From Candidatus Jettenia sp. AMX2 (GTDB taxonomy: Bacteria > Planctomycetota > Brocadiia > Brocadiales > Brocadiaceae), in the NCBI GenBank assembly GCA_030583665.1, contig CP129469.1, forward strand, positions 2,781,043-2,845,042: a stretch of 64,000 nt of DNA, read 5' to 3'. The translations under genes and the position numbers were made by a program. The notes below the pieces were generated by a model. It made no database searches, was not told the origin of the DNA, and saw nothing but the letters and a program-made list of their open reading frames with translations. Below are positions 1 through 64,000 of this stretch, in pieces. How positions within the stretch are numbered: the stretch's first letter is position 1; every line of letters starts with the position of its first letter.

Positions 1-141
1 ATTTGGTTTCACACCAGGATGTAAAGCATAACCTATGACCTGCGAACCGCAACTTTGCAACCACAATGACAGCCAGCTTCCTTTAAACCCTGTATGTCCT
101 GTTATAAGAACTTTTTTATTTTTCCAGAAGAGTTTGTTCAT
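1..141 (-). CDS. rfbG: CDP-glucose 4,6-dehydratase, N-terminal part
   Basis: The gene runs off the left edge, so only about 47 residues are visible. They begin [20 protein letters not shown], an extended-SDR nucleotide-sugar dehydratase start whose GxxGFxG dinucleotide-binding motif is typical of RfbG. RfbG converts CDP-glucose to CDP-4-keto-6-deoxyglucose, the step after RfbF, for deoxysugars of surface polysaccharide. The ATG overlaps the rfbF stop as TGATG, so the two genes are translationally coupled. Identity rests on the motif plus the neighbour; another SDR epimerase/dehydratase cannot be strictly excluded from so short a piece. Confidence 0.85.
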   Translation of the reverse strand, partial: MNKLFWKNKKVLITGHTGFKGSWLSLWLQSCGSQVIGYALHPGVKPN

Positions 142-914
142 CACCATACCTTCCAGGGGGCATTCCCGGAATTCCAAAGCTCCTCCAGGTGTATCTTATC
201 TCTCAGAGTATCCATTGGCTCCCAAAATCCGGCATGTCTATAAGCGGAAAGCATGTTATCTTTTGCGAGGTTTTCCATTGGTTCTTTTTCCCAAACAGAT
301 AAATCTCCCTCTATGTAGTCCATTATGCCTGGTTCAAGTACAAAAAAACCACCGTTGATCATTGCACCATCACCTAAAGGTTTCTCCTTAAATGTCCTGA
401 TTATACAATTGTCCTGATTCAGTTTGAACGCTCCAAAACGCCCCGGTGGCTGGACCGCTGTCAGCGTTGCCAAAGTATTCTGATTCCTGTGAAAGGAAAT
501 TAACTCTTTTATATTAACATCTGAAACTCCATCACCATAGGTCAGACAGAATGTTTCTTTATCCACATAGTCTTTTATCTTCTTTATTCTGCCTCCGGTC
601 ATTGTTTTTTCGCCTGTATCAACCAGCGTGACCTTCCATGGCTCCACGCTATTATTATGCACCTGCATACTGTTATTTTTCAGGTCATATGTGACATCAG
701 ACATATATAAAAAATAATTTGAAAAATATTCCTTGATAACATGCCCCTTGTAACCGAGGCAGATAATGAAATCGTTCAGTCCATAGGCAGCATAGATTTT
801 CATGATATGCCAGAGAATAGGCTTCCCGCCGATTTCCACCATTGGCTTGGGACGTATTGTACTCTCTTCCGATATACGCGTCCCATAACCTCCGGCAAGT
901 ATCACAGTTTTCAT
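141..914 (-). CDS. rfbF: Glucose-1-phosphate cytidylyltransferase
   Basis: 257 residues, the usual length for RfbF. The enzyme makes CDP-glucose from CTP and glucose 1-phosphate in the cytoplasm, the first step to CDP-linked 3,6-dideoxyhexoses or related sugars. The N-terminus carries the sugar-nucleotidyltransferase signature LAGGYGTR followed by [12 protein letters not shown], and later the LTYGDGVSD and [11 protein letters not shown] segments typical of RfbF. The start is supported by an AAGGGGAAG ribosome-binding site just upstream. The next gene, rfbG, overlaps its stop by one base. The role in O-antigen or S-layer-type glycan is inferred from the family. Confidence 0.93.
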
Positions 915-1294
915 AAATGATCTTCCCCTTTTGATTGTATCTTATGCGTTGGTCCTTTATCACTAAAGTAAGACACACTTGTACGGTGTGGTTGGTAGAT
1001 GCATTACCATAAATTAGATTCTTCGGTCTCACCTCTGAAAGATATAAAAGAAGGCTTTTCACGGACAAAGCCGAAGGGTATGAAACAACCGGTGAATCTT
1101 TGTTCGTAATTTCTGGACGCCAATTAAGGGTGGCAAGGATAAAAAATTTTGTCCGTAGCACTTTGAAAAAAGGTTCCGTTAGGGGCGGATATAAGATACG
1201 TAAGCAATCGAAGAGCGAAGCCAATATATCGCTCCTCTGGAGCCTAATTCTCATATTTTGCAGAAACTTATTGAACAGTTACGCTACTTTTAAC
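915..1294. other. Intergenic region, no gene seen
   Basis: About 380 bases lie between the rfbF start and the hairpin that follows the giant secreted-protein gene. Open frames here overlap rfbF out of frame and have no family resemblance. The only recognisable structure is a degenerate copy near 1230-1248 of the short palindrome CGCTCCT..GGAGC that recurs around 10.3-10.5 kb. The rfbF ribosome-binding site lies at the left end. I see no clear promoter. Confidence 0.5.
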
Positions 1295-1328
1295 GCAGTA
1301 GTGGCAAGGCGCACCTTGCCACTACTGC
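1295..1328 (-). terminator. Perfect 15-bp hairpin after the giant secreted-protein gene
   Basis: GCAGTAGTGGCAAGG and its exact reverse complement are separated by the 4-base loop CGCA. It lies about 60 bases past the stop of the minus-strand giant gene. The downstream tract on that strand (GTTAAAAG) is poor in T, so it is either a weak intrinsic terminator or an mRNA-end stabilising hairpin. It could equally serve as a dispersed palindrome. Confidence 0.55.
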
Positions 1329-1389
1329 ACAGATTTTAAATTCCCATATAACATATATTATATATATAATTCTATAGGAAAATCAATAA

Positions 1390-4300
1390 TTAATTACCAT
1401 GATACAAGTCCAGCACTTCCTGATTGCTCAATGCACGGTTGTAGACCTGAACCTCGTCAACAATACCATCCATATGACCATAATTAGATAGTAATGCCCC
1501 TACAGCCATATAAGATGCCGCTGTATACGGCACTATGGTATTCCCTGCAGGATGTGTTTGCGTATTTACGAGTTGCCCATCTACATATAACTTTTGTTCA
1601 CCGGTGGTCTTGCTGTATGTCCCTGTAACGTGAAACCATTTTCCCGTTGAAGTTCCCAGATTCATAATCGCATGCTTTTGAGTTTTTGTCCCACCGGATG
1701 TTTGAGTAGTTACAATAAACCGTATCGTATCTCTCGAACCGCTATACTGATTGAAATACAGCCCATACCCTTCTACCCTGGACCATGACCAGCCACCAAA
1801 AATAGTATCCGGCGTTGCCGTATCCACTGAATTCCGGTAAAACCACGCTGAAACCGATATCTCTTCATAGTTTAATGAGGGGACTGATACATAATTACTC
1901 GTACCGTTAAAACTTAATGCACCCCAGATCTTGCCCGTTGTCCAGGTAGCGCCATGTATGGCGCCATTCCGGTTATTCCCTGATGAATCCTTTGCAACCG
2001 TTCCCGTCCCCTCATCAAATTTGTAATACGCCTGCAGACCAGCGGGGGCATCTGTTGCCGTCGTACTTGTCGTAAAAGACCTCTCACTCCCGTAGCTTAT
2101 CCCTGCCCTGTTCTCACCCACGATCCGGTAATAATACGTCTTTCCTGCCGACAGCCCGCTTATACCTGTGCTTATTGCCCTATCTTCCGATCCACTCACA
2201 CCCTGTGCCGGTGATTTACTACTGTAAGACCCCCTGGCTGTGCCATACTCAAACCATACCGTTGTTGTCAATCCATTCGCATTCACCGTTCCATTCAATG
2301 TGGCTGCATCCGTTGTTACTCCGGTTGCTAACCCCGTCGTTACCGCTGAAACAGTACCGGCATTGTAGGTCACCGTAATCGTTGCCGTCCCGGTATTGCC
2401 CGCCCCGTCCCGTGCCGTTACCGTGATTACATTCTCTCCATCCAATAAGTCGATACCGGAAATATTCCAACCGGTGGTTCCGCTGGCCGTACCGCTTCCA
2501 CCCCTGCTGTTACTCCACGTCACACTGCTTACACCACTGGTACTATCCGAGGCACTGCCGCCCAGATTTACCGTACTGCCAGTAGTCTCATAGGTACCGC
2601 CTGACGTAGGACTGGTGATGGTTATCGTGGGAACTGTCGTGTCCAGAATGATGGAATCACTTGCTGCATCTGACACATTCCCTGCGCCATCCTTATACCA
2701 CGCATAAACCGTCTTGTTCCCGTCCCCGCTGCTCAATGTATAGGAAACGTCTTCGGTATAATTGGCAGAAGAAGCAACAGACGTCCAACCCTCCTCATTT
2801 GCCATGGGTTTTGAGGAACTCGTTGATAGATAATATCCCGTCACCCCCACATTGTCCGTTGCAGAAAGCGTCAGGGTTACTGTCCTTGAATTGGTATAGA
2901 CGTCCCCATTGTTAATATTAATAGAACACTCCGGCGGTGTGGTGTCCGTAGTGATAATTTCAGCATTACGATACAAATTCACTACTTCCTGCGCGCTCAA
3001 TGCTCGGTTAAAGATATAGACCTCGTCTATGCTTCCACGGAAGGAACCCCACGTGGCATATCTTGTCCCTATAGCCATATAATGCCGGTCCGTTAATGGC
3101 ACTATCACATTCCCCGGTGGATGGGTTTGGGTATTCACCAACTGCCCATCTATATACAACTTCTGTTCTCCCGTAGCCTTGTTATAGGTGCCTACAACAT
3201 GATACCAACTCCCGTTCGAATTGGCAAAATCCCTTATTGCAGTTTTTACTGTCCTTGTCCCGCTTGCATTCCTTGTGGCCACAATAAAACGGAGACGGTC
3301 GGGCGTAGCAGAATTAAAAAGCAAATCAAACCCTTCCTGCAATTGCACATCGGCATTCGATTTATAACCTCCAAATATAACATGGTTCCCGGATGCGCTC
3401 TTATTGAACCAAGCAGCTACGGAAATCTCGTCATAATTCATGCGGGGAATTGTTACATAATCATCACCATCGAAACTTAATGCACCCCAGATCTTGCCCG
3501 TTGTCCAGGTAGCGCCATGTATGGCGCCATTCCGGTTATTCCCTGATGAATCCTTTGCAACCGTTCCCGTCCCCTCATCAAATTTGTAATACGCCTGCAG
3601 ACCAGCGGGGGCATCTGTTGCCGTCGTACTTGTCGTAAAAGACCTCTCACTCCCGTAGCTTGTCCCTGCCCTGTTCTCACCCACGATCCGGTAATAATAC
3701 GTCTTTCCTGCCGACAGCCCGCTTATACCTGTGCTTATTGCCCTATCTTCCGATCCACTCACACCCTGTGCCGGTGATTTACTACTGTAAGACCCCCTGG
3801 CTGTGCCATACTCAAACCATACCGTTGTTGTCAATCCATTCGCATTCACCGTTCCATTCAATGTGGCTGCATCCGTTGTTACTCCGGTTGCTAACCCCGT
3901 CGTTACCGCTGAAACAGTACCGGCATTGTAGGTCACCGTAATCGTTGCCGTCCCGGTATTGCCCGCCCCGTCCCGTGCCGTTACCGTGATTACATTCTCT
4001 CCATCCAATAAGTCGATACCGGAAATATTCCAACCGGTGGTTCCGCTGGCCGTACCGCTTCCACCCCTGCTGTTACTCCACGTCACACTGCTTACACCAC
4101 TGGTACTATCCGAGGCACTGCCGCCCAGATTTACCGTACTGCCAGTAGTCTCATAGGTACCGCCTGACGTAGGACTGGTGATGGTTATCGTGGGAACTGT
4201 CGTGTCCAGAATGATGGAATCACTTGCTGCATCTGACACATTCCCTGCGCCATCCTTATACCACGCATAAACCGTCTTGTTCCCGTCCCCGCTGCTCAAT

Positions 4301-7300
4301 GTATAGGAAACGTCTTCGGTATAATTGGCAGAAGAAGCAACAGACGTCCAACCCTCCTCATTTGCCATGGGTTTTGAGGAACTCGTTGATAGATAATATC
4401 CCGTCACCCCCACATTGTCCGTTGCAGAAAGCGTCAGGGTTACTGTCCTTGAATTGGTATAGACGTCCCCATTGTTAATATTAATAGAACACTCCGGCGG
4501 TGTGGTGTCCGTGGTAGAGGTAGTTGAAGGTGGTGGTAATTTCCATGTGCCAGCAAAACTATTCATATATACATAACTATTATAAGGGTTCACAGCAAGG
4601 CTAGTAACGTTCAAATATTGACCAAGATTCTCATTAATGTTGGTCCATGTTAACCCTTTGTCTGTTGACCGGAATACACCATTCGACATACCAGCCCAGG
4701 CAGCATAATTAGCCGAATAGACAATATTTGAATTGTTGGGGTCAACTTTTATTCCCTGGACATTTACTTTTCCAAACTGATCTAATTCTAGTCCATGATT
4801 TTGGTTTCTCAGTAAAACCTGTCCTCCGTTTGCAGCTGTGTTGGTTATTATATAAACACCCACGCCCCTTACTGCAACATAAATCCTGTTTTCATCCGTT
4901 GGGTCAATATCTATCTGGTGTATACTTCCCGATGTAAGATTTAATGAAGGATATGGCGTTGTCCAGGTGGCTCCTGCGTCGGTGGATTTATATATCGTAC
5001 TGCCGCTATAAGAATAGACAATGTTTCCGTTCCCCCTGAACATGCCGTCTACTCTTCTGGTAAGGGTTGTATAGTTGTTATTGTTTTGTATATTGGTAAA
5101 TTTATATTGGCCGATATATACAATATTTGAATTGGCAGGATGAAACGCTGCAAACATGAGAGCCCCGCTGGCTGCTTCTATCTTTGTCCAACTAACGCCG
5201 GAATCTCTGGAAATAGCAATGACGTGGCCTGCCGGCTGGCCTATTCCACCTTTTCCAACATTCTGAACAATAATATTCCCTCTTATTGCAGCAGTGGTGG
5301 TCGCATTCCTTCCATTATGAACAAGATTGTTCCCCCTGTTAATGAAAGTATCTTCATTGTCTTCTGTAACAAGTGTCCCCCAGTCATTATGTGTAAATGC
5401 AGCCCTATTGGGATTAAGCGGATCCCATGCAATCGGTGATGCACTGCTCAATTGCCCTGATACAGAGCCTGTATAGTCAGTATTTGAATAGCTCCAGGTA
5501 ACACCTCCGTCTGTAGTTTTGCACACAATATCACCAAAGCCAGATACAAGCGCAATGTCTTGATTTGATGGATGAAAGACTATAGGAGCGCCCGAGTTCA
5601 TCACACCAAAAATATTACTAGTCCATCCGAATAACGATCCGGCTACCCACCCATCTGCATTGCTATAATCCATAGTCGTTGTCTGTGTCCAGTTTGCCCC
5701 CCCATCGTTTGTATAATAAAGATGCCTTCCAAATATATATTGGAAAGTAACAAACAGCCTGTTTGGATTCCCAGGGGCCATAACAAGATACCTGACACTG
5801 GCATTACCATTCATAGCTCCTGATAGTCCGTTATTTCTTGCGCTGAAATTAAGCCCCCCATCGGTTGAACGATATACTCCTTTTGTTCCTGCCGTAACAT
5901 ACATTATATTAGGATTACTCGGATTGATTTGTAATTGATATACTGCGCCACCAGGCAACCCTGAGCCTATCTTTGTCTGAGTAGCGGAACTGCCGTTGTC
6001 AACGACCCTGTATAAGCCATCGTGCGCCGATACAAATAAAATTGTATTGTCGGTTGGATGAACTGTTATATTTTGCAATCTTTTGTCACTGAGTATATAT
6101 CCGCCACCTGATCTGTTGAGTCGGCTCCATGTAGTACCATTTGTTGATTTTAGGATTCCATGCTGGTCTGGCGCTGCATACATATTACTCCCGGCAAAAA
6201 CAATATGATTTCCCCAATGATACCCCCTGGTAAAAGGAGCTTCATACAACAACATCCAGGTATCTCCACCGTCTGTAGACCTCATTATTCCTTCTATGCT
6301 TCCTTCCGGAAGCGTCCATGTTCCCATAACCGATGCTGCTGCATAAACTATATTTGGATTTGTAGGGTGAACAACAATTGAAGCCCCACCATTTGCCGGA
6401 TAACCGCTTTTCCTGTGCCAGCTTGTACCACCGTTTGTACTTTTCCATACCTGATTCGTATCAGTAATAAAATATACGATATTAGGATTAGAAGGAGCGT
6501 AACTTATACCAGTAATCATCTGCCAGCCTTCACCACCCGAAAGACCGGCTCTTTTCTGTGCCTGTGTCCTTTTCACTACCGGTTGCCACGTAGAGGCAGT
6601 CCTCAATTGCTGGGAGGTTGCCGTTTGGGCGCTGATGTTTTGTTCCTCTTCCTCCTGGTAAGAAGCGAACTCCACCAGCATCGTATCCGAGGACTCATTG
6701 GTATTTCCTGTGATCTCTGAAGCCACAAAACCTGACGTCTCATCCGTTTCAGAGCCAGTCACTGCCGTCATTTGCCCATCTGTGTACTGATAACCGTCTG
6801 ATGCTACGGTAAAGATGTATCCCTTACCGAGATTCGCTTTGCTCTTTAACCTTATCTCGTTACCAACGATACTAACATCGGCGATTCCGTCCCCTGACTC
6901 AATAAAATAGCCATCGGTACGCTGTGCCGAGGCTACCGTCTCGCCGGCATTGAGCGTTAACGCCCCCGATAATGTTAAAAACACTGCAAACAATTTTCCT
7001 GTCTTCGGATGACGTGAATACATAATATCACCACTCGCATAACTTGTTATACTCTGGTAAATGTTTCCATCCCATGACCGTTCGGTAAGAGGTACCTTGT
7101 TGAGATTGTCCCAGTTGGGCAGGCACCGTATGAGTTTCATCCGGGGATAGATATCCGGGATGTCCTGAAAGTCCGGCATTCCCCCCCTGCCGCCAAACTG
7201 CCCAAACCAGTTGTACCACGCCCCATTCATACCTGCCTTTGCTGCAAAGAGACGGTTCCTGTATTCTTCTGCATCACCGGCCTGAGAGTTGCCAACCCTG

Positions 7301-8229
7301 TCTTTGGTAATATTGACCCCGGAACTGAAATTGTGCACGTCATCCACAAAATTCGTGTGCTGCCAGCTCCCCTGGCTGAGCATGTCCGGTGTCAGTTCGT
7401 CCTTGTCTGCACGGTCCTTTATCTGATATATCCACTCATTATTATTCGACTCACTATAGAGTTCTGTGGGTTGAACAATCCATTTTGCATCCTCAAACTC
7501 CCTGGCAAGCCTTGACCTCAATTTCTTGTAAAAAGCTGCCATTCCCTCAGAGTACGTTGCATATTCGTGGGTAATCGTCCCATGCACTAATCCCGAATCA
7601 GCCCAGGTCCAATAAGACAAACCAACCGGTATGTTATCCCCCTCCTCATCCAACCGGTAAAATCCGCCGGAAAGTTTTGGTTCGTTAATTATATAACCGC
7701 CAAAGGTAAATGACAAGCCATGATCCTCGTAACTTTTTACCAGGCTAACAATCTTCTCAACCGCCTCGTTAATAACCGCCTGCTGTTGAAAATCCCACAT
7801 CACGGATATTTTCGCAGGGTCTCCGGCAGGATTATATCCTGTCGCTAAATTATAGGGGAACGGATCGTTACTCTTCCATACCATCGTTAAATTATAAAAC
7901 TCCTTTGCTTCATTTGAAACAGGCTGCGCCGTGTCTATCGTCCTGCTGTACCCTGATAGCACCTGCGGGTGCCATTGAGGGTCGACGAGATAAAACTTCA
8001 GACCTGCGCAACCGGGGTTTTTGTGATAGTTTTCAGGAGGAAAGGATGGATTAACAGCGATATAATCATATCCCATTTGCCTTGCATACTTGACATCACC
8101 TGCTGGTTCACCAGCTACGCCGTAAAAATGCCTGTAGCCCTGCTCATCTGCAGATACCTGTATATTGAAAAGCACTATCTGGCAGAAAATTAAAACTACA
8201 ATTCCCAAAAGATTCATGGCGGGCTTCAT
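1390..8229 (-). CDS. Giant secreted protein: barrel-like N-domain, Asp-box propeller, tandem Ig/Fn3/LamG modules
   Basis: 2,279 residues from the chosen ATG, which follows AGGAAGGAG at good spacing; a longer frame adds 20 residues without a ribosome site. Residues 1-27 form a signal peptide. About 30-470 resembles a glycosidase-like barrel (Trp/Tyr-rich, YIINEP, WYNWFGQFGG) that I cannot assign to a family. About 575-1225 holds at least nine Asp-box (BNR/sortilin-type) motifs such as KSTNGGTSW, RSTDGGDTW and RSTDKGLTW, implying beta-propellers. Two nearly identical modules follow, with Ig-like (TTPPECSIN), fibronectin-like (VTTDAATLNG) and LamG-type (LQAYYKFDEGTG) domains. There is no visible C-terminal anchor. 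Probable surface adhesin, matrix protein or glycan-active protein; the catalytic role is unproven. A c-di-GMP riboswitch lies in its leader. Confidence 0.85.
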   Translation of the reverse strand: MKPAMNLLGIVVLIFCQIVLFNIQVSADEQGYRHFYGVAGEPAGDVKYARQMGYDYIAVNPSFPPENYHKNPGCAGLKFYLVDPQWHPQVLSGYSRTIDTAQPVSNEAKEFYNLTMVWKSNDPFPYNLATGYNPAGDPAKISVMWDFQQQAVINEAVEKIVSLVKSYEDHGLSFTFGGYIINEPKLSGGFYRLDEEGDNIPVGLSYWTWADSGLVHGTITHEYATYSEGMAAFYKKLRSRLAREFEDAKWIVQPTELYSESNNNEWIYQIKDRADKDELTPDMLSQGSWQHTNFVDDVHNFSSGVNITKDRVGNSQAGDAEEYRNRLFAAKAGMNGAWYNWFGQFGGRGGMPDFQDIPDIYPRMKLIRCLPNWDNLNKVPLTERSWDGNIYQSITSYASGDIMYSRHPKTGKLFAVFLTLSGALTLNAGETVASAQRTDGYFIESGDGIADVSIVGNEIRLKSKANLGKGYIFTVASDGYQYTDGQMTAVTGSETDETSGFVASEITGNTNESSDTMLVEFASYQEEEEQNISAQTATSQQLRTASTWQPVVKRTQAQKRAGLSGGEGWQMITGISYAPSNPNIVYFITDTNQVWKSTNGGTSWHRKSGYPANGGASIVVHPTNPNIVYAAASVMGTWTLPEGSIEGIMRSTDGGDTWMLLYEAPFTRGYHWGNHIVFAGSNMYAAPDQHGILKSTNGTTWSRLNRSGGGYILSDKRLQNITVHPTDNTILFVSAHDGLYRVVDNGSSATQTKIGSGLPGGAVYQLQINPSNPNIMYVTAGTKGVYRSTDGGLNFSARNNGLSGAMNGNASVRYLVMAPGNPNRLFVTFQYIFGRHLYYTNDGGANWTQTTTMDYSNADGWVAGSLFGWTSNIFGVMNSGAPIVFHPSNQDIALVSGFGDIVCKTTDGGVTWSYSNTDYTGSVSGQLSSASPIAWDPLNPNRAAFTHNDWGTLVTEDNEDTFINRGNNLVHNGRNATTTAAIRGNIIVQNVGKGGIGQPAGHVIAISRDSGVSWTKIEAASGALMFAAFHPANSNIVYIGQYKFTNIQNNNNYTTLTRRVDGMFRGNGNIVYSYSGSTIYKSTDAGATWTTPYPSLNLTSGSIHQIDIDPTDENRIYVAVRGVGVYIITNTAANGGQVLLRNQNHGLELDQFGKVNVQGIKVDPNNSNIVYSANYAAWAGMSNGVFRSTDKGLTWTNINENLGQYLNVTSLAVNPYNSYVYMNSFAGTWKLPPPSTTSTTDTTPPECSININNGDVYTNSRTVTLTLSATDNVGVTGYYLSTSSSKPMANEEGWTSVASSANYTEDVSYTLSSGDGNKTVYAWYKDGAGNVSDAASDSIILDTTVPTITITSPTSGGTYETTGSTVNLGGSASDSTSGVSSVTWSNSRGGSGTASGTTGWNISGIDLLDGENVITVTARDGAGNTGTATITVTYNAGTVSAVTTGLATGVTTDAATLNGTVNANGLTTTVWFEYGTARGSYSSKSPAQGVSGSEDRAISTGISGLSAGKTYYYRIVGENRAGTSYGSERSFTTSTTATDAPAGLQAYYKFDEGTGTVAKDSSGNNRNGAIHGATWTTGKIWGALSFDGDDYVTIPRMNYDEISVAAWFNKSASGNHVIFGGYKSNADVQLQEGFDLLFNSATPDRLRFIVATRNASGTRTVKTAIRDFANSNGSWYHVVGTYNKATGEQKLYIDGQLVNTQTHPPGNVIVPLTDRHYMAIGTRYATWGSFRGSIDEVYIFNRALSAQEVVNLYRNAEIITTDTTPPECSININNGDVYTNSRTVTLTLSATDNVGVTGYYLSTSSSKPMANEEGWTSVASSANYTEDVSYTLSSGDGNKTVYAWYKDGAGNVSDAASDSIILDTTVPTITITSPTSGGTYETTGSTVNLGGSASDSTSGVSSVTWSNSRGGSGTASGTTGWNISGIDLLDGENVITVTARDGAGNTGTATITVTYNAGTVSAVTTGLATGVTTDAATLNGTVNANGLTTTVWFEYGTARGSYSSKSPAQGVSGSEDRAISTGISGLSAGKTYYYRIVGENRAGISYGSERSFTTSTTATDAPAGLQAYYKFDEGTGTVAKDSSGNNRNGAIHGATWTTGKIWGALSFNGTSNYVSVPSLNYEEISVSAWFYRNSVDTATPDTIFGGWSWSRVEGYGLYFNQYSGSRDTIRFIVTTQTSGGTKTQKHAIMNLGTSTGKWFHVTGTYSKTTGEQKLYVDGQLVNTQTHPAGNTIVPYTAASYMAVGALLSNYGHMDGIVDEVQVYNRALSNQEVLDLYHGN
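1910..2949 (-). repeat. 1,040-bp near-identical repeat, copy 2 (C-terminal)
   Basis: This block matches 3473-4512 at a constant offset of 1,563 bases (521 codons). In the stretches I compared I found a single base difference (Ile versus Thr codon, near 2098). The block encodes Ig-like, beta-sandwich and Fn3-like domains and the first strands of a LamG domain. Flanking LamG sequence is clearly diverged, so the match has sharp edges inside one open frame, as left by recent duplication or gene conversion. Confidence 0.9.
3473..4512 (-). repeat. 1,040-bp near-identical repeat, copy 1 (N-terminal)
   Basis: Partner of the 1910-2949 block, encoding about residues 1239-1585 of the giant secreted protein. 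It joins directly to the Asp-box region on its N-terminal side. A repeat this long and this similar is a hotspot for collapse in short-read assemblies and for copy-number change in vivo. Confidence 0.9.
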
Positions 8230-8269
8230 ATTTGTACTCCTTCCTGTAAAAGACCGATTAATCAAACAT

Positions 8270-8289
8270 GGCAGCCTGGCAGTCTTCAA
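8270..8289 (-). promoter_or_regulatory. Second copy of the aptamer 3' strand (possible expression platform)
   Basis: Read on the minus strand this is GAAGACTGCCAGGCTGCC, which differs at two positions from the aptamer 3' strand GAAGATTGCCAGGTTGCC at 8335-8352. It lies between the riboswitch and the ribosome-binding site. Its GAAGAC can pair perfectly with the aptamer P2 strand GTCTTC, whereas the native partner needs a G-U pair. It could therefore compete with the ligand-bound fold, or it may be the remnant of a second aptamer. Confidence 0.4.
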
Positions 8290-8331
8290 TGAAAGCCGGG
8301 AAAAGTACCTGAACCCGTACGAATTTTGGGA

Positions 8332-8404
8332 ATTGGCAACCTGGCAATCTTCGCTGAAGACCCATGGCTTTGCGTCCTAACCTCACGGTTAGTTTGCCTT
8401 TTTC
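8332..8404 (-). promoter_or_regulatory. Cyclic-di-GMP-I (GEMM-I) riboswitch aptamer
   Basis: On the minus strand the order is GGCAAAC, stem TAACC, GNRA loop GTGA, stem GGTTA, then GGACGCAAAGCC, the P2 arm GGGTCTTC..GAAGAT and the closing TGCCAGGTTGCC. These are the conserved blocks of the GEMM-I aptamer, including the GNRA tetraloop and the ACGCAAAGCC core that contact c-di-GMP. The aptamer ends about 100 bases before the start of the giant secreted protein, in the same direction. Control of matrix or adhesin genes by c-di-GMP is the classical role. Whether it turns expression on or off cannot be read directly. Confidence 0.92.
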
Positions 8405-8594
8405 AAATCTGTTAATGTGCTTCTTTTATCTTGTGAGTACCTTTATTGCATGTACTGATGCCTCCTTCTTTATCAGAGTTTTTTCTGTTTTGTAATCACT
8501 CATTAACCATTATCGGTACGATGTTAAAAATGTTTACAAAAAGATTTAAATTACCTGAATGGAGAATTTCCCTTATCCCATATATCCATTTTCC

Positions 8595-8622
8595 TTGACT
8601 GTATCTGTATTGCTGATAAAAT
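8595..8622 (+). promoter_or_regulatory. Sigma70-type promoter for lysS
   Basis: TTGACT, a 16-base spacer and TAAAAT lie about 70 bases before the lysS start and face it. Spacing and boxes are close to the vegetative consensus. The opposing strand drives the riboswitch leader, so this is a divergent promoter region. Confidence 0.6.
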
Positions 8623-8694
8623 GATGCAGTTTCAAAGCTTTTCTTATTCTACCTTAGGTTTGTTTTACACTTTTACCGGATACAGAAAATATCT

Positions 8695-10125
8695 ATGGAC
8701 AAATATGAACTGGAACGTTTTGAAAAACTCCAGAGACTGCGTGAAAAAGGAATAGAGCCTTATGGCAAACGTTATGACAATAAACAATCTATTCAATCTG
8801 TTATTGAGAGTTTTATGCCTGAACGGGACGACATAAAGGCCAAAGCTGCCGGACGTATCTCAACCATACGCCCGCACGGAAAAACGGCTTTTTTAGATAT
8901 TAAGGACTGGACGGGGAAAATGCAGGTTTATATAAAATTAGGCAAGGTTGGCCCCGAAAAATTTGAGATACTCAAATTGCTTGATTTAGGTGATATTATC
9001 GGTGTGGATGGTGTCCTTTTTAAAACCAAAACAGGCGAGCTTACCATATTTGCTGATGACTTTACGATCCTTTCAAAATCCCTGCTCACCCCGCCGGAAA
9101 AATGGCATGGATTAAAGGATACCGAATTAAGGCACCGGCAGCGGTATGTTGATTTATTTACCAACACAGAGGTAATGAATACCTTCCTGAAACGGATCAG
9201 GATCATGAAATATATCCGGAAATTCCTCGACGACCTGGGTTTTGTTGAGGTGGAAACACCAATGATGCAACCTATTCCCGGAGGCGCGGTAGCCAGGCCC
9301 TTTATCACACATCATAATGCCCTCAATATTGATTTATATCTCAGGATTGCCCCGGAACTCTATCTGAAAAGATTACTCGTGGGCGGAATGGAACGCATCT
9401 ATGAAATCAACCGAAATTTCAGAAACGAAGGTATCTCTACGCGGCATAACCCAGAATTCACTATGATGGAGTTGTATCAGGCATACAGTGACTACCACGG
9501 GATGATGGAACTCACTGAAAGTATTATTACATCACTGGTAAAAGAATTATACGGTGAATATGAAATCACCTTCGGGGAACAGAGAATCAATATGGCACCA
9601 CCATGGCGGCGAGCGACCTTTTCTGAACTCCTGCATGAATGTGGCGGTGTAAGTTTTGATGACACCGAAGGATTGATCAGGAAATCAAAGGAACTGGGAC
9701 TTGAGACCCATGGTATGGAACAAGGTGAAATAGCAAATGCCATTTTTGAACATACCGTGGAAAAGGCGCTAATCAACCCTACCTTTGTGCTGGATTATCC
9801 CACCTCAATTTGTCCCCTTACAAAGGTATGTGAGCATGACGACCGGTTCGCCCAACGGTTTGAATTATATATCTCCTCCATGGAGATAGCCAACTCCTAT
9901 TCTGAGCTCAATGACGCCCTGGATCAGGATAAACGTTTCCGGGAACAGTTAGGCACCGAAGCCGATATTACCGGGAAGATAGATGAGGATTTCCTAATTG
10001 CTTTAAAATACGGCATGCCTCCGGCAGGCGGACTCGGAATTGGTATTGACAGGCTTATTATGATCCTGACCAATAATGTCTCCATACGGGAAATTATCCT
10101 TTTTCCTACCCTTAAGCCTAAATAG
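8695..10125 (+). CDS. lysS: Lysyl-tRNA synthetase, class II
   Basis: 476 residues, normal for bacterial class II LysRS. It charges tRNA-Lys in the cytoplasm. About residues 45-140 form the OB-fold anticodon-binding domain (AAGRISTIRPHGKTAFLDI). The class II core follows: motif 1 near VEVETPMMQPIPGG, motif 2 at FRNEGISTRHNPEFTMME and motif 3 at GLGIGIDRLIMILTN. The ATG has a weak ribosome site, but the N-terminal LQRLREKGIEPYG matches LysRS starts. The gene stands alone behind its own promoter. No T-box leader is seen. Confidence 0.97.
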   Translation: MDKYELERFEKLQRLREKGIEPYGKRYDNKQSIQSVIESFMPERDDIKAKAAGRISTIRPHGKTAFLDIKDWTGKMQVYIKLGKVGPEKFEILKLLDLGDIIGVDGVLFKTKTGELTIFADDFTILSKSLLTPPEKWHGLKDTELRHRQRYVDLFTNTEVMNTFLKRIRIMKYIRKFLDDLGFVEVETPMMQPIPGGAVARPFITHHNALNIDLYLRIAPELYLKRLLVGGMERIYEINRNFRNEGISTRHNPEFTMMELYQAYSDYHGMMELTESIITSLVKELYGEYEITFGEQRINMAPPWRRATFSELLHECGGVSFDDTEGLIRKSKELGLETHGMEQGEIANAIFEHTVEKALINPTFVLDYPTSICPLTKVCEHDDRFAQRFELYISSMEIANSYSELNDALDQDKRFREQLGTEADITGKIDEDFLIALKYGMPPAGGLGIGIDRLIMILTNNVSIREIILFPTLKPK

Positions 10126-10139
10126 AGATGTAATACGAA

Positions 10140-10262
10140 ACAGATTCTGTTCCGTGGTTTTTTACCATAAAGAACCTGGCGTGGCAAAGCCACAACCAAA
10201 AAGGTTAACCACGAAGGGCTTAGCGCGGCCTGTGGCCGCAACCAAATTCGAAATATGAATGG
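10140..10262 (+). repeat. Dispersed repeat B, left part
   Basis: This stretch holds the GCGGCC..GGCCGC hairpin followed by GCAACCAAATTCGAAA, the left part of a repeat that recurs intact near 52.15 kb and 58.9 kb and inverted near 34.3-34.5 and 34.65-34.77 kb. In this copy it is parted from its right half (from about 10,540) by roughly 270 bases of palindromic repeats. Confidence 0.7.
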
Positions 10263-10294
10263 TGTGCTGTTTCATAAATATTCATAATTTTTAC

Positions 10295-10490
10295 AGCTCC
10301 GTCAGGAGCGGCATGTTAATAGAGAAAAATGTCTACACCAATATTGAGCTCCGTAGGAGCGGTATATTAGCAACGTAAACGTTTGAAACACCGGGGAGAA
10401 ATACCGTCCGTATTCATATGTCGCTCCTAACGGAGCTTTACATGGGTGTTGATTCCCCGTTCTATTAATATATCGCTCCTACGGAGCTTT
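10295..10490. repeat. Cluster of four short palindromic repeats
   Basis: Four copies of an imperfect palindrome, AGCTCCGTAGGAGCGRYAT, occur at about 10295-10314, 10347-10365, 10419-10438 and 10469-10489. The first two are direct and the last two inverted, so the cluster can fold on itself. A degenerate copy lies near 1230. These resemble REP-type extragenic palindromes. No transposase is nearby. Confidence 0.75.
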
Positions 10491-10539
10491 GTTTTTAGTA
10501 TATACTTCCCGAAACTGAATCTCCCAACCGTTGTGTTCA

Positions 10540-10740
10540 CAAATGAAATTTGGGAACAAGCAGGAATGACAAAAACCCAATGCTCCAAACTTTACGTAAA
10601 CCTTATCTAATCAATGTCTTACGGTTGTGCATTTTGAAAAACAAGCACAAAAAAACAAGAAGTTTATGGATAGTAGTACGAAGTTTACGAAGAACACGAA
10701 GAAGGACATAATTTTATGGAATTTGATACATGAGATATGT
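10540..10740 (+). repeat. Dispersed repeat B, right part
   Basis: Contains the core CTCCAAACTTTACGTAAACC, then CTTACGGTTGTGCATTTTGA and ATGGATAGTAGTAC, also present near 34.3 kb (inverted), 52.25 kb and 59.0 kb. A short open frame covers it, but its reading frame is not kept between copies, so it is treated as non-coding. A lone GGGTGGGCACCACCCAC hairpin of the GTAGGG family follows at about 10756-10775. Confidence 0.7.
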
Positions 10741-10944
10741 TTTTCCGTATACATGCAGGGTGGGCACCACCCACAAAAAAAGATTATGCATGCAATTATG
10801 CATGCAAATGTATATACGGATGTGGAATAAATGAAACGAATTTAACACCAAACGAATGGTGATAATGTTATATGATTGCTTTACCTCCTGGCCGTTTTTA
10901 TCTGGCAGTCACTGCCCTGCCCTACTGTCGTTGAAATAAACCTT

Positions 10945-11832
10945 ATGACAAAGACAAATACTCCTCTGTATATTGCAATATCACTTGACATCGATCCTGA
11001 TGCCAATACCGCTGTTGCAGGGCGGTACGATGCGCTTTCTTCTCCAATACAATACGGCAGGATACAGATAGGGGCATGCAAAAAGGGGCTTCAGAAAATT
11101 TTCAGATTACTGGATACCTATGCCATAGAAGCCACTTTGTTTTATGAAGCGCGAACGGCACAAATGCTGATTGCGGAAGGGATGGATTTGCCTGGATTAT
11201 CTGAAAGGCATGAGGTATCCTGCCATTCGTTAAAACACGAAGATTTTACCGGAAAGGTTTCCGGTATGCCTATGAAGCCTGACTGCATTGAAAGAACTAT
11301 CATTGAGGCAACACAAATCCTTGAAAATATTTTCGGGCGTGTTGTCAAAGGATTCCGGGCGCCTTACACAAGGATTAACGCCCCTGTGGTACAAGCCCTT
11401 GAAAAACTGGGGTTCCGGTACGACTCATCAGAAACAATACCTCTTGGCAACGGATGGAAGGGTAATCCGTTTCCACTCGAAATGTTCAATTCCCATCTTT
11501 TAGAACTGGCATTACCTTCTCTTTGTGATGTACACGGCAAAAAAATGTCTTCTTACCTGTGGGCCTTTTTTGAGGGGAAAAGGATTGCCCGGGAATATAT
11601 TGACATTGTCCTGCACGCAAGAGAGATCGCAAAAGGAGGGCTCTTTATCATTGCAATGCATCCGTGGCATTTCCTGGTAAATTACCGGGGAATTCCATTC
11701 AGCAAAGAACAGGCTGATCATCATGTAAATGGCTTTGAATATATACTTTCCCGGCTAAAACAACTTCATGGAGTTCAACTGATACGGATGGATAACTATT
11801 TGGAAACCTGGCTGAAATCAGGGAAGGCATAA
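10945..11832 (+). CDS. Polysaccharide deacetylase family protein
   Basis: 295 residues from the chosen ATG; a TTG frame extends 23 residues further but adds no recognisable sequence. The NodB-type fold is indicated by the first-strand LDIDPD (catalytic/metal Asp), the CHSLKHEDF segment in place of the H-x3-5-H metal motif, GFRAPYTRIN for the RAPY-type motif 3, and a late AMHPWHF motif. Such enzymes remove N- or O-acetyl groups from glycans, or in the PuuE/HpnK-like branch act on other amides. There is no clear signal peptide, so a cytoplasmic role is possible. The molybdate genes follow after about 90 bases under a separate promoter. Confidence 0.8.
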   Translation: MTKTNTPLYIAISLDIDPDANTAVAGRYDALSSPIQYGRIQIGACKKGLQKIFRLLDTYAIEATLFYEARTAQMLIAEGMDLPGLSERHEVSCHSLKHEDFTGKVSGMPMKPDCIERTIIEATQILENIFGRVVKGFRAPYTRINAPVVQALEKLGFRYDSSETIPLGNGWKGNPFPLEMFNSHLLELALPSLCDVHGKKMSSYLWAFFEGKRIAREYIDIVLHAREIAKGGLFIIAMHPWHFLVNYRGIPFSKEQADHHVNGFEYILSRLKQLHGVQLIRMDNYLETWLKSGKA

Positions 11833-11871
11833 TGGCAACACAAGCCTTATTGCAATACGGCAAATATCTTG

Positions 11872-11901
11872 TTGACATCGTTATATCATATAAGGCATAA
11901 T
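11872..11901 (+). promoter_or_regulatory. Promoter with palindromic operator before the ModE-like gene
   Basis: TTGACA, an 18-base spacer and CATAAT form a sigma70-type promoter. The spacer contains the perfect palindrome TTATATCATATAA (11881-11893), preceded by CG. ModE boxes are AT-rich palindromes beginning CGTTATAT, so this may be an autoregulatory ModE-like operator. Its position between -35 and -10 suits repression. It also excludes a translation start at 11869. Confidence 0.5.
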
Positions 11902-11919
11902 GAGTACATTAATGTTCCT

Positions 11920-12261
11920 ATGAAAGTGAAATTTAAGGTATGGCTGGAAGAGAATGACGGGGTCGCCTTTGCCGAAGGGAGAAAGATGTTGTTGGAGGCG
12001 GTAGACCGCCTCGGGTCCCTGAATGCAGCAGCGAAGGAATTAGGCATGTCATACCGTGCTGCATGGGGTAAGGTTAAGGCAACAGAAAAGGCATTGGGTG
12101 TAAAATTGCTGGAGGTTACTACGGGCGGAAAAGGCGGAGGCGGCGCCATTCTCACAAAGGAAGCGAAAAAGCTGATATCGGACTATAAAAAATATACCAG
12201 CAGGATAGCCGTATTGTTGGAAAAAGAATTTAAACGTGTTTTTAAAGAGAAGAACGGATAA
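11920..12261 (+). CDS. ModE-type DNA-binding protein without ligand domain
   Basis: 113 residues, a winged helix-turn-helix of the ModE/LysR kind: LEAVDRLGSLNAAAKELGMSYRAAW is followed by the Gly-rich wing TGGKGGGGAILTKEAKKLI. This matches the N-terminal domain of ModE, the molybdate-responsive regulator, but the C-terminal Mop domains are absent. They appear instead as a separate protein six bases downstream. Start at 11920 is chosen because the promoter lies just upstream and the family begins with such a MKVKFKVWLE strand. Likely regulator of the mod genes. Confidence 0.85.
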   Translation: MKVKFKVWLEENDGVAFAEGRKMLLEAVDRLGSLNAAAKELGMSYRAAWGKVKATEKALGVKLLEVTTGGKGGGGAILTKEAKKLISDYKKYTSRIAVLLEKEFKRVFKEKNG

Positions 12262-12267
12262 TTATCT

Positions 12268-12681
12268 ATGGCCGGCAGGCTTCCCGGAACAATTATTAAT
12301 ATAACACAGGGGCAGATTCATGCCCATGTCCAGATCTTGTGGAAAGATATACCCTTGAGTGTTATTGTTACAAGGGCTTCGTGCGAGGATATGCATCTTG
12401 CCATAGGTGATGCCATTACGGTGATTATAAAAGGTACGGACGTTATGCTTGCAAAATCCTTTTCTGGAATGCTCAGTGCAAGAAATAAAGCAAAAGGGGT
12501 TGTAAAACAGATTATTCAGGGAGATGTGCTATCAAAGGTTCTTGTAGAGTCCCAGGGGGATGTGTTCCCTGCTATGATCACAAATACCTCCATGAAGGAG
12601 ATGGACATCCGGAATGGTGACGAAGTTATAGCAATCGTAAAATCAACGGAACTGATATTGTCAAAGGAAATCGAGTCATAG
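12268..12681 (+). CDS. Di-Mop (molbindin-like) molybdate-binding protein
   Basis: 137 residues made of two tandem Mop/TOBE domains (about 5-65 and 72-135), each with the G-x-I.....A/V.I..G..I.A.IT.SM..M.L..G..V.A.IKST pattern. Such proteins bind molybdate or tungstate oxyanions at subunit interfaces in the cytoplasm and serve for storage or sensing. The gene starts 6 bases after the ModE-like gene, so the two may jointly reproduce a full ModE (one chain binds DNA, the other senses the anion). That interaction is inference. Confidence 0.85.
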   Translation: MAGRLPGTIINITQGQIHAHVQILWKDIPLSVIVTRASCEDMHLAIGDAITVIIKGTDVMLAKSFSGMLSARNKAKGVVKQIIQGDVLSKVLVESQGDVFPAMITNTSMKEMDIRNGDEVIAIVKSTELILSKEIES

Positions 12682-12783
12682 TAAAATTGATGATTCATTC
12701 AATATGGCGTTCATATCGCTTTGTGTATTGGTTTGGCTTTTTAAAAAACATACTGGTTCACCCTATGAAAAAGGAGAATGCTT

Positions 12784-13641
12784 GTGAGATGTAAAATATT
12801 TACTATGGGCATTGTTTCTTTTGTTGTTTCTTTTCTGGCAATAACCGTTGTCTGGTCTGAAGACAGGCTCACACTCTTTGTTGGTGCTGCAAGTAAGCCA
12901 CCGGTCGAGGAGATTGTAAAACTGTTTCAAAAAGAGACTGGTGTTAAGGTTGGTGTAACCTTTGGCGGTTCCGGTTATGTGCTTTCTCAAATGATTCTGG
13001 CAAAAAAGGGAGATATCTATTTCCCGGGTTCTTCAGATTATATGGAGAGGGCAAAAAGAGAAGGATTTGTGTATCCTGATACAGAAAAAATAGTTGTTTA
13101 TCTTGTTCCCGCTATCAATGTACAACGGGGGAATCCCAAAAACATCAAGGGCCTGGACGATCTTTGCCGTCCTGGCGTGAGGGTGGCAATAGCTAACCCG
13201 GAAAATGTATGCGTTGGGGAATATGCAGTAGAGATAATTGAAAAATCCCTTACTCCCAGCGATATAAAGAAATTCAAAAAAAACATTGTCAACTATATGG
13301 TAAGTTGCGAAAAGACCATGATGGCTGTAGCATTAAAATCTGTAGACGCGGTGATAGGATGGAGGGTGTTTGAACACTGGAACCCCGATCTGGTTGAAAC
13401 CATACCATTGAAAACTGATGAGTTGGTTCGGGTAGGTTATATCCCCATTGCCATCTCTCAATTTACCCAAAACAGGGAACTTGCTCAAAAGTTTATCGAT
13501 TTCGTACTCTCGGAAGAGGGTTCTTCTGTTTTCAAAAAATACAAATATTTCACCTTACCTGAGGAAGCGTTTAACTGGATCGGACAAATAATACCGGTTG
13601 GCGGTGAGTATCAATTACCAAAGGGATGGGTGAAAAAATAA
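12784..13641 (+). CDS. modA: Molybdate/tungstate ABC transporter, substrate-binding protein
   Basis: 285 residues starting at a GTG seven bases after GGAG; the upstream ATG two codons earlier is too close to that site. A signal peptide covers about residues 1-25, then the mature chain begins EDRLTLFVGAASKPPVEEI, the ModA opening with its Ser/Ala oxyanion-binding region. FGGSGYVLSQM and DIYFPGSSDYM are typical further binding-site loops. It captures molybdate or tungstate in the periplasm for ModBC. Selectivity between the two anions cannot be told by eye. The stop overlaps the modB start (TAATG). Confidence 0.9.
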   Translation: MRCKIFTMGIVSFVVSFLAITVVWSEDRLTLFVGAASKPPVEEIVKLFQKETGVKVGVTFGGSGYVLSQMILAKKGDIYFPGSSDYMERAKREGFVYPDTEKIVVYLVPAINVQRGNPKNIKGLDDLCRPGVRVAIANPENVCVGEYAVEIIEKSLTPSDIKKFKKNIVNYMVSCEKTMMAVALKSVDAVIGWRVFEHWNPDLVETIPLKTDELVRVGYIPIAISQFTQNRELAQKFIDFVLSEEGSSVFKKYKYFTLPEEAFNWIGQIIPVGGEYQLPKGWVKK

Positions 13642-14432
13642 TGTTTAAAAAAGCCTGCATACTATGCGCTTTTCTGACGTTTTCGCTTTACGCCGGGTTA
13701 ATAATATCTCTTTTTTATTTTTTTCGCAGAGACGCCTTTATAGGAACTATTTTGAGTGAAAGAGTCTTGTTTTCCATTCGTCTCAGTCTTATGGCTGCCA
13801 CCATTACTACCTTCCTTTCGATGTGTATTGCTATACCTTCTGCATATGCACTATCACGCTACCATTTTGTCGGAAAAAGGATAATCGATACGATCCTGGA
13901 ACTTCCCATGATTGTCTCTCCTGCAGCCCTTGGTGCAATAATCCTTATATTTTTTAATAATCCGGTTGGAAGCTGGATACAGGAACACGCAATCCAGTTT
14001 GTATTTGCTGTTCCAGGGATTATCATTGCGCAATTTATTACCACCGCAGGCATTGCCACACGTATGCTAAAGGCAGCAATGGATGAGGTTCCGAAGAAGT
14101 ATGAAGATGTGGCGTATTCACTCGGGGCTTCGCCTTTAAGGGCATTTTTTACTGTTACTGTTCCCCTGTGTAAAACGGGCATTATTGCAAGCGCAATACT
14201 TACCTGGGCAAAGGCGCTGGGAGAGTTTGGTGCCACGATTACTGTAGCCGGTACTATGGCAATGAGGACAGAAACAATGCCTGTGGCTATATTCCTGAAA
14301 CTTGCTTCCGCAGATATAAAAGGTACGGTTATCCTTATAGTTATATTAATAACAATAGGTATGGGTTTGTTGTTTTTCATAGGTGAAACGCTCAGAAGAT
14401 TTGCAAAGCCATCAGAATTACAAGGATTGTAA
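13641..14432 (+). CDS. modB: Molybdate/tungstate ABC transporter permease
   Basis: 263 residues with about five or six transmembrane segments and the cytoplasmic EAA loop (DVAYSLGASPLRAFFTVTVPL) that docks on the ATPase. GEFGATITVAG is a ModB/CysT-family signature. It forms the membrane channel for the anion delivered by ModA. An alternative ATG 15 bases upstream has no usable ribosome site; the ATG overlapping the modA stop is preferred and implies coupling. Confidence 0.92.
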   Translation: MFKKACILCAFLTFSLYAGLIISLFYFFRRDAFIGTILSERVLFSIRLSLMAATITTFLSMCIAIPSAYALSRYHFVGKRIIDTILELPMIVSPAALGAIILIFFNNPVGSWIQEHAIQFVFAVPGIIIAQFITTAGIATRMLKAAMDEVPKKYEDVAYSLGASPLRAFFTVTVPLCKTGIIASAILTWAKALGEFGATITVAGTMAMRTETMPVAIFLKLASADIKGTVILIVILITIGMGLLFFIGETLRRFAKPSELQGL

Positions 14433-14522
14433 TTGTTTAGTTCGTTATGAAGGTAATGCCCGCAATGAAACAATTTAGCCCTTATGGGGTGGACGCTGCA
14501 CTCAATCGAGTTATGCATTGAT

Positions 14523-15401
14523 ATGTTGAGTATATGTCTAAAAAAAATATGGCATAAATTCAGGTTAGATGTAACCTTCGAGGTTCCTGGCGGGAAGACT
14601 ACTGCATTGTTTGGCCCTTCTGGGTCCGGGAAGTCAACTGTGCTACGTCTGATTTCTGGTTTGGAAATAGCAGAAGCCGGAACGATTTCTTATAAAAATA
14701 ATTTGTGGTTTGATAAGATAAAAAGGGTTAACATTCAACCACAGCAACGTTCAGTAGGATTTGTATTTCAGGATTATGCCCTGTTTCCCCATATGACTGT
14801 GGAAAAGAATGTGACTTATGGCATAAAGGAAAAGGGAAAGTTAAATGAAGTAAAAGAACTTTTATCCCTTGCTGGTTTGTCCGGATACGAACATTCTTAT
14901 CCCGCTCAGTTATCCGGAGGGCAAAAGCAAAGGGTTGCACTAATCCGTGCTCTGGCTAAGAAACCAGATCTTTTACTCCTGGACGAACCGCTTTCTGCGC
15001 TGGACTGGGAAACGCGCAGACAATTACAGGAGGATTTAAAACAGATCCTAAAGCAGTTTCAGGTAACCGTGCTTTATGTAACTCACGATGTGACAGAGGT
15101 GTATAAACTAGCTGACCATGTGATTGTACTGGAATCAGGGAGGGTAGTGAAACAGGGTACCCCTGAAGATATATTTATGGGAAAAAAATTAAGTACCCGT
15201 ATTCAGGTAGTAGGGAAAGTTGTAGATATAGAATCAGATTCCATTATGGCCGCTGTTACTGTTATGCATGAAGACAAGTATTTTAAAACCCTGATTGATA
15301 AGGAAGAAGTGGATCGGATGAATTTAGAAAAAGGAGATGATGTTGTAATCGGGGCGAAATCATCCGATGTTATCGTATTTAAGATTTTCACTACGGCTTA
15401 A
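14523..15401 (+). CDS. modC: Molybdate/tungstate ABC transporter ATP-binding protein
   Basis: 292 residues. The ATPase domain has Walker A GPSGSGKST, Q-loop FQDYALFPHMTV, signature LSGGQKQRVA and Walker B LLLLDEPLSALD with the switch His in VTHD. After residue about 215 comes a short TOBE-like C-terminal domain (VVGKVVDIESD...VVIGAKSSDVIVF), shorter than in E. coli ModC. It powers import through ModB. The ATG at 14523 fits the usual ModC start (MLSICLKK), though no strong ribosome site is visible; a frame upstream extends 13 residues. Confidence 0.92.
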   Translation: MLSICLKKIWHKFRLDVTFEVPGGKTTALFGPSGSGKSTVLRLISGLEIAEAGTISYKNNLWFDKIKRVNIQPQQRSVGFVFQDYALFPHMTVEKNVTYGIKEKGKLNEVKELLSLAGLSGYEHSYPAQLSGGQKQRVALIRALAKKPDLLLLDEPLSALDWETRRQLQEDLKQILKQFQVTVLYVTHDVTEVYKLADHVIVLESGRVVKQGTPEDIFMGKKLSTRIQVVGKVVDIESDSIMAAVTVMHEDKYFKTLIDKEEVDRMNLEKGDDVVIGAKSSDVIVFKIFTTA

Positions 15402-15635
15402 TATAATCTTTATTTTTCCATAATTGTAGGATATGATTAACACAAAAGAAGAGGATTTTTCCCTAAATCAATGTTAAGGATTTTCAAACGAACTACGTAA
15501 AACGGATAAGGAATTGATATTATAACAAGTGAGAGGTTATCCTGCCAATGTGTTTGTAATAGGTTAACCGTCCCCGCCGGCACTATGATTATACCTTAAT
15601 TTCTTGGGTAAAGATAAATTTTTATTATATTATTC

Positions 15636-16307
15636 ATGGAACGACATTTTGACCAACAACTGGGGGCACTGAGAAAGAATCTTATTCATATGGCCTCCAT
15701 TGTAGAAACAGCTATTGCCAATGCAATAAAATCACTGATAGAAAGGGATAGTGAGCTGGCACACCAGGTTGTTCTTAACGATAAACAGGTGGATGCCCTT
15801 GAATTGGAGATCGATAAACAGTGTATAGATTTACTGGCATTACAACAGCCATTGGCCATTGACCTCCGGTTCATTACCTCTGCTATCAAGATTACCAATA
15901 ACCTTGAACGTATGGGAGACCTCTCCAGCAATATTGCGGAACGTGTAATACCACTCAATCAGGAACCGCAGCTCAAACCACTGATTGACATTCCGAGGAT
16001 GGCTACCATTACCCAAACAATGGTTAAAGACAGTATCGATGCCTTTGTAAACCGTGATACCGAACTGGCCCGTTCGGTATGTGAACGGGATTCTACCGTT
16101 GATGCCTTAAATGATCAGATATTTCGTGAATTATTAACCTATATGATGCAGGATCCGGCTAATATAACACGTGCAGTTCACCTTATGCTCATATCCCGTC
16201 ATCTGGAAAGGATAGCCGACCACTCCACCAATATTGCCGAAGAGGTTATCTACATCGTCAAGGCAAAAGTCATTAAACATCGCGGTTATTACCCCGAAAA
16301 ACCCTGA
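15636..16307 (+). CDS. phoU: Phosphate signalling protein PhoU
   Basis: 223 residues with two three-helix PhoU repeats. Each carries the metal-binding E/D-x3-D motif (NNLERMGDLSSNIAE at about 88-102 and RHLERIADHSTNIAEE near 190). PhoU dampens Pho-regulon signalling between PstSCAB and PhoR and modulates phosphate uptake. No pst genes are in the window, so it stands apart from its usual operon. It is preceded by about 230 bases with no other gene. Confidence 0.95.
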   Translation: MERHFDQQLGALRKNLIHMASIVETAIANAIKSLIERDSELAHQVVLNDKQVDALELEIDKQCIDLLALQQPLAIDLRFITSAIKITNNLERMGDLSSNIAERVIPLNQEPQLKPLIDIPRMATITQTMVKDSIDAFVNRDTELARSVCERDSTVDALNDQIFRELLTYMMQDPANITRAVHLMLISRHLERIADHSTNIAEEVIYIVKAKVIKHRGYYPEKP

Positions 16308-16406
16308 CACGGCACATAAACCTTTTTGTATTGCGAACGAAAGGTTTGTTGTGGTAGACTAATACCGTTTTATTCAATCACATTCAAATTCGGGAATTCA
16401 GACCGT

Positions 16407-17303
16407 ATGGAAACCAATGAAAAGAATCTTGCAGAACTATCCGTCATAGGCGAGGTAGCAAGTCCCCTTATCGGCTCACAGGCATATAATATTACCCCTG
16501 AAGGAAAAGCTGTCATACTGCCCGGGGTAGGTGGCATTACCTATAACATCAAAGTAGGTGACAGCGCCATTCAGTGGGAAGCAGACCATGTGGAACCATG
16601 CGTATCCGTTAAAAATAAGGACCGTGAGGAAAATGGTGCCCTCAATTTACTCGCCTGTATTGGAAATATTGCCAGGGTTGTCACCGGTGATGCAAAAGGG
16701 AGTACAGGCGTTGTAACCGGAAAGCATGGTGGTATCGAAAATGTATTGGTAGACTTTGAAGATAATACATTGGAAAAGCTTGCCATCGGAGATAAAGTAC
16801 TTATTCGTGCTGTTGGCGTAGGTTTGTCTTTGAAAGGATATCCGCACATTAAACCGATGAATATGTCTCCGGGTTTTTTAAAAACTGTACCCATCCGTCC
16901 CGGTAAAGAAAATGGTATATTGCAGGTGCCGGTAACCCATGCCATCCCTGCTGCGATTATGGGTTCGGGTTTAGGATCACAACATAGCTACCGGGGGGAT
17001 TATGATATCCAGCTTTTTGACAAACGGCATGTGGACGAATTCCACCTTCAGACATTGCGGCTTGGCGATATTGTAGCAATTATGGATGCAGATCATACCT
17101 ATGGAAGAATCTATAAAACCGGCGCAGTAACGATAGGAGTTATCGTACACAGTAATTGTGTTACCGCAGGGCACGGTCCGGGGATAACAACACTCCTCAC
17201 GTCGTCAGAAGGGAAAATTATCCCCTATATCGACAAGAATTCAAATATTGGAAAATACCTCAATATCGGGCGATTCAGGAAGAAAATAACAAAAAAGAGA
17301 TAA
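16407..17303 (+). CDS. DUF4438 family protein
   Basis: 298 residues from the ATG giving METNEKNLAE; the longer frame upstream adds sequence unlike the family. The chain is glycine-rich with VILPGVGGITYNIKVGD, GDAKGSTGVVTGKHGG and the conserved HSNCVTAGHGPGIT segment, features of DUF4438 proteins known from Thermotoga and planctomycetes. It has no signal peptide or membrane segment. Structures exist for the family but no reaction is established. It sits between phoU and the rpsB promoter in the same direction. Confidence 0.8.
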   Translation: METNEKNLAELSVIGEVASPLIGSQAYNITPEGKAVILPGVGGITYNIKVGDSAIQWEADHVEPCVSVKNKDREENGALNLLACIGNIARVVTGDAKGSTGVVTGKHGGIENVLVDFEDNTLEKLAIGDKVLIRAVGVGLSLKGYPHIKPMNMSPGFLKTVPIRPGKENGILQVPVTHAIPAAIMGSGLGSQHSYRGDYDIQLFDKRHVDEFHLQTLRLGDIVAIMDADHTYGRIYKTGAVTIGVIVHSNCVTAGHGPGITTLLTSSEGKIIPYIDKNSNIGKYLNIGRFRKKITKKR

Positions 17304-17342
17304 TACCTTAAGGAAAATATTCCCTTGAACAATAAAATTTGC

Positions 17343-17370
17343 TTGACTATTTTACTTTGTGTATTATAAT
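17343..17370 (+). promoter_or_regulatory. Sigma70-type promoter of the rpsB operon
   Basis: TTGACT, a 16-base spacer and TATAAT, followed by a leader of about 50 bases before rpsB. It is one of the best vegetative promoters in the window and suits a ribosomal-protein operon. Confidence 0.75.
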
Positions 17371-17427
17371 TTGGAACTTTCGGGTGTTCATACTTAACGG
17401 ATTCTTAATTATTAGAGAGGAGATTGT

Positions 17428-18132
17428 TTGTCTATTGTGAGTATTCAGGATTTGATTGATGCGGGATTCCATTTCGGCCACCGGACAAGCAGGTGGAATC
17501 CGAAAATGAAACCATATATTTTTGGCAAGCGGAACTTGATCCATATTATCAACCTGCGCGAGACTGTAAAGGGGCTTATTACGGCATGCAGGTTTTTAAC
17601 AAAGCTTGTGCAAACAAATAAAACGGTACTATTTGTAGGTACCAAATGGCAGGCGCGTGATATCGTTGAGCGTGAAGCAAAGCGCTGCGGCATGCATTAT
17701 GTGAATGAGCGGTGGCTGGGGGGCACATTAACAAATTTTGACACGATTCGTAAGCGGCTGGAACGTCTGGAAGAGCTTGAGAACCTGGAAGAAACAGGAG
17801 CTATTCATCAATTCAGCAAGAAAGCAATTTCTTCTCTCAACAGGGAACGGAAAAAGATTCTGTCAAACCTGGAAGGCATCCGTACTATGAATACCCTCCC
17901 AAGCGTCCTTGTGGTGGTTGACCCGAAAAATGAACATAATGCTGTTAATGAAGCGAGAAAACTGGGCATTCCGACCGTATGCCTTGCTGATACTGATTGT
18001 AATCCTGAGGTTATTGATATTTGTGTCCCTGGAAATGATGATGCAATACGTTCGATTAATCTCTTTCTTACGAAAACTGCAGACGCTATTCTGGCGGGTA
18101 AAGAAATCGCAGCGAATATGACAAAGATGTAG
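17428..18132 (+). CDS. rpsB: 30S ribosomal protein uS2
   Basis: 234 residues. The start is TTG, seven bases after GAGAGGAGA; no ATG lies near. The sequence has the S2 hallmarks DAGFHFGHRTSRWNPKM, FVGTKWQA, the Tyr-Val-x-x-Arg-Trp-Leu-Gly-Gly motif, and PSVLVVVDPKNEHNAVNEA. It binds the 30S head-body junction and helps recruit S1. It is the first gene of rpsB-tsf-pyrH-frr. Confidence 0.98.
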   Translation: MSIVSIQDLIDAGFHFGHRTSRWNPKMKPYIFGKRNLIHIINLRETVKGLITACRFLTKLVQTNKTVLFVGTKWQARDIVEREAKRCGMHYVNERWLGGTLTNFDTIRKRLERLEELENLEETGAIHQFSKKAISSLNRERKKILSNLEGIRTMNTLPSVLVVVDPKNEHNAVNEARKLGIPTVCLADTDCNPEVIDICVPGNDDAIRSINLFLTKTADAILAGKEIAANMTKM

Positions 18133-18203
18133 TGAGGATAATGATTCAAAGAGGCAAAACAATCGTATTTGAAAAAATCCTTCCGTTATCCATAAAAAGC
18201 CTG

Positions 18204-18222
18204 CTCTCTCACAGAGAGCAAC
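18204..18222 (+). other. Hairpin in the rpsB-tsf gap
   Basis: TGCTCTCT, loop CAC, AGAGAGCA: a perfect 8-bp stem in the 210-base gap between rpsB and tsf. It has no T-run, and a further GAGAGC lies 30 bases on. It could be an mRNA processing site or an attenuating fold that sets the S2:EF-Ts ratio. Confidence 0.4.
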
Positions 18223-18344
18223 TCTGCTAAACTGCTTCAAGAGAGCATTTCATAACGATTACAATTCGTAGTTGTTTTTATAGAAAATATTATAGAATAT
18301 TTGGAGAAACCAAGGATATTTTATATTCTGCGCGGAGGAAGTTG

Positions 18345-18932
18345 ATGGTTGATAAAGCAAGTATCACAAAGTTAAGAGAGCAGACAGGAGCCGGCATACT
18401 GGAATGCAAAAACGCCCTGGAGGAAGTGAAAGGTAGCTTTGAAGAAGCCCTTGAAATCATCAGAAAAAAAGGGATTAAAAAAGCGGCAAAAAAAGAGCAA
18501 AGAACAACTGCTGAAGGCAGGGTTGGATCCTACATTCATACAACCGGAAAACTGGGCGTGCTTGTGGAACTGGATTGTGAAACAGACTTTGTCGCAAGGA
18601 ACGACGTCTTCCAGCAATTCCTAAAAGATCTTTGTCTTCAGGTTGCTGCCACAAAACCCGTTGCTGTAAGAAGAGAAGAGATTCCCGGCAATGTGATTGA
18701 AGAACAAAAGAAACTGTTTCAGGAGGATGTGAAGGGAAAGGCCGCTGACATTGCAGAAAAAATTATCTCCGGGAAACTGGAGAATTTTTACAAAGAGAAA
18801 TGCCTCATGGAACAGGTATTTATAAAGGATACCACAAAAACGATACAGGATTTATTAATTGAAAATATTGCCAAAATCGGTGAAAATATCAAAATAAGCC
18901 GCTTTTGCAGGTTTGAAGTTGGTGAAGTTTAA
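18345..18932 (+). CDS. tsf: Elongation factor Ts (short form)
   Basis: 195 residues against about 280 in E. coli; short EF-Ts of this length occurs in Thermus and planctomycete relatives and keeps the UBA-like N-terminus plus a single core domain. ITKLREQTGAGILECKNALEE is the N-terminal signature, and LVELDCETDFVARN is the TDFVARN motif that contacts EF-Tu. It exchanges GDP for GTP on EF-Tu. GGAGG lies six bases before the ATG, so the earlier in-frame TTG is rejected. Confidence 0.96.
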   Translation: MVDKASITKLREQTGAGILECKNALEEVKGSFEEALEIIRKKGIKKAAKKEQRTTAEGRVGSYIHTTGKLGVLVELDCETDFVARNDVFQQFLKDLCLQVAATKPVAVRREEIPGNVIEEQKKLFQEDVKGKAADIAEKIISGKLENFYKEKCLMEQVFIKDTTKTIQDLLIENIAKIGENIKISRFCRFEVGEV

Positions 18933-18964
18933 CTGGCAAAGCGATACGGTACACCTCCATTCCC

Positions 18965-19684
18965 ATGCAAAATAGTGTTAAATACAAACGGGTGCTGATA
19001 AAGATAAGCGGCGAAGGTTTTGGCGGTGAAAATGGACGGGGTATTGAAACAGGACAATTTGGCAAAATAGCAAAGGAAATACAACAGGTATCAGATACCG
19101 GGGTTGAACTGGCAATTGTTGTCGGGGGAGGGAATATTATCCGTGGCGCAAGGCTTGGAGCCACCGGGAAATCAAGGGTACAGGCAGATCAGGCAGGTAT
19201 GATTGCAACGGTGATTAATGCGCTGATCCTGCAGGACATCCTTGAAGAATTCGGCTTAAAGGTTCGTGTAATTAGCGCTGTTGATGTCAAAGATATAACC
19301 GAACCTTTTGTCCTAAGAACATGCCTGCGCTATTTAACAGAGAAAAATATCATAATCTTTGCAGGCGGAACAGGCAACCCTTATTTTACAACAGATACCG
19401 CAGCGGTATTGCGTGCTATAGAAATCAGCGCCGATGTAATGATGAAAGCAACAAGGGTTGATGGTGTCTACACGGATGACCCGGTAAAAAATCCCTCTGC
19501 ACGGCTATATGAAAGGCTCACGTATCTTGACGTCTTAAGCAAGCAACTGGGTGTGATGGATCTGACAGCTATATCCCTGAGCATGGAGAATAAATTGCCA
19601 ATTATTGTTTTCAATATGAACAGACCGGAAAACATGAGGAAGGCAATCATGGGAGAATCTGCCGGAACTTATATTGGGGAATAA
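18965..19684 (+). CDS. pyrH: Uridylate kinase
   Basis: 239 residues, the standard length of the hexameric bacterial UMP kinase of the amino-acid-kinase fold. It phosphorylates UMP to UDP. Motifs include the N-terminal LIKISGEGFGGENG, the VVGGGNIIRGA loop, AGGTGNPYFTTDTAA and the MKATRVDGVYTDDP segment. It lies 32 bases after tsf and 5 bases before frr, the conserved order in bacteria. Confidence 0.97.
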   Translation: MQNSVKYKRVLIKISGEGFGGENGRGIETGQFGKIAKEIQQVSDTGVELAIVVGGGNIIRGARLGATGKSRVQADQAGMIATVINALILQDILEEFGLKVRVISAVDVKDITEPFVLRTCLRYLTEKNIIIFAGGTGNPYFTTDTAAVLRAIEISADVMMKATRVDGVYTDDPVKNPSARLYERLTYLDVLSKQLGVMDLTAISLSMENKLPIIVFNMNRPENMRKAIMGESAGTYIGE

Positions 19685-19689
19685 AGGAT

Positions 19690-20250
19690 ATGAGTAAAGA
19701 ATCGATATGCAAGGATGCAAGAGTGAAAATGGAAAAGGCAGTTGCACACCTGCAGGAAGAGTTGAGAGGTCTGAGGACCGGCAGGGCAAGCGCAGGACTG
19801 GTTGAGAATCTACGGGTTGAATGTTACGGAGATATTTCTCCTTTAAGACAGTTGGCCGCTATTACTACACCGGATGCACAATCAATCGTGATTAAGCCAT
19901 ATGACCCGTCTGTCATCTCAAATATAGAAAAGGCCATATTGAAGTCTGATTTGAGCTTAACCCCTGCCGTTGAGGGAAAAGCGTTGCGTATTAGTATTCC
20001 GCCACTTACGGAAGAACGAAGGAAAAAGTTATCGGCACATGCAAAAGAAATCAGCGAGGCGACAAAAGTGGCGTTGCGGAACGTAAGACACGAGGCTATT
20101 AAAAATACGGATAAGGAGGAAAAGGAAAGCATCCTTACCGAGGATGATGCAAAACGCACTAAGGATGAAATACAAAAGATTATTCATGAATACGAGAAAA
20201 AGGTTACTGACATCGTTAAGAAAAAAATGGATGAGATACTGAAACTGTAA
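19690..20250 (+). CDS. frr: Ribosome recycling factor
   Basis: 186 residues, normal length. RRF splits post-termination ribosomes with EF-G. The three-helix-bundle signature LRTGRASAGLVENLRVECYG is near the N-terminus, and TEERRKKLSAHAKEISE plus VALRNVRHEAIKN follow. AAAGGA sits just before the ATG. It is the last coding gene of the operon; two tRNA genes follow. Confidence 0.98.
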   Translation: MSKESICKDARVKMEKAVAHLQEELRGLRTGRASAGLVENLRVECYGDISPLRQLAAITTPDAQSIVIKPYDPSVISNIEKAILKSDLSLTPAVEGKALRISIPPLTEERRKKLSAHAKEISEATKVALRNVRHEAIKNTDKEEKESILTEDDAKRTKDEIQKIIHEYEKKVTDIVKKKMDEILKL

Positions 20251-20325
20251 AGAAACAAACACCGTCGGAATATAATGTAGATTCTCCTTTTTCTCTATAC
20301 AAATAAGAAAGAAAGAAGTATAATT

Positions 20326-20398
20326 GGGGGCATAGCTCAGCAGGTAGAGCACCGCCCTTTTAAGGCGGGTGTCGATGGTTCGAGTCCATCTGCCCTCA
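20326..20398 (+). tRNA. tRNA-Lys (anticodon TTT)
   Basis: The cloverleaf is complete: acceptor GGGGGCA pairs with TGCCCTC (one G-U), the D arm GCTC..GAGC, anticodon stem CCGCC/GGCGG with loop CTTTTAA, and T stem GATGG/CCATC around TTCGAGT. Anticodon TTT reads Lys. CCA is not encoded. Confidence 0.96.
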
Positions 20399-20413
20399 TA
20401 TGTTGTCAAACAT

Positions 20414-20488
20414 GGCCCCATCGTCTAGCCTGGTCTAGGACAACAGATTTTCGATCTGTGAACAGGGGTTCAAATCCCCTTGGGGTCA
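20414..20488 (+). tRNA. tRNA-Glu (anticodon TTC)
   Basis: Acceptor GGCCCCA pairs with TGGGGTC, the D arm begins TCGTCTAG, anticodon stem ACAGA/TCTGT holds loop TTTTCGA, and T stem GGGG/CCCC encloses TTCAAAT. Anticodon TTC reads Glu. It lies 15 bases after tRNA-Lys, so both are probably co-transcribed. Confidence 0.96.
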
Positions 20489-20498
20489 TTTTATCCAC

Positions 20499-20545
20499 AA
20501 AAGGCCATGAGATACAACATATCGCATGGCCTTTTGCTTTTTGCG
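20499..20545. terminator. Bidirectional terminator between tRNA-Glu and htpG
   Basis: AAAAGGCCATG and CATGGCCTTTT form an 11-bp stem (20499-20509, 20525-20535) around a 15-base loop, with CTTTTGCTTTTTG on the plus side and A-rich sequence on the other. It separates convergent transcription from the tRNAs and from htpG. Confidence 0.75.
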
Positions 20546-20552
20546 GAAAACC

Positions 20553-22469
20553 CTAAACAATAATCTTCTTCCCTTCTCCCAGCGCTGCCTTTGTTAACTC
20601 CTCCATAAGATCATTCAAACGGGGAACCATTTCAGGCGGATTGAGTACAACACCATCCTGCATCAATGCATTCTCAAATAATTGCTGAATTATCTTTTCT
20701 ACCAGCGGCTGGTAGCCCGGCATTTCATTCATCCTGGCCAGATTCCGTATCATTTCATTTTTCCGGTTTATCTCCATGATTTTTTTGGATACCCGGTAGT
20801 TATTGTCTACCATTTGGATGAGCTTCTGAACGTGTACGCTTGGCACCCCGTCGGGATTCACCAGGCAACACGGGCTGTCACTCAACCTCTGCGATTCCTT
20901 GACATCCAGGATATTGTCTGCCAGCACAACTTTCATTGTTTTTATCAGATGTTTAAACATCTCCTCATAATTTGCAGGCTCTGAAGACGTGTCAATAATC
21001 TTGCTCTCACTATCTTTCAGCAGCCCCAGGTTTGCCTGGTCCGCAGAGCGAATGGCCTTTTTCTCGAATTCCATGAGGCCGGAAAGAAGGAATTCGTCAT
21101 GGGGATCGGTGAGGTACAGTACCTCCACGTCCTTTTTGCGGAATATCTCAAGATAGGGACTTTTCTCAATCGTATCGCGGTTTACCGCCGTCAGGTAATA
21201 AATCTCCTGCTGATCAGGCTTCATTCTCTCTGTATATTCCTTCAATGAAATCAAGCCGTTTGAATCAGCGCATTTTGATGAGTTAAACCTCAGCAGGTAC
21301 GCTAACGTATCCCTGTTTTCAAAATCAAGGTGAACCCCTTCTTTCAGTATCCGTCCAAATTGACGCCAGAAGGTCTCGTATTTCTCTTTTTCATTCTTTG
21401 CCAGGTCCTGCAAAAGCGCCAGAATTTGTTTCACAAGGATGCTCCGGATCTTGTGGACAATCCTGTTATCCTGAAACGTCTCTCTGGAAATATTTAAGGG
21501 AATATCAGCCGAATCAACAACCCCGTAAATAAATCTGAGATATTCAGGCAAAAGCATTTTACAATCGGATTGGATCAGGATTTTATTGGAATAAAGCTGG
21601 ATCCCGTGTTCTAATTTTTTAAATCCGTAAACCTCATAATTTGTAGCCGGGCAATATAAGATGCTGGAAAACTGGATAGGAGCCTCGGCAGAGGTGTGAA
21701 TATGGAAGAGAGGCGTCTCCTCCCTGTTTGAAATAAATTTATAGAATTCGTTGTACTGTTCCTCTTTTATTTCCTTTTTTGGCTCTTTCCAGATAGCCGT
21801 AATCTGGTTTGCCCTTTCACCGCAAACCATAATAGGAAAGCTTACAAAGTTTGAATATTTTTTAATGATTGACTGTATCCTGGACTTTTCCGTATATTCC
21901 TTCTCATCCTCTTTCAAATGGACAATAATATCGGTACCCCGGTTTTCTTTATCAACAGGGGTTAAAAAATACTTTCCCGTACCATCGGAGTGCCATTCAA
22001 ATGCTTGTCCTTCTTTGCAGGACTTTGTTCTGACCCTGACATCGTCCGCCACCATAAATACAGAATAAAAACCCACCCCAAACTGGCCGATGATATTCGA
22101 ATCCTTTTTGGCCTGCTCTGACAAGTTTGTTATGAATTCAAGGGTTCCTGATTTTGCAATAGTTCCGATATTTTGAATAATCTCATCTCTCGTCATGCCA
22201 ATACCGGTATCGCTAATCGTTAAAGTCCTCTTTTCCTCATCCATCTGTATGTTGATCTCAAGAGGAATGTCTTTTCCTTCGTATTCCTGATCCATGAGCA
22301 TAATATGCCGCATCTTGGTTAATGCATCCGATGCATTCGAAATGAGCTCCCTCAGAAAGACCTCTTTATGGGTATAAAGAGAGTGGGAAAGGATGTTCAG
22401 TAACTTCTTGATTTCTGCCTGAAACTCAAAACCCTCCTCATGCTTTATCATTTCACTCGTCTCATTCAT
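20553..22469 (-). CDS. htpG: Molecular chaperone HtpG (Hsp90)
   Basis: 638 residues. The start is the ATG after GGAGGAGTGTGT; an upstream GTG lies too near the ribosome site. The GHKL ATPase domain shows FLRELISNASDAL, the lid-region DTGIGMT and GQFGVGFYSVFMVAD. The middle domain has the DIPLNISRETFQ segment with the catalytic Arg loop. The C-terminal dimerisation region ends without the MEEVD of eukaryotes, as usual in bacteria. Cytosolic ATP-dependent chaperone. It is monocistronic and ends at a bidirectional terminator. Confidence 0.97.
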   Translation of the reverse strand: MNETSEMIKHEEGFEFQAEIKKLLNILSHSLYTHKEVFLRELISNASDALTKMRHIMLMDQEYEGKDIPLEINIQMDEEKRTLTISDTGIGMTRDEIIQNIGTIAKSGTLEFITNLSEQAKKDSNIIGQFGVGFYSVFMVADDVRVRTKSCKEGQAFEWHSDGTGKYFLTPVDKENRGTDIIVHLKEDEKEYTEKSRIQSIIKKYSNFVSFPIMVCGERANQITAIWKEPKKEIKEEQYNEFYKFISNREETPLFHIHTSAEAPIQFSSILYCPATNYEVYGFKKLEHGIQLYSNKILIQSDCKMLLPEYLRFIYGVVDSADIPLNISRETFQDNRIVHKIRSILVKQILALLQDLAKNEKEKYETFWRQFGRILKEGVHLDFENRDTLAYLLRFNSSKCADSNGLISLKEYTERMKPDQQEIYYLTAVNRDTIEKSPYLEIFRKKDVEVLYLTDPHDEFLLSGLMEFEKKAIRSADQANLGLLKDSESKIIDTSSEPANYEEMFKHLIKTMKVVLADNILDVKESQRLSDSPCCLVNPDGVPSVHVQKLIQMVDNNYRVSKKIMEINRKNEMIRNLARMNEMPGYQPLVEKIIQQLFENALMQDGVVLNPPEMVPRLNDLMEELTKAALGEGKKIIV

Positions 22470-22742
22470 ACACACTCCTCCTTATTAAATTAGTTCCTCA
22501 AATCTTCCTTAAAAAAAGGAATTTGCGGGTTGTCGTAAAACCGCTTCAATAAAATGAAAATCCCTATACAATTAAACTATTGTAACAGTTATAAAACTGT
22601 GCTTATTAACAAATAATTCTTAAAAGTAACAAATCCGAAAAAGATTGTCAATGCCGGATGTTGCTTCCGGTACAATGAAATCGTTGAAAAGGTGCGAAGT
22701 TACTTGACACAACAAAAACCTCGTGGTAAACTCCTACCTGCT

Positions 22743-23633
22743 ATGACATTTCAGGAGATTATACTAAAACTGCAGAATTACTGGGCTGAATACGGCTGCC
22801 TGATATGGCAACCATACGATACGGAAAAGGGTGCCGGAACCTTTAATCCTGCAACATTTCTCAGGGTTTTAGGACCAGAACCCTGGAAATGTGCTTATGT
22901 GGAACCTTCCCGCCGGCCAACTGACGGGAGGTATGGCGAGAACCCCAACAGGTTACAGCATTATTACCAGTTCCAGGTAATAATAAAACCAGCCCCTGAC
23001 AACGCACAGGACATCTATCTGGACAGCTTAAAGGCGCTGGAAATCGACCTTGTTGAACATGACGTACGGTTTGTCGAAGACGACTGGGAATCACCGACCC
23101 TTGGCGCTACAGGTCTGGGCTGGGAGGTATGGCTGGACGGAATGGAAGTTACCCAGTTTACCTATTTTCAGCAGGCAGGAGGGCTTGAACTTGAGCCTGT
23201 CACCCTTGAACTAACCTATGGACTTGAACGTATTGCTATGTTCATCCAGGAAAAAGAATCCGTTTTTGACCTTGAGTGGGTTAATGGGTACACATACGGT
23301 GACATCCATAAACAGGATGAGGTGCAATTTTCCACCTATAATTTTACCGTAGCGGATACGGCCATGCTTTTTCAGCTGTTCGATATGTATGAAAAAGAAT
23401 GCCAAAGGCTCTTAAAAGAGGATCTCATACTGCCTGCTTATGATTATGTCATGAAATGTTCACATACCTTTAATATGCTTGATGCCAGAGGAGTTGTCGG
23501 AGTAACACAACGCACCGGTTATATCGGGCGGGTAAGAAACCTTGCCAGACGTTGTGCGGAAGGATATGTCAGCCTGCGCGAGGCGCTGCATTGGCCGCTC
23601 TTAAAAGAACATGCCAAATTACAAAAAACCTGA
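22743..23633 (+). CDS. glyQ: Glycyl-tRNA synthetase alpha subunit
   Basis: 296 residues; the ATG giving [14 protein letters not shown] is the family start, and an upstream frame adds 17 unrelated residues. The signature [20 protein letters not shown] is present with one change (V for Y), and the class II core continues with [33 protein letters not shown]. It is the catalytic half of the bacterial alpha2beta2 enzyme. The beta subunit gene glyS normally follows directly but is absent here; the next 300 bases hold repeats. Confidence 0.96.
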
Positions 23634-23931
23634 CACTAACGGGCCGGAAGTGAAATGCAGGACAAGACTTTAGTCATGCATTCCTGCAGCCATGTAGGGT
23701 AGACACCGCCTACCAAAAACGGGAGCTTGATAGCGTATAGGTTTTTCGATTCATATACCGCCCTTAACATACTAAGGGTAGATTCAGTCCACCAAAAAAT
23801 AAATACCGTAAATGAAAGAAACGTAATTGGCAGGCAGTGCCTGCCCTACATGCTTGAGGAATCGCCATTATGACAAGCAGAGGCACGAATGTGTCAAAAT
23901 AATTCTCGGAAGATACTCCTTTCCAGTTTGA
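23634..23931. repeat. GTAGGG foldback element between glyQ and the MnmE-like gene
   Basis: A left hairpin starting GTAGGGTAGACACCGCC (23694-23714) and a right hairpin ending GTGCCTGCCCTAC (23829-23849) are inverted relatives of each other, bounding a 156-bp element. The ends match copies near 30.5, 34.8 and 55.2 kb. No gene is seen in this gap. It may also terminate the two convergent flanking genes. Confidence 0.7.
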
Positions 23932-25323
23932 TTACAATTCCGCAGTGCCAGATTCTTTCCGCAAGCCCTTCAGGCACGTAGTAAATATGCCTTTTAATTC
24001 ACCAGTCAATTGAACTGCCCCGCTTTTATCTCCTCCAGTCAGATATCTTTCCCCCTGCCTTACCACGGAAACAGCTTTTGTCAACAACCTATACTGCCTT
24101 CTGGTAAAGACTACCGGTCTCATAGGCCTGTGGACAATATCCAGATCCCCGGTAAGCCTTCTTTGCAAACCTTCAAATCCTTCCCTGTTCTGCGCTGAAA
24201 GAGAACAGAGTGGCCGGCCAAGCACAGATTCTATTCTTCCCCTTTCCAATCTGGCAGGCAAATCGCATTTGTTAACCACCGGTATGATCGTGCAGCGGAT
24301 TGCTTCTTGCGGTAAAGCACCGGAACTTTCTGCCGCCTGCCATGCATACAGAATATCAACAATTCGTTCGTCTTCTTCATCAAAAGGCCGTGAGTTATCA
24401 AATACCGCTATTACCTTATTTGCCCGATGAAGCTGTTCCAGGGTCATTTCTATACCCATTGACTCAGGTATATCTTTGGCGTCTCTTATACCGGCTGTGT
24501 CAACTACCTCAAAAGGAATGTCTGAGACAGAAACAAATTCACTCACATAGTCCCGTGTGGTTCCGGGTTCGTGATGCACAAGAATCCGGTCTTCTCCAAG
24601 GAGAGCGTTGGTGATCGTTGATTTCCCTGCATTGGGTTTGCCCAGGACGATCAGCACCTTTGGGGTAGTTAACGCCATGCCCAGAGAAGCGGTTTCCAGT
24701 AAGCCGTCAAGAACAGATGCTAACGTTGAAAAAGCAGAGAACACATCAGCTTTATTCAATGACTGAGCAATCCCTTCAATAATCTGCAAACCTTCCCTCA
24801 GGGTCTTTGACAACGCCCCCGCATATTGATCCAGCAATATCCTGACACCCAGTCTTGTTCGTACCTCTATGAGTTCCCGAAGCGCTTCCTGTTGAATAAA
24901 ATCCATGGTTTTGTTTTCCTGGGATTGCGAGAATAATGAGTTCCACTCAACACCTTCTGCGCCTGAAGACTGCAGGCACTCATACAACCGCATTACCACA
25001 CGGATGCCACCATGACAATTTACCTCTACGGCATCTTCACCGGTAAAACTATCATCCTGCCTGATAACATGCAAGATAACCTCATCGATCCTTTGCCCCC
25101 TGTCGTGGACATATCCGTAATAGAGCTTCTGACTCGCTGCCTGGCGGACATCGGCAATCCCCTTCCCCCGAAACACCTTGTTAGCAACAGCCAGGGCATC
25201 AGGACCGGATACCACGATCTTGCCGATACCGCCTTCACCCAACGGTGTTATGACAGATGCTACCGTTTTATTCTTTAGCGTACGGTTACCTTTACTTCTT
25301 TTTACTGATATATGACAATTCAT
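23932..25323 (-). CDS. MnmE-like tRNA-modification GTPase, C-terminus short
   Basis: 463 residues. The N-terminal TrmE domain is recognisable (TPLGEGGIGKIVVSGP, TGEDAVEVNCHGG). A helical domain follows, with an inserted Ras-like GTPase: G1 GKPNAGKS, G2 in EPGTTRDY, G3 DTAGIRD and G4 NKCD. MnmE with MnmG installs carboxymethylaminomethyl groups on wobble U34. The canonical C-terminal FC-I/L-GK box with its essential Cys is absent; the chain ends about 25 residues early after LKGIFTTCLKGLRKES. It may be a divergent paralogue, a variant enzyme or a gene truncated by frameshift. No mnmG is nearby. It starts 6 bases after the zinc-ribbon gene. Confidence 0.8.
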   Translation of the reverse strand: MNCHISVKRSKGNRTLKNKTVASVITPLGEGGIGKIVVSGPDALAVANKVFRGKGIADVRQAASQKLYYGYVHDRGQRIDEVILHVIRQDDSFTGEDAVEVNCHGGIRVVMRLYECLQSSGAEGVEWNSLFSQSQENKTMDFIQQEALRELIEVRTRLGVRILLDQYAGALSKTLREGLQIIEGIAQSLNKADVFSAFSTLASVLDGLLETASLGMALTTPKVLIVLGKPNAGKSTITNALLGEDRILVHHEPGTTRDYVSEFVSVSDIPFEVVDTAGIRDAKDIPESMGIEMTLEQLHRANKVIAVFDNSRPFDEEDERIVDILYAWQAAESSGALPQEAIRCTIIPVVNKCDLPARLERGRIESVLGRPLCSLSAQNREGFEGLQRRLTGDLDIVHRPMRPVVFTRRQYRLLTKAVSVVRQGERYLTGGDKSGAVQLTGELKGIFTTCLKGLRKESGTAEL

Positions 25324-25329
25324 AAACAA

Positions 25330-25824
25330 TCAACCCTCAGTCATTAACCGTAGTCCGCAATCAGGGCATTCCTTGGTGCCGTGGCCGACGCAATAACCAC
25401 AAGCGGGGCATCTTCCCTCCGATTCCCATTCCTGCGAGGTTTTGATCTCAGGGTGTTTTCGGGCATAGAATTCCTCAATGCAATTGTGTGCAGCAGGCGC
25501 ATCTTCCCTTGCTGTTAAAAGAAGATACCGGCATCCACACTTTCCCGTACTACAACCCGGCGCCAACATGACCTTACAAAAAATACCTTCTCCCGAAAGG
25601 AAATCTGACAGCTCCCTGATACCTTCAATCGCATCTTCCCTGACCGCAACCCATTCATCGTGGGAAGTCACCGCCCTGTGTGGTTTCTTGCTGCGCTCTT
25701 TCATTTGCTCTTTTTCAGCCTCTTCCGGCAGTATCAGGGGTACATCGCAGTCAGCGCATGTCGCAATATACGCATAATACTCTGACCCGCATTCCGGACA
25801 ACATTTTATATTTTCAGCAGACAT
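25330..25824 (-). CDS. Zinc-ribbon protein of unknown function
   Basis: 164 residues. Two zinc-ribbon knuckle pairs are visible: CPECGSEYYAYIATCADC at the N-terminus and CPACG...ECPDCG at the C-terminus. Between them lies a DUF2007-like signal-transducing fold segment (GIRELSDFLSGEGIFCKVML) with an extra Cys cluster, GCSTGKCGC. It has no signal peptide. Such proteins may act as small metal- or protein-binding adaptors, but no function is established. It is co-directional with and 6 bases upstream of the MnmE-like gene, so they are likely one transcript. Confidence 0.7.
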   Translation of the reverse strand: MSAENIKCCPECGSEYYAYIATCADCDVPLILPEEAEKEQMKERSKKPHRAVTSHDEWVAVREDAIEGIRELSDFLSGEGIFCKVMLAPGCSTGKCGCRYLLLTAREDAPAAHNCIEEFYARKHPEIKTSQEWESEGRCPACGYCVGHGTKECPDCGLRLMTEG

Positions 25825-26106
25825 AAATATCCAATAACCTCTTTCTCTTTAAAATATATGATGCCTTTATTTATTATGTATATTACCAATCTTACCAGAA
25901 TACTTCAATAAGAGAATATCTGGAAAGATATACTGAAATACATCCAGCATAATAGAGTGGTGACCTTCTTGCGGGCACAGGCAGGAACCACAGATTGAAA
26001 AACAAAACAGTTAAATCGTTATTCTTTCCCATTCCCCTCAACCTTATTTACAACAAAAACGAATGGTTAATCTTGCAACACCATTAGCATAATAACATAA
26101 AAAATC

Positions 26107-26134
26107 TTGACATTAACATTGCTGGTGCTACAAT
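26107..26134 (+). promoter_or_regulatory. Promoter of the nickel/cobalt-type uptake locus
   Basis: TTGACA, a 16-base spacer and TACAAT. The palindrome at 26123-26153 covers the -10 box, so binding of a regulator there would block transcription. Confidence 0.65.
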
Positions 26135-26153
26135 GTATATTTTCGTAGCACCA
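26123..26153. promoter_or_regulatory. NikR-like palindromic operator
   Basis: TGGTGCTAC, 13 bases, GTAGCACCA: a perfect 9+9 inverted repeat. As I recall, NikR sites proposed for deltaproteobacteria are GTGTTAC-N13/14-GTAACAC, which this resembles with a symmetric T-to-C/A-to-G change. Its position over the -10 box and its link to DUF4198 and TonB genes fit metal-dependent repression. No regulator gene is in the window. A half-site GTAGCAC recurs at 26851. Confidence 0.5.
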
Positions 26154-26198
26154 ACAAGGCTTCTTCTAATATTTAAGATTTTTAGAGAAGGTATACAT

Positions 26199-26615
26199 AT
26201 GGGACACAAAAAGGCATTCTCGGCATTTATCGTAATAATGTTAACCCTGCTTCTGCCGCTGGAACATGTTTTTGCCCATCTGATGCTGGTGGAAAAAATA
26301 GAGGAAGGGGTGTTGTTGGTCAGGTACGATGACGGTTCTGCTTCTGTCGGGACCACGGTGATCCTTTATGATCAGGAAGGAAATATTCTTTCCGAAGGAA
26401 ATACAGACAGCCAGGGGCTTTACCATTATGATCCCCGGAAACCGGCTTACCGGGCGGTGGCCAACGACACAATGGGACACCGGGCCCATTGGGTAAAGGG
26501 AAGGACCAACATCTGGTTGGAAATTCCTATCTGGATGAGGATTCTCCTGGGGGCCTCCATATTGCTTTTCATTGCTTCTTATGCTTACTACCGTAGCGAT
26601 AAAAAAGTGGCATAA
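26199..26615 (+). CDS. Small membrane-anchored NikL/CbiL-like protein
   Basis: 138 residues from the ATG that follows AGAGAAGG. A signal peptide (to about residue 28, ending VFAH) precedes a small beta-rich domain with a carboxypeptidase-regulatory-like pattern (TVILYDQEGNILSEGNTDSQGLYHY), and one C-terminal transmembrane helix anchors it. This layout matches accessory components of energy-coupling-factor nickel/cobalt transporters (NikL, CbiL-like). The start of the mature chain, His-Leu-Met, may bind metal. The metal specificity is inferred from context. Confidence 0.6.
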   Translation: MGHKKAFSAFIVIMLTLLLPLEHVFAHLMLVEKIEEGVLLVRYDDGSASVGTTVILYDQEGNILSEGNTDSQGLYHYDPRKPAYRAVANDTMGHRAHWVKGRTNIWLEIPIWMRILLGASILLFIASYAYYRSDKKVA

Positions 26616-26734
26616 TTTCTTGTAGTAGTTTGCGCAGGTGTGGGCGACCGGAAATTCCCCCCCTTAGAAACTTACCGTTGGACAAGAATTGGCTGGACAA
26701 AATAACGGTAAACTGATTATGTAATGTGCATAAC

Positions 26735-26805
26735 AACCCCTGATTCCCCCTTTGCTAAGGGGACTCTAAAAATCCCCCTTGGAAAAGGGAGTTGTCATTC
26801 GCATA
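26735..26805. repeat. TCCCCCTTT foldback element
   Basis: CAACCCCTGATTCCCCCTTT and downstream AATCCCCCTTGGAAAAGGG together form an imperfect foldback. A related copy lies at 33887-33968. Such elements are widespread intergenic repeats; no coding capacity is present. Confidence 0.6.
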
Positions 26806-26903
26806 CATTTCAAACCGGCTGAACTGTTACAAATTTTTTTTACTTTGATGGTAGCACGAATATTAATATTATAATACTGTTAAAATTTATCACGGGAGGT
26901 GAT

Positions 26904-26939
26904 ATGAACCAAAACTCAGGTCTGAATAGACTGTTCTGA
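26904..26939 (+). CDS. Possible 11-residue leader peptide
   Basis: GGGAGGTGAT, a near-perfect Shine-Dalgarno sequence, is followed by ATG and ten more codons (MNQNSGLNRLF) before TGA, 50 bases upstream of the DUF4198 gene. The ribosome site is stronger than that of the real gene. It may be a translated leader or a decayed start. No attenuator hairpin is evident after it. Confidence 0.3.
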   Translation: MNQNSGLNRLF

Positions 26940-26992
26940 TTTTCACTCATTATTGATTGATAATTTATATACTAACAAAGGAAAGGTGCAAA

Positions 26993-27844
26993 ATGATTAC
27001 AAAGAGGTTTGTTCTGTCAGTACTTGTTTTCGTGGTGGTTGTTCTTTTGAACTCTTCAGTTTCAGCCCACGAACTCTGGATACAGGCAACAAAAGAAGCC
27101 GGCAGGCAGGAGCTTAAGGTGGAGGTCATCTGGGGACATTTCGGTAATTTCCTGGACCGGGCCAGTTACGAGGATTATCAGTTGTATGTCCGGTATCCGG
27201 GTGGGAGTGTGAAAGAACTGAAGCTGGAAAGGGCAGGGGTTATAGCCAGGACGTATCTTATTCCGCAGGAAAGAGGCGAATATGTATTTTGGGTACTCAG
27301 GAATCCCGGCATATATACCCCCGGGGATGGGATTCCTACTTTAAGCGTTCAGATGGCCAAGTCAGTTTATCATTTTGGAACAGGACCGGGTACTGCCGGA
27401 GAGCCTGTGGACATACCACTGGAGATTGTACCTGCCATGAACCTTTCTGGTTTTAAGGTCGGCACGATCAAAGGGATAGTGCTGCTGGACGGGAAGCCTG
27501 CCGGAGAAGCTATTATCAGTGCGCATGGCCCTGGTAACCGTGATCTTAAAGGGGAAGCCGGTACCGGTGGTGATTTTGAATTGAACCTGGATATTCCCGG
27601 AACCTGGTTGATTAAGGCTAGTATTAAGGTGGAGGAAGATGGAAAACACGGAGATGATAGTTACAGCAGGGTGAGTCGTACCACTACCCTGGTTATCGAC
27701 ACGGAGAATCATGGGACAGTAGCTGTTGCGTCGACAAGGCAGGTAACACCAGGTACCTTTCCGGTAATGATGGCAATATCATTTATTATCGGCCTTATGT
27801 TAGGGGGCGCAGGGGCTTTTTTTGTTGCCAGGAAAAGCGCTTAA
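26993..27844 (+). CDS. DUF4198 family periplasmic protein
   Basis: 283 residues. A signal peptide ends near SVSAHELW, so the mature N-terminus carries His, as in nickel-binding NikM/NikK-type DUF4198 proteins. The Ig-like DUF4198 domain covers about 28-150, a second beta domain (GTIKGIVLLDGKPAGEAII) about 155-240, and a C-terminal helix anchors it (PVMMAISFIIGLMLGGAGA). The family accompanies nickel and cobalt uptake. It sits between the NikL-like gene and a TonB receptor, suggesting handling of metal in the periplasm. Confidence 0.75.
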   Translation: MITKRFVLSVLVFVVVVLLNSSVSAHELWIQATKEAGRQELKVEVIWGHFGNFLDRASYEDYQLYVRYPGGSVKELKLERAGVIARTYLIPQERGEYVFWVLRNPGIYTPGDGIPTLSVQMAKSVYHFGTGPGTAGEPVDIPLEIVPAMNLSGFKVGTIKGIVLLDGKPAGEAIISAHGPGNRDLKGEAGTGGDFELNLDIPGTWLIKASIKVEEDGKHGDDSYSRVSRTTTLVIDTENHGTVAVASTRQVTPGTFPVMMAISFIIGLMLGGAGAFFVARKSA

Positions 27845-27965
27845 ATTAGGCCTAATTAAATGTTTTACAATTCAAAGAATTATAAACAAAGAATCATAAC
27901 GCAGCAGGGGTCGGCCGTGTTGTGCAAGAAAAAACTCTGACACCAAATATGAGGACAATATAAGA

Positions 27966-30271
27966 ATGAAAAAATTGAAATACATAGCCAGTATCCTGCT
28001 GATGACCGCTATCCTGTTGGTGAGTGGCAACACTGTGCTACTTTCCGACCAAATTCAAAACGAAGAAGTTACCGAACTTCCTGAAATGGTCGTACTGGGT
28101 GAAAGAAGTCAGGATGGCCACTTCATAGAACCAACTCCCGTGGCACCTCGCGTCACAGTTACTCCAGCAGAGATTGCGGCTGTTAATGTAGTTAATCCTT
28201 CCGATATCTTTAAATACATGTCCAGTGTGAATTTCAGAAAACGGTTCATCGGTGACTCCAATATCCCGGTCGCTATCCGTGCAAACAACGAGCAGATGAT
28301 TGGCCGGGTGCTGGTATATGTGGACGACCTCCTGATTAGCAACTTCCTTGGCGGACACTCTGCCGGAGCACGACTTTTCATGGTGGCACCGCAGGAAATT
28401 GTCGGCGCGGACATCATGTATGGGCCGTATTCCGCTATGTATCCCGGTAACTCCATCGGCGGAGTTATTACAATTCATACGCGAATGCCGGAAACCTTCG
28501 AGGTCCATACAAGTAGTGGGTTTTTCGTCCAGGAATTCAAAGATTACGGTACGGACGACACCTTTCTGGGATACAAATTTGACGCCTCTGTCGGAGATAA
28601 GCTCGGGAGGTTTGGTTATTTTGTTCATTATCGTCATTTGGAGAATGAGGCCCCACCGCAATCGTTTCGCGCTGTAACAAATCCCCAGGCGGCTCAGCCG
28701 GGAGACCCTATCGTTTCCGGTGCCTTTCGCGGGAAACAGACGCGACCGGAGCTGATCGTATTGTTTATGGAAGTATTGGGCCCCGGCAGGTAGTTGATGA
28801 TCTTGTTAAGGTAAAGCTCAGCTATGATCTTGCTGACAACTGGACAGCTATCGGTATGTTTGGTTACCTGAATAAGCGTGAAGAAGTGGTGGAGCCGGAA
28901 ACGTATTTACGGGACACAAATGGCAACCCTGTTTATGCCGGTAACGTCGATTTCCAGGGACGTAGGGTTAACGTCTTCTTCCAGGGTGCTGACAAAACAT
29001 TCCTTGAAGACTTCCATTACGGACTTACGCTAAATGGAAGGATTGGCGATGCCTGGAGGCTGACCACGACCGGGTCGTTCTACGATCTAACCGGTACCCG
29101 TCCGCGTTCCGGTAACGTAGATGCTGCTGGCAGCGCTCCGGCAACTGGCATGGTTACCCGTCAGGACGGTACCGGTTGGTTTACCTACGACATCAAAATA
29201 GCACACGAATCCGAGGACAGACCGCTCTGGCTGGGCCAGAGAAGTATTTTCGGTTATCATTTCGATAACTACTTCCGTCGGGAAGTTACTCATAATGCAG
29301 CGGACTGGCGTCGTGAGATTCTGACTACCATAAATACGATCAGTGCTGGCAAGACTATGACCCATGCGCTATTTCTTGAAAATACATGGCTGTTTGCTGA
29401 CGATCAATGGGAGCTTACGCTGGGTGGCCGGCAGGAATTCTGGAAGGCCTACGACGGATTTCTGTTGCGTGGTGACAACAGGGGCCGGTTTGATAGCCGT
29501 ACGGATGAATACTTTTCTCCGAAAGCATCTCTCGCGTGGTTTCCCACTAAAGATTGGGAAGCTCGCTTTTCCACCGGTTTGGCAAAACGATTTCCGATGG
29601 TGGATGAGCTGTTTCTGGCAAATTTTGATAATTTTGGCCGATTTGATCCCGATACGTTCGATCCAAACCTCAAACCGGAAAAGTCATTCTCGAGGAATCT
29701 CTCGGTAATACGCGGTTTTGAGAAGGGACGCATCATAGCCAGTATCTTTAACGAAGACATTGACGACAGCATCCTCCGGCAACCGAATGCCTTTTCCGGT
29801 GTTACGCACTATCAGAATGTTGACAAGGTGCGTAACTGGGGTGGAGAGCTGGCATTTGAGAGCCACAGATTGTTTCTGGAAGACCTGAGCTTTTATGCCA
29901 ACATTTCCTATGTTGATGCAAAAATTGTCAGGAACAGTGGTTTCCCGGAGACGAAAGGCAACCGCATGCCACAAATTCCAAAATGGCGTGTCAATTCCTT
30001 CCTGACGTATCATGTGACAGAACAGTTCGATTGGTCCTTTGGTATGCGCTACGCAAGCGACATGTTCCACCAGCTTGATAATGCCGATGGTGGCCGCGGC
30101 GGAATGGGTTTTACCGACAGTTATCTGGTCTTTGACACCAAACTTGCATATAAAATTGGCAAAGGATTCAGTGCATCTTTCGGTGTTGATAACCTGACCG
30201 GGGAGACTTACTACATCAGCCATCCATACCCCGGGAGAACTTACCTGTTTGACCTGAACTGGAAGTTATAG
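27966..30271 (+). pseudogene. TonB-dependent outer-membrane receptor, frameshifted
   Basis: Two open frames (27966-28793 and 28856-30271) join into one receptor of about 768 residues. The first has a signal peptide, a TonB-box-like LPEMVVLGE and the plug domain (VYVDDLLISN, MYGPYSAMYPGNSIGGVITI). The second holds the barrel and ends YLFDLNWKL. In the second frame the missing link reads TDATGADRIVYGS..., which continues the first frame if one A is restored to the AAA run near 28734-28736. The natural substrate would be a metal chelate, given the neighbours. The lesion may be a real mutation or an assembly error. Confidence 0.85.
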
Positions 30272-30752
30272 AAACGTTAGTTATTTCAATATTGCATAAA
30301 GTATTTCATTTAAGACATAGCAATAGAACAAGCTTTCAGATTAAATTCAGTGTATATAAATTTTATAACATAGATAACGTTAATGCTTTAAATAAGAAAC
30401 ACTATCTCATTTATTCTAAGGAATAAATTTTGCTTGTTGTAGTCGGGAATGAAACAACATTTGCATGCAATAGATACCTGCTAGCCTTTATACTTCGGGG
30501 AGGCAGTATTATGTAGGGTGGGCAACGCCCACCAAAAATAAACTAAACATTCCCCTCCCTTGATGGGAGGGGCCGGGGGAGGGTGACAGAACTTGGAACT
30601 GTTCTTTTCTTTCACCCCCACCTTACCTCCCCCATCAATGGGAGGAATACAGCAAAACGGTAATTGGCAGGCGGTGCCTGCCCTACTGGCTTTTCGCACA
30701 CGGATCAATAATAGGTAGGGTGGTAGACAACACCCACCAAAAATAAACAGCT
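30272..30752. repeat. Intergenic region with a GTAGGG composite foldback element
   Basis: The element runs from a hairpin starting GTAGGGTGGGC at 30513 to one ending GCCTGCCCTAC at 30686. Inside are the arms CCCCTCCCTTGATGGGAGGG and CTCCCCCATCAATGGGAGG, themselves inverted. A further degenerate left end lies at 30714-30738. The remaining sequence is AT-rich with no gene. It may terminate the receptor transcript. Confidence 0.7.
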
Positions 30753-31190
30753 ATGAGTAAAATAAACAAGGTTATCGCCTGTATTCAAATCGTCATTTTT
30801 CTGAGCCTTATGCTATGCAGCAGTGGTGTCACCACCATGAATTCACTCAGAAAGCCGGATGAATTTCCGTGTAAGGATCATGACTGCGGCTGCAAATCGG
30901 CAGATGATTGCAGAACGAACTGTTGCTGTTTTCCACAGGGAAATCACCCGGGACATTATCATAGTGCAAAGAAACAGAAAAGCAGCCTTCAGTCATTCAT
31001 AAGCAGCCTTAAATGTAAGTCAGGCAGCGCAGCAATGGTGTTAATAAACACGGAATTCAAATGTATTATGGAAGATTATTTTGTAATTCCCCACATAACA
31101 TTTTTATGTTTTCTTGCCAGCGATACCCTGACCCGTCTTCGTGAAGTCATGGTATCACCTCCCGAAAAACCTCCGCGTTATCCCGCATAA
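30753..31190 (+). CDS. Small Cys-rich secreted protein
   Basis: 145 residues. An N-terminal signal or anchor helix is followed by a Cys cluster (PCKDHDCGCKSADDCRTNCC with one further Cys), then HPGHYHSAKK. Similar PC..H.CGC..A..C...CCC proteins recur in planctomycetes and proteobacteria with no known role. Cys and His density suggests binding of a soft metal or assembly of disulfides. The TonB receptor gene follows after 435 bases. There is no clear ribosome site. Confidence 0.6.
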   Translation: MSKINKVIACIQIVIFLSLMLCSSGVTTMNSLRKPDEFPCKDHDCGCKSADDCRTNCCCFPQGNHPGHYHSAKKQKSSLQSFISSLKCKSGSAAMVLINTEFKCIMEDYFVIPHITFLCFLASDTLTRLREVMVSPPEKPPRYPA

Positions 31191-31625
31191 AGTCCAGTCT
31201 GCAAAGAGAGTAAACGTTAAAAAAGCCTTCATTTGGTACCAACCGGAAGCAGTCTTTCCGCAGACGGTGTCCACCGTGCACTTGTTTCTCTTGTGTGCGG
31301 TGCCCACTGTACAGGATGACTGCTTGTTTGGCTCGTTTCCTGAAATCGGGTTCACTCTGTAGCTTATGTTTCGGCGGACGATGCCTCCCATGCATGTGTT
31401 TCAGGCAGACGGTACACGCCATACAGGAAGGTTGCTTTTTCAGCATGTTTACTAAATGTTTGAGACAATTAGCACGTTACGGTAACAGGATAAGACAGAA
31501 CAACAGGCATTTTGGCTAATCACGGAGATACTCCGTCTGTATTTTCTGCTCTATCCTGTATCACCGGGGCTTAAAAATGTGAGATAAACAGACAATTTTA
31601 GAAAACAAAGATACAGGAGGAGGGG
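31191..31625. other. Intergenic region before the second TonB receptor
   Basis: No convincing gene. A minus-strand frame (31147-31446) is Cys/His/Arg-rich but lacks a ribosome site and is probably chance. A short palindrome GTTACGGTAAC (31476-31486) lies about 140 bases before the receptor and could be an operator. No cobalamin-riboswitch B12 box was found. Confidence 0.4.
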
Positions 31626-33866
31626 ATGGAGAACAAAGCCCTGTTTGCATACGGAGCGCCTTCAAAAGCGGAAAAGAAGCGGAATATGGCTGGCTCTGCC
31701 GCAACAAGGACATGGTATCTTCTGATACTATTGTTATCTGTATTGCTTTCTTGCAGTGTCTTAGTGGCGAAAGAAATAAGGCCTGAAGAGGTTACTGCTG
31801 CAACGGAAAGCAAAGAAACTGCAGGAAAAAAACCGGCAGGCACAAACACTGCAAAGAAAGAGGACGTAAGGCTTGAAGAGGTTGTTATTACTGCAACAAG
31901 GACGGAAAGGACTACAGAAGAGATACCTGCAAGCGTAAGCACTGTAACAAAAGAAGACATAAAAAACACAAGGATGTTCAATCTGAGAGAGGCGCTTACC
32001 GGCATTCCCGGCGTACAGGCGGAAACAAGAAACGGGGCATACGATGCGAGGCTGATCATCAGGGGCGCAGGATTAAAGGCACGGTTTGGCATCAGGGAGA
32101 TAATGGTATTGCTTGACGGGGTTCCGATAACAGACCCCGATGGGATGACAAGGCTCGATTTTGTTGACCCACAGCTTGTTGAGAGGATTGATATTGTAAA
32201 GGGACCGAACTCCACCCTTTACGGGGCAAATGCTGTTGGCGGTGTTATCAATATTATCACAAAGAGCCCCTTTGAAGAGTTGAAATCCGTAAAAGCAGGC
32301 TACGGGAATTATAACGCCCAGATGTACAACGTCATCTATGGAAATCACATTGGCAATACCTATTTCACCTTTGCAGGAAGCAGGCGTTCCACAGACTCAT
32401 GGAGGGAATGGAATGAATTTACCACAAATCAGGGCAGCCTCAAGATAGGGCATATGTTTGATACCCGTACTACGCTTGAGGCGAATATCAGTTTAACACA
32501 GGCTGATCTGCAGCTTGCGGGAACGCTTACGAAGGACCAGTTCACGAGCGATATCACACAGCTAACCTCAGACCCATGGAGGCATATGGGGCGGTACAGC
32601 GAGATATTGTATTCGAGCCTTAAGTTTGAGAAGGAAATAGACAATATACGGATCAAACCACTGGTGTATTTTCAGACATGGGACCACTTCCACCCGGTAA
32701 CCGGGCTTATTAATGATGGAGGTTCGAACGTCTATGGCGCCGACATCCAGACGGATATCATTCACAGCATTGCAGGGATCAGAGGTGTTCTGACCGCAGG
32801 CGTGACAGGCCAGATGGATAAGTCAAGCGGGGATAAATTTACCTACAGGGATTTTGTTACCGGCGCAGGAGGAAGGATCCTTCATACCACTTCAGATGCA
32901 AAAGGTGACCTTGCTGAAACCGGCAAAGACACTGCAACCAAATGGGGTATCTATGTTCAGGAATCATTAAGGCCCTCTGACAGATGGATTGTAGACCTCG
33001 GCATACGATATGACCAGGTAAGGTTCGATATCGACACGGAAAGGTTTATGGCATTTAACTGGGGCGCTGGCAGATATGTAGATAAACAGGAGACGATCGA
33101 CGTAGAAAGGACCTTTGAATATGTCAGCCCCAGAATCGGCGTTGTTTATAAGCTGAGCAGTATCTTTAACCTGTACGGAAACATATCGACAGGCTTTCAG
33201 ACCCCCCAGGCATCGGAGATAAGCCTGAATCCGGATTTAGACCCTTCAAAGACCTACAATTACGAGACGGGTTTGAAGGCACGGTTTGAGGGTGGCCACG
33301 GTTTCGACCTTTCGTTATTCCATATGACGGTAAAGGACGATATCGTCCAGACAATCGAAACGGGCAACATATCTTCTTACAGTAATGCAGGAAAATCAAG
33401 GAAAAGAGGTGTGGAATTCTCCGGAAACGTTCAGACCTTACCTGGCTTGTTTCACGGTGTATCATACGCTTACAGCGACTTCCGGTTTACTGAATTTATT
33501 GAGCCGGTAAGGGAGGGCGCGGCTTTTGTCTTTCATGACAGAAGCGGTAATAGATTCCCGTATATTCCGAAACACCAATACGGATTTTTTACCGATTACC
33601 GGCATCCATCTGGTATCAGGTTCAGGATTGATACAAATACCTGGGGCAAATACTATGTGGATAATGCAAATTCAGAGACCTTCAGTGGATACGATTTTCT
33701 CACCAATGTCCTTGTTGGATACGAACGGAAAAATCTGGATATAACCTTCGATGTATACAACGTATTCGACATGAGGTATGCAATGGAGGTGACAAAGGAC
33801 ACCGATTTAAGATTCAGGCCAGGAGCACCTTTGACTATGATGATAAGGTTAACATATAAGTTTTAA
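31626..33866 (+). CDS. TonB-dependent outer-membrane receptor
   Basis: 746 residues, intact. GGAGGAGGGG precedes the ATG. A signal segment (about 35-55) is followed by a Lys/Glu-rich linker, the TonB box LEEVVITATRTER and a plug domain of about 130 residues with LLDGVPITDP and TLYGANAVGGVINIITK. The 22-strand-type barrel follows, ending with the C-terminal Phe (LTYKF) that outer-membrane insertion needs. It imports a scarce metal chelate or cofactor using TonB energy. The substrate is unknown; the Cys-rich protein upstream and the redox operon downstream are its only context. Confidence 0.93.
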   Translation: MENKALFAYGAPSKAEKKRNMAGSAATRTWYLLILLLSVLLSCSVLVAKEIRPEEVTAATESKETAGKKPAGTNTAKKEDVRLEEVVITATRTERTTEEIPASVSTVTKEDIKNTRMFNLREALTGIPGVQAETRNGAYDARLIIRGAGLKARFGIREIMVLLDGVPITDPDGMTRLDFVDPQLVERIDIVKGPNSTLYGANAVGGVINIITKSPFEELKSVKAGYGNYNAQMYNVIYGNHIGNTYFTFAGSRRSTDSWREWNEFTTNQGSLKIGHMFDTRTTLEANISLTQADLQLAGTLTKDQFTSDITQLTSDPWRHMGRYSEILYSSLKFEKEIDNIRIKPLVYFQTWDHFHPVTGLINDGGSNVYGADIQTDIIHSIAGIRGVLTAGVTGQMDKSSGDKFTYRDFVTGAGGRILHTTSDAKGDLAETGKDTATKWGIYVQESLRPSDRWIVDLGIRYDQVRFDIDTERFMAFNWGAGRYVDKQETIDVERTFEYVSPRIGVVYKLSSIFNLYGNISTGFQTPQASEISLNPDLDPSKTYNYETGLKARFEGGHGFDLSLFHMTVKDDIVQTIETGNISSYSNAGKSRKRGVEFSGNVQTLPGLFHGVSYAYSDFRFTEFIEPVREGAAFVFHDRSGNRFPYIPKHQYGFFTDYRHPSGIRFRIDTNTWGKYYVDNANSETFSGYDFLTNVLVGYERKNLDITFDVYNVFDMRYAMEVTKDTDLRFRPGAPLTMMIRLTYKF

Positions 33867-34892
33867 GTGCACGGCAAATGTTTGTAAAACACAACCCCCC
33901 TGCCCCCTTTAATAAGTGGGATTTTTTCAAGTCCCCCTTAACAAAGGGGGATTCAGGGGGTTGTGTTTGCATAGTATAACAATACTTGAAATTAAAAACA
34001 TTGAATTATCGGGACCTAGCCAGTAAGCATATTTTCCGGTGGGAAGCATCCACCTCACATGGGCGAAACATTCCCCACCTTTGACGGGAGAAGATGGGGA
34101 GGGTGATAAAACATGGATCTGCTCTTTTCCTTCACCCCCACCTTACCTCCCCCATCAATGGGGAGGAATACAGCAAAACGGTAATTGGCAGGCGGAGCCT
34201 GCCCTACATAAAATAACGTGTTTTAGCAACACAAATAACTCGATGGCGACGAAGAGAAAGCTGAGAAACCGAATCTATAAAATCCTGTCCTTCTTCGTAC
34301 TACTATCCATCAATTTCTTGTTTTTTTGCATGTTTTTCAAAATACATAACCGTAAGGCAATGATCAGATAAGGCTTACGTAAAGTTTTGGGCATTGAGTT
34401 TTTTGTCATTTGAAATTGTTTCGTATTTCGATATTCGTATTTCGAATTTGGTTGCGCCAAAGGCTGCGCCAAGCCCGAAGGGCTGACATGATTATAGTAA
34501 ATGAACAAGCAAAAACCAACAACCCCGAAGGGGTGGCATGATGGTAAGATGATCGTGGGTTTTCTATGTCACCCCTTCGGGGCTAGAAATTTTTTGTATG
34601 ACTTTTGCTATAATCATGACATCCCTTCGGGATTAGAAAACAAAAAATAAATCGTAATAGTTCATCGAAAAGGTGCAAAGTACGCATTTGAAATTGTTCC
34701 GAAATCCGCAATCCGAAATTCGAATTTGGTTGCGGCCAAAGGCCGCGCCAGGTGTTTCGTGGCAATTTTGGCAGGTGGGATGTAGGGTGGGCACTGCCCA
34801 CCAAAAAAATATGCAGCGCAATTGAACAAAATGGTAGCTGGCAGGCGGTGCCTGCCCTACTGACTGTACTTGAAAAATGAAAAGGAGAATAC
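33867..34892. repeat. 1-kb repeat-rich intergenic region
   Basis: In order: a TCCCCCTTT foldback (33887-33968) just after the receptor stop, a GTAGGG-family composite (about 34040-34207), inverted repeat B (about 34276-34480), a foldback with ends CCCGAAGGG..GACATGATTATAG and CTATAATCATGACATCCC (about 34480-34640), an inverted partial repeat B (about 34645-34770) and a minimal 79-bp GTAGGG element (34782-34860). No gene. At least four families are stacked here. Confidence 0.75.
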
Positions 34893-35906
34893 ATGCAACA
34901 TTTTTTGATTATAATGACAATTCTGTTTCATATCCTTTTTCCTCTGCCCTCTTTTGCGGGGACAAGTTCTGAAAGGGATTCCGGAGGCATGGTCAGGCCC
35001 TCCTCCCCTGCAGAAGCCATGTATCTTTCAGAAAATCCCCCCACAGCCCATTACCACGGCCACGGGGAACGTCGCAATGGCAGGAGAGACGGCGGCACAG
35101 GAAATCACTCTGAACACAGGGCTACACCGGTAAAGAAGATTTACCTTAATATACCTGACCTGTCTGACAATGCAGAGGCATACGTAATGCGGCCCGACGG
35201 CACAATAACAGAGGGTATAGTAAACCACTACGAGGGTATGTGGAGCGTTACCTTTGATACGAAACCGATGGATGGCTCCATGGACGGGATTTTTAATGTG
35301 TATGTAGTGGACAAACAGGTCGTTGGCAATACACTCCTCATAATGGTCGCAAAGATGCATGTAATAAATCATAGCTGCGGCTGGGGGCATAAGTTTAAAT
35401 TTGACAAAGAACGGCAGAGGCCAAAGCATTTTGATACTATTCCCCTTGAAATAGTGGGATACGAACTCTGGGATAAAAACTTCCACATAAAGACAACTTC
35501 AGGCGATAACCTTGTCTTCCTGGTCTTGCACAACGGCAGTCCGGCAGAAGCAGTAACAATGGGGATAAAGACCCAAAGCGAATGGATTAAAACTTTTCAA
35601 ACGGGAAATGACGGAAAGGCATCGGTTCAACTGATAAGGGACTATTACCCGGAAAGGTGGAGTGATTTCAATGCAAGGAAGCGGGGCAACCTGCTCGTTA
35701 CAGCAGAATATGACCTTGACGAAAGCGGAACATTTGAAGGTATCCCTTATACCAGCGTAAAACTGGTTTCCACATTTCCATGGAGATACCGGCCGCAGCG
35801 CAGGGAATATACTTCATATGCTTATGGTTTAGGTATCGCTGCACTGGTCGCTGTTGTATCCGGCGTCTGCATCTATACCCGCAGAATGAGAAACAAAAGA
35901 TTTTAG
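34893..35906 (+). CDS. Secreted His-rich protein with C-terminal membrane anchor
   Basis: 337 residues. GGAG lies five bases before the ATG. A signal peptide ends near SFAG, and an unusual His/Arg/Gly stretch follows (HYHGHGERRNGRRDGGTGNH, about 50-70), a likely metal-binding tail. Two beta-sandwich DUF4198-like parts follow (IYLNIPDLSDNAEAYVMRPD; VGYELWDKNFHIKTTSGDNL), then a single C-terminal helix and a basic tail. It is the first gene of the polyferredoxin/double-cubane operon and resembles the NikK/NikM type of periplasmic metal-binding protein. No exact family name can be given with certainty. Confidence 0.7.
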   Translation: MQHFLIIMTILFHILFPLPSFAGTSSERDSGGMVRPSSPAEAMYLSENPPTAHYHGHGERRNGRRDGGTGNHSEHRATPVKKIYLNIPDLSDNAEAYVMRPDGTITEGIVNHYEGMWSVTFDTKPMDGSMDGIFNVYVVDKQVVGNTLLIMVAKMHVINHSCGWGHKFKFDKERQRPKHFDTIPLEIVGYELWDKNFHIKTTSGDNLVFLVLHNGSPAEAVTMGIKTQSEWIKTFQTGNDGKASVQLIRDYYPERWSDFNARKRGNLLVTAEYDLDESGTFEGIPYTSVKLVSTFPWRYRPQRREYTSYAYGLGIAALVAVVSGVCIYTRRMRNKRF

Positions 35907-35920
35907 AGGAAATATACGCT

Positions 35921-36895
35921 ATGAAAAGAATAAGACACTTTATTAACAACACGGATATAAACCGGTTCAGGTTTTATTTTCAGATAATCTCCTTTGCAGT
36001 ATTAATCTACGGAGGATATTTCGCTATCAACATAAGCAATAATATGCCAACCTTTGTATGTGTCTTTGCTGAAAACAGAGGTGGCACATGCTATTTATGG
36101 CCGCTTCAGCATCAGGTCAATACCCCCGTCAGAGAACTTTTGGGCGGAAGGGGAATCGGTATCCTTACCGGACTTGCCACGTTCTTTATACTCTTTATCC
36201 TGTTTAACAAGGCCTGGTGCGGATTTGTATGCCCCCTTGGTTCTGTTCAGGACTGGATAACAAAGGTGCGGGCAAGGCTTGGCATAAGGAACAGTACCTA
36301 TTCCGAAACCGTATTTAGAAAACTGAAGACGATCAAGTATATCGTTTTAATCCTCCTGATCCTTTTACCGTTAGGGGTCAGCAACCTGGGGTTGCCATAT
36401 GACCTGGTAACATCCTATTGTATGATATGCCCCGCCAGGACCATTCTTCCGCTCTTTTCAGCAGACACAAGCCAGCTTGTCGCCGACTTCAGTTCAAAGA
36501 CCATGGTAGTTCTCACAGGTCTCGGGATGGCTGTCACAGGCGCATTCTTTACCGGCGCCTTTATAAAAAAACGGTTCTACTGCTTTTACTGCCCGATGAG
36601 CGCCCTTCACTACGTATTTTCCAAGACATCGCTCCTGAGGATGACAAAGGACGGCTCAAGATGTACAAGATGCGGCAACTGCTACAGGGTTTGTGATATG
36701 GGGATAAGGGAGATAGCGGATGATGTAAAAAGCAGGAATATTGTCAAGGATGACTGCATGATGTGCTTTAAATGTGTTGCTGCATGTCCCGAAGATGCCT
36801 GCCTGGAAGTAAGGTTTATTTGCCTGCCTGTGTACAGTTCTACAGAAGACGGCTTTTTTAAGAGAATGGAAAGGAAGTGCAGGAATGGAAATTGA
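35921..36895 (+). CDS. NapH/CcoG-like membrane polyferredoxin
   Basis: 324 residues with about five transmembrane helices. Cytoplasmic Cys motifs CGFVCPLGS, YCMICPA and FYCPMSA resemble the NapH/RnfC-type CxxxCP pairs. The C-terminal domain has two classical [4Fe-4S] sites, CTRCGNCYRVCDMG and CMMCFKCVAACPEDA. It would pass electrons from the quinone pool or periplasm to a cytoplasmic acceptor. Starts 14 bases after the secreted-protein gene with AGAGGA; its stop overlaps the next start by 11 bases. In this context the natural acceptor is the [4Fe-4S] activator encoded downstream (inference). Confidence 0.85.
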   Translation: MKRIRHFINNTDINRFRFYFQIISFAVLIYGGYFAINISNNMPTFVCVFAENRGGTCYLWPLQHQVNTPVRELLGGRGIGILTGLATFFILFILFNKAWCGFVCPLGSVQDWITKVRARLGIRNSTYSETVFRKLKTIKYIVLILLILLPLGVSNLGLPYDLVTSYCMICPARTILPLFSADTSQLVADFSSKTMVVLTGLGMAVTGAFFTGAFIKKRFYCFYCPMSALHYVFSKTSLLRMTKDGSRCTRCGNCYRVCDMGIREIADDVKSRNIVKDDCMMCFKCVAACPEDACLEVRFICLPVYSSTEDGFFKRMERKCRNGN

Positions 36896-38336
36896 AAGAT
36901 TTGAAAGAATAAAAAAGACAACAGCTATTCACCTTGCAATGGAGGCAAAGGAGACGCTGAAAAAAATAACAGATGATTTCCCGGACAATCCGGATGCAAT
37001 GGGGTATTTTTATGAACTGTTCCATAATCTCTATTGCAACGAAGCATCCTCCGGCAGAGATGCAGCAGGTTATGCCGCTTCCCGGCATGACCGTGAAACA
37101 CAGGCATCCTTGCCACAAAGGCAGGGTACTCCCCGGAGGGAAAGGCTTCAGGGCCAGGCATTACAGGATACCCATGATCCCCGGCCATCCCGGTTACAGC
37201 CTTTGGGAACAGGCATGCCGGAGAGTTGCAAGCCCGGGACAAAAAAAATTATCGGAACCATGTGCCTGCAGGTGCCTGATGAGCTTATCTGTGCGGCCGG
37301 AGCGATATCGTTAAGACTCTGTGGCGGCGCCTATACCTATGACCAGCGGGGCGCTGAATTCATGCCGGCAAAATCATGCCCCCTCATGAAGGCAACCATG
37401 GGAACGCTGCACACCAATCAGGCATTATTCACGGATTTGCTGAGTGCAATCGTTATCCCGACAACCTGCGATCAGAAAAAAAAGTCCGTTGACATGCTGC
37501 AGGACATGGGATTTACCATATTCCCCCTTGAGATGCCTTCTGTAAAAGACACAGAAGAGGCACGGGATTACTGGCAGAATTCTGTTAAAAAATTTGTATT
37601 GTGGCTTGAGCAGATAACAGGAAACAGGATTACCAGAAAAAGCCTGTATGATTCCATATTGAAAATAAACAGGTCACGGGCAGAATTCAGAAGGTTTTAC
37701 AACCTCAGAAAAAGTGCACCGTCCGTCATATACGGAAAAGACGCATTCCTTGTTGCAAATGCTTACTTTTTTGATGATAAGGAACAATGGACTGATGCCC
37801 TGAAAAGGCTCAACAACGAACTGGAAGACAGGGTTTCCGGAGGCATATCCGTTGTAAACAAACATGCGCCGAGGATCCTTTTTACCGGCTCACCAGCCAT
37901 CTTCCCCAACTTTAAGCTGCCTTTGATCATAGAGATGTCAGGCGGCGTAGTGGTGACAGACGAGGTTTGCTCATCGTCGCGCCTTTTATATGACTCCGTA
38001 ATTTTCGACGAAGCGAATCTTTACGATATGATACCTGCCGTTGCAGACCGGTATCTGAAACCATGCACCTGTCCGTGTTTTGTGAAAAATGAAGACAGAA
38101 AGAGGAAACTGCTGGATATGGCAAAGGGCTTTGGCATCGACGGCGTTGTGTATCAGGCGTTTTCAGGATGTTATCTCTATGAGATGGAACACAAAGGCAT
38201 TGGAGGCGCACTTGAAACAGCAGGGATTCCCGTTCTTTATATTGAAACGGATTACAGTCCGGAAGACACGGGACAGTTAACCACAAGGGTTGAGGCTTTT
38301 ATAGAGTCTATAAAAGTGAGGAAGAGGAGATCATGA
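36885..38336 (+). CDS. Double-cubane cluster protein (2-hydroxyacyl-CoA dehydratase D family)
   Basis: 483 residues. The chain follows YjiM/DCCP order: GTMCLQVPDELICAAGA, RLCGG, KSCPLMKATMG, PTTCDQKKKS, the EFRRFYNL helix, PRILFTGSPA, DEVCSSSR, KPCTCPC..NEDR, SGCYLYEMEHK and the ending ETDYSPEDTGQLTTRVEAF. These Cys positions fit an [8Fe-9S] double cubane. The known Carboxydothermus DCCP reduces small molecules such as acetylene, azide and hydrazine at very low potential. Residues about 53-115 form a Pro/Arg/Gln-rich insertion that close relatives lack. It overlaps the activator gene by four bases (ATGA). The physiological substrate is unknown. Confidence 0.85.
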   Translation: MEIERFERIKKTTAIHLAMEAKETLKKITDDFPDNPDAMGYFYELFHNLYCNEASSGRDAAGYAASRHDRETQASLPQRQGTPRRERLQGQALQDTHDPRPSRLQPLGTGMPESCKPGTKKIIGTMCLQVPDELICAAGAISLRLCGGAYTYDQRGAEFMPAKSCPLMKATMGTLHTNQALFTDLLSAIVIPTTCDQKKKSVDMLQDMGFTIFPLEMPSVKDTEEARDYWQNSVKKFVLWLEQITGNRITRKSLYDSILKINRSRAEFRRFYNLRKSAPSVIYGKDAFLVANAYFFDDKEQWTDALKRLNNELEDRVSGGISVVNKHAPRILFTGSPAIFPNFKLPLIIEMSGGVVVTDEVCSSSRLLYDSVIFDEANLYDMIPAVADRYLKPCTCPCFVKNEDRKRKLLDMAKGFGIDGVVYQAFSGCYLYEMEHKGIGGALETAGIPVLYIETDYSPEDTGQLTTRVEAFIESIKVRKRRS

Positions 38337-39154
38337 GCGAAAAATACTTTGCGGGGATTGACATCGGATCGACAGCCATAAAAATCGTCCTGGTAAACGA
38401 ATCGGGTGAAATAGCTGCGCATCAGACCTCCCCCACAGGCTGTCACTTTCACAGAAACACGCTGAACAGTTTCAATACGCTGCTTGAGAAGACCGGAATA
38501 AAAAGAGAAGAGGTCGTTTACATTACATCCACCGGTTACGGCCGGAAGCTTTTTAAGGAAACTGACGAGTCAATAAGTGAAATCACGGCAAACGCCGCGG
38601 GGGCAAGGGAAATTGGCAGGGATTACGGAACCGTACGGACAATTATCAATATCGGGGGACAGGACTCAAAGGTAATCTGCATCGATGAAGCAGGCCATGT
38701 AAAAAACTTTGCCATGAATGACAAATGTGCCGCAGGCACAGGGAGATTCCTTGAGATGACTGCAAGGAATCTTGATGTGGAGGTAGACGAACTCGGGGCG
38801 TTGCACCTGCAGGCAAAAGGAACCCCCCTTCCCATCAACAGCACCTGTACAGTATTTGCCGAGTCCGAAATCATCAGCATCCTGGCAAACGGACATGAGA
38901 AGGAGGATATTGTTGCAGGTGTCCACTATTCCATAGCTAAAAGGATTGTACGCCTTGCAAAACGGACAGGCATCAATGATATGGTCTTTTTTGACGGTGG
39001 CCCTGCACTGAACAAAGGGCTTGTTGCGGCAATGGAAGACGAGTTGATGAGGAGGATTGTAGTACCTGAGATACCCCAGATTACCACGGCATTTGGTGCG
39101 GCGGTTATTGCCAGGGATGCGTTCTGCGCAGGAGGGGAAAAGATTTATGCATGA
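38333..39154 (+). CDS. ATP-dependent activator of the double-cubane protein (BadF/HgdC family)
   Basis: 273 residues, ASKHA-fold ATPase. It shows FAGIDIGSTAIKIVLV (phosphate 1), INIGGQDSKVICID (phosphate 2), the cluster-binding NDKCAAGTGRFLEM and CTVFAESEIISI Cys residues, and FFDGGPALNKGL (adenosine). Two subunits hold one [4Fe-4S] cluster and fire electrons at about -1 V-type driving force into the partner dehydratase or double-cubane protein upon ATP hydrolysis. It is translationally coupled to the partner upstream, as in DCCP/DCCP-R and YjiM/YjiL pairs. The stop lies inside the next start region. Confidence 0.9.
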   Translation: MSEKYFAGIDIGSTAIKIVLVNESGEIAAHQTSPTGCHFHRNTLNSFNTLLEKTGIKREEVVYITSTGYGRKLFKETDESISEITANAAGAREIGRDYGTVRTIINIGGQDSKVICIDEAGHVKNFAMNDKCAAGTGRFLEMTARNLDVEVDELGALHLQAKGTPLPINSTCTVFAESEIISILANGHEKEDIVAGVHYSIAKRIVRLAKRTGINDMVFFDGGPALNKGLVAAMEDELMRRIVVPEIPQITTAFGAAVIARDAFCAGGEKIYA

Positions 39155-39758
39155 CGCTGCTAGCTTGTTTTTTATGGGACTGCTTTACGGAACAACCGTC
39201 TGCAGCCTCACCTGCCTCCCCTATCTTGGCCTCTATCTTTTAAGCACCGGCAGGGGATTTACCGATGGCGTGAAATCATCGCTTTTATTCCTGTCCGGAA
39301 AGCTCATCTGCTATACATTTGCCGGAGGACTTTCAGCGTATCTCGGAAGTATCCTGATGCCGGAAGAAAGCATATTTGCAAAACAAATCATGGGAATCGC
39401 TATTATCGCCTTTGGCCTTTCTATCTTTTTGACGGGCAGGAACGGGCATTGCAGCAGGATACAGGGAACGGGCAAAACTATTACCCTGTTTATCACAGGT
39501 GTATCAACGAGCCTGATACCGTGTCCTCCCCTTATTACAATGCTGCTGCTTGCTGCAAAGAGCGGCTCTTTCGTTTCCGGAGCCACGTATGGTATGGTTT
39601 ATGGACTTGGGATAGCCATATCACCACTCATCATTGCCTGCGGTGGATTATCATTAATCTCAAAAACAGTTAAGAAAGAGGCCGGAGGCATTATGCCTTA
39701 TCTGCAGGGCATTTCTGCCGTAATGATAGTAATAATGGGTGTGAAAATATTGATGTAA
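39147..39758 (+). CDS. DsbD/UreH-like six-helix membrane protein
   Basis: 203 residues with about six transmembrane helices. GGAGGGG lies nine bases before the ATG, which overlaps the activator gene by eight bases. The family mark is the paired CSLTCLPYLGLYLL near the N-terminus and SLIPCPPLITMLLL in the second half, the C...CxP motifs of CcdA/DsbD and UreH/SulP-like transporters. It may move reductant across the membrane or export/import a metal. A diverged copy of its last 30 codons lies at 51990-52090. Confidence 0.8.
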   Translation: MHDAASLFFMGLLYGTTVCSLTCLPYLGLYLLSTGRGFTDGVKSSLLFLSGKLICYTFAGGLSAYLGSILMPEESIFAKQIMGIAIIAFGLSIFLTGRNGHCSRIQGTGKTITLFITGVSTSLIPCPPLITMLLLAAKSGSFVSGATYGMVYGLGIAISPLIIACGGLSLISKTVKKEAGGIMPYLQGISAVMIVIMGVKILM

Positions 39759-39899
39759 AAGAAGATTAAGATGAAGGAAACAAGTTTGAATTTCCAGCGA
39801 AAATAGCATTGAAATAAATCTTTAAATACTTTATACTTCGTGCCAGGTTAGATATAAAACAAATTTTTAAACTCTCCGGTTTTTTCTTGAGGGTTCTCA

Positions 39900-42800
39900 A
39901 TGATGTCTGAACAGGAAATGCTGTTCTTTTTGAAAAACCAGAAACTCTTCTCAAACAACTACCTCGAACACAGGCTCCAATCAACCTCTTTATGGAATGC
40001 AGACAATGAAAAGGTTCGCACGGCATTTGAGAATATAAAGGATGCTTATAGATCAACCAGATCATTAAAGCTCGGTCCGGGAGAGGAGGCAAACCTTGAA
40101 GATAAATTTATAAGGCCGGTACTTACATCTCTTGATTACGAATGGGACGTCCAGCCAACAACCCAGAGAGGTGCAAAAAAGAAACGGCCTGACTACGCAC
40201 TATTTAAAGACAATGATTCCTATAAAGAAGCCCGCAAGGAAAAAGATAATTTCAGGTACTTTTATTCCTATTCCCTTACTATCCTGGAAGCAAAATACTG
40301 GGGTAGAAGCCTGAACGATACCGATCCCAAAGATATCCTCGATACCCGTGATCCCACAGCCCAAATAGTAAAATACCTTGACGATGTCTACTATGCCTCT
40401 CAGAGCCGTATTCAATGGGCAATATTGACAAATGGGAAGGTATGGCGTCTCTTTTACTACCGTGCCGCCTCGCGTTCCGGGAATTATTATGAAGTGGATT
40501 TAGAGGAGATTATCAATTGCAATAATCCTGACACCTTCAAATACTTTTACCTCTTCTTCTCAAAAGATGCCTTTATTTCTGATCCAGTAACAGGAAAGAC
40601 ATGGCTTGACCAGCATATTAAGGGCAGTGAAGATTATGCTGCAAGGGTCAGCGAAAACCTTAAAAACCTTATATTCGATAAGATCTTTGAGGGTTTAGCG
40701 GAAGGCTTTATCGAATATCGTTGCAACGAAAAGCATATCAAAAAAGAAACTGATGAGGATTTAAAAGAAATATTCAACGGCTGTCTCACCCTCCTTTACC
40801 GGCTCTTATTCTTGTTATATGCAGAATCAAGGGCGCTTTTGCCTGTAAATGATCAGGACCGCTATTACAAAAAGAGCCTGAAAAGATTAAAGGAAGACAT
40901 TGCTAATGAGCTTGAAATAACTATCTTTGAGGGTATGAGTCATCAAACCTATGATTATTGGTCACGCCTTGAGTCCCTTTGCAGGATCATAGAGAGAGGC
41001 GACAAGGCATTAAACATTCCTGTTTATAATGGAGGCCTTTTTGAAACACCGCTTGAAAGTTTTTTAGCGGCCAATAAAATATCCGATCCATATCTTGCCG
41101 AGGCAATTGCACTTCTCACCATAGACCAGCAAGGTGAGTATACGCCAGGCCAAAAACCCTTCATTGATTATTCATCCCTAGACGTCCGCCATCTGGGTAA
41201 TATTTACGAAGGGCTTCTTGAGTTCCATATCCGGATTGCAGATGAGCCTATGGTTGAGATCAAAGAAGGCAGCAAATTACTTTGGAAAAAGGAATCGGAG
41301 ATTGATGCAACTACCAGGATATACAGGAGAAAAGAGAAAGGCGGGATTTACATAGAAAACTCAAAGCATGAGCGTAAGGCCACAGGTTCTTATTACACAC
41401 CCCATTATATTGTCGAATATATTGTGAAGAATACCGTAGGCCCGGTACTGGAAACACGATTTCAAAGGGCACATGAAATCCTTTCTGAATTAGAAGCGCT
41501 GTACAGAAAGCAGCAAAGACAGCTAAAGAAACTAAAAGACTGGAAGTATTGGGAGCATTTGGGAGAACCATTAGGGACGCATATTGACGAAATCCAAAAA
41601 TTAGAAGAAGGGCTTTTTGAAACGGTATTTGACGTTAAGGTACTTGACCCCGCTATGGGGAGTGGTCATTTTCTCGTTCATACCGTCGATTTTATAACAG
41701 ACAAGGTCATAGCCTTTCTTGCCAATTTTCCCGAAAACCCGGTAATAAGAAAGATGGAGAATTTGAAGCATGAAATACTTGAAGGGATAAAGCGGCAAGG
41801 GGTAAGCATAGATGAAAGCAAACTTACAGAAGTAAATCTTACGAAGCGAACGGTAATGAAACGGTGTATCTACGGTGTAGATCTGAATGCGATGGCCGTT
41901 GAGCTTACAAAACTATCATTATGGCTCGATTCCTTTACCCTCGGCGCACCGCTTTCATTTTTGGATCACCATCTGAAGTGTGGTAATTCACTGATAGGTT
42001 CAAATTTAGAAACGCTTAGAAACGCAACAGAAAAGAAGTTGTTTCGTATAAGCCTGGAACCCTTAAATAGAGCCATCAGAAATATGCTCTTTGTGTCCAG
42101 CCTTTCAGATGCAACATATCAGCAGGTAAAAGATTCTGAACGGAAATACAGAGATGCGGATAAAAGCATCATTGGATATAGAATACTCCTCGATATACTT
42201 GTCTCTGAACATTTTGGAGTAAAAGAGGCAAAGATATTTTTACCTGAAGTAAGTAGTATAATAGACCTGGATAACCTTAAAAGGTCTATTGACTCATTGC
42301 ACAAAAAGGATAGAAAAACAATTTCATCTATCGAGAGAATAGCAAAGGGAAAACGGTTTTTCCACTGGGAAATTGAATTTCCAGAGGTTTTCTTTGAGCG
42401 TGTTGGTTCACGGGAACAAAAAGTAGAGAGGAAAGAGAATCCTGGGTTTGATTGTGTAATAGGCAATCCACCGTATATAGGATTTCACGGCTTTGAAGAA
42501 ATAAAATTTTACCTTAAGCAAACATATCAATCTTGTTCCGGTAAATATGATATTTATATACCATTCATTGAACTATTTTTAAGGATTTTAAGGAAGCATG
42601 GTAAAGGCAGCTATATTTGTCCAAGTGGGTTTATGAAAAGAGACTATGGTAAGCATCTGCGTATTTTACTGAATCATAATGCAATGCTGGAAATACTACA
42701 TGATTTTAGGGATTATCAGGTATTTGAAGGTGCTACAAATTATACATGTATTTTTGTCTTTTCAAACAATCCCGTATTTTCCAATTATAATTTTAAGGCT

Positions 42801-44069
42801 TCTTTTGGTAATGACCTACATTCACAAAAATTTACTATTAACACGGAATATACACTATCCGAAGAAGCTTGGAATATAACTACAGATAATCTTTTAATGA
42901 AGGTAAAATCTTCAGGAAGAACTATACCTTTAAAAGAAATTGCTTCAGTAATTGCAGAGGGGATAGTGACTGGCTGCAATGATGTTTTTGTTCTCAAAAA
43001 CAATAGCTTTGACAACTCAATTCTTGCAGAAAACGGAGTTATAAGAAAAGCTCTTAAGGGGGAAACGACAGACCGGTATGAGATTAAATGGGATGATACA
43101 TATCTTATTTACCCTTACAAGCTTGATGTAAATAAGACGATACCTCTTTCCGAGGGAGAGCTGAAAAAATACCCCAATACTTATCAATATTTATTAGACA
43201 AGAGAAGTAAGCTCCTGGGTAGAGATTATTTTGATAATTCATCAAAATTTTGGTTCGAACTTTGGAATCAAAGAGATTTGGCACGTCAGTCCAGTCGTAA
43301 GATTGTTGTACAGGAAAATTCTGCAAAAAATGAGTTTGTTATTGCTAACGGTGATTACTTTTACCTTGATACATGTTGTGGAATTACGATAAAAGCAGAA
43401 AGTAATCTCAGCGATTTATATATTTTGGCCCTGTTAAATTCCAATCTGCTAGATTTTATTTTTAAGCAAATCACTGTACCAAAAGCTGGTGGGCATTATA
43501 TTCACAAACCCATGTTTTTAGAGCGGCTTCCTATTGCCCGTATCTTTTTTACAACTCCTAATGAAGAACGAAAAAAAGAGGTTAAAGATGCGATAAGTTT
43601 TTACAACAACCAGGATAAAGTGAATATTCAAAAATGGATAGATCGAGAATTAAAGGAAAAAAGAAACGATACAATTCATGATCTCCTTGCCTATCTTGCT
43701 GAAGAAATGATTAAAATGAACGAAAAGAAAAATAGGGAAATCAAAGGTTTCCTGAAATGGCTTGAACGTGAAATCGGCTCAGAGATCGATGATCTTTCAA
43801 ACAAGACCGCTATAAAGGAATATCATGAACACAGCTATAATCAACTCATTGAAATCTTAAAGAGGAATAGAAGTAAGCTATCAATAGACCCATCAGACCG
43901 GAAGACTCAAGAAAAACTTGAGGATCAATTTACCCAAAGCATCTCAATCCTTGAACCACTTAAAACCAAAATTAAAGCTACGGATGATTTGATAGATGAA
44001 ATAGTTTACAAGCTGTATGGATTAACCGAAGAAGAGATTAAGATTGTGAAAGGTGAAGTATCTGCATAA
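39900..44069 (+). CDS. Type IIG restriction-modification enzyme (Eco57I-like)
   Basis: 1,389 residues in one chain. The N-terminal PD-(D/E)xK nuclease is visible as RPDYALF (about 97) and ILEAKYWG (about 131). A helical connector follows. The N6-adenine methyltransferase has KATGSYYTPHYI, motif I DPAMGSGHF (about 582) and motif IV NPPYIGF (about 856). The C-terminal third is the target-recognition domain with TaqI-like features, then a coiled-coil rich tail. Such enzymes cut and methylate DNA from the same polypeptide and need no separate methylase. The region is AT-rich compared with the flanking operons, suggesting transfer. Recognition sequence is unknown. Confidence 0.9.
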   Translation: MMSEQEMLFFLKNQKLFSNNYLEHRLQSTSLWNADNEKVRTAFENIKDAYRSTRSLKLGPGEEANLEDKFIRPVLTSLDYEWDVQPTTQRGAKKKRPDYALFKDNDSYKEARKEKDNFRYFYSYSLTILEAKYWGRSLNDTDPKDILDTRDPTAQIVKYLDDVYYASQSRIQWAILTNGKVWRLFYYRAASRSGNYYEVDLEEIINCNNPDTFKYFYLFFSKDAFISDPVTGKTWLDQHIKGSEDYAARVSENLKNLIFDKIFEGLAEGFIEYRCNEKHIKKETDEDLKEIFNGCLTLLYRLLFLLYAESRALLPVNDQDRYYKKSLKRLKEDIANELEITIFEGMSHQTYDYWSRLESLCRIIERGDKALNIPVYNGGLFETPLESFLAANKISDPYLAEAIALLTIDQQGEYTPGQKPFIDYSSLDVRHLGNIYEGLLEFHIRIADEPMVEIKEGSKLLWKKESEIDATTRIYRRKEKGGIYIENSKHERKATGSYYTPHYIVEYIVKNTVGPVLETRFQRAHEILSELEALYRKQQRQLKKLKDWKYWEHLGEPLGTHIDEIQKLEEGLFETVFDVKVLDPAMGSGHFLVHTVDFITDKVIAFLANFPENPVIRKMENLKHEILEGIKRQGVSIDESKLTEVNLTKRTVMKRCIYGVDLNAMAVELTKLSLWLDSFTLGAPLSFLDHHLKCGNSLIGSNLETLRNATEKKLFRISLEPLNRAIRNMLFVSSLSDATYQQVKDSERKYRDADKSIIGYRILLDILVSEHFGVKEAKIFLPEVSSIIDLDNLKRSIDSLHKKDRKTISSIERIAKGKRFFHWEIEFPEVFFERVGSREQKVERKENPGFDCVIGNPPYIGFHGFEEIKFYLKQTYQSCSGKYDIYIPFIELFLRILRKHGKGSYICPSGFMKRDYGKHLRILLNHNAMLEILHDFRDYQVFEGATNYTCIFVFSNNPVFSNYNFKASFGNDLHSQKFTINTEYTLSEEAWNITTDNLLMKVKSSGRTIPLKEIASVIAEGIVTGCNDVFVLKNNSFDNSILAENGVIRKALKGETTDRYEIKWDDTYLIYPYKLDVNKTIPLSEGELKKYPNTYQYLLDKRSKLLGRDYFDNSSKFWFELWNQRDLARQSSRKIVVQENSAKNEFVIANGDYFYLDTCCGITIKAESNLSDLYILALLNSNLLDFIFKQITVPKAGGHYIHKPMFLERLPIARIFFTTPNEERKKEVKDAISFYNNQDKVNIQKWIDRELKEKRNDTIHDLLAYLAEEMIKMNEKKNREIKGFLKWLEREIGSEIDDLSNKTAIKEYHEHSYNQLIEILKRNRSKLSIDPSDRKTQEKLEDQFTQSISILEPLKTKIKATDDLIDEIVYKLYGLTEEEIKIVKGEVSA

Positions 44070-44192
44070 CAACAGGCTAGATATATAATATTATGTATCG
44101 TATCCTAATGATTTGCGTTATAATTCATCACATGATTGAGCTTTATTGTTATTTAAGATGTGAGATCAGAATACCAATGTTGGAGGTGTAAA

Positions 44193-44429
44193 ATGGAAGA
44201 TTATAGAAATCGTATAACCGTTAATCCTAAAATACATTTTGGGAAGCCATACATAAGGGGTACAAGAATAACCGTTGATAATGTACTTGAATTAGTCCTG
44301 GAAGGAATCCCTTTCGATGAAATTATTCAAAATTACTACCCGGATTTGAGAGTAGAGGACATTAAGGCTTGTATTCAGTATGCGCTGGATTTGATTAGAA
44401 AAGAAGAAATCTGCATAGAAGTAGGCTGA
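44193..44429 (+). CDS. DUF433 antitoxin
   Basis: 78 residues from the ATG after GGAGGTG. The chain is a DUF433 protein: ITVNPKIHFGKPYIRGTRITVDNVLELVLEGIPFDEIIQNYYPDL with a helix-turn-helix-like C-terminal half. DUF433 proteins act as antitoxins (VapB45 type) to PIN-like DUF5615 toxins. The stop overlaps the toxin start by one base (TGATG), the usual coupling in this pair. Confidence 0.9.
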   Translation: MEDYRNRITVNPKIHFGKPYIRGTRITVDNVLELVLEGIPFDEIIQNYYPDLRVEDIKACIQYALDLIRKEEICIEVG

Positions 44430-44791
44430 TGAAACTATTCATTGACCATGATGTATACAGAATAACTGTTGATTTCCTAAGACAGCATGGACATGATGTT
44501 GTAACTGCCAAAGAACTTGGGTTACATACGGCTTCTGACGAAGAGTTATTAGAAAAGGCAAAAAATATGGACAGATTGCTTATCACTCGTGATAAAGACT
44601 TTGGAATGCTGATTTTTCTTAAAAAAGAGTTATGTTCAGGTGTTATTTGTCTAAAAACTACTCCATTAACAATACATGAAGTTCATAATGAATTACACAA
44701 GATTTTAGAGAAGTATACAGAAAAAGATTTAAAAACAAGTTTTTGCATGGTTGAGCCACATAGATATCGGATACGCCGTATTGATATATAA
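44429..44791 (+). CDS. DUF5615 PIN-like toxin
   Basis: 120 residues. DUF5615 is a PIN-like nuclease family. The acidic residues expected at the active site are visible: FIDHDV near the N-terminus, SDEELLEKAKNMDRLLITRDKDFG with the TRDxDF motif, then the strand SGVICLKT. It probably cleaves RNA when not bound by the DUF433 partner. It is intact here; the second copy of this locus at 51.5 kb has lost it. Confidence 0.88.
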   Translation: MKLFIDHDVYRITVDFLRQHGHDVVTAKELGLHTASDEELLEKAKNMDRLLITRDKDFGMLIFLKKELCSGVICLKTTPLTIHEVHNELHKILEKYTEKDLKTSFCMVEPHRYRIRRIDI

Positions 44792-44897
44792 TGTTTAAAA
44801 ACAGCTTCGTAATTGGGTTGAGTAACGAAAATCTAACAATCTCATAAGACATAACAAAGCTTAATGCAATTTTGAATTTTCTCAAGGTTCCCCTGTA

Positions 44898-45182
44898 TTG
44901 GATAAAGAAATATCGGATTTTTGTGAACAGGAAAAGATCGCTTCTGATGTTGAAACTTACTATAAGCTTATTTTAGAGACCTTCCAAAATATTGAAGATA
45001 TTAAAGTAACCTTGCAATCAGATTACGAAATAGAAAATTATCGGAAGGTTAGATTTGATGTAAAAATAAACGATAAAGTAGATAATATTATTAAACGAGA
45101 GAAAGAATTTAGAAATAAAATCCGTAATCTTATCTCAAAAGATTCCAGATCAAAATTTGTCTTAACATTTCAAATTGCTTAA
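44898..45182 (+). CDS. Small partner protein of a HEPN gene
   Basis: 94 residues, with a TTG start that is also preserved in the partial copy near 51769. The sequence is charged and helical at the ends (YYKLILETFQNIEDIKVTLQ, WERI-like EIENYRKVRFDVKINDKVDNI). It lacks the GSxxxG-D motif of MNT nucleotidyltransferases. Similar small proteins lie directly before HEPN genes in many bacteria; the function is unknown. Its stop overlaps the next start (TAATG). Confidence 0.55.
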   Translation: MDKEISDFCEQEKIASDVETYYKLILETFQNIEDIKVTLQSDYEIENYRKVRFDVKINDKVDNIIKREKEFRNKIRNLISKDSRSKFVLTFQIA

Positions 45183-45516
45183 TGGATGGAAAGGATTTTT
45201 TAGGGGTATCAAAAAGGCTGTATAAATCAGTTTATGAGGCAGATAGAAGAACCTCAATAAGCAGGGCCTATTATGCCCTTCTTAATCATGTCAAATCATT
45301 CCTTGAATTAAAAAAAATTCACCTACCTCAGAATTATACAACTCATAAAAAATATACCTTTATCCTCATAACTCAGGAATTGAAGAGGCTGAAGATATTG
45401 CAGGCAATTTAGATACCCTAAGAATAAAAAGGACCGATGTTGATTATAAAATGAACATTAGAGATTTTGAAAAAACGGATTGTTCATTATGCTTTCCCGT
45501 ACATTTCAACATATAA
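45182..45516 (+). pseudogene. HEPN-domain protein, frameshifted
   Basis: The first frame gives FLGVSKRLYKS..RTSISRAYYALLNHVKSFL, a HEPN start (RxAYYA). It breaks at the A6 run 45347-45352. Adding one A leads to the frame NSGIEEAEDIAGNLDTLRIK followed by RTDVDYKMN, the HEPN C-terminal helix with the R-x4-6-H/D-Y pattern. The intact chain would be about 111 residues. HEPN proteins are often toxic RNases. Loss of one base is either real inactivation or a sequence error. Confidence 0.65.
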
Positions 45517-47597
45517 AAGGAATTAGTCCAAAAAAAGAACAGGCCCTCTGGCAGTCGGGAATAGCCTCGTGGGAGGATTTTGAATCAAGCAGACCCAAAC
45601 AATTCCCCTTATTTAAATTCATAGATGAATTGAACAGTTCACTCTTTTGTTCCTCAAGAAAAGCCTTGGAAAAAGAGGATGTTGATTTTTTTGCAAAACT
45701 TTTACCAAATCAGGAGTATTATAGAATTGCACTGACATTTCCCGAAAAAACCTTATTTTTAGACATAGAAACAACAGGCCTAAGCAAATATTACGATACG
45801 ATTACTTTAGTCGGTTGGAGCCTGAATGGTGAATATGGTGTATTCATAAAAGGAAGCAGTGACAAGGCTTTTCGGTCAGTAATGTCAAAAGCAAAAATCA
45901 TTATTACTTTTAACGGTTCTCTTTTTGACCTGCCTTTCCTTCGAAAAGAATTTCCGGATTTACTTATCCCGATGTGTCATATCGATCTGCGTTTTTTCGC
46001 AAAACGGGTTGGTCTGTCAGGGGGACAAAAAGAGATTGAAAAATTACTTGAAATAAAAAGGCCAAAGAATATTTCTTACGTAGGAGGAGAAACTGCTGCG
46101 TTATTTTGGTATAAATACCGGTGGGGTGACACATCTGCACTTAAACAACTTATTTCTTATAATCATGCAGACATAGAAGGTATGAAGTTTATTTTTGATA
46201 GAGTAGTTGAAAGTTTTTTGGGAAAAAAACAATTTCCATTACCAGCATACTCCCTGCACCGGTTTACAAAAAATAAAAGCAAAATAGAATGGGACGGCAC
46301 AAAACCAGGTATTAATGGCGGAATTAAAATACATCCATACGAAGGGAAGTATGGTCCAATGATTTCTTTAAAGGATCTAAACATTCCCCGGTACCTGTCT
46401 GGCTTTCGGGTTGTTGGCATCGATCTTACAGGCAGTGAAATTCGGCCTTCAGGATGGTGTTTGCTGCAAGGCAACCATGCAATTACTCAATGCCTTGGTT
46501 CTGATGCCGGGATTATAGAAAAAACAGTGGGATCATTACCAACGTTGGTTTCTATTGACTCACCTCTCTCAATTCCTTCAGGGAGGACATCTGTTCGTGA
46601 TGATGATCCGGGACGGAATATCTATGGTATTATGAGGCATTGTGAAAGGGTATTAAAGAAAAGGGGAGTAAATGTATACCCATGTTTGATTCCCAGCATG
46701 CAAAATTTGACAGCCCGGGGTATAAGGCTTGCCAATCATTTTCGAAGTATGGGTATTCCTGTTATTGAAAGTTATCCAGGTGCCGCCCAGGATATAATGG
46801 GCATTCCAAGGAAGGGGTTAAGCCAGGAATTCCTTGCTGCAGGACTTGAAAAATTTGGAATCAAGGGAGACTTTGTTAGTAATCCGGTTAGCCATGATGA
46901 ACTTGATGCTATTACTTCAGCCATTGTTGGCCTCTTTTTTTGGAGTGGCAAATTTGAAGCATTAGGAAACATTGAAGAAGAATATCTAATCATTCCGGAT
47001 TTGAAGACTGATCCAACTATCTGGAGAGAACGTAAGGTTATAGGATTGAGCGGGCCCATTGCCGCTGGTAAAACTACCATTGGTAATTTCCTGAAATCAA
47101 AGGGGTTCAACTATGGAAGTTTTAGTCTCGTTTTAGAAAGCATTTTACAGGAACGTGGTTTAGAGTCTTGTCGTCAAACCTCACAGTACGCCGGGGAAAA
47201 GGTATATAAGAATCAGGGACAACGATGGCTATGCAAAAAACTTATACAAATGCTTCCAAATCAGGGTAATATAGTAATCGATGGCTTGCGCCATCCTGAT
47301 GACCATTCGTATTTGGTAGAAACTTTTGGACATGCTTTTCTCCATATACATCTTGACGCACCACAAGAGGTTCTGATTGAAAGATATATTGCCAATGGAA
47401 ATAGTAAGGAAGATTTTATGAAGGCAATTTCTCATCCGGTTGAAATGAATGTATACAAATTGTCTTCTCTTGCCCATGCTGTAATAAACAACACAAGCAG
47501 TATCGGGTCTTTTAAGACAAAGATAATCAATACTATTGATACTGTTTATAAAAGGCAAAGAATGAAAAACGTCTGGAACAATTTGTCAGACCTGTGA
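45489..47597 (+). CDS. Three-domain protein: HhH/DEDD exonuclease - DUF429 - P-loop kinase
   Basis: 702 residues. Residues about 1-30 carry a helix-hairpin-helix-like FQHIKGISPKKEQALWQSGI. About 85-240 is a YprB-type RNase H-like 3'-5' exonuclease: FLDIETTGLS (Exo I), IITFNGSLFDLPFL (Exo II) and YNHADIEGM (Exo III). About 300-510 is DUF429, another RNase H-fold domain, with VVGIDLTGSE, VSIDSPLS, VIESYPGAAQ and SHDELDAITSAIVG. About 517-700 is a P-loop kinase resembling dephospho-CoA or nucleotide kinases: GLSGPIAAGKTT, VIDGLRHPDD and LHIHLDAP..LIERY. I do not know this architecture as a described protein. Lies in a defence-like island. ATG preferred to an upstream TTG. Confidence 0.8.
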   Translation: MLSRTFQHIKGISPKKEQALWQSGIASWEDFESSRPKQFPLFKFIDELNSSLFCSSRKALEKEDVDFFAKLLPNQEYYRIALTFPEKTLFLDIETTGLSKYYDTITLVGWSLNGEYGVFIKGSSDKAFRSVMSKAKIIITFNGSLFDLPFLRKEFPDLLIPMCHIDLRFFAKRVGLSGGQKEIEKLLEIKRPKNISYVGGETAALFWYKYRWGDTSALKQLISYNHADIEGMKFIFDRVVESFLGKKQFPLPAYSLHRFTKNKSKIEWDGTKPGINGGIKIHPYEGKYGPMISLKDLNIPRYLSGFRVVGIDLTGSEIRPSGWCLLQGNHAITQCLGSDAGIIEKTVGSLPTLVSIDSPLSIPSGRTSVRDDDPGRNIYGIMRHCERVLKKRGVNVYPCLIPSMQNLTARGIRLANHFRSMGIPVIESYPGAAQDIMGIPRKGLSQEFLAAGLEKFGIKGDFVSNPVSHDELDAITSAIVGLFFWSGKFEALGNIEEEYLIIPDLKTDPTIWRERKVIGLSGPIAAGKTTIGNFLKSKGFNYGSFSLVLESILQERGLESCRQTSQYAGEKVYKNQGQRWLCKKLIQMLPNQGNIVIDGLRHPDDHSYLVETFGHAFLHIHLDAPQEVLIERYIANGNSKEDFMKAISHPVEMNVYKLSSLAHAVINNTSSIGSFKTKIINTIDTVYKRQRMKNVWNNLSDL

Positions 47598-47953
47598 TTC
47601 CTTATTCTCATTTATGCTTCAGCATTATCATCAAATAAAAAGGGAACACCTTAATAAAAAAATTAAAATATGAGATTTTTCCTTTTTTAGATATCGCCTA
47701 CGCAGAAATAGGCCTCAAAGACTCAAAATTGAAAGCCTTCCATACCATCTATAATGAGGTTAAACAGAGCTACCGCAAAATATGGTCTCCATTTCACTTA
47801 ATACCGGAATTATTGTTCGTAAAAATAGTGCCGGTCCTCATTCTCCCCCAGAATAAAAACACTTGACAATATTTAAAAGCATTCTAATGTAACAACAATA
47901 ATATTGTATAACATATTTGTTATATAATAACTCTTCATTATCGGAGGTGCGTT
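47598..47953 (+). other. Intergenic region with an unidentified coding remnant and promoter
   Basis: Codons 47654-47866 stay open without a start (DIAYAEIGLKDSKLKAFHTI... ending before TGA) and look protein-like, a likely gene remnant I cannot name. TTGACA at 47863-47868 with TAATGT 16 bases on may be a promoter for the ATPase gene. The inverted repeat TATAACA-TATT-TGTTATA (47907-47924) lies between it and the gene and could be an operator. Confidence 0.45.
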
Positions 47954-49315
47954 ATGGAAGGACCTGGTTTTGTTATTGGTAACATAGCCAAGGGGAGTGA
48001 TTTGTGGGACAGACAGGAAGAAATAAAGAATATTACTCATGCTCTTAAAACAAGTTCTGTTTTACTAAATGCTCCGAGAAGATTCGGAAAACCAGTATTA
48101 TGTATAAGATTTATGAATCATCCGACAAGTTGAAGGTTGTTTTTCAAGACACTGAAGGCATGCGCGATCCTCAGGATTTCATTGCAAGGTTAACGGCAGA
48201 AGTATTTCTCGATAACAATTTTTGGGATAAGATTGCCTCCTGGGTAAAGAAAAGGATTCCGTCAATAGAAGAAATTGGGTTAAGTCTTGGAAAGGCAGAT
48301 GAGATTAGTGCCGCTGATTTCAGATTAAAGATAAGAGAAAGTATTGGTGAAGATTGGCAAGGGAAAGGCATTGAGCTTATATCAAAAATAGAAAAATATT
48401 CAGGAGAAATTCTCTTTATCCGACATTCGAGAGGTTTTTATATCTCTTGTAATTTCAAAGGCTTATGAAACTGATATTTTATTGTTTAATTAGTTAAATC
48501 ATTAAATAACAATGACTTAACAATTAGACTTCTCGAATGTCAGCTTTATTCTTGATGAATTGCCGTTACTTGTTCAGAATATTACCCGTAAAGAAGGAAA
48601 GAAAACAGCTTATGATTTTATGCACTGGTTTCGCTCAATAAGACAATTGCCGGAGTTGTCACATGTAAAATGGCTTGTTTGTGGTTCTATAGGAATTGAG
48701 CATATATTGAGTCAAATTGCAGCAGGGTCTCAGGTAATTAACGATTTTCAGATAATAAGAATAAAATCTTTTTCTGAGATAGACGCCCAGGAATACATAA
48801 GAGCCATTTTAAAAAAGGAAGGTCAAATGAATAAGGTTGAAATGACTGTGGTAGACGAGATTATGAAAACAATTGGAGCTCCAGTACCATACTTTATTCA
48901 AATATTACTTTATGAAAGTCTTAATGAAATGCGAAGGTGTAAAAGAAAAACATTAGATAAAAGCATTATTTCTAAGGCTTACAAGGGGGGAGTTTTAGGA
49001 CCTGCCAGCAGGACTTACTTTGAGCATTATTTTACGCGGTTAAAGGACTATTACAATAAAGAAAGAGAAGATATTGCAAAAAGGTTGATTCTTGAGGTGG
49101 CAAGAAAGGAAAAGGTCAAGAAGACAGAATTATTTAGATTGTTCAGGCAAGAAAGCAAAGGCAAGTTGGGTGACGAAGTTCTAAGCTATCTCTTAACGGA
49201 CATTGAAAACGATTTTTATGTTTCTTATGATGCAGAAAATCAATATTACAGTTTTGCAACCAATATCCTTAGAGACTGGTGGCTAAGATACTATGATTTG
49301 GTGGAGGAGGAATAA
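47954..49315 (+). pseudogene. AAA ATPase, disrupted by frameshift and MITE
   Basis: GGAGGTG precedes the ATG. The chain starts MEGPGFVIGNIAKGSDLWDR, then LLNAPRRFGK, the Walker A. It breaks at the AAAA run 48088-48091; one extra A gives FGKTSIMYKIYES and leads into the next frame. That frame is interrupted at GEILFI by a 124-bp insertion. Removing it joins GEILFI to LDELPLLVQNI, restoring a Walker B (ILFILDE). The rest (to LVEEE) is an archaeal-type ATPase with a winged-helix-like C-terminus. The intact protein would be about 413 residues. The next ATPase gene starts 2 bases after its stop. Confidence 0.85.
48420..48543. mobile_element. 124-bp MITE in the AAA ATPase gene
   Basis: Terminal inverted repeats CCGACATTCGAGAGG and CTGACATTCGAGAAG (after reverse complement, two mismatches in 15) bound an AT-rich interior with no coding capacity. 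The 6-bp direct repeat CTTTAT flanks it on both sides (48414-48419 and 48544-48549). Excision with one copy of the repeat restores the host reading frame and its Walker B motif exactly. No transposase with these ends is in the window, so it was moved in trans. Confidence 0.88.
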
Positions 49316-49317
49316 TC

Positions 49318-51398
49318 ATGAAGTTTTATAAATATACACCTGCCTTGCTTGATCCTAAAATATTTAAGGAGACTCTCGTTGGCAGAAACATAGAATTGGA
49401 TAACCTCAAACGAATATTAAAAGACGCTTCTTCTGGAAGGAGTATTTCTCATGCGATATTTGTTGGACCTAAAGGTATCGGTAAAACCCATATTTTGCGG
49501 ACACTTTATTATGCTATAAGGGGCGAGATAAAAATAAAAGGAATTGATGCCTATAAAAAGAAATTTATTCCTGTAATATTTTCCGAAGAAGAATACATTG
49601 GAGATATAACAAAATTTTTCTTACTAGTTTTATGGTACCTTAAAGAATCGGAATTAGAAAGTATCCCCCCGATCCCGGCAGAATTGATTAAACCTGTTAA
49701 ATTAGATATTAAACAAAGAGAACTTGCACTTTCGTATTTTAAGACATTGAAGAAAAAAACTGGCAAAATATTACTACTCCTTGTTGATAATCTGAACGAT
49801 ATTATTGAACGATTTAATGTTGAAGATCAGTCCTCCTTAAGGGAGGTATTGATGATGTATGATAGTATTCTGCTGATAGGTTCAGCTCCAACACTCTTTG
49901 ATTCAATTGTTAATCATAATAGACCACTTTACAATTTTTTTGAAATTATCTGGCTTAAGGATTTACCATTTGATGATACGGCAACACTTCTTAAAAGGTA
50001 TGCTGCTATTGAAGGCAAAAATGAACTTATAGAAAAAATAAATCAAGCTGAAGCTAAACTAAAGGCAATACATGAATTAACCGGTGGCAATCCGAGGCTT
50101 ATTTTAAGTCTTTATCATATTATTGTTGAAGGAGATATTAGTTCTATTGAAACAACTTTTCTCAAACTCCTTGACGAACTTTCCCCTTATTTTAGAGAAC
50201 GAATGAAGGATCTTTCTTCCCAACAACGCGACATCATTGATACAATAGCCCAAGCAGAGAAACTCCTTACTCCTACTGAAATGTCTAGCCGATGTTATAT
50301 GCCGGTCAACGTTGTGAACTCTCAATTAAAAAGATTGGAAAAGATAGGATATATTCGTAAATCAGTTAAAAAGGGCGTGAAAAGGGTTTTTTATGATTTA
50401 AATGAGAAACTTTTCAGCCTCTGGAGACAGATGCGTGTAGAAGCAGGAAAACGAAGACTTGGTTTTATTGTGAAATTTCTTGAAATTTGGTTTACAAAAG
50501 ATGAACTACTTCAACATCTTGATAAGACATTAGCTCAAATACATGAAAAATTACTATTTGATAATGCTGAAATTCAATGCGATTTGAGTAGACTTTGGTA
50601 TATATATATATAAAGGAAGCTATTCCTGAATTTAGAAATGCTCCCACAGTTTGTGTTGCATGCAATCGTAAAGACTACGGTGTTGCTTTGGGAATGACTG
50701 ATAATTTATTAAAGAACAAGCCACGTGATGTGGAAGTTTTGTATACACAGGCTTGCATATATGATAGATTAAAAAATTATGATAAGGCAATAGAAGCAAT
50801 TAAGAAAGTGGTCAAAATAAAGCCAGAAGATTATAAGGCATTGAATAAGCTTAGCAAAATGTATATTAAACAAAAAGAATACGAGAATGCATTAGAATTA
50901 ATTAAAAAAGCGATAAAAATAAAACCAGATTTATATGAGGCTTGGGATGGTCTTGGTCATGTATATGTCGAGCTTAATAGAAATGAAGAGGCAATAGAGG
51001 CATATAAAAAAGCCATTGAAATAAAACCAAACGCTCATAACATATGGCATATATGGCATAGTCTTGGTCAGGAGTCTTTAAGCTGACTTTCTCATGTGTC
51101 TGAGGAATATGCAACGAGAAAAGATAAAATGTTTAACGCATATGTGAGAGCATTTAAGAATCTTCTTGAGTTTGAAAAGCTTTATATACTAAAGCAAGCG
51201 GTTCAAGAAATAGAAAAGACTGAACAAAATGATTTATTGGAGTTTTTATCTCCTTACTCAGTGCTTATAAGATATATAGAAACTAAAGACAAAGAAATCA
51301 TTGAAAGACTGCGTTATGAAGAAAGAATTATCATAGAAGAAATGTTAAAGACCGTCGAAGAAAAAACTATGGGACACGTAGGTTCGCATTTTAAATAA
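49318..51398 (+). pseudogene. AAA ATPase with TPR domain, split at a (TA)7 tract and a TGA
   Basis: Frame 1 (49318-50613, 431 residues) is an AAA ATPase: FKETLVGRNIELDNLKR, Walker A GPKGIGKTH, Walker B ILLLLVDNLND, sensor-like ILLIGSAP, then a winged-helix region. It ends in WYIYI-stop within (TA)7 at 50599-50612. Removing one TA unit continues directly into WYIYIKEAIPEF and three to four TPR repeats (YKALNKLSKMYIKQKEYENA, YEAWDGLGHVYVELNRNEEA) up to a TGA at 51084. The same frame then stays open from 51087 to 51398 (SEEYATRKDKMFNAYVRAFK), so that TGA is probably a sense-to-stop change. The whole would be about 690 residues, STAND-like. The TPR part begins at 50595 as an independent frame. 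Confidence 0.75.
50599..50612 (+). repeat. (TA)7 dinucleotide tract at the ATPase-TPR junction
   Basis: Seven TA units place the ATPase frame into a stop (TAA). Six units would fuse it in frame to the TPR domain; four would change the frame differently. Such tracts mutate by slipped-strand mispairing, so this could be a phase-variation switch, or a read error. Confidence 0.6.
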
Positions 51399-51452
51399 TA
51401 GTTTTGTGGTCAGGTTGAGGAGAGAAACCCAAAACTGTAAGACACAGCAGAA

Positions 51453-51832
51453 TTTTGCGTTATAATTCATTACATGATTGAGCTTTATTGTTATTCAAAA
51501 TATGGGACCAGAATACCAATTTAAATTATTTAAATCCTTCAAAAGTAGGAGGTATAAAATGGAAGATTATAGAAATTGCATAACCGTTAACCCTAAAATA
51601 CATTTTGGGAGACCATACATAAAAGGTACCAGAATAACCGTTGATTTCGTATTGATGTATAATGTTAAAAACAGGTTCGCAATTTAGTTGAGAAACGAAT
51701 TCCAACAACCTCATAAGAAATAGTAAAGCTTAATGCAATTTTGAATTTTCTCAAGGTTTCCCTGTATTGGGTGAAGAAATATCGGATTTTTGTGAACAGG
51801 AAAAGATCACTTCTGATGTTGATACTTACTAC
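51453..51832 (+). pseudogene. Toxin-antitoxin segment, partial copy (B)
   Basis: This repeats 44113-44279 (upstream region and first 29 codons of the DUF433 gene, MEDYRNCITVNPKIHFGRPY) and then 44776-44960 (after the toxin and into the HEPN-partner start). About 496 bases, including the rest of the antitoxin and nearly all of the toxin, are missing. The two joints fall at GTTGAT and CGTATTGAT. The antitoxin is thus truncated and the toxin lost. Confidence 0.8.
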
Positions 51833-51989
51833 CTTCGCAATTCGAGGGGTGGGCAAACCGCTAAGCCAGCAAATTCAAGGGATCGTGTAAAAAGGTCGGC
51901 ACTACATGCCATTTTGAAAATTAACCCCCTAAAATCAAGAGTCTCATGGCAATATTTGCCCAAAAATAACCTTTTCTAAGTACGAAATG

Positions 51990-52090
51990 CAAAAGTCAGG
52001 CTAAGAAAGAGGCAGGGGGATTTTTGCCTTATGTGCAGGGCATTTCAGCCGTAATGATCATATTAATGGGTGTGAAGTTATTGATGTAAA
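51990..52090 (+). pseudogene. Fragment of a second DsbD/UreH-like gene
   Basis: Translating from about 51999 gives AKKEAGGFLPYVQGISAVMI followed by ILMGVKLLM and TAA, a diverged copy (roughly 80% at DNA level) of the last 30 codons of the gene ending at 39758. Nothing upstream matches the rest of that gene. It is therefore the 3' stump of a paralogue, and marks the right side of the island. Confidence 0.75.
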
Positions 52091-52129
52091 CAGAGCAAAT
52101 TTCAGGAACCACAGATTACAAAGTCTGGT

Positions 52130-52385
52130 GAAACCTCAACCAAAAAGACTTACCACGAAGCACCTGACGCGGCCTTTGGCCGCAACCAAATTCGAAAAAC
52201 GAATATCGAAATACGAAACAATTTTAAATGACAAAAAACTCAATGTTCCAAACTTTATGTAAGCCTTATCTAATCAAAGTCTTACAATTGTGCAATTGTA
52301 AAAACAAGTACAAAAAACAAGAAGTTGATGGATAGTAGTACAAAGTTTACGAAGGACACGAAGAAAAACATAATTTTATGGAATT
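52130..52385 (+). repeat. Dispersed repeat B, most complete copy
   Basis: ACCACGAAGCACCTGACGCG leads into the hairpin GCGGCCTTTGGCCGC, CAACCAAATTCGAAA, then TTCCAAACTTTATGTAAGCC, the CTTACAATTGTGCAATTG variant of the core, and AGTAGTACAAAGTTTACGAAGGA. About 250 bases. It follows the UreH-like stump directly. The rest of the region to 52676 shows no gene. Confidence 0.7.
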
Positions 52386-52676
52386 TGAGAATGGTTTCTT
52401 CATAATGGATTTCCTTAATAAAAGTTAAAAGGTGCTTAAATTATATTAAGAATGCCATAATATTGAGCTATTCTCAACCCTTATTTTTCAGGACATTTCA
52501 GCAAGCAAGTACCTTCTATCCCTTGTGTTTCCTATCTCTAAGAGATTTTTTGTCTATTTGAACACAACATCTGTGTAAAAACATAGTTAGAAGTGCAAGA
52601 CTTCCGTGCTCATTGGGACAAGAAATTTGAAAATCAATCTTGCGCTTAAATTACACTTAATGTATATTTTCATAAA

Positions 52677-52991
52677 ATGGAGATTGAAAAAGTTATCGAG
52701 GCAATTCGAGCAAAGAAAATTCGAATCACAGATCATGCTGATGAAGAAGCGCAAGCTGACAAACTCAAATATGAAGAAGTATACTTCTCAGTTTTAAACG
52801 GAGAAATAATTGAAGATTACCCTGAAGACAAACCCTATCCCAGTTGTTTAATTTATGGCCAAACATTCGCCGGCGAACCAGTTCATTCGGTCTGGGCGTA
52901 TAATCAAGAAACTGAATGGGCGGTACTAATCACAGTCTACAGACCAGATCCTCAACGTTGGATTGATTATAAAGTCAGAAAGAAAAAATAA
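52677..52991 (+). CDS. DUF4258 toxin-like protein
   Basis: 104 residues. DUF4258 proteins have a small RelE/HicA-like fold: IRITDHADEEAQADKLKYEE (HADEEAxxD motif), VLNGEIIEDYPEDKPYPSCLIYGQ and the ending VYRPDPQRWIDYKVRKKK, with the conserved Y-x-P-D-P-x-x-W. They are predicted RNase toxins paired with a YgiT zinc-finger antitoxin, which overlaps its stop here (TAATG). Confidence 0.87.
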   Translation: MEIEKVIEAIRAKKIRITDHADEEAQADKLKYEEVYFSVLNGEIIEDYPEDKPYPSCLIYGQTFAGEPVHSVWAYNQETEWAVLITVYRPDPQRWIDYKVRKKK

Positions 52992-53239
52992 TGAAGCCTT
53001 TTAATAAATGCCCTATCTGTGGCAATGAACTTATCGAAAAAGATGTGGAGAAAATTCTTCGTGGCGGCAAGCATACCGCTATTGTAACTGTGCGCGCTGA
53101 AGTTTGCCAGCATTGCGGGGAACGTTTATATTCTGAGGAACAGGTCCGCCTTTTTGAACAAATTCGGACTAAGCTTGCTAAGGAGCAAACTCAAGAATAC
53201 GAGCTTATGGGGAAATCATATTACGTACCCCTTGACTGA
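52991..53239 (+). CDS. YgiT-type zinc-finger protein (antitoxin)
   Basis: 82 residues. CPICGNELIEKDVEK and CQHCGERLYSEEQV form the YgiT/MqsA zinc finger (two CxxC pairs); between them is THTAIVTVRAEV-like VTVRAEVC. The MqsA DNA-binding C-terminal helix-turn-helix is missing, as is usual for the short YgiT partners of DUF4258. It probably neutralises the preceding protein. Overlaps it by one base. Confidence 0.88.
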   Translation: MKPFNKCPICGNELIEKDVEKILRGGKHTAIVTVRAEVCQHCGERLYSEEQVRLFEQIRTKLAKEQTQEYELMGKSYYVPLD

Positions 53240-54269
53240 GCTGATTTCTAGCCTCAATCACTTTTGATAATTGATAAAACACCTCCCACATTCTCTTACT
53301 TCATCATACCTTAGGTTGTCATGAGACTGGAAAGCGAAGCCCACGAATGCATGGTTTGCCGGTACAAATTTTGGGGTCTATTGTGATACGTTTAAATTTC
53401 ATTTTTACCTTGATCTTTTAACATTTAATATAAAGTATACACTTACACATTAGGATAAGAGAGAATTATTTGTGTAGAAACTGATCTCTATTTCCTGATT
53501 CTCAGTCTTCCATCTTTATAAACACAAATTTTATTTAACAACTTACCGGCACTAATTCAGCCGCATAAAGTAAAACGGCTTGAATATCTTCAGGCTCTAA
53601 TTCAGGGTGATCTTCAAGCAGTTCCTTTACCGTAATTCAGTAATTTTCAACTATATACCCTTTTAGACCATATTTCACCTTATTTTTTCATTGCTAATCT
53701 AATACGAATTCTTTTTGCTATAGAGTACAATTAATTGAGAAGCCTGGGGAACCAGGTAGAATATCGTACACCCTCCCACGTTGCTTATTTTCGGTGGGCA
53801 ATGCCCACCCTACATTACTGAAGCCCCAAGAGCCAAACTTAATAGCTCCTCTGATCTCAGCAGGAATTCCTCAGTCTGGTCAGGGAATATTCCGAGTATT
53901 ACAATTACACAGATGAGACAGAAAATATCCTCAAATGGTAAATACGATTCGTGTTTTCGAACCAAAAGATTGCTTCGTAGCAAAGTTTACATTGAGTGAA
54001 AACGAATGTGTTCCCCGCAATGACATTTTTGAAATTCCTTAGTTTCTCTCTGTCTGCGCACAAACCAAAGACCCGCTTTCACCATAGTGCGTTTGATTTT
54101 ATTTTTTGATGTTATAACTGTTTTTGTTTTTCCAATCTGTGCAATCTGTGTAATCTGTGGTTCCTTTTCCCATCAGTAAGTTCGTCCTGTTTAGAGACAT
54201 ATTGCTTGCTTAAACACTGTGATAGCAGTAAAATCAAAATAAACGAACATTCACAGAAGGGAATGGGCA
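53240..54269. other. 1-kb region with a DUF433 remnant and repeats
   Basis: Most of this is non-coding. On the minus strand 53535-53632 keeps VKELLEDHPELEPEDIQAVL followed by LYAAELV, the C-terminal part of a DUF433 antitoxin with no start. A single GTAGGG-family hairpin lies inverted at 53793-53813. AT-rich sequence otherwise. The DUF6901 gene follows. Confidence 0.55.
53535..53632 (-). pseudogene. C-terminal remnant of a DUF433 antitoxin
   Basis: About 32 codons are preserved, matching the DUF433 helix-turn-helix end (PELEPEDIQAVLLYAAEL). The N-terminal half and any toxin are absent. It is a third trace of this antitoxin family in 10 kb, different in sequence from the two copies at 44 and 51.5 kb. 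Confidence 0.6.
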
Positions 54270-54959
54270 ATGAAAGAGATCATTACCTACATTTTCCATT
54301 TGAGGAATCAGGAAGAATCTGTATTCAGCGTCGATATTGAAAGACCGGACCGCACGGAAAATGCAAACAGGGAAATGCACCCGCCATGGACGAGATTAGA
54401 ATATCATCAATGTAGCAATTGTCCGCTTGTGACAGTAAACTGCAAATACTGTCCGGCTGCCGTTGACATCGAACATATTGCTGAAAAATTTCAAAAAATC
54501 CGTTCTATCGAACGGGCGGATATATGGGTGCATACAAAAGAACGTGCGTATTTCAAAAATTGTAATGTACAGGACGGTCTAACGTCACTCTTAGGGCTCG
54601 TATTGGCTTCAAGCGCCTGCCCTGTGTTTTCCAGGCTTAAACCACTTACCTACTTTCATCTGCCGTTTGCGACATTGGTTGAAACAATTCACCACCTCAT
54701 TGGCACCTACCTGATTAAACAGCATATGATTCACAGCGGTGGAACTTGTTCTCCGGACTGGGAACTGACCGGAATAAAAAACCTCTACAAGGAGCTGGAA
54801 ATCACTAATATTCATTTCATGAACCGAATTCGTAACGTATCGGTATTTGATGCGAATCTTAACGCGATACAGGTATTCGTGGCAATAGCGGGCCTGGTAG
54901 AAATGGATGTCAACGAAATCCTTACAGAGCTTGTTCCGCTTTTGGACAAGGGTTTTTGA
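54270..54959 (+). CDS. DUF6901-like conserved protein
   Basis: 229 residues, soluble, no signal peptide. N-terminal half carries WTRLEYHQCSNCPL and CKYCPAAVDIEHIAEKF, a four-Cys site that could bind zinc or a cluster. The rest is alpha-helical with SLLGLVLASSACPVFSRLKP, FHLPFATLVETIH and the conserved end DANLNAIQVFVAIAGLV. I recognise it as a conserved uncharacterised family (DUF6901, from memory). AAGGGAATGGGCA precedes the ATG. It is flanked by repeats and stands alone. Confidence 0.65.
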   Translation: MKEIITYIFHLRNQEESVFSVDIERPDRTENANREMHPPWTRLEYHQCSNCPLVTVNCKYCPAAVDIEHIAEKFQKIRSIERADIWVHTKERAYFKNCNVQDGLTSLLGLVLASSACPVFSRLKPLTYFHLPFATLVETIHHLIGTYLIKQHMIHSGGTCSPDWELTGIKNLYKELEITNIHFMNRIRNVSVFDANLNAIQVFVAIAGLVEMDVNEILTELVPLLDKGF

Positions 54960-55361
54960 AATTACCCTTTTCGGCGATGTAGGGTAGACACTGCCCACCA
55001 AATATGACCGTTTCTGTCATTGCGGGGAGCGAAGCGGTTGCGAGGAGCGAAAGCGACGAAGCAAACTCGGAGACTGCTTCGCTAACGCTCGCAGCAGGCT
55101 CCGCAATCTCTGTCTTTGGGATTGCTTCGGATAAGACCCTCGCAATGACCGGTGGAACAGAGGAGATAGGGTGGGCACTACACACCAAAAAAACTAAACA
55201 TTCCCCTCCCTTGATGGAAGGAGCCGGGGAGGGTGACAGAACTTGGATCTGTTCTTTTCCTTCACCCCCACCTTACCTCCCCCATCAATGGGGAGGAATA
55301 CAGCAAAACGGCAATTGGCAGGCAGTGCCTGCCTTACGTGCATCGTTTGAAAATTGAGAAA
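54960..55361. repeat. Nested repeat region: GTAGGG element interrupted by a GTCATTGCG element
   Basis: A GTAGGGTAGACACTGCC left hairpin at 54979-54999 is followed by a 134-bp element with ends GTCATTGCG and CGCAATGAC (55016-55149, interior GAGCGAAGC and GCTTCGC repeats), then a second left hairpin at 55166, the CCCTCCC..GGGAGG foldback and the right hairpin ending GCCTTAC at 55337. The order suggests one element landed near or in another. No gene. Confidence 0.7.
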
Positions 55362-55835
55362 TCATTTATCTTCCTCTTTCTCTGTCTTGATGCTCAATCT
55401 CTGATAAAGCCCAAGTCCTACCATAGCTAAAATTGCAGTGAAAATCAGTGATGCGGCATATGGCAACAGGGAGATATCTTCTGTACCTGCTTTAAATATA
55501 TACACAAGCCCTTCCAGGCAAACTGCGATTGATATAATAACGAAGATCTTGGTTAATGTCCTCCTTGCTTCTTCTGGTGAACGAAGTTCCTTGTCTCTGA
55601 AAATCTCTTCCTCAAACATGTATTTCGCAACGTCAATAATTGCCACTGCAATGATAATTGCACCAATGGAGTGAAGTGCGTTTTTGATTACCTCTTTACC
55701 AAGGCTGATGTTGGAAAATATTTCCCAGGTAGACCGTATGATGATTACTATTGCAATGAGAACGAGCAGGAACGCCGCCAGCAAATATATTATGGAAAAT
55801 AATTTTGAGAATATTTTTTTTAAAAATTCTTCCAT
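55362..55835 (-). CDS. Small integral membrane protein
   Basis: 157 residues with four predicted transmembrane helices (about 12-33, 55-72, 90-110, 122-143) separated by short charged loops (EEEIFRDKELRSPEEARRT) and a basic/acidic tail. The layout resembles phosphate-starvation PsiE-type or general YetF-like small membrane proteins, but no signature allows naming. Codon use and the amphipathic loop support a real gene. Its stop lies next to a repeat; the MTase gene is 190 bases upstream on the same strand with an independent leader. Confidence 0.6.
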   Translation of the reverse strand: MEEFLKKIFSKLFSIIYLLAAFLLVLIAIVIIIRSTWEIFSNISLGKEVIKNALHSIGAIIIAVAIIDVAKYMFEEEIFRDKELRSPEEARRTLTKIFVIISIAVCLEGLVYIFKAGTEDISLLPYAASLIFTAILAMVGLGLYQRLSIKTEKEEDK

Positions 55836-56025
55836 TTTAGAGAAAACGAATAAAAGGGTTCTTCTGAAAACACCTGTGGCCTTCAGAAAGAATCATACAG
55901 GAAATATGCCACCTTTCCAATCTTTATCGAATGTGAAACGCTACCCTTAAAATTTTTGAGGTCACAGCATAAAGCATAAGGCATTTTGCTCTCAAATGTA
56001 TCATGACCAGAGATATTCATAAAAC

Positions 56026-57030
56026 TCATGATTTTTTTCCTGTAATCACAGATGAATTGTATGCTAAATCAATGCGTTTGATATCGGTAAATCCTGCTTC
56101 TTCAAGCCATACCCTGTGTTCGGATTCGGTATAGGACGCTCCTTCTTGCGTACCAATAAGCATATTCAGACTGAAGAGTGCAGCAAACTGGGGGTGTGTT
56201 CTTGCCTCATCCAATAAAAACTCATGAATAATAACCTGCCCGCCTTCCCTTAAGGCATCCCGGCACTTCCTGAGTATCTTTACGTTGTTCTCAGGGCTAT
56301 AAATATGCAGAAGATTTGAAACAAGAATGGCATCATACGCATTTTCTCCAAAACGGTCCTCCAGGCAATTGCCTGCCTGTGTACTAACCCGGTCTTCCAC
56401 ACCAGCCGCCCTGATAAATTCACGGGTGAGTTTGAGAACATGATCCAGATCAAAAACTACCGCGCGGATACCGGAATTAGCCTTTACACATGCTACTGAA
56501 TACGTGCCGGGGCCTCCTCCAATATCCAGTAGGGTTTTTGCTTTTCCGGGATCAACCTTTTCCCACAGGTCCTTTGCCTTTACCGAACCAATATTATGCA
56601 TCGCAGTTATAAAATCCCTGAGGTCATGAGGGTCGACCTCCTCAGGCAGGTCTTTTAATGAAATGGGTTTCCCTGTTTCAATCGTTTCCCGGAGCATCGC
56701 CCAGTTATCCATCATATTATGAAAATGATGGATAAAATCACCCTGATAATAAGGGTTCCCCTTCACCAAATAGAGATCTGAAACCGGGGAATTATCGTAA
56801 CGGTCTGCCTGTTTCGCAAGCAAATCAAGCGAAACAAGGGCATTCAGAAACATCTCCGTTGCCCGCTTATCGGTATGAACGGACTGCGAGATTTCATCAA
56901 CCGTGTGCTTCCCTTTTCTGATCAGGGTAAATATATCAAATTCCACAGCAGTAAAGAGAATACAGGATTTCCAGTAACCATACGTAAGCTGCATGAGATA
57001 CTCAAGGTGTGAATAGTTTCTATCATTCAT
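56026..57030 (-). CDS. SAM-dependent O-methyltransferase
   Basis: 334 residues. The N-terminal 100 residues form a winged-helix dimerisation domain (SVHTDKRATEMFLNALVSLDLL). The Rossmann domain has motif I LLDIGGGPGTYSV, then VVFDLDHVL (acidic end of beta2), and the SNLLHIYSPENNVKILRK segment with its catalytic-type His, as in COMT-like (PF00891) and BchU-type enzymes. It overlaps the radical SAM gene by eight bases, so the two act on one pathway. Substrate unknown; quinone-, carotenoid- or lipid-like compounds are candidates for this family. Confidence 0.85.
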   Translation of the reverse strand: MNDRNYSHLEYLMQLTYGYWKSCILFTAVEFDIFTLIRKGKHTVDEISQSVHTDKRATEMFLNALVSLDLLAKQADRYDNSPVSDLYLVKGNPYYQGDFIHHFHNMMDNWAMLRETIETGKPISLKDLPEEVDPHDLRDFITAMHNIGSVKAKDLWEKVDPGKAKTLLDIGGGPGTYSVACVKANSGIRAVVFDLDHVLKLTREFIRAAGVEDRVSTQAGNCLEDRFGENAYDAILVSNLLHIYSPENNVKILRKCRDALREGGQVIIHEFLLDEARTHPQFAALFSLNMLIGTQEGASYTESEHRVWLEEAGFTDIKRIDLAYNSSVITGKKS

Positions 57031-58606
57031 ATTGAACCCTCATTTCATCCATCAATTTCTGACTAACCTCTTTCACAATACCGGGATTATAACAATCAAT
57101 GGTACCATTCTCAACACCGGAAAGGGTTTTCTCAAATACCGCAATAAGTGAGCTATTTACAAAATGCATGAGATCTGATTCTGTATTTCTGGCGGAGATT
57201 TTTTGTCCGCTGCAATCAAAGGTCTTTGGGAGGAGGGACAGGAAAGACCGGCAAACCGTGGAAATTATTTCTGAAAGTACCTCAACCTTTGGGTCTTTTA
57301 TCTGATAAAGCGCCTCATAGCCGGTAAAGGTATGTGTGCCGGAAACCTCATGTACCATCGCCTGATAATCAGGCGTGCCCCCGAGAAGGGTCTGACGATG
57401 ATACAGCAGATGGGCCGTTACCACAGGGGTAGTCATGATACCCGTTTCCTTCAGAAACTCAAAGTTATTCCGTACGCTTTCCGGAGTGGAATTTGGTTCA
57501 AACATGATAAAGCCAAACGTAGGTTCAATGCCGTAATCCCGTAATAACTGAATAGCCTTTTTATTTTGATCAACAGTCGTATGTTTCCTGAAACGTTTCA
57601 ACGATGCAGGATCTCCGCTTTCAAGGCCGAGGAATACATGGGTTAAGCCCGCCATTACAAGCTTGGAAAGGGTATATTCATCGATATCATTCACCCTGCA
57701 TTCAAAACCAAAACGAACAGGTAAATTATGGGACAGGATAAGTTCTGCCAGGGTAACAGCCCGTTCCTTTCCATACTTTCCTGGTCCAAAGAAATTGGCA
57801 TCCGAAAAATAGAAGTCTTTCACAGAGTACCGGGTATATAACATCAAAACCTCTCCGAATACATTTTCTGCACTCCTGCCCCTCCACCGGCTTGTTTGTC
57901 CGTGGAATGAATTGAGATAACAAAAGGTACAATGACCGTAACACCCCCGGCTTCCCTGTATATATACGGCAATCCCCTTTTTCTGATAAAGGTCTATATC
58001 CTGCCTTTCAGGATAGGGGAGCTGGTCTAATTCACGGACGTGAGGTCGTGGATGGAAAACAACATCCCCCCTCAAATCCCTGTAAGCAAGACCGGGAATA
58101 GTTATTTTATCCGAAAATTCAGATATTATTCCCACATTATCTTTGTAAGAAGGAGACTGTGATATCCCATCCCTGGACAGGATATGAACGGCAAGGTCAA
58201 GGGTGGTAAATTCAGGTTCTCCGACAGTGACGGAATCAATCCATGGAAAATTCTGCAGGATTTTTCCATACGCAAAGGACGGATAATATCCATAAAGGTT
58301 GATATGGATGTTTCTCTTTCTTGCCTTTACCTCCGAGAGCAAATCAAAGATATTTTGGGTCTTTTCCCAAAGATAAACCGTATGAACACACAAGAGCAGG
58401 GAGGTCTTTTTTGACAGATACCCAATCGTCTGTTCGGCAGGCCAGCCATGGAGATGCGCATCGGCCGTTTCTGTCTCAATGGAATGCCTCTTCAATACTG
58501 CGGCTATATAACCGGTAAAGAGACAGGCCGATAAAGGGGCATTGACGACATCTTCAAACCGCTCCGGATTTTCAGGACGCGGGGGTTCGAGCAGGATTAC
58601 CGGCAT
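57023..58606 (-). CDS. Radical SAM protein with N-terminal B12-binding-type domain
   Basis: 527 residues. About 1-150 resembles the Rossmann-like cobalamin-binding domain of BchE/HpnJ-type enzymes (PLSACLFTGYIAAVL, with DAHLHG that fits DxHxxG loosely). The radical SAM core has GSRGCYGHCTFCYLN, the C-x3-C-x2-C cluster motif, then GVAFIDANF-like FYFSDANFFGPGK and GLTHVFLGLESGDP. A C-terminal domain of about 130 residues follows. It probably installs methyl, methylene or ring-forming carbon-carbon bonds on an isoprenoid, tetrapyrrole or lipid, partnered with the methyltransferase downstream. Confidence 0.85.
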   Translation of the reverse strand: MPVILLEPPRPENPERFEDVVNAPLSACLFTGYIAAVLKRHSIETETADAHLHGWPAEQTIGYLSKKTSLLLCVHTVYLWEKTQNIFDLLSEVKARKRNIHINLYGYYPSFAYGKILQNFPWIDSVTVGEPEFTTLDLAVHILSRDGISQSPSYKDNVGIISEFSDKITIPGLAYRDLRGDVVFHPRPHVRELDQLPYPERQDIDLYQKKGIAVYIQGSRGCYGHCTFCYLNSFHGQTSRWRGRSAENVFGEVLMLYTRYSVKDFYFSDANFFGPGKYGKERAVTLAELILSHNLPVRFGFECRVNDIDEYTLSKLVMAGLTHVFLGLESGDPASLKRFRKHTTVDQNKKAIQLLRDYGIEPTFGFIMFEPNSTPESVRNNFEFLKETGIMTTPVVTAHLLYHRQTLLGGTPDYQAMVHEVSGTHTFTGYEALYQIKDPKVEVLSEIISTVCRSFLSLLPKTFDCSGQKISARNTESDLMHFVNSSLIAVFEKTLSGVENGTIDCYNPGIVKEVSQKLMDEMRVQYE

Positions 58607-59305
58607 TGTTCAGGACTCAGGAGATTTAACACGAAGAATATCGCGTGGCATAACATGGCCAGGAAAATTGTAACCACAAACACGAACCTCACGAAGAAAA
58701 AAACAAGGTTTTACAAACTGGTTGTAAAGGAACCACAGATAAATTAGGCCTTCAGCGACTAAAAAACACATTTTCCCTCCCTTGACGGGAGGGATTAAGG
58801 GAGGGTGATCACAGATTGTTCCTTTCACCCCCACCTAACCTCCCTGCCTGTGCTGTGCGACAGCACGCAGACAGGGGGGAGGAACTAACAGTTTGAAATT
58901 CCCATACATTTACATAGTGCGGCCTTTGGCCGCAACCAAATTCGAAATTTGAATTTCGAAATTCGAAACAATTTCAAATGACAAATACTCAAAGCTCCAA
59001 ACGACACGTAAACCTTATCTAATTAATGCCTTACGGTTATGCATTTTGAAAAACGAGCATAAAAAACAAGAAGGTGGTGGATTGTAGTACAGATTAGAAA
59101 AACAAAAACAGCGAAAAGATTGCTTCGCTATCGCTTGCAATGACGATACCACGCCAAACATTTCAGTGATTACCATCACGGTAGTATTCAATTTGGTAGT
59201 ATGCCCCGTTCGGGATTTGTGCAATTACTGAAACAGTCACATCTATAGCAAAATATGCATTACAAAACATCAGCAAAAATTTGCCGATATTAAGGCGCCG
59301 AGCAC
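58607..59305. repeat. Intergenic repeats between the radical SAM gene and thiC
   Basis: A CCCTCCCTTGACGGGAGGG foldback without GTAGGG ends (about 58767-58880) and a nearly complete repeat B (about 58917-59090, CGGCCTTTGGCCGC then CTCCAAACGACACGTAAACC) fill the region. A GATTGCTTCGCTATCGC fragment of the GTCATTGCG family ends near 59145. No gene seen. Confidence 0.65.
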
Positions 59306-60637
59306 CTAAAATCCTACAGGAACTGCACTCTTTTTCCTGCTCTTCTCCAGATCCTTTTCGTAATATTGCATTACCCCTTTTAACGAACACAGATTACCAC
59401 ACATCGTGCAGGTATCCTCATCCATGGGTGGACGGCTGTTCCGGATTTCCTGTGCGCGTTCTTTCGTTATTGCGGTCTCGTATTGGGTCTTCCAGTCAAG
59501 ATCCCTGCGGGCAACACCCATTTTCAGGTCCAGATTTTTTGCCTTATCTTTCAGTTTCACCATATCACCGACATGTGCAGCGATACGTGCGGCCATAACC
59601 CCCTCCCTGACGTCATCAGGTCCGGGAAGCGCCAGATGTTCGGGTGGTGTGACATAACAGATAAAATCTGCCCCGTAACATGATGACAGGGCTGCGCCGA
59701 TCGCAGACGAAATGTGGTCGTATCCGGGAGCAATATCCGTAGTAATAGGTCCGAGCATATAGAATGGGGCATTGTTACTCATACGTTTCTGTATGAGCAC
59801 GTTCGCCTCAATCTCATCAATTGGGATATGTCCGGGACCTTCTACAATAATCTGCACACCCTTACCCTGTGCGTATTCTGCAATTTCGGAGTTTATAATA
59901 AGTTCCTGTATCTGAGCGCGGTCGGTACTATCATGCACAGCTCCTGCCCGGAGACCATTCCCCAGACTCAGAATAACATCATACTTTTTCATGATATCGA
60001 TAAGGCGATCAATTTGTTCATAGAGCGGGTTTTCCTTCTTATTATGATTCATCCATGCGGTGAGGAATGAGCCGCCGCGGCTTACAAGCCCGCCATAGCG
60101 ATATCCCTGTTTTCTTAACCGTTCAAGTGTTATGAGATTAATCCCGCAGTGGATTGCCATAAACCCGATGCCCTCTTCTGCCTGCTGTTCGATAACATCA
60201 AATAAATGACCGGCTTCCATGTGTACTACGGAACCCTTTTTCCGGATCGTTTCAATAGCAGCCTGATAGAGGGGAACAGTGCCTACTACCAAAGAAATGG
60301 AATCCATCACCCGCCTTCTGATAGCAGCAAGATCCCCACCGGTTGAAAGCTCCATCAGGGTATCAGCACCGTATCTCTCGGCAGTCTGTGCCTTTTTTAC
60401 CTCCATGTCAATATCAATAATATCAGGAGAGGTACCGATGCTGGCATTCACCTTTGTACGGAGTCCTTTTCCAATACCAATGACGCGTGCCTTTCTCTGA
60501 GGGTTTCCGTAAATAACGATCTGCCCTTTGGCAATACCTTCCCTGATTGATTCCGGAGATATATCATCATAAGCAGCGGCCTCTTTCATGGCCTCTGTTA
60601 TAATGCCTTCACGTGCAAGTTCCAACTGGGTCTTCAT
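59306..60637 (-). CDS. thiC: ThiC-family radical SAM enzyme (HMP-P or 5-hydroxybenzimidazole synthase)
   Basis: 443 residues, the short ThiC form. Motifs include IGKGLRTKVNASIGTSP, MELSTGGDL, VGTVPLYQAAIE, IHCGIN, SRGGSFLTAWM, LSLGNGLRAG, VEGPGHIP, GPITTDIAPGYDHI, FICYVTPPEHL and the C-terminal cluster CTMCGNLCSLK. ThiC turns aminoimidazole ribotide into HMP-P for thiamine; its close paralogue BzaF makes 5-hydroxybenzimidazole for cobamides. They cannot be separated by eye. AGGAGT precedes the ATG. The gene follows bioD by 12 bases and has no TPP riboswitch, unusual for thiC. Confidence 0.8.
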   Translation of the reverse strand: MKTQLELAREGIITEAMKEAAAYDDISPESIREGIAKGQIVIYGNPQRKARVIGIGKGLRTKVNASIGTSPDIIDIDMEVKKAQTAERYGADTLMELSTGGDLAAIRRRVMDSISLVVGTVPLYQAAIETIRKKGSVVHMEAGHLFDVIEQQAEEGIGFMAIHCGINLITLERLRKQGYRYGGLVSRGGSFLTAWMNHNKKENPLYEQIDRLIDIMKKYDVILSLGNGLRAGAVHDSTDRAQIQELIINSEIAEYAQGKGVQIIVEGPGHIPIDEIEANVLIQKRMSNNAPFYMLGPITTDIAPGYDHISSAIGAALSSCYGADFICYVTPPEHLALPGPDDVREGVMAARIAAHVGDMVKLKDKAKNLDLKMGVARRDLDWKTQYETAITKERAQEIRNSRPPMDEDTCTMCGNLCSLKGVMQYYEKDLEKSRKKSAVPVGF

Positions 60638-60649
60638 ATGTTTTTACTC

Positions 60650-61360
60650 CTAAATTATAATGTCTTCACTTATTCTATCACTAAAAATCTTTAGCACCCT
60701 CTCCTTATTGAAGCTTTGTATATCAAGCTCTTTATCAAAAGGTATGTTTCCCAGTATTGGAACGCCTGTAAGCCTTCTTATTTCATCAATATTTGTCTTT
60801 TTCAAAATATCATCATTATTCTCACAAGGCTCATTTATCACAATCCCTTTCACCTCTATCCCGTGCTGACGTGCATATGATACGGTGAGAAGGGTATGGT
60901 TTATGGTACCGAGGGCATTCCGGCAGACAACGATTAAAGGTAATTCCAGTTCATTCGCCAGATCAACCACAAAGTAATATTCATCAATGGGAACCAGCAG
61001 GCCGCCAATACCCTCAACCAGGAGCATATCATGCCTGTCAAGGAGGGTATCAAAGGCTTCATGCACCTTTTCCAGGTCTACTTTTGAGTTGCTCAATCTT
61101 GCTGCAACCACAGGGGCCAGAGATTGTTCGAACCTGACAGGGTTGATAAGGTCATATTCATCATCTGTCTCTGCAGAAAGTTTTAAGAAAACTGCATCAT
61201 CTGATATGAGGTCGTTATTCATCCGTTTGCAACCAGTAGCAATCGGTTTCATAACGCCAACATTGACACCCCTACTCTTGTAAAGGGTTGCTAATCCTCC
61301 CGTGATAAGAGTCTTTCCGACCCCTGTATCAGTACCTGTAATAAAAAATCCCCTTCCCAC
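60650..61360 (-). CDS. bioD: Dethiobiotin synthetase
   Basis: 236 residues from the GTG six bases after AAGGAGG; a longer frame has no ribosome site. FFITGTDTGVGKTLIT is the N-terminal P-loop, and VMKPIATGC, VEGIGGLLVPI and VVCRNALGTINHTLLT are BioD marks. It forms the ureido ring of dethiobiotin from DAPA, CO2 and ATP. bioA is 74 bases upstream in the same direction. bioB and bioF are not in the window. Confidence 0.95.
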   Translation of the reverse strand: MGRGFFITGTDTGVGKTLITGGLATLYKSRGVNVGVMKPIATGCKRMNNDLISDDAVFLKLSAETDDEYDLINPVRFEQSLAPVVAARLSNSKVDLEKVHEAFDTLLDRHDMLLVEGIGGLLVPIDEYYFVVDLANELELPLIVVCRNALGTINHTLLTVSYARQHGIEVKGIVINEPCENNDDILKKTNIDEIRRLTGVPILGNIPFDKELDIQSFNKERVLKIFSDRISEDIII

Positions 61361-61434
61361 ACAACACCTCCTTTTTACTGCCTTCAATAATAATTCAAGA
61401 CAGGTTTGTTATCTGCAGGCTGTACCTTACCCTG

Positions 61435-62784
61435 CTAACCTGTTATAACCTGTATCGATCGATACAGGACATCAAGCATCCTGTCTATTTCATTGGTCTC
61501 AATAATTAACGGCGGCATAATTACCATAATATGCCCGAGTGGCCTCAGGAACACACCCAGTTTCCGTGCTTCAAGACAAACCTGTTCACCAATCCGTTCT
61601 TCCAGGGAATACGGTTCTTTGGTAACCTTATCCTTAACCAGTTCAACGGCAGCAATAAGACCGCATTGCCTGACATCCCCAACGTGCTTCAGTGATTCAA
61701 AAGACTTCAATTTTTCACCGAAATGTTTTACCTTTTTTTTCAAACCTTCCAGGATGCGGTCCTTCTCGAAAATTTCCAGACATGCAAGCGCAGCAGCACA
61801 TCCCAATGGATTGCCCGTATAGGTATGTCCGTGGAAGAAGGTTTTTACACTGGCATATTCTCCAAGAAAGGCGTTGTAAATTTCCTGTGTGGTAAGCGTG
61901 GCGGCTAATGGCATATAGCCTCCGTTAATGCCTTTTGATAGCGCCATAATATCGGGCACAACATCCTCGTGCATACATGCAAACATCCTCCCGGTTCGCC
62001 CAAAACCTGTGAGCACCTCGTCTAAAATAAGCAGGACGTTATATTTCCTGCAAAGGTCACTGACGCCTGATAAATAACCTTTTGGATGAACAATCATCCC
62101 GCCAACGCCCTGAATCAGGGGTTCCATAATCACGGCAGCAATCTCATGAGCGTTTTCCTTCAACAGATCTTCCATCTTCTCAAGACACTGGAAAGCACAA
62201 TCCCGGTCTGTTTTTCCAAACGGACAACGATAACAGTAGGGTGACGGGGCGAAAGATGTTTCGAAATAAAGAGGGCTAAAAGTCTTGTGAAATACATCTA
62301 TCCCTCCTACACTCATCGTTCCGATAGTATCCCCGTGGTAACCGTACTGTAACGCAACAAACTGTACCTTGTTTTTAAATCCCTTATGCTGCCAGTACTG
62401 GAAGGCCATTTTGAGCGCAACTTCATTAGCAGTAGAGCCGTTATCCGAATAAAAGACTTTCTCCAGCCCCTGTGGCGAAATTTCAATAAGTTTTTTGGCC
62501 AGTTCGATAGAGGGAATATTTGATAATCCCAGAAGTGTCGAATGTGCAATTTTATCCAGTTGTTTTTTTACGGCATCATCGATCTCCCCTCTGCGATGCC
62601 CAAAGAGATTGCACCACATGGAAGAAACCCCGTCGATGTATTCTTTACCGTCGGCATCTTTCAGAAAAATACCACTTCCCTCTTCTATGATCAACGGCGT
62701 TTCTTTAACAAAATCCTGCATTTGTGTGAAAGGATGCCAAAGATATTCCTTATCCCAGGCCTGTAGCTGTTTTTTATCTGACAT
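61435..62784 (-). CDS. bioA: Adenosylmethionine-8-amino-7-oxononanoate aminotransferase
   Basis: 449 residues, class III PLP aminotransferase. The N-terminal LWHPFTQMQ, VSSMWCNLFGH, YSDNGSTANEVALKMAFQYW, QYGYHGDTIGTMSVGG, ILDEVLTGFGRTG and the PLP-lysine segment MALSKGINGGYMPLA are typical BioA. It makes 7,8-diaminononanoate using SAM as amino donor. First gene of the bioA-bioD-thiC run. Confidence 0.95.
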   Translation of the reverse strand: MSDKKQLQAWDKEYLWHPFTQMQDFVKETPLIIEEGSGIFLKDADGKEYIDGVSSMWCNLFGHRRGEIDDAVKKQLDKIAHSTLLGLSNIPSIELAKKLIEISPQGLEKVFYSDNGSTANEVALKMAFQYWQHKGFKNKVQFVALQYGYHGDTIGTMSVGGIDVFHKTFSPLYFETSFAPSPYCYRCPFGKTDRDCAFQCLEKMEDLLKENAHEIAAVIMEPLIQGVGGMIVHPKGYLSGVSDLCRKYNVLLILDEVLTGFGRTGRMFACMHEDVVPDIMALSKGINGGYMPLAATLTTQEIYNAFLGEYASVKTFFHGHTYTGNPLGCAAALACLEIFEKDRILEGLKKKVKHFGEKLKSFESLKHVGDVRQCGLIAAVELVKDKVTKEPYSLEERIGEQVCLEARKLGVFLRPLGHIMVIMPPLIIETNEIDRMLDVLYRSIQVITG

Positions 62785-62837
62785 GGCTTTTTATGAATTT
62801 CTCTAAAATTTACCGTATTATGATTCTGTATAACATT

Positions 62838-63668
62838 TCAGTTGGTCTTTAACGATTGTATACGTATTGCAGTGCCCTTCTTTACGTGAAAATATTTTTG
62901 GGCATTTCCCTGGTTTACAGAAATCTCCAGAAAATCCACACTCCCAAAAAGGAGAAGTGGTTTACCTGCAGGGACATCCGTATAGGTATTACTCAATCCT
63001 GTTATCTTCCTACGCCCGATGGTTGTTTCAATCTCATGCATGTCTGTTTTCAAACCTGCGATATGCTCCCTTGTAATATTGGTAATAAGGTTTCCAAACC
63101 TGTCGACAGAAATAATCTGTCCCTCCACCTTTTTTCCTTCCTTCCAGACAGGGACAGGTATCTCAAGGTAATGCAGACGGTCAGTCCTGGTACCAAGCTG
63201 TTGTGGTTGTATTCCCAGTGATACATGAGCTGCAACCGGTGCAAAAATATCACGGCCGTGAAAGGTACAGCCGGGTGCAGGCAGAAAATAATCGCCGTTC
63301 GTTACCTGGATAATTCGTTTTAACCTCTCTTTCCTGGCAATAAAGCTGAGCAAGCCATTATCGGGAGCAAGGAAAAGATAATCCTGTGTTTGTACACAAA
63401 GAATACCCCGTGCGCTTCCGACACCGGGATCAATAACTGCTACATGAATCGTCCCCTTTGGAAAGTATTTGTAGGATGTATACAAAAGATATGCACCATT
63501 CAATATATCTCCGGGAGGGGTATTATGGCATATATCAATAACACTTGCCAGGGGATTAATACTGGCTATCACTCCTTTCATGATACCGACATATGCATCC
63601 TGATATCCAAAATCGGTTAATAGTGTAATTACCCTTGCCCGGCGCATGATAATTCTTAATCCATTCAT
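62838..63668 (-). CDS. S-adenosyl-L-methionine hydrolase (hydroxide adenosyltransferase)
   Basis: 276 residues of the DUF62/fluorinase-like family. LLTDFGYQDAYVGIMKG, DICHNTPPGDI, VIDPGVGSARG, APDNGLLSF, FHGRDIFAPVAA and VDRFGNLITNI are the conserved blocks, including the Asp-Arg-His triad that positions water. It splits SAM into adenosine and methionine. The role in bacteria is unclear, perhaps SAM balance. GAAGTG precedes the ATG; a second ATG seven codons later is possible. 53 bases upstream of bioA and probably co-transcribed with it. Confidence 0.9.
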   Translation of the reverse strand: MNGLRIIMRRARVITLLTDFGYQDAYVGIMKGVIASINPLASVIDICHNTPPGDILNGAYLLYTSYKYFPKGTIHVAVIDPGVGSARGILCVQTQDYLFLAPDNGLLSFIARKERLKRIIQVTNGDYFLPAPGCTFHGRDIFAPVAAHVSLGIQPQQLGTRTDRLHYLEIPVPVWKEGKKVEGQIISVDRFGNLITNITREHIAGLKTDMHEIETTIGRRKITGLSNTYTDVPAGKPLLLFGSVDFLEISVNQGNAQKYFHVKKGTAIRIQSLKTN

Positions 63669-64000
63669 AGCACTTCACTTAATCAGGTAAATGGCTTATA
63701 GTAATAGCAAAATATATTAATTTCAAGGACTTTTTCAATTCAAACACAACCGGTGAATAGCAGTCTTGCGGAATCCTCCCTTTTTCAGGCAGTTATCATA
63801 AACGTAATAAATAGAACAATTGCTTATACCTTTTTTTGATGGTAAAATACTTTTCAATTTACCTTTTGAAATTTACCATTTATGTTATGCTGTGGGAAGA
63901 AACATTTGCTGCCGTGATTATGGAAAACAGCCTTCCTGGAAATACCAGCAAATGCTTCGTTGCGCCAGGAGGCGGTAAACAAAGTCATTGCTGGCTTGTT
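63669..64000. other. Right-edge intergenic region with possible partial gene
   Basis: About 330 bases follow the SAM hydrolase start. On the plus strand, 63887-64000 is open to the edge, starting MLWEETFAAVIMENSLPGNT and continuing to GGGKQSHCWLV; it has no clear ribosome site and I do not recognise it. The rest is AT-rich without a clear promoter for either side. Confidence 0.35.

Follow-up and report, generated by a model that had tools for sequence, protein, structure and literature searches.

A TonB-linked double-cubane cassette as a candidate system for reductive acquisition of metal complexes in anaerobes

Double-cubane cluster proteins (DCCPs) reduce acetylene, hydrazine and azide in vitro, and their physiological function is stated as unknown (PMC11971306). 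The characterized pair of Carboxydothermus, a DCCP with an ATP-driven reductase as partner (6ENO, 7YYL; work of Jeoung and Dobbek from 2018 and 2022 cited in PMC11971306), is soluble, and the BzdN enzyme is a Birch-type reductase (PMC11971306). In the HmuS de-chelatase systems of the Bacteroidota hmu operon, a TonB-receptor operon removes metal from a tetrapyrrole by an oxygen-independent reduction (PMC12583661). DUF4198 proteins bind Ni and adjoin TonB receptors and NikR (PMC12537917). They also accompany membrane redox proteins proposed for the release of chelated metal, and for PepSY-DUF2271-DUF4198 systems this release is proposed to be reductive (PMC8238504).

The window, i.e., the whole stretch of 64,000 nucleotides of Candidatus Jettenia sp. 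AMX2 analyzed here, contains a cassette of six genes including a TonB receptor. Open-frame calls place five of them in an operon at 34893-39758, and a possible leader gene lies upstream:

30753..31190, + strand: short Cys-rich secreted protein, 145 aa, C-terminus PPEKPPRYPA (upstream counterparts in relatives)
31626..33866, + strand: TonB-dependent receptor, 746 aa (PF00593 and PF07715)
34893..35906, + strand: secreted protein of predicted DUF4198 fold, 337 aa (AlphaFold2 model and fold matches)
35921..36895, + strand: NapH-like membrane polyferredoxin, 324 aa (Fer4_5, Fer4_10)
36885..38336, + strand: double-cubane cluster protein DCCP, 483 aa (PF06050, NF040772)
38333..39154, + strand: ATP-driven activator of BcrAD/BadFG type, 273 aa (BcrAD_BadFG, TIGR00241)
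39147..39758, + strand: DsbD_2/predicted CcdA-like membrane protein, 203 aa, start ATG 39147 (PF13386)

From the gene of the secreted DUF4198-fold protein on, a 14-base gap is followed by overlaps of 11, 4 and 8 bases. A preliminary description of this DNA had listed the five genes, their spacings and their domains, and open frames and profile matches agree with it throughout. It had also placed the operon right after the TonB receptor; the receptor does belong to the set, but 1026 bases containing repeats present elsewhere in the genome separate the two, whereas in relatives receptor gene and operon almost adjoin or overlap. No ExbB-ExbD-TonB genes were found at the end of the window cassette or near a DsbD2 remnant at 52 kb of the window, and the Jettenia genome has three ExbD genes away from the cassette. 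The assignment of the 145-aa protein as leader is tentative: short secreted proteins ending in PPR, PPK or PPS lie upstream of the receptor in five relatives (L037, L060, L062, L063, L065) and less clearly in L064, against an overall background of 26 such endings in 4619 frames.

Gene set and order are found again in each of the 13 further members of the DCCP clade to which the window belongs, and the cassette is therefore not a chance arrangement. All 14 members share the neighbourhood, so that a lack of co-location in relatives, which would have spoken against the preliminary description, is not observed, and the TonB linkage is borne out by the 11 that hold their own ExbB-ExbD-TonB within the cassette. 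These members represent at least four phyla, comprising Nitrospirota, Desulfobacterota, Campylobacterota and the anammox genome, in a carrier search which covered samples of three phyla. Most cassettes were found in Nitrospirota and Desulfobacterota, and none in the 32 sampled relatives of the same family. Polyferredoxin and DCCP form the constant core, with the activator not adjacent in three loci (L069, L070, L088). The cassettes contain no CoA ligase or catabolic genes, and no CobN match was obtained in any of the window type. The earlier remark that no description links these parts agrees with our literature search, in which joining "double-cubane" with TonB returned no paper, and joining NapH/polyferredoxin, TonB and dehydratase returned only unrelated genome and transcriptome papers. 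Thus, we found no prior description of the cassette in the open literature, and some parts may have been mentioned by Haft and Gwadz (2023, J Bacteriol), who are cited beside DCCP in PMC10418091.

The identities of DCCP and activator given in the preliminary description hold. The DCCP scores 330 bits with PF06050 and 364.3 bits with the NCBIfam model NF040772 (double_cubane), above the equivalog cut-off of 350; its closest solved relatives are the ChDCCP structures 7yyl/6eno, and it aligns as a homologue of BzdN. Residues C127, C165, C195, C362, C396 and C429 are the six Cys columns common to ChDCCP and BzdN and are kept in all 26 complete aligned sequences. A Cys set unfit for a double cubane, which would have spoken against the original proposal, is thus not what we see; the set matches the [8Fe-9S] ligands, the cluster itself being predicted. 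The linker of the window DCCP carries about 60 extra residues (about 54-113), encoded by DNA of 60% GC and missing in relatives, and no copies of this insert were found in the window or in the few other stretches of the Jettenia genome examined. The adjoining activator gene matches BcrAD_BadFG and TIGR00241 (244 bits, cut-off 125), and the two cluster Cys of its product, C132 and C172, are invariant across 14 aligned sequences.

Two membrane proteins accompany this pair. The polyferredoxin likely starts at ATG 35921 and not at 35780, where the frame list opens, because its relatives begin at the matching MKRI.. position. It carries two cytosolic-type [4Fe-4S] motifs and is 57-70% identical to its counterparts in window-type cassettes, and the Jettenia genome holds no second polyferredoxin of this type. 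As proposed earlier, the protein is NapH-like, and only that, since it reaches 70.6 bits with the NapH model TIGR02163, under the cut-off of 213. The last protein had been called CcdA/UreH-like, of which the CcdA part is retained: it matches DsbD_2 (PF13386, 60.3 bits, cut-off 24.9), C19, C23, C102 and C126 are invariant, and C19, C23 and C126 give the redox-Cys pattern of a first and a later helix. The top fold match of its model (pLDDT 69) is CcdA 5vkv (probability 1.00, TM 0.56, with a modest E of 0.02), and no other fold match stood out, so by sequence and model the protein is predicted to be CcdA-like.

On the periplasmic side, the receptor has the plug and barrel domains of TonB receptors (PF07715, PF00593) and is 45-52% identical to the receptors in L037, L060, L061 and L066. 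The solved structures nearest to it are PqqU/YncD (best), PhuR, FecA and BtuB. The secreted protein encoded at 34893..35906 matches no Pfam family at E 0.001, and its L070 homologue gives a weak DUF4198 (PF10670) match of 23 bits, below the cut-off of 34. Its AlphaFold2 model (pLDDT 82) matches Zcp with Z 17.7 and the Ni-bound DUF4198 protein 9GCB with Z 14.6, the next unrelated entries lying below 7. The model thus assigns it a DUF4198 fold, a periplasmic metal-binding fold, which refines the earlier label of a His-rich secreted protein; secretion and the His-rich N-terminal part stand. The protein is anchored at its C-terminus, and H75, H160, C162, H166 and H198 are conserved. Counted from an approximate end of the probable signal peptide, the window sequence has no His at the start of the mature protein, while other His are conserved. 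In Sulfurovum, a second polyferredoxin-like membrane protein is followed in the same chain by a DUF4198-like domain.

A sister clade with the same polyferredoxin-DCCP pair is linked to cobalamin riboswitches: of its 11 DCCP loci, six have one ahead of the operon. Some of these operons also carry CobN, CbiZ or BtuF/FecCD-type (BtuFCD-type) genes, and in L070 and L094 the neighbour of DCCP is an HmuS-type CobN-like protein. That sister cassettes are switched by B12 sensors points to reduction of imported metal complexes rather than hydrazine. A literature search returned no paper joining a cobalamin riboswitch with hydroxyglutaryl-CoA dehydratase. The 14 window-type cassettes yielded neither a cobalamin riboswitch (the upstream DNA of L059 is cut off) nor a metal-responsive site, which counts against a metal or corrinoid substrate for this type. 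The window cassette itself has no riboswitch at the gathering threshold, and a relaxed scan of 29800-35100 gave only spurious eukaryotic miRNA/snoRNA models.

We propose, with a probability of roughly 0.55, that anaerobes use the cassette to acquire a metal complex reductively, with import coupled to TonB and reduction driven by ATP; substrate, electron direction and reduction step are what we infer. Observed in its favour are the conserved gene set, mostly with its own ExbB-ExbD-TonB, the six cluster Cys, the DUF4198 fold of the model, whose family binds Ni and keeps company with TonB receptors and membrane redox proteins (PMC12537917, PMC8238504), the Sulfurovum fusion, the CcdA-like features of the last protein and the cobalamin riboswitches of the sister clade. 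The receptor would bring a metal chelate into the periplasm, where the anchored DUF4198-fold protein would bind the metal or chelate. The activator would spend ATP to charge DCCP to a very low potential, the polyferredoxin and the CcdA-like protein would conduct electrons through the inner membrane, and the DCCP-polyferredoxin pair would reduce the imported complex so that metal or ligand becomes usable. Reduction of the DUF4198-held complex would probably take place across the inner membrane. It speaks against the proposal that in BzdN only a narrow channel leads to the buried double cubane (PMC11971306), since a large chelate would have no direct access to such a cluster. For the path drawn in the preliminary description, from polyferredoxin through activator to double cubane, the evidence tips neither way: the polyferredoxin-DCCP pair is kept where no activator adjoins it, and outward flow of electrons is therefore just as conceivable. 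At little better than even odds we favour flow from activator through DCCP and polyferredoxin to the held complex over inward flow to a cytoplasmic substrate. Most metal chelates are reducible at a less extreme potential, which counts against metal acquisition. The missing terminal ExbB-ExbD-TonB of the window copy also counts against it, tempered by the three ExbD genes elsewhere.

The inward alternative has polyferredoxin feed activator and DCCP for a cytoplasmic small-molecule reaction, with receptor and DUF4198-fold protein merely supplying a needed metal. Activators of this family are usually charged by ferredoxins, and the polyferredoxin might dock to the activator through its two [4Fe-4S] motifs; however, the three loci with a non-adjacent activator and the Sulfurovum fusion argue against this reading, which we consider quite improbable. 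A corrinoid-specific role, in which the module reduces salvaged corrinoids towards Co(I) at the expense of ATP and the window copy works likewise but is not under riboswitch control, is unlikely. A very low potential, which the module would suit, is required to take Co(II) to Co(I), and the riboswitches, CobN, CbiZ and BtuF/FecCD-type genes of the sister clade favour it, but the window-type cassettes lack the riboswitch (with the reservation on L059) and the Jettenia genome carries a BtuB-like/CbiZ/CobN locus of its own that is headed by a riboswitch and contains no DCCP.

Homology to BzdN, and the PQQ transporter PqqU as best solved relative of the receptor, would fit import of an aromatic, quinone-like or other organic molecule for a Birch-like reduction by DCCP, cf. 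benzoyl-CoA reductase. Such a substrate has a small chance of being right, as the operon encodes a metal-binding fold, CoA ligase and catabolic genes are missing and the sister clade is under riboswitch control. The preliminary description had instead linked the cassette to hydrazine and anammox. A role in anammox metabolism as a reductase of hydrazine or azide would agree with the in vitro activities of DCCP and with an anammox genome that has two HZS_alpha matches. Still, hydrazine needs neither a TonB receptor nor a metal-binding protein, and because the cassette is missing from the 32 sampled family members and occurs mainly in other phyla (Nitrospirota, Desulfobacterota, Campylobacterota), this role is not supported and largely excluded.

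Occurrence in at least four phyla together with a riboswitch-controlled sister clade makes a strong genomic lead towards metal-complex acquisition by double-cubane proteins. The cassette makes the open role of these proteins directly testable, as it names partners (polyferredoxin, DUF4198-fold protein, activator) and candidate substrates (corrinoids, Ni or Co chelates, metalloporphyrins). More tentatively, and with considerable doubt, it might represent the first physiological role of a DCCP, an ATP-driven super-reductant acting outward via polyferredoxin on TonB-imported, DUF4198-held metal chelates or corrinoids, which would be a hitherto undescribed way to acquire metals reductively. If true, an ATP-driven electron source joins the known oxygen-free ways of freeing metals from chelators.

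Compared with known systems, the window pair belongs to the same protein family as the Carboxydothermus DCCP and has the same six cluster Cys and kind of activator, but whereas the Carboxydothermus pair is a soluble reductase, that of the window is linked to TonB import, a polyferredoxin of the membrane and a protein of predicted DUF4198 fold. Polyferredoxins of the NapH, NosR and CcoG types likewise combine CxxxCP-bearing membrane helices with a pair of [4Fe-4S] motifs near the C-terminus, while the window protein, far below the NapH cut-off, represents a separate family tied to DCCP. The predicted fold of the secreted protein is common to Zcp (9MHJ and related) and the Ideonella DUF4198 protein (9GCB), both of which bind transition metals, and DUF4198 genes adjoin TonB receptors (PMC12537917); our literature search found no paper on Zcp together with TonB. 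The secreted protein of the cassette has conserved SEHR, HxCxWGH and NFH motifs, probably in place of a plain N-terminal His brace, and differs further in its anchoring by a C-terminal helix and its link to DCCP. The HmuS systems resemble the cassette as a TonB-receptor operon with proposed reductive metal release, but HmuS uses NADH (PMC12583661), whereas the window-type cassette has an ATP-driven double cubane and no CobN-like protein. Finally, the flavinylated PepSY-DUF2271-DUF4198 systems (PMC8238504) also pair a DUF4198 protein with an electron carrier in the membrane, and some include a TonB-family gene; their carrier is PepSY with bound flavin, while that of the cassette is an iron-sulfur polyferredoxin accompanied by DCCP and activator.

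The TonB receptor gene (31626-33866) and the five-gene operon behind it (34893-39758) form a cassette whose gene frames and spacings, as given in the preliminary description, were both borne out on checking. For the polyferredoxin, ATG 35921 is a more likely start than 35780 of the longer ORF; it gives the 14-base gap ahead of this gene, and the following genes overlap by 11, 4 and 8 bases. Searches of Pfam and NCBIfam identified the TonB receptor, a NapH-like polyferredoxin, a double-cubane cluster protein (DCCP; 364 bits to NF040772 of NCBIfam, cut-off 350), an acyl-CoA dehydratase activase (hereafter the activator) and a DsbD_2 protein (DsbD2), and gave no sequence family for the secreted protein. 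Functional readings throughout are based on homology, neighbourhood and fold, and their common denominator is metal-complex import together with a very low-potential electron source. The host is an anammox bacterium with a genome of one contig (3.46 Mb) and two HZS_alpha matches. A riboswitch in the window lies just upstream of a 2299-aa minus-strand ORF (1390-8289).

G000:C1:383159-383473 and 1143185-1143499, same genome: hydrazine synthase alpha matches, identical scores
Window 8331-8407, minus strand: c-di-GMP-I-GGC riboswitch, 69 bits

Six Cys columns are common to ChDCCP (6ENO), BzdN (8S02) and all complete cassette DCCPs, and are occupied in the window DCCP by C127, C165, C195, C362, C396 and C429. 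Since six irons of the BzdN [8Fe-9S] cluster are reported to be ligated by cysteine thiolates (PMC11971306), the Cys set for the double cubane proposed earlier is present at sequence level.

The AlphaFold2 model of the secreted protein (18 homologues, pLDDT 82) matches Zcp, native or with Zn, Cu or Co bound (Z about 17), and, at Z 14.6, a DUF4198 protein with bound Ni; all other matches are at Z <7. Conserved residues in the window protein are H75, H160, C162, H166 and H198. Nanomolar Ni2+ affinity was measured for a DUF4198 protein, and genes of this family adjoin TonB receptors and NikR (PMC12537917); they are also found beside membrane redox proteins that are proposed to free chelated metal (PMC8238504). 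In Sulfurovum, a second membrane protein resembling a polyferredoxin continues into a DUF4198-like domain, and this fusion ties the domain physically to membrane electron transfer. DsbD2 has four invariant cysteines (C19, C23, C102, C126) and CcdA as top fold match of its model (pLDDT 69), which supports, with moderate confidence, a role as a thiol electron carrier like CcdA.

When one genome per species was scanned, close relatives of the DCCP turned up in three MAGs, which bear the titles Thermodesulfovibrio, Desulfocapsa and 'Pseudomonadota bacterium'. The genes are indeed co-located in relatives, as all three keep the set and order, followed by ExbB, ExbD and TonB. A selenocysteine tRNA gene (L037, 14598-14691, minus strand) lies just behind the Thermodesulfovibrio cassette, perhaps by coincidence. 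In a profile search of samples of three phyla, close DCCPs were present in 8/396 genomes from that of the Thermodesulfovibrio MAG, 4/395 from that of the Desulfocapsa MAG and 1/343 from the window's own, the last being the window genome itself. None of 32 sampled genomes of the same family has the cassette, and only two of the same order have a distant version. This distribution suggests a horizontally moving cassette. The window's DCCP clade (14 sequences, support 95/99) includes one sequence from a Sulfurovum plasmid. Receptor and DUF4198-fold genes accompany 13 of the 14 (the remaining one, L059, is a cut contig), DsbD2 12 and ExbB-ExbD-TonB 11. Across these window-type cassettes two barely related receptor types occur while the inner machinery is constant, which would fit a single reductive core supplied with different chelates. 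Short secreted proteins with a PPR or PPK ending lie ahead of the receptor in several cassettes, L060 and L063 among them.

Window 30753-31190; L037 5442-5726; L062 4774-5151; L065 3090-3422: short secreted proteins, PPR or PPK ending

A polyferredoxin profile search recovered more distant cassettes, whose 11 DCCPs group together as a second clade (support 98/96). Within a subclade of eight (100/99), a cobalamin riboswitch heads the operon in six loci (L069, L070, L088, L092, L094, L096); these operons include CobN in L070 and L094, CbiZ in L069 and L096, BtuF/FecCD-type genes in L069, and DUF2162 and DUF2149 in L070. No window-type cassette has such a riboswitch, and the four in the window genome all lie away from the cassette. 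Corrinoid handling therefore has good support in the sister clade but is no more than a suggestion for the clade of the window. One riboswitch locus of the window genome adjoins further B12 and cobalt transport genes.

L101 (G000:C1:2374000-2393900): riboswitch-headed BtuB-like receptor/CbiZ/DUF2162/CobN locus without DCCP

The window copy has several peculiarities.

33867-34892, between receptor and operon: dispersed repeats, 85-95% identity
~10571-10683, 30576-30686, 52172-52341, 55196-55333, 58922-59090: the same repeats, also found elsewhere in the genome (L101, L102)
37040-37235: in-frame extra DCCP linker segment, ~60 residues, 60% GC vs 47% for the gene, missing in every relative aligned
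39900-44069: large restriction-modification gene, Eco57I type, immediately after the cassette, GC lower at 38%
52002-52090: remnant of the DsbD2 3' end, 89 bases, 86.5% identity, 12 kb downstream

The remnant hints at a past duplication or rearrangement of the cassette. The Eco57I-type gene occupies the place where relatives have ExbB-ExbD-TonB. The copy cannot be assumed to be active in this organism, given that ExbB-ExbD-TonB is absent from the cassette end, that repeats fill the receptor-operon junction and that the DCCP linker is unusual. No reading frame of the cassette is broken, and three ExbD genes lie elsewhere in the genome.

Both directions of electron flow fit these data. Electrons could pass inward, from polyferredoxin to activator, DCCP and a cytoplasmic substrate, or outward, from activator to DCCP, polyferredoxin and a complex held on the DUF4198-fold protein. 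The outward direction is slightly favoured, as polyferredoxin and DCCP stand together in nearly every locus (exceptions are L065, with a second receptor in between, and L090, truncated by the contig end), whereas the activator is sometimes absent. The Sulfurovum fusion points the same way, as does the lack of an encoded ABC importer in window-type cassettes. Outward transfer would also agree with BzdN, where the double cubane is buried and held to act as an electron transfer/storage cofactor (PMC11971306).
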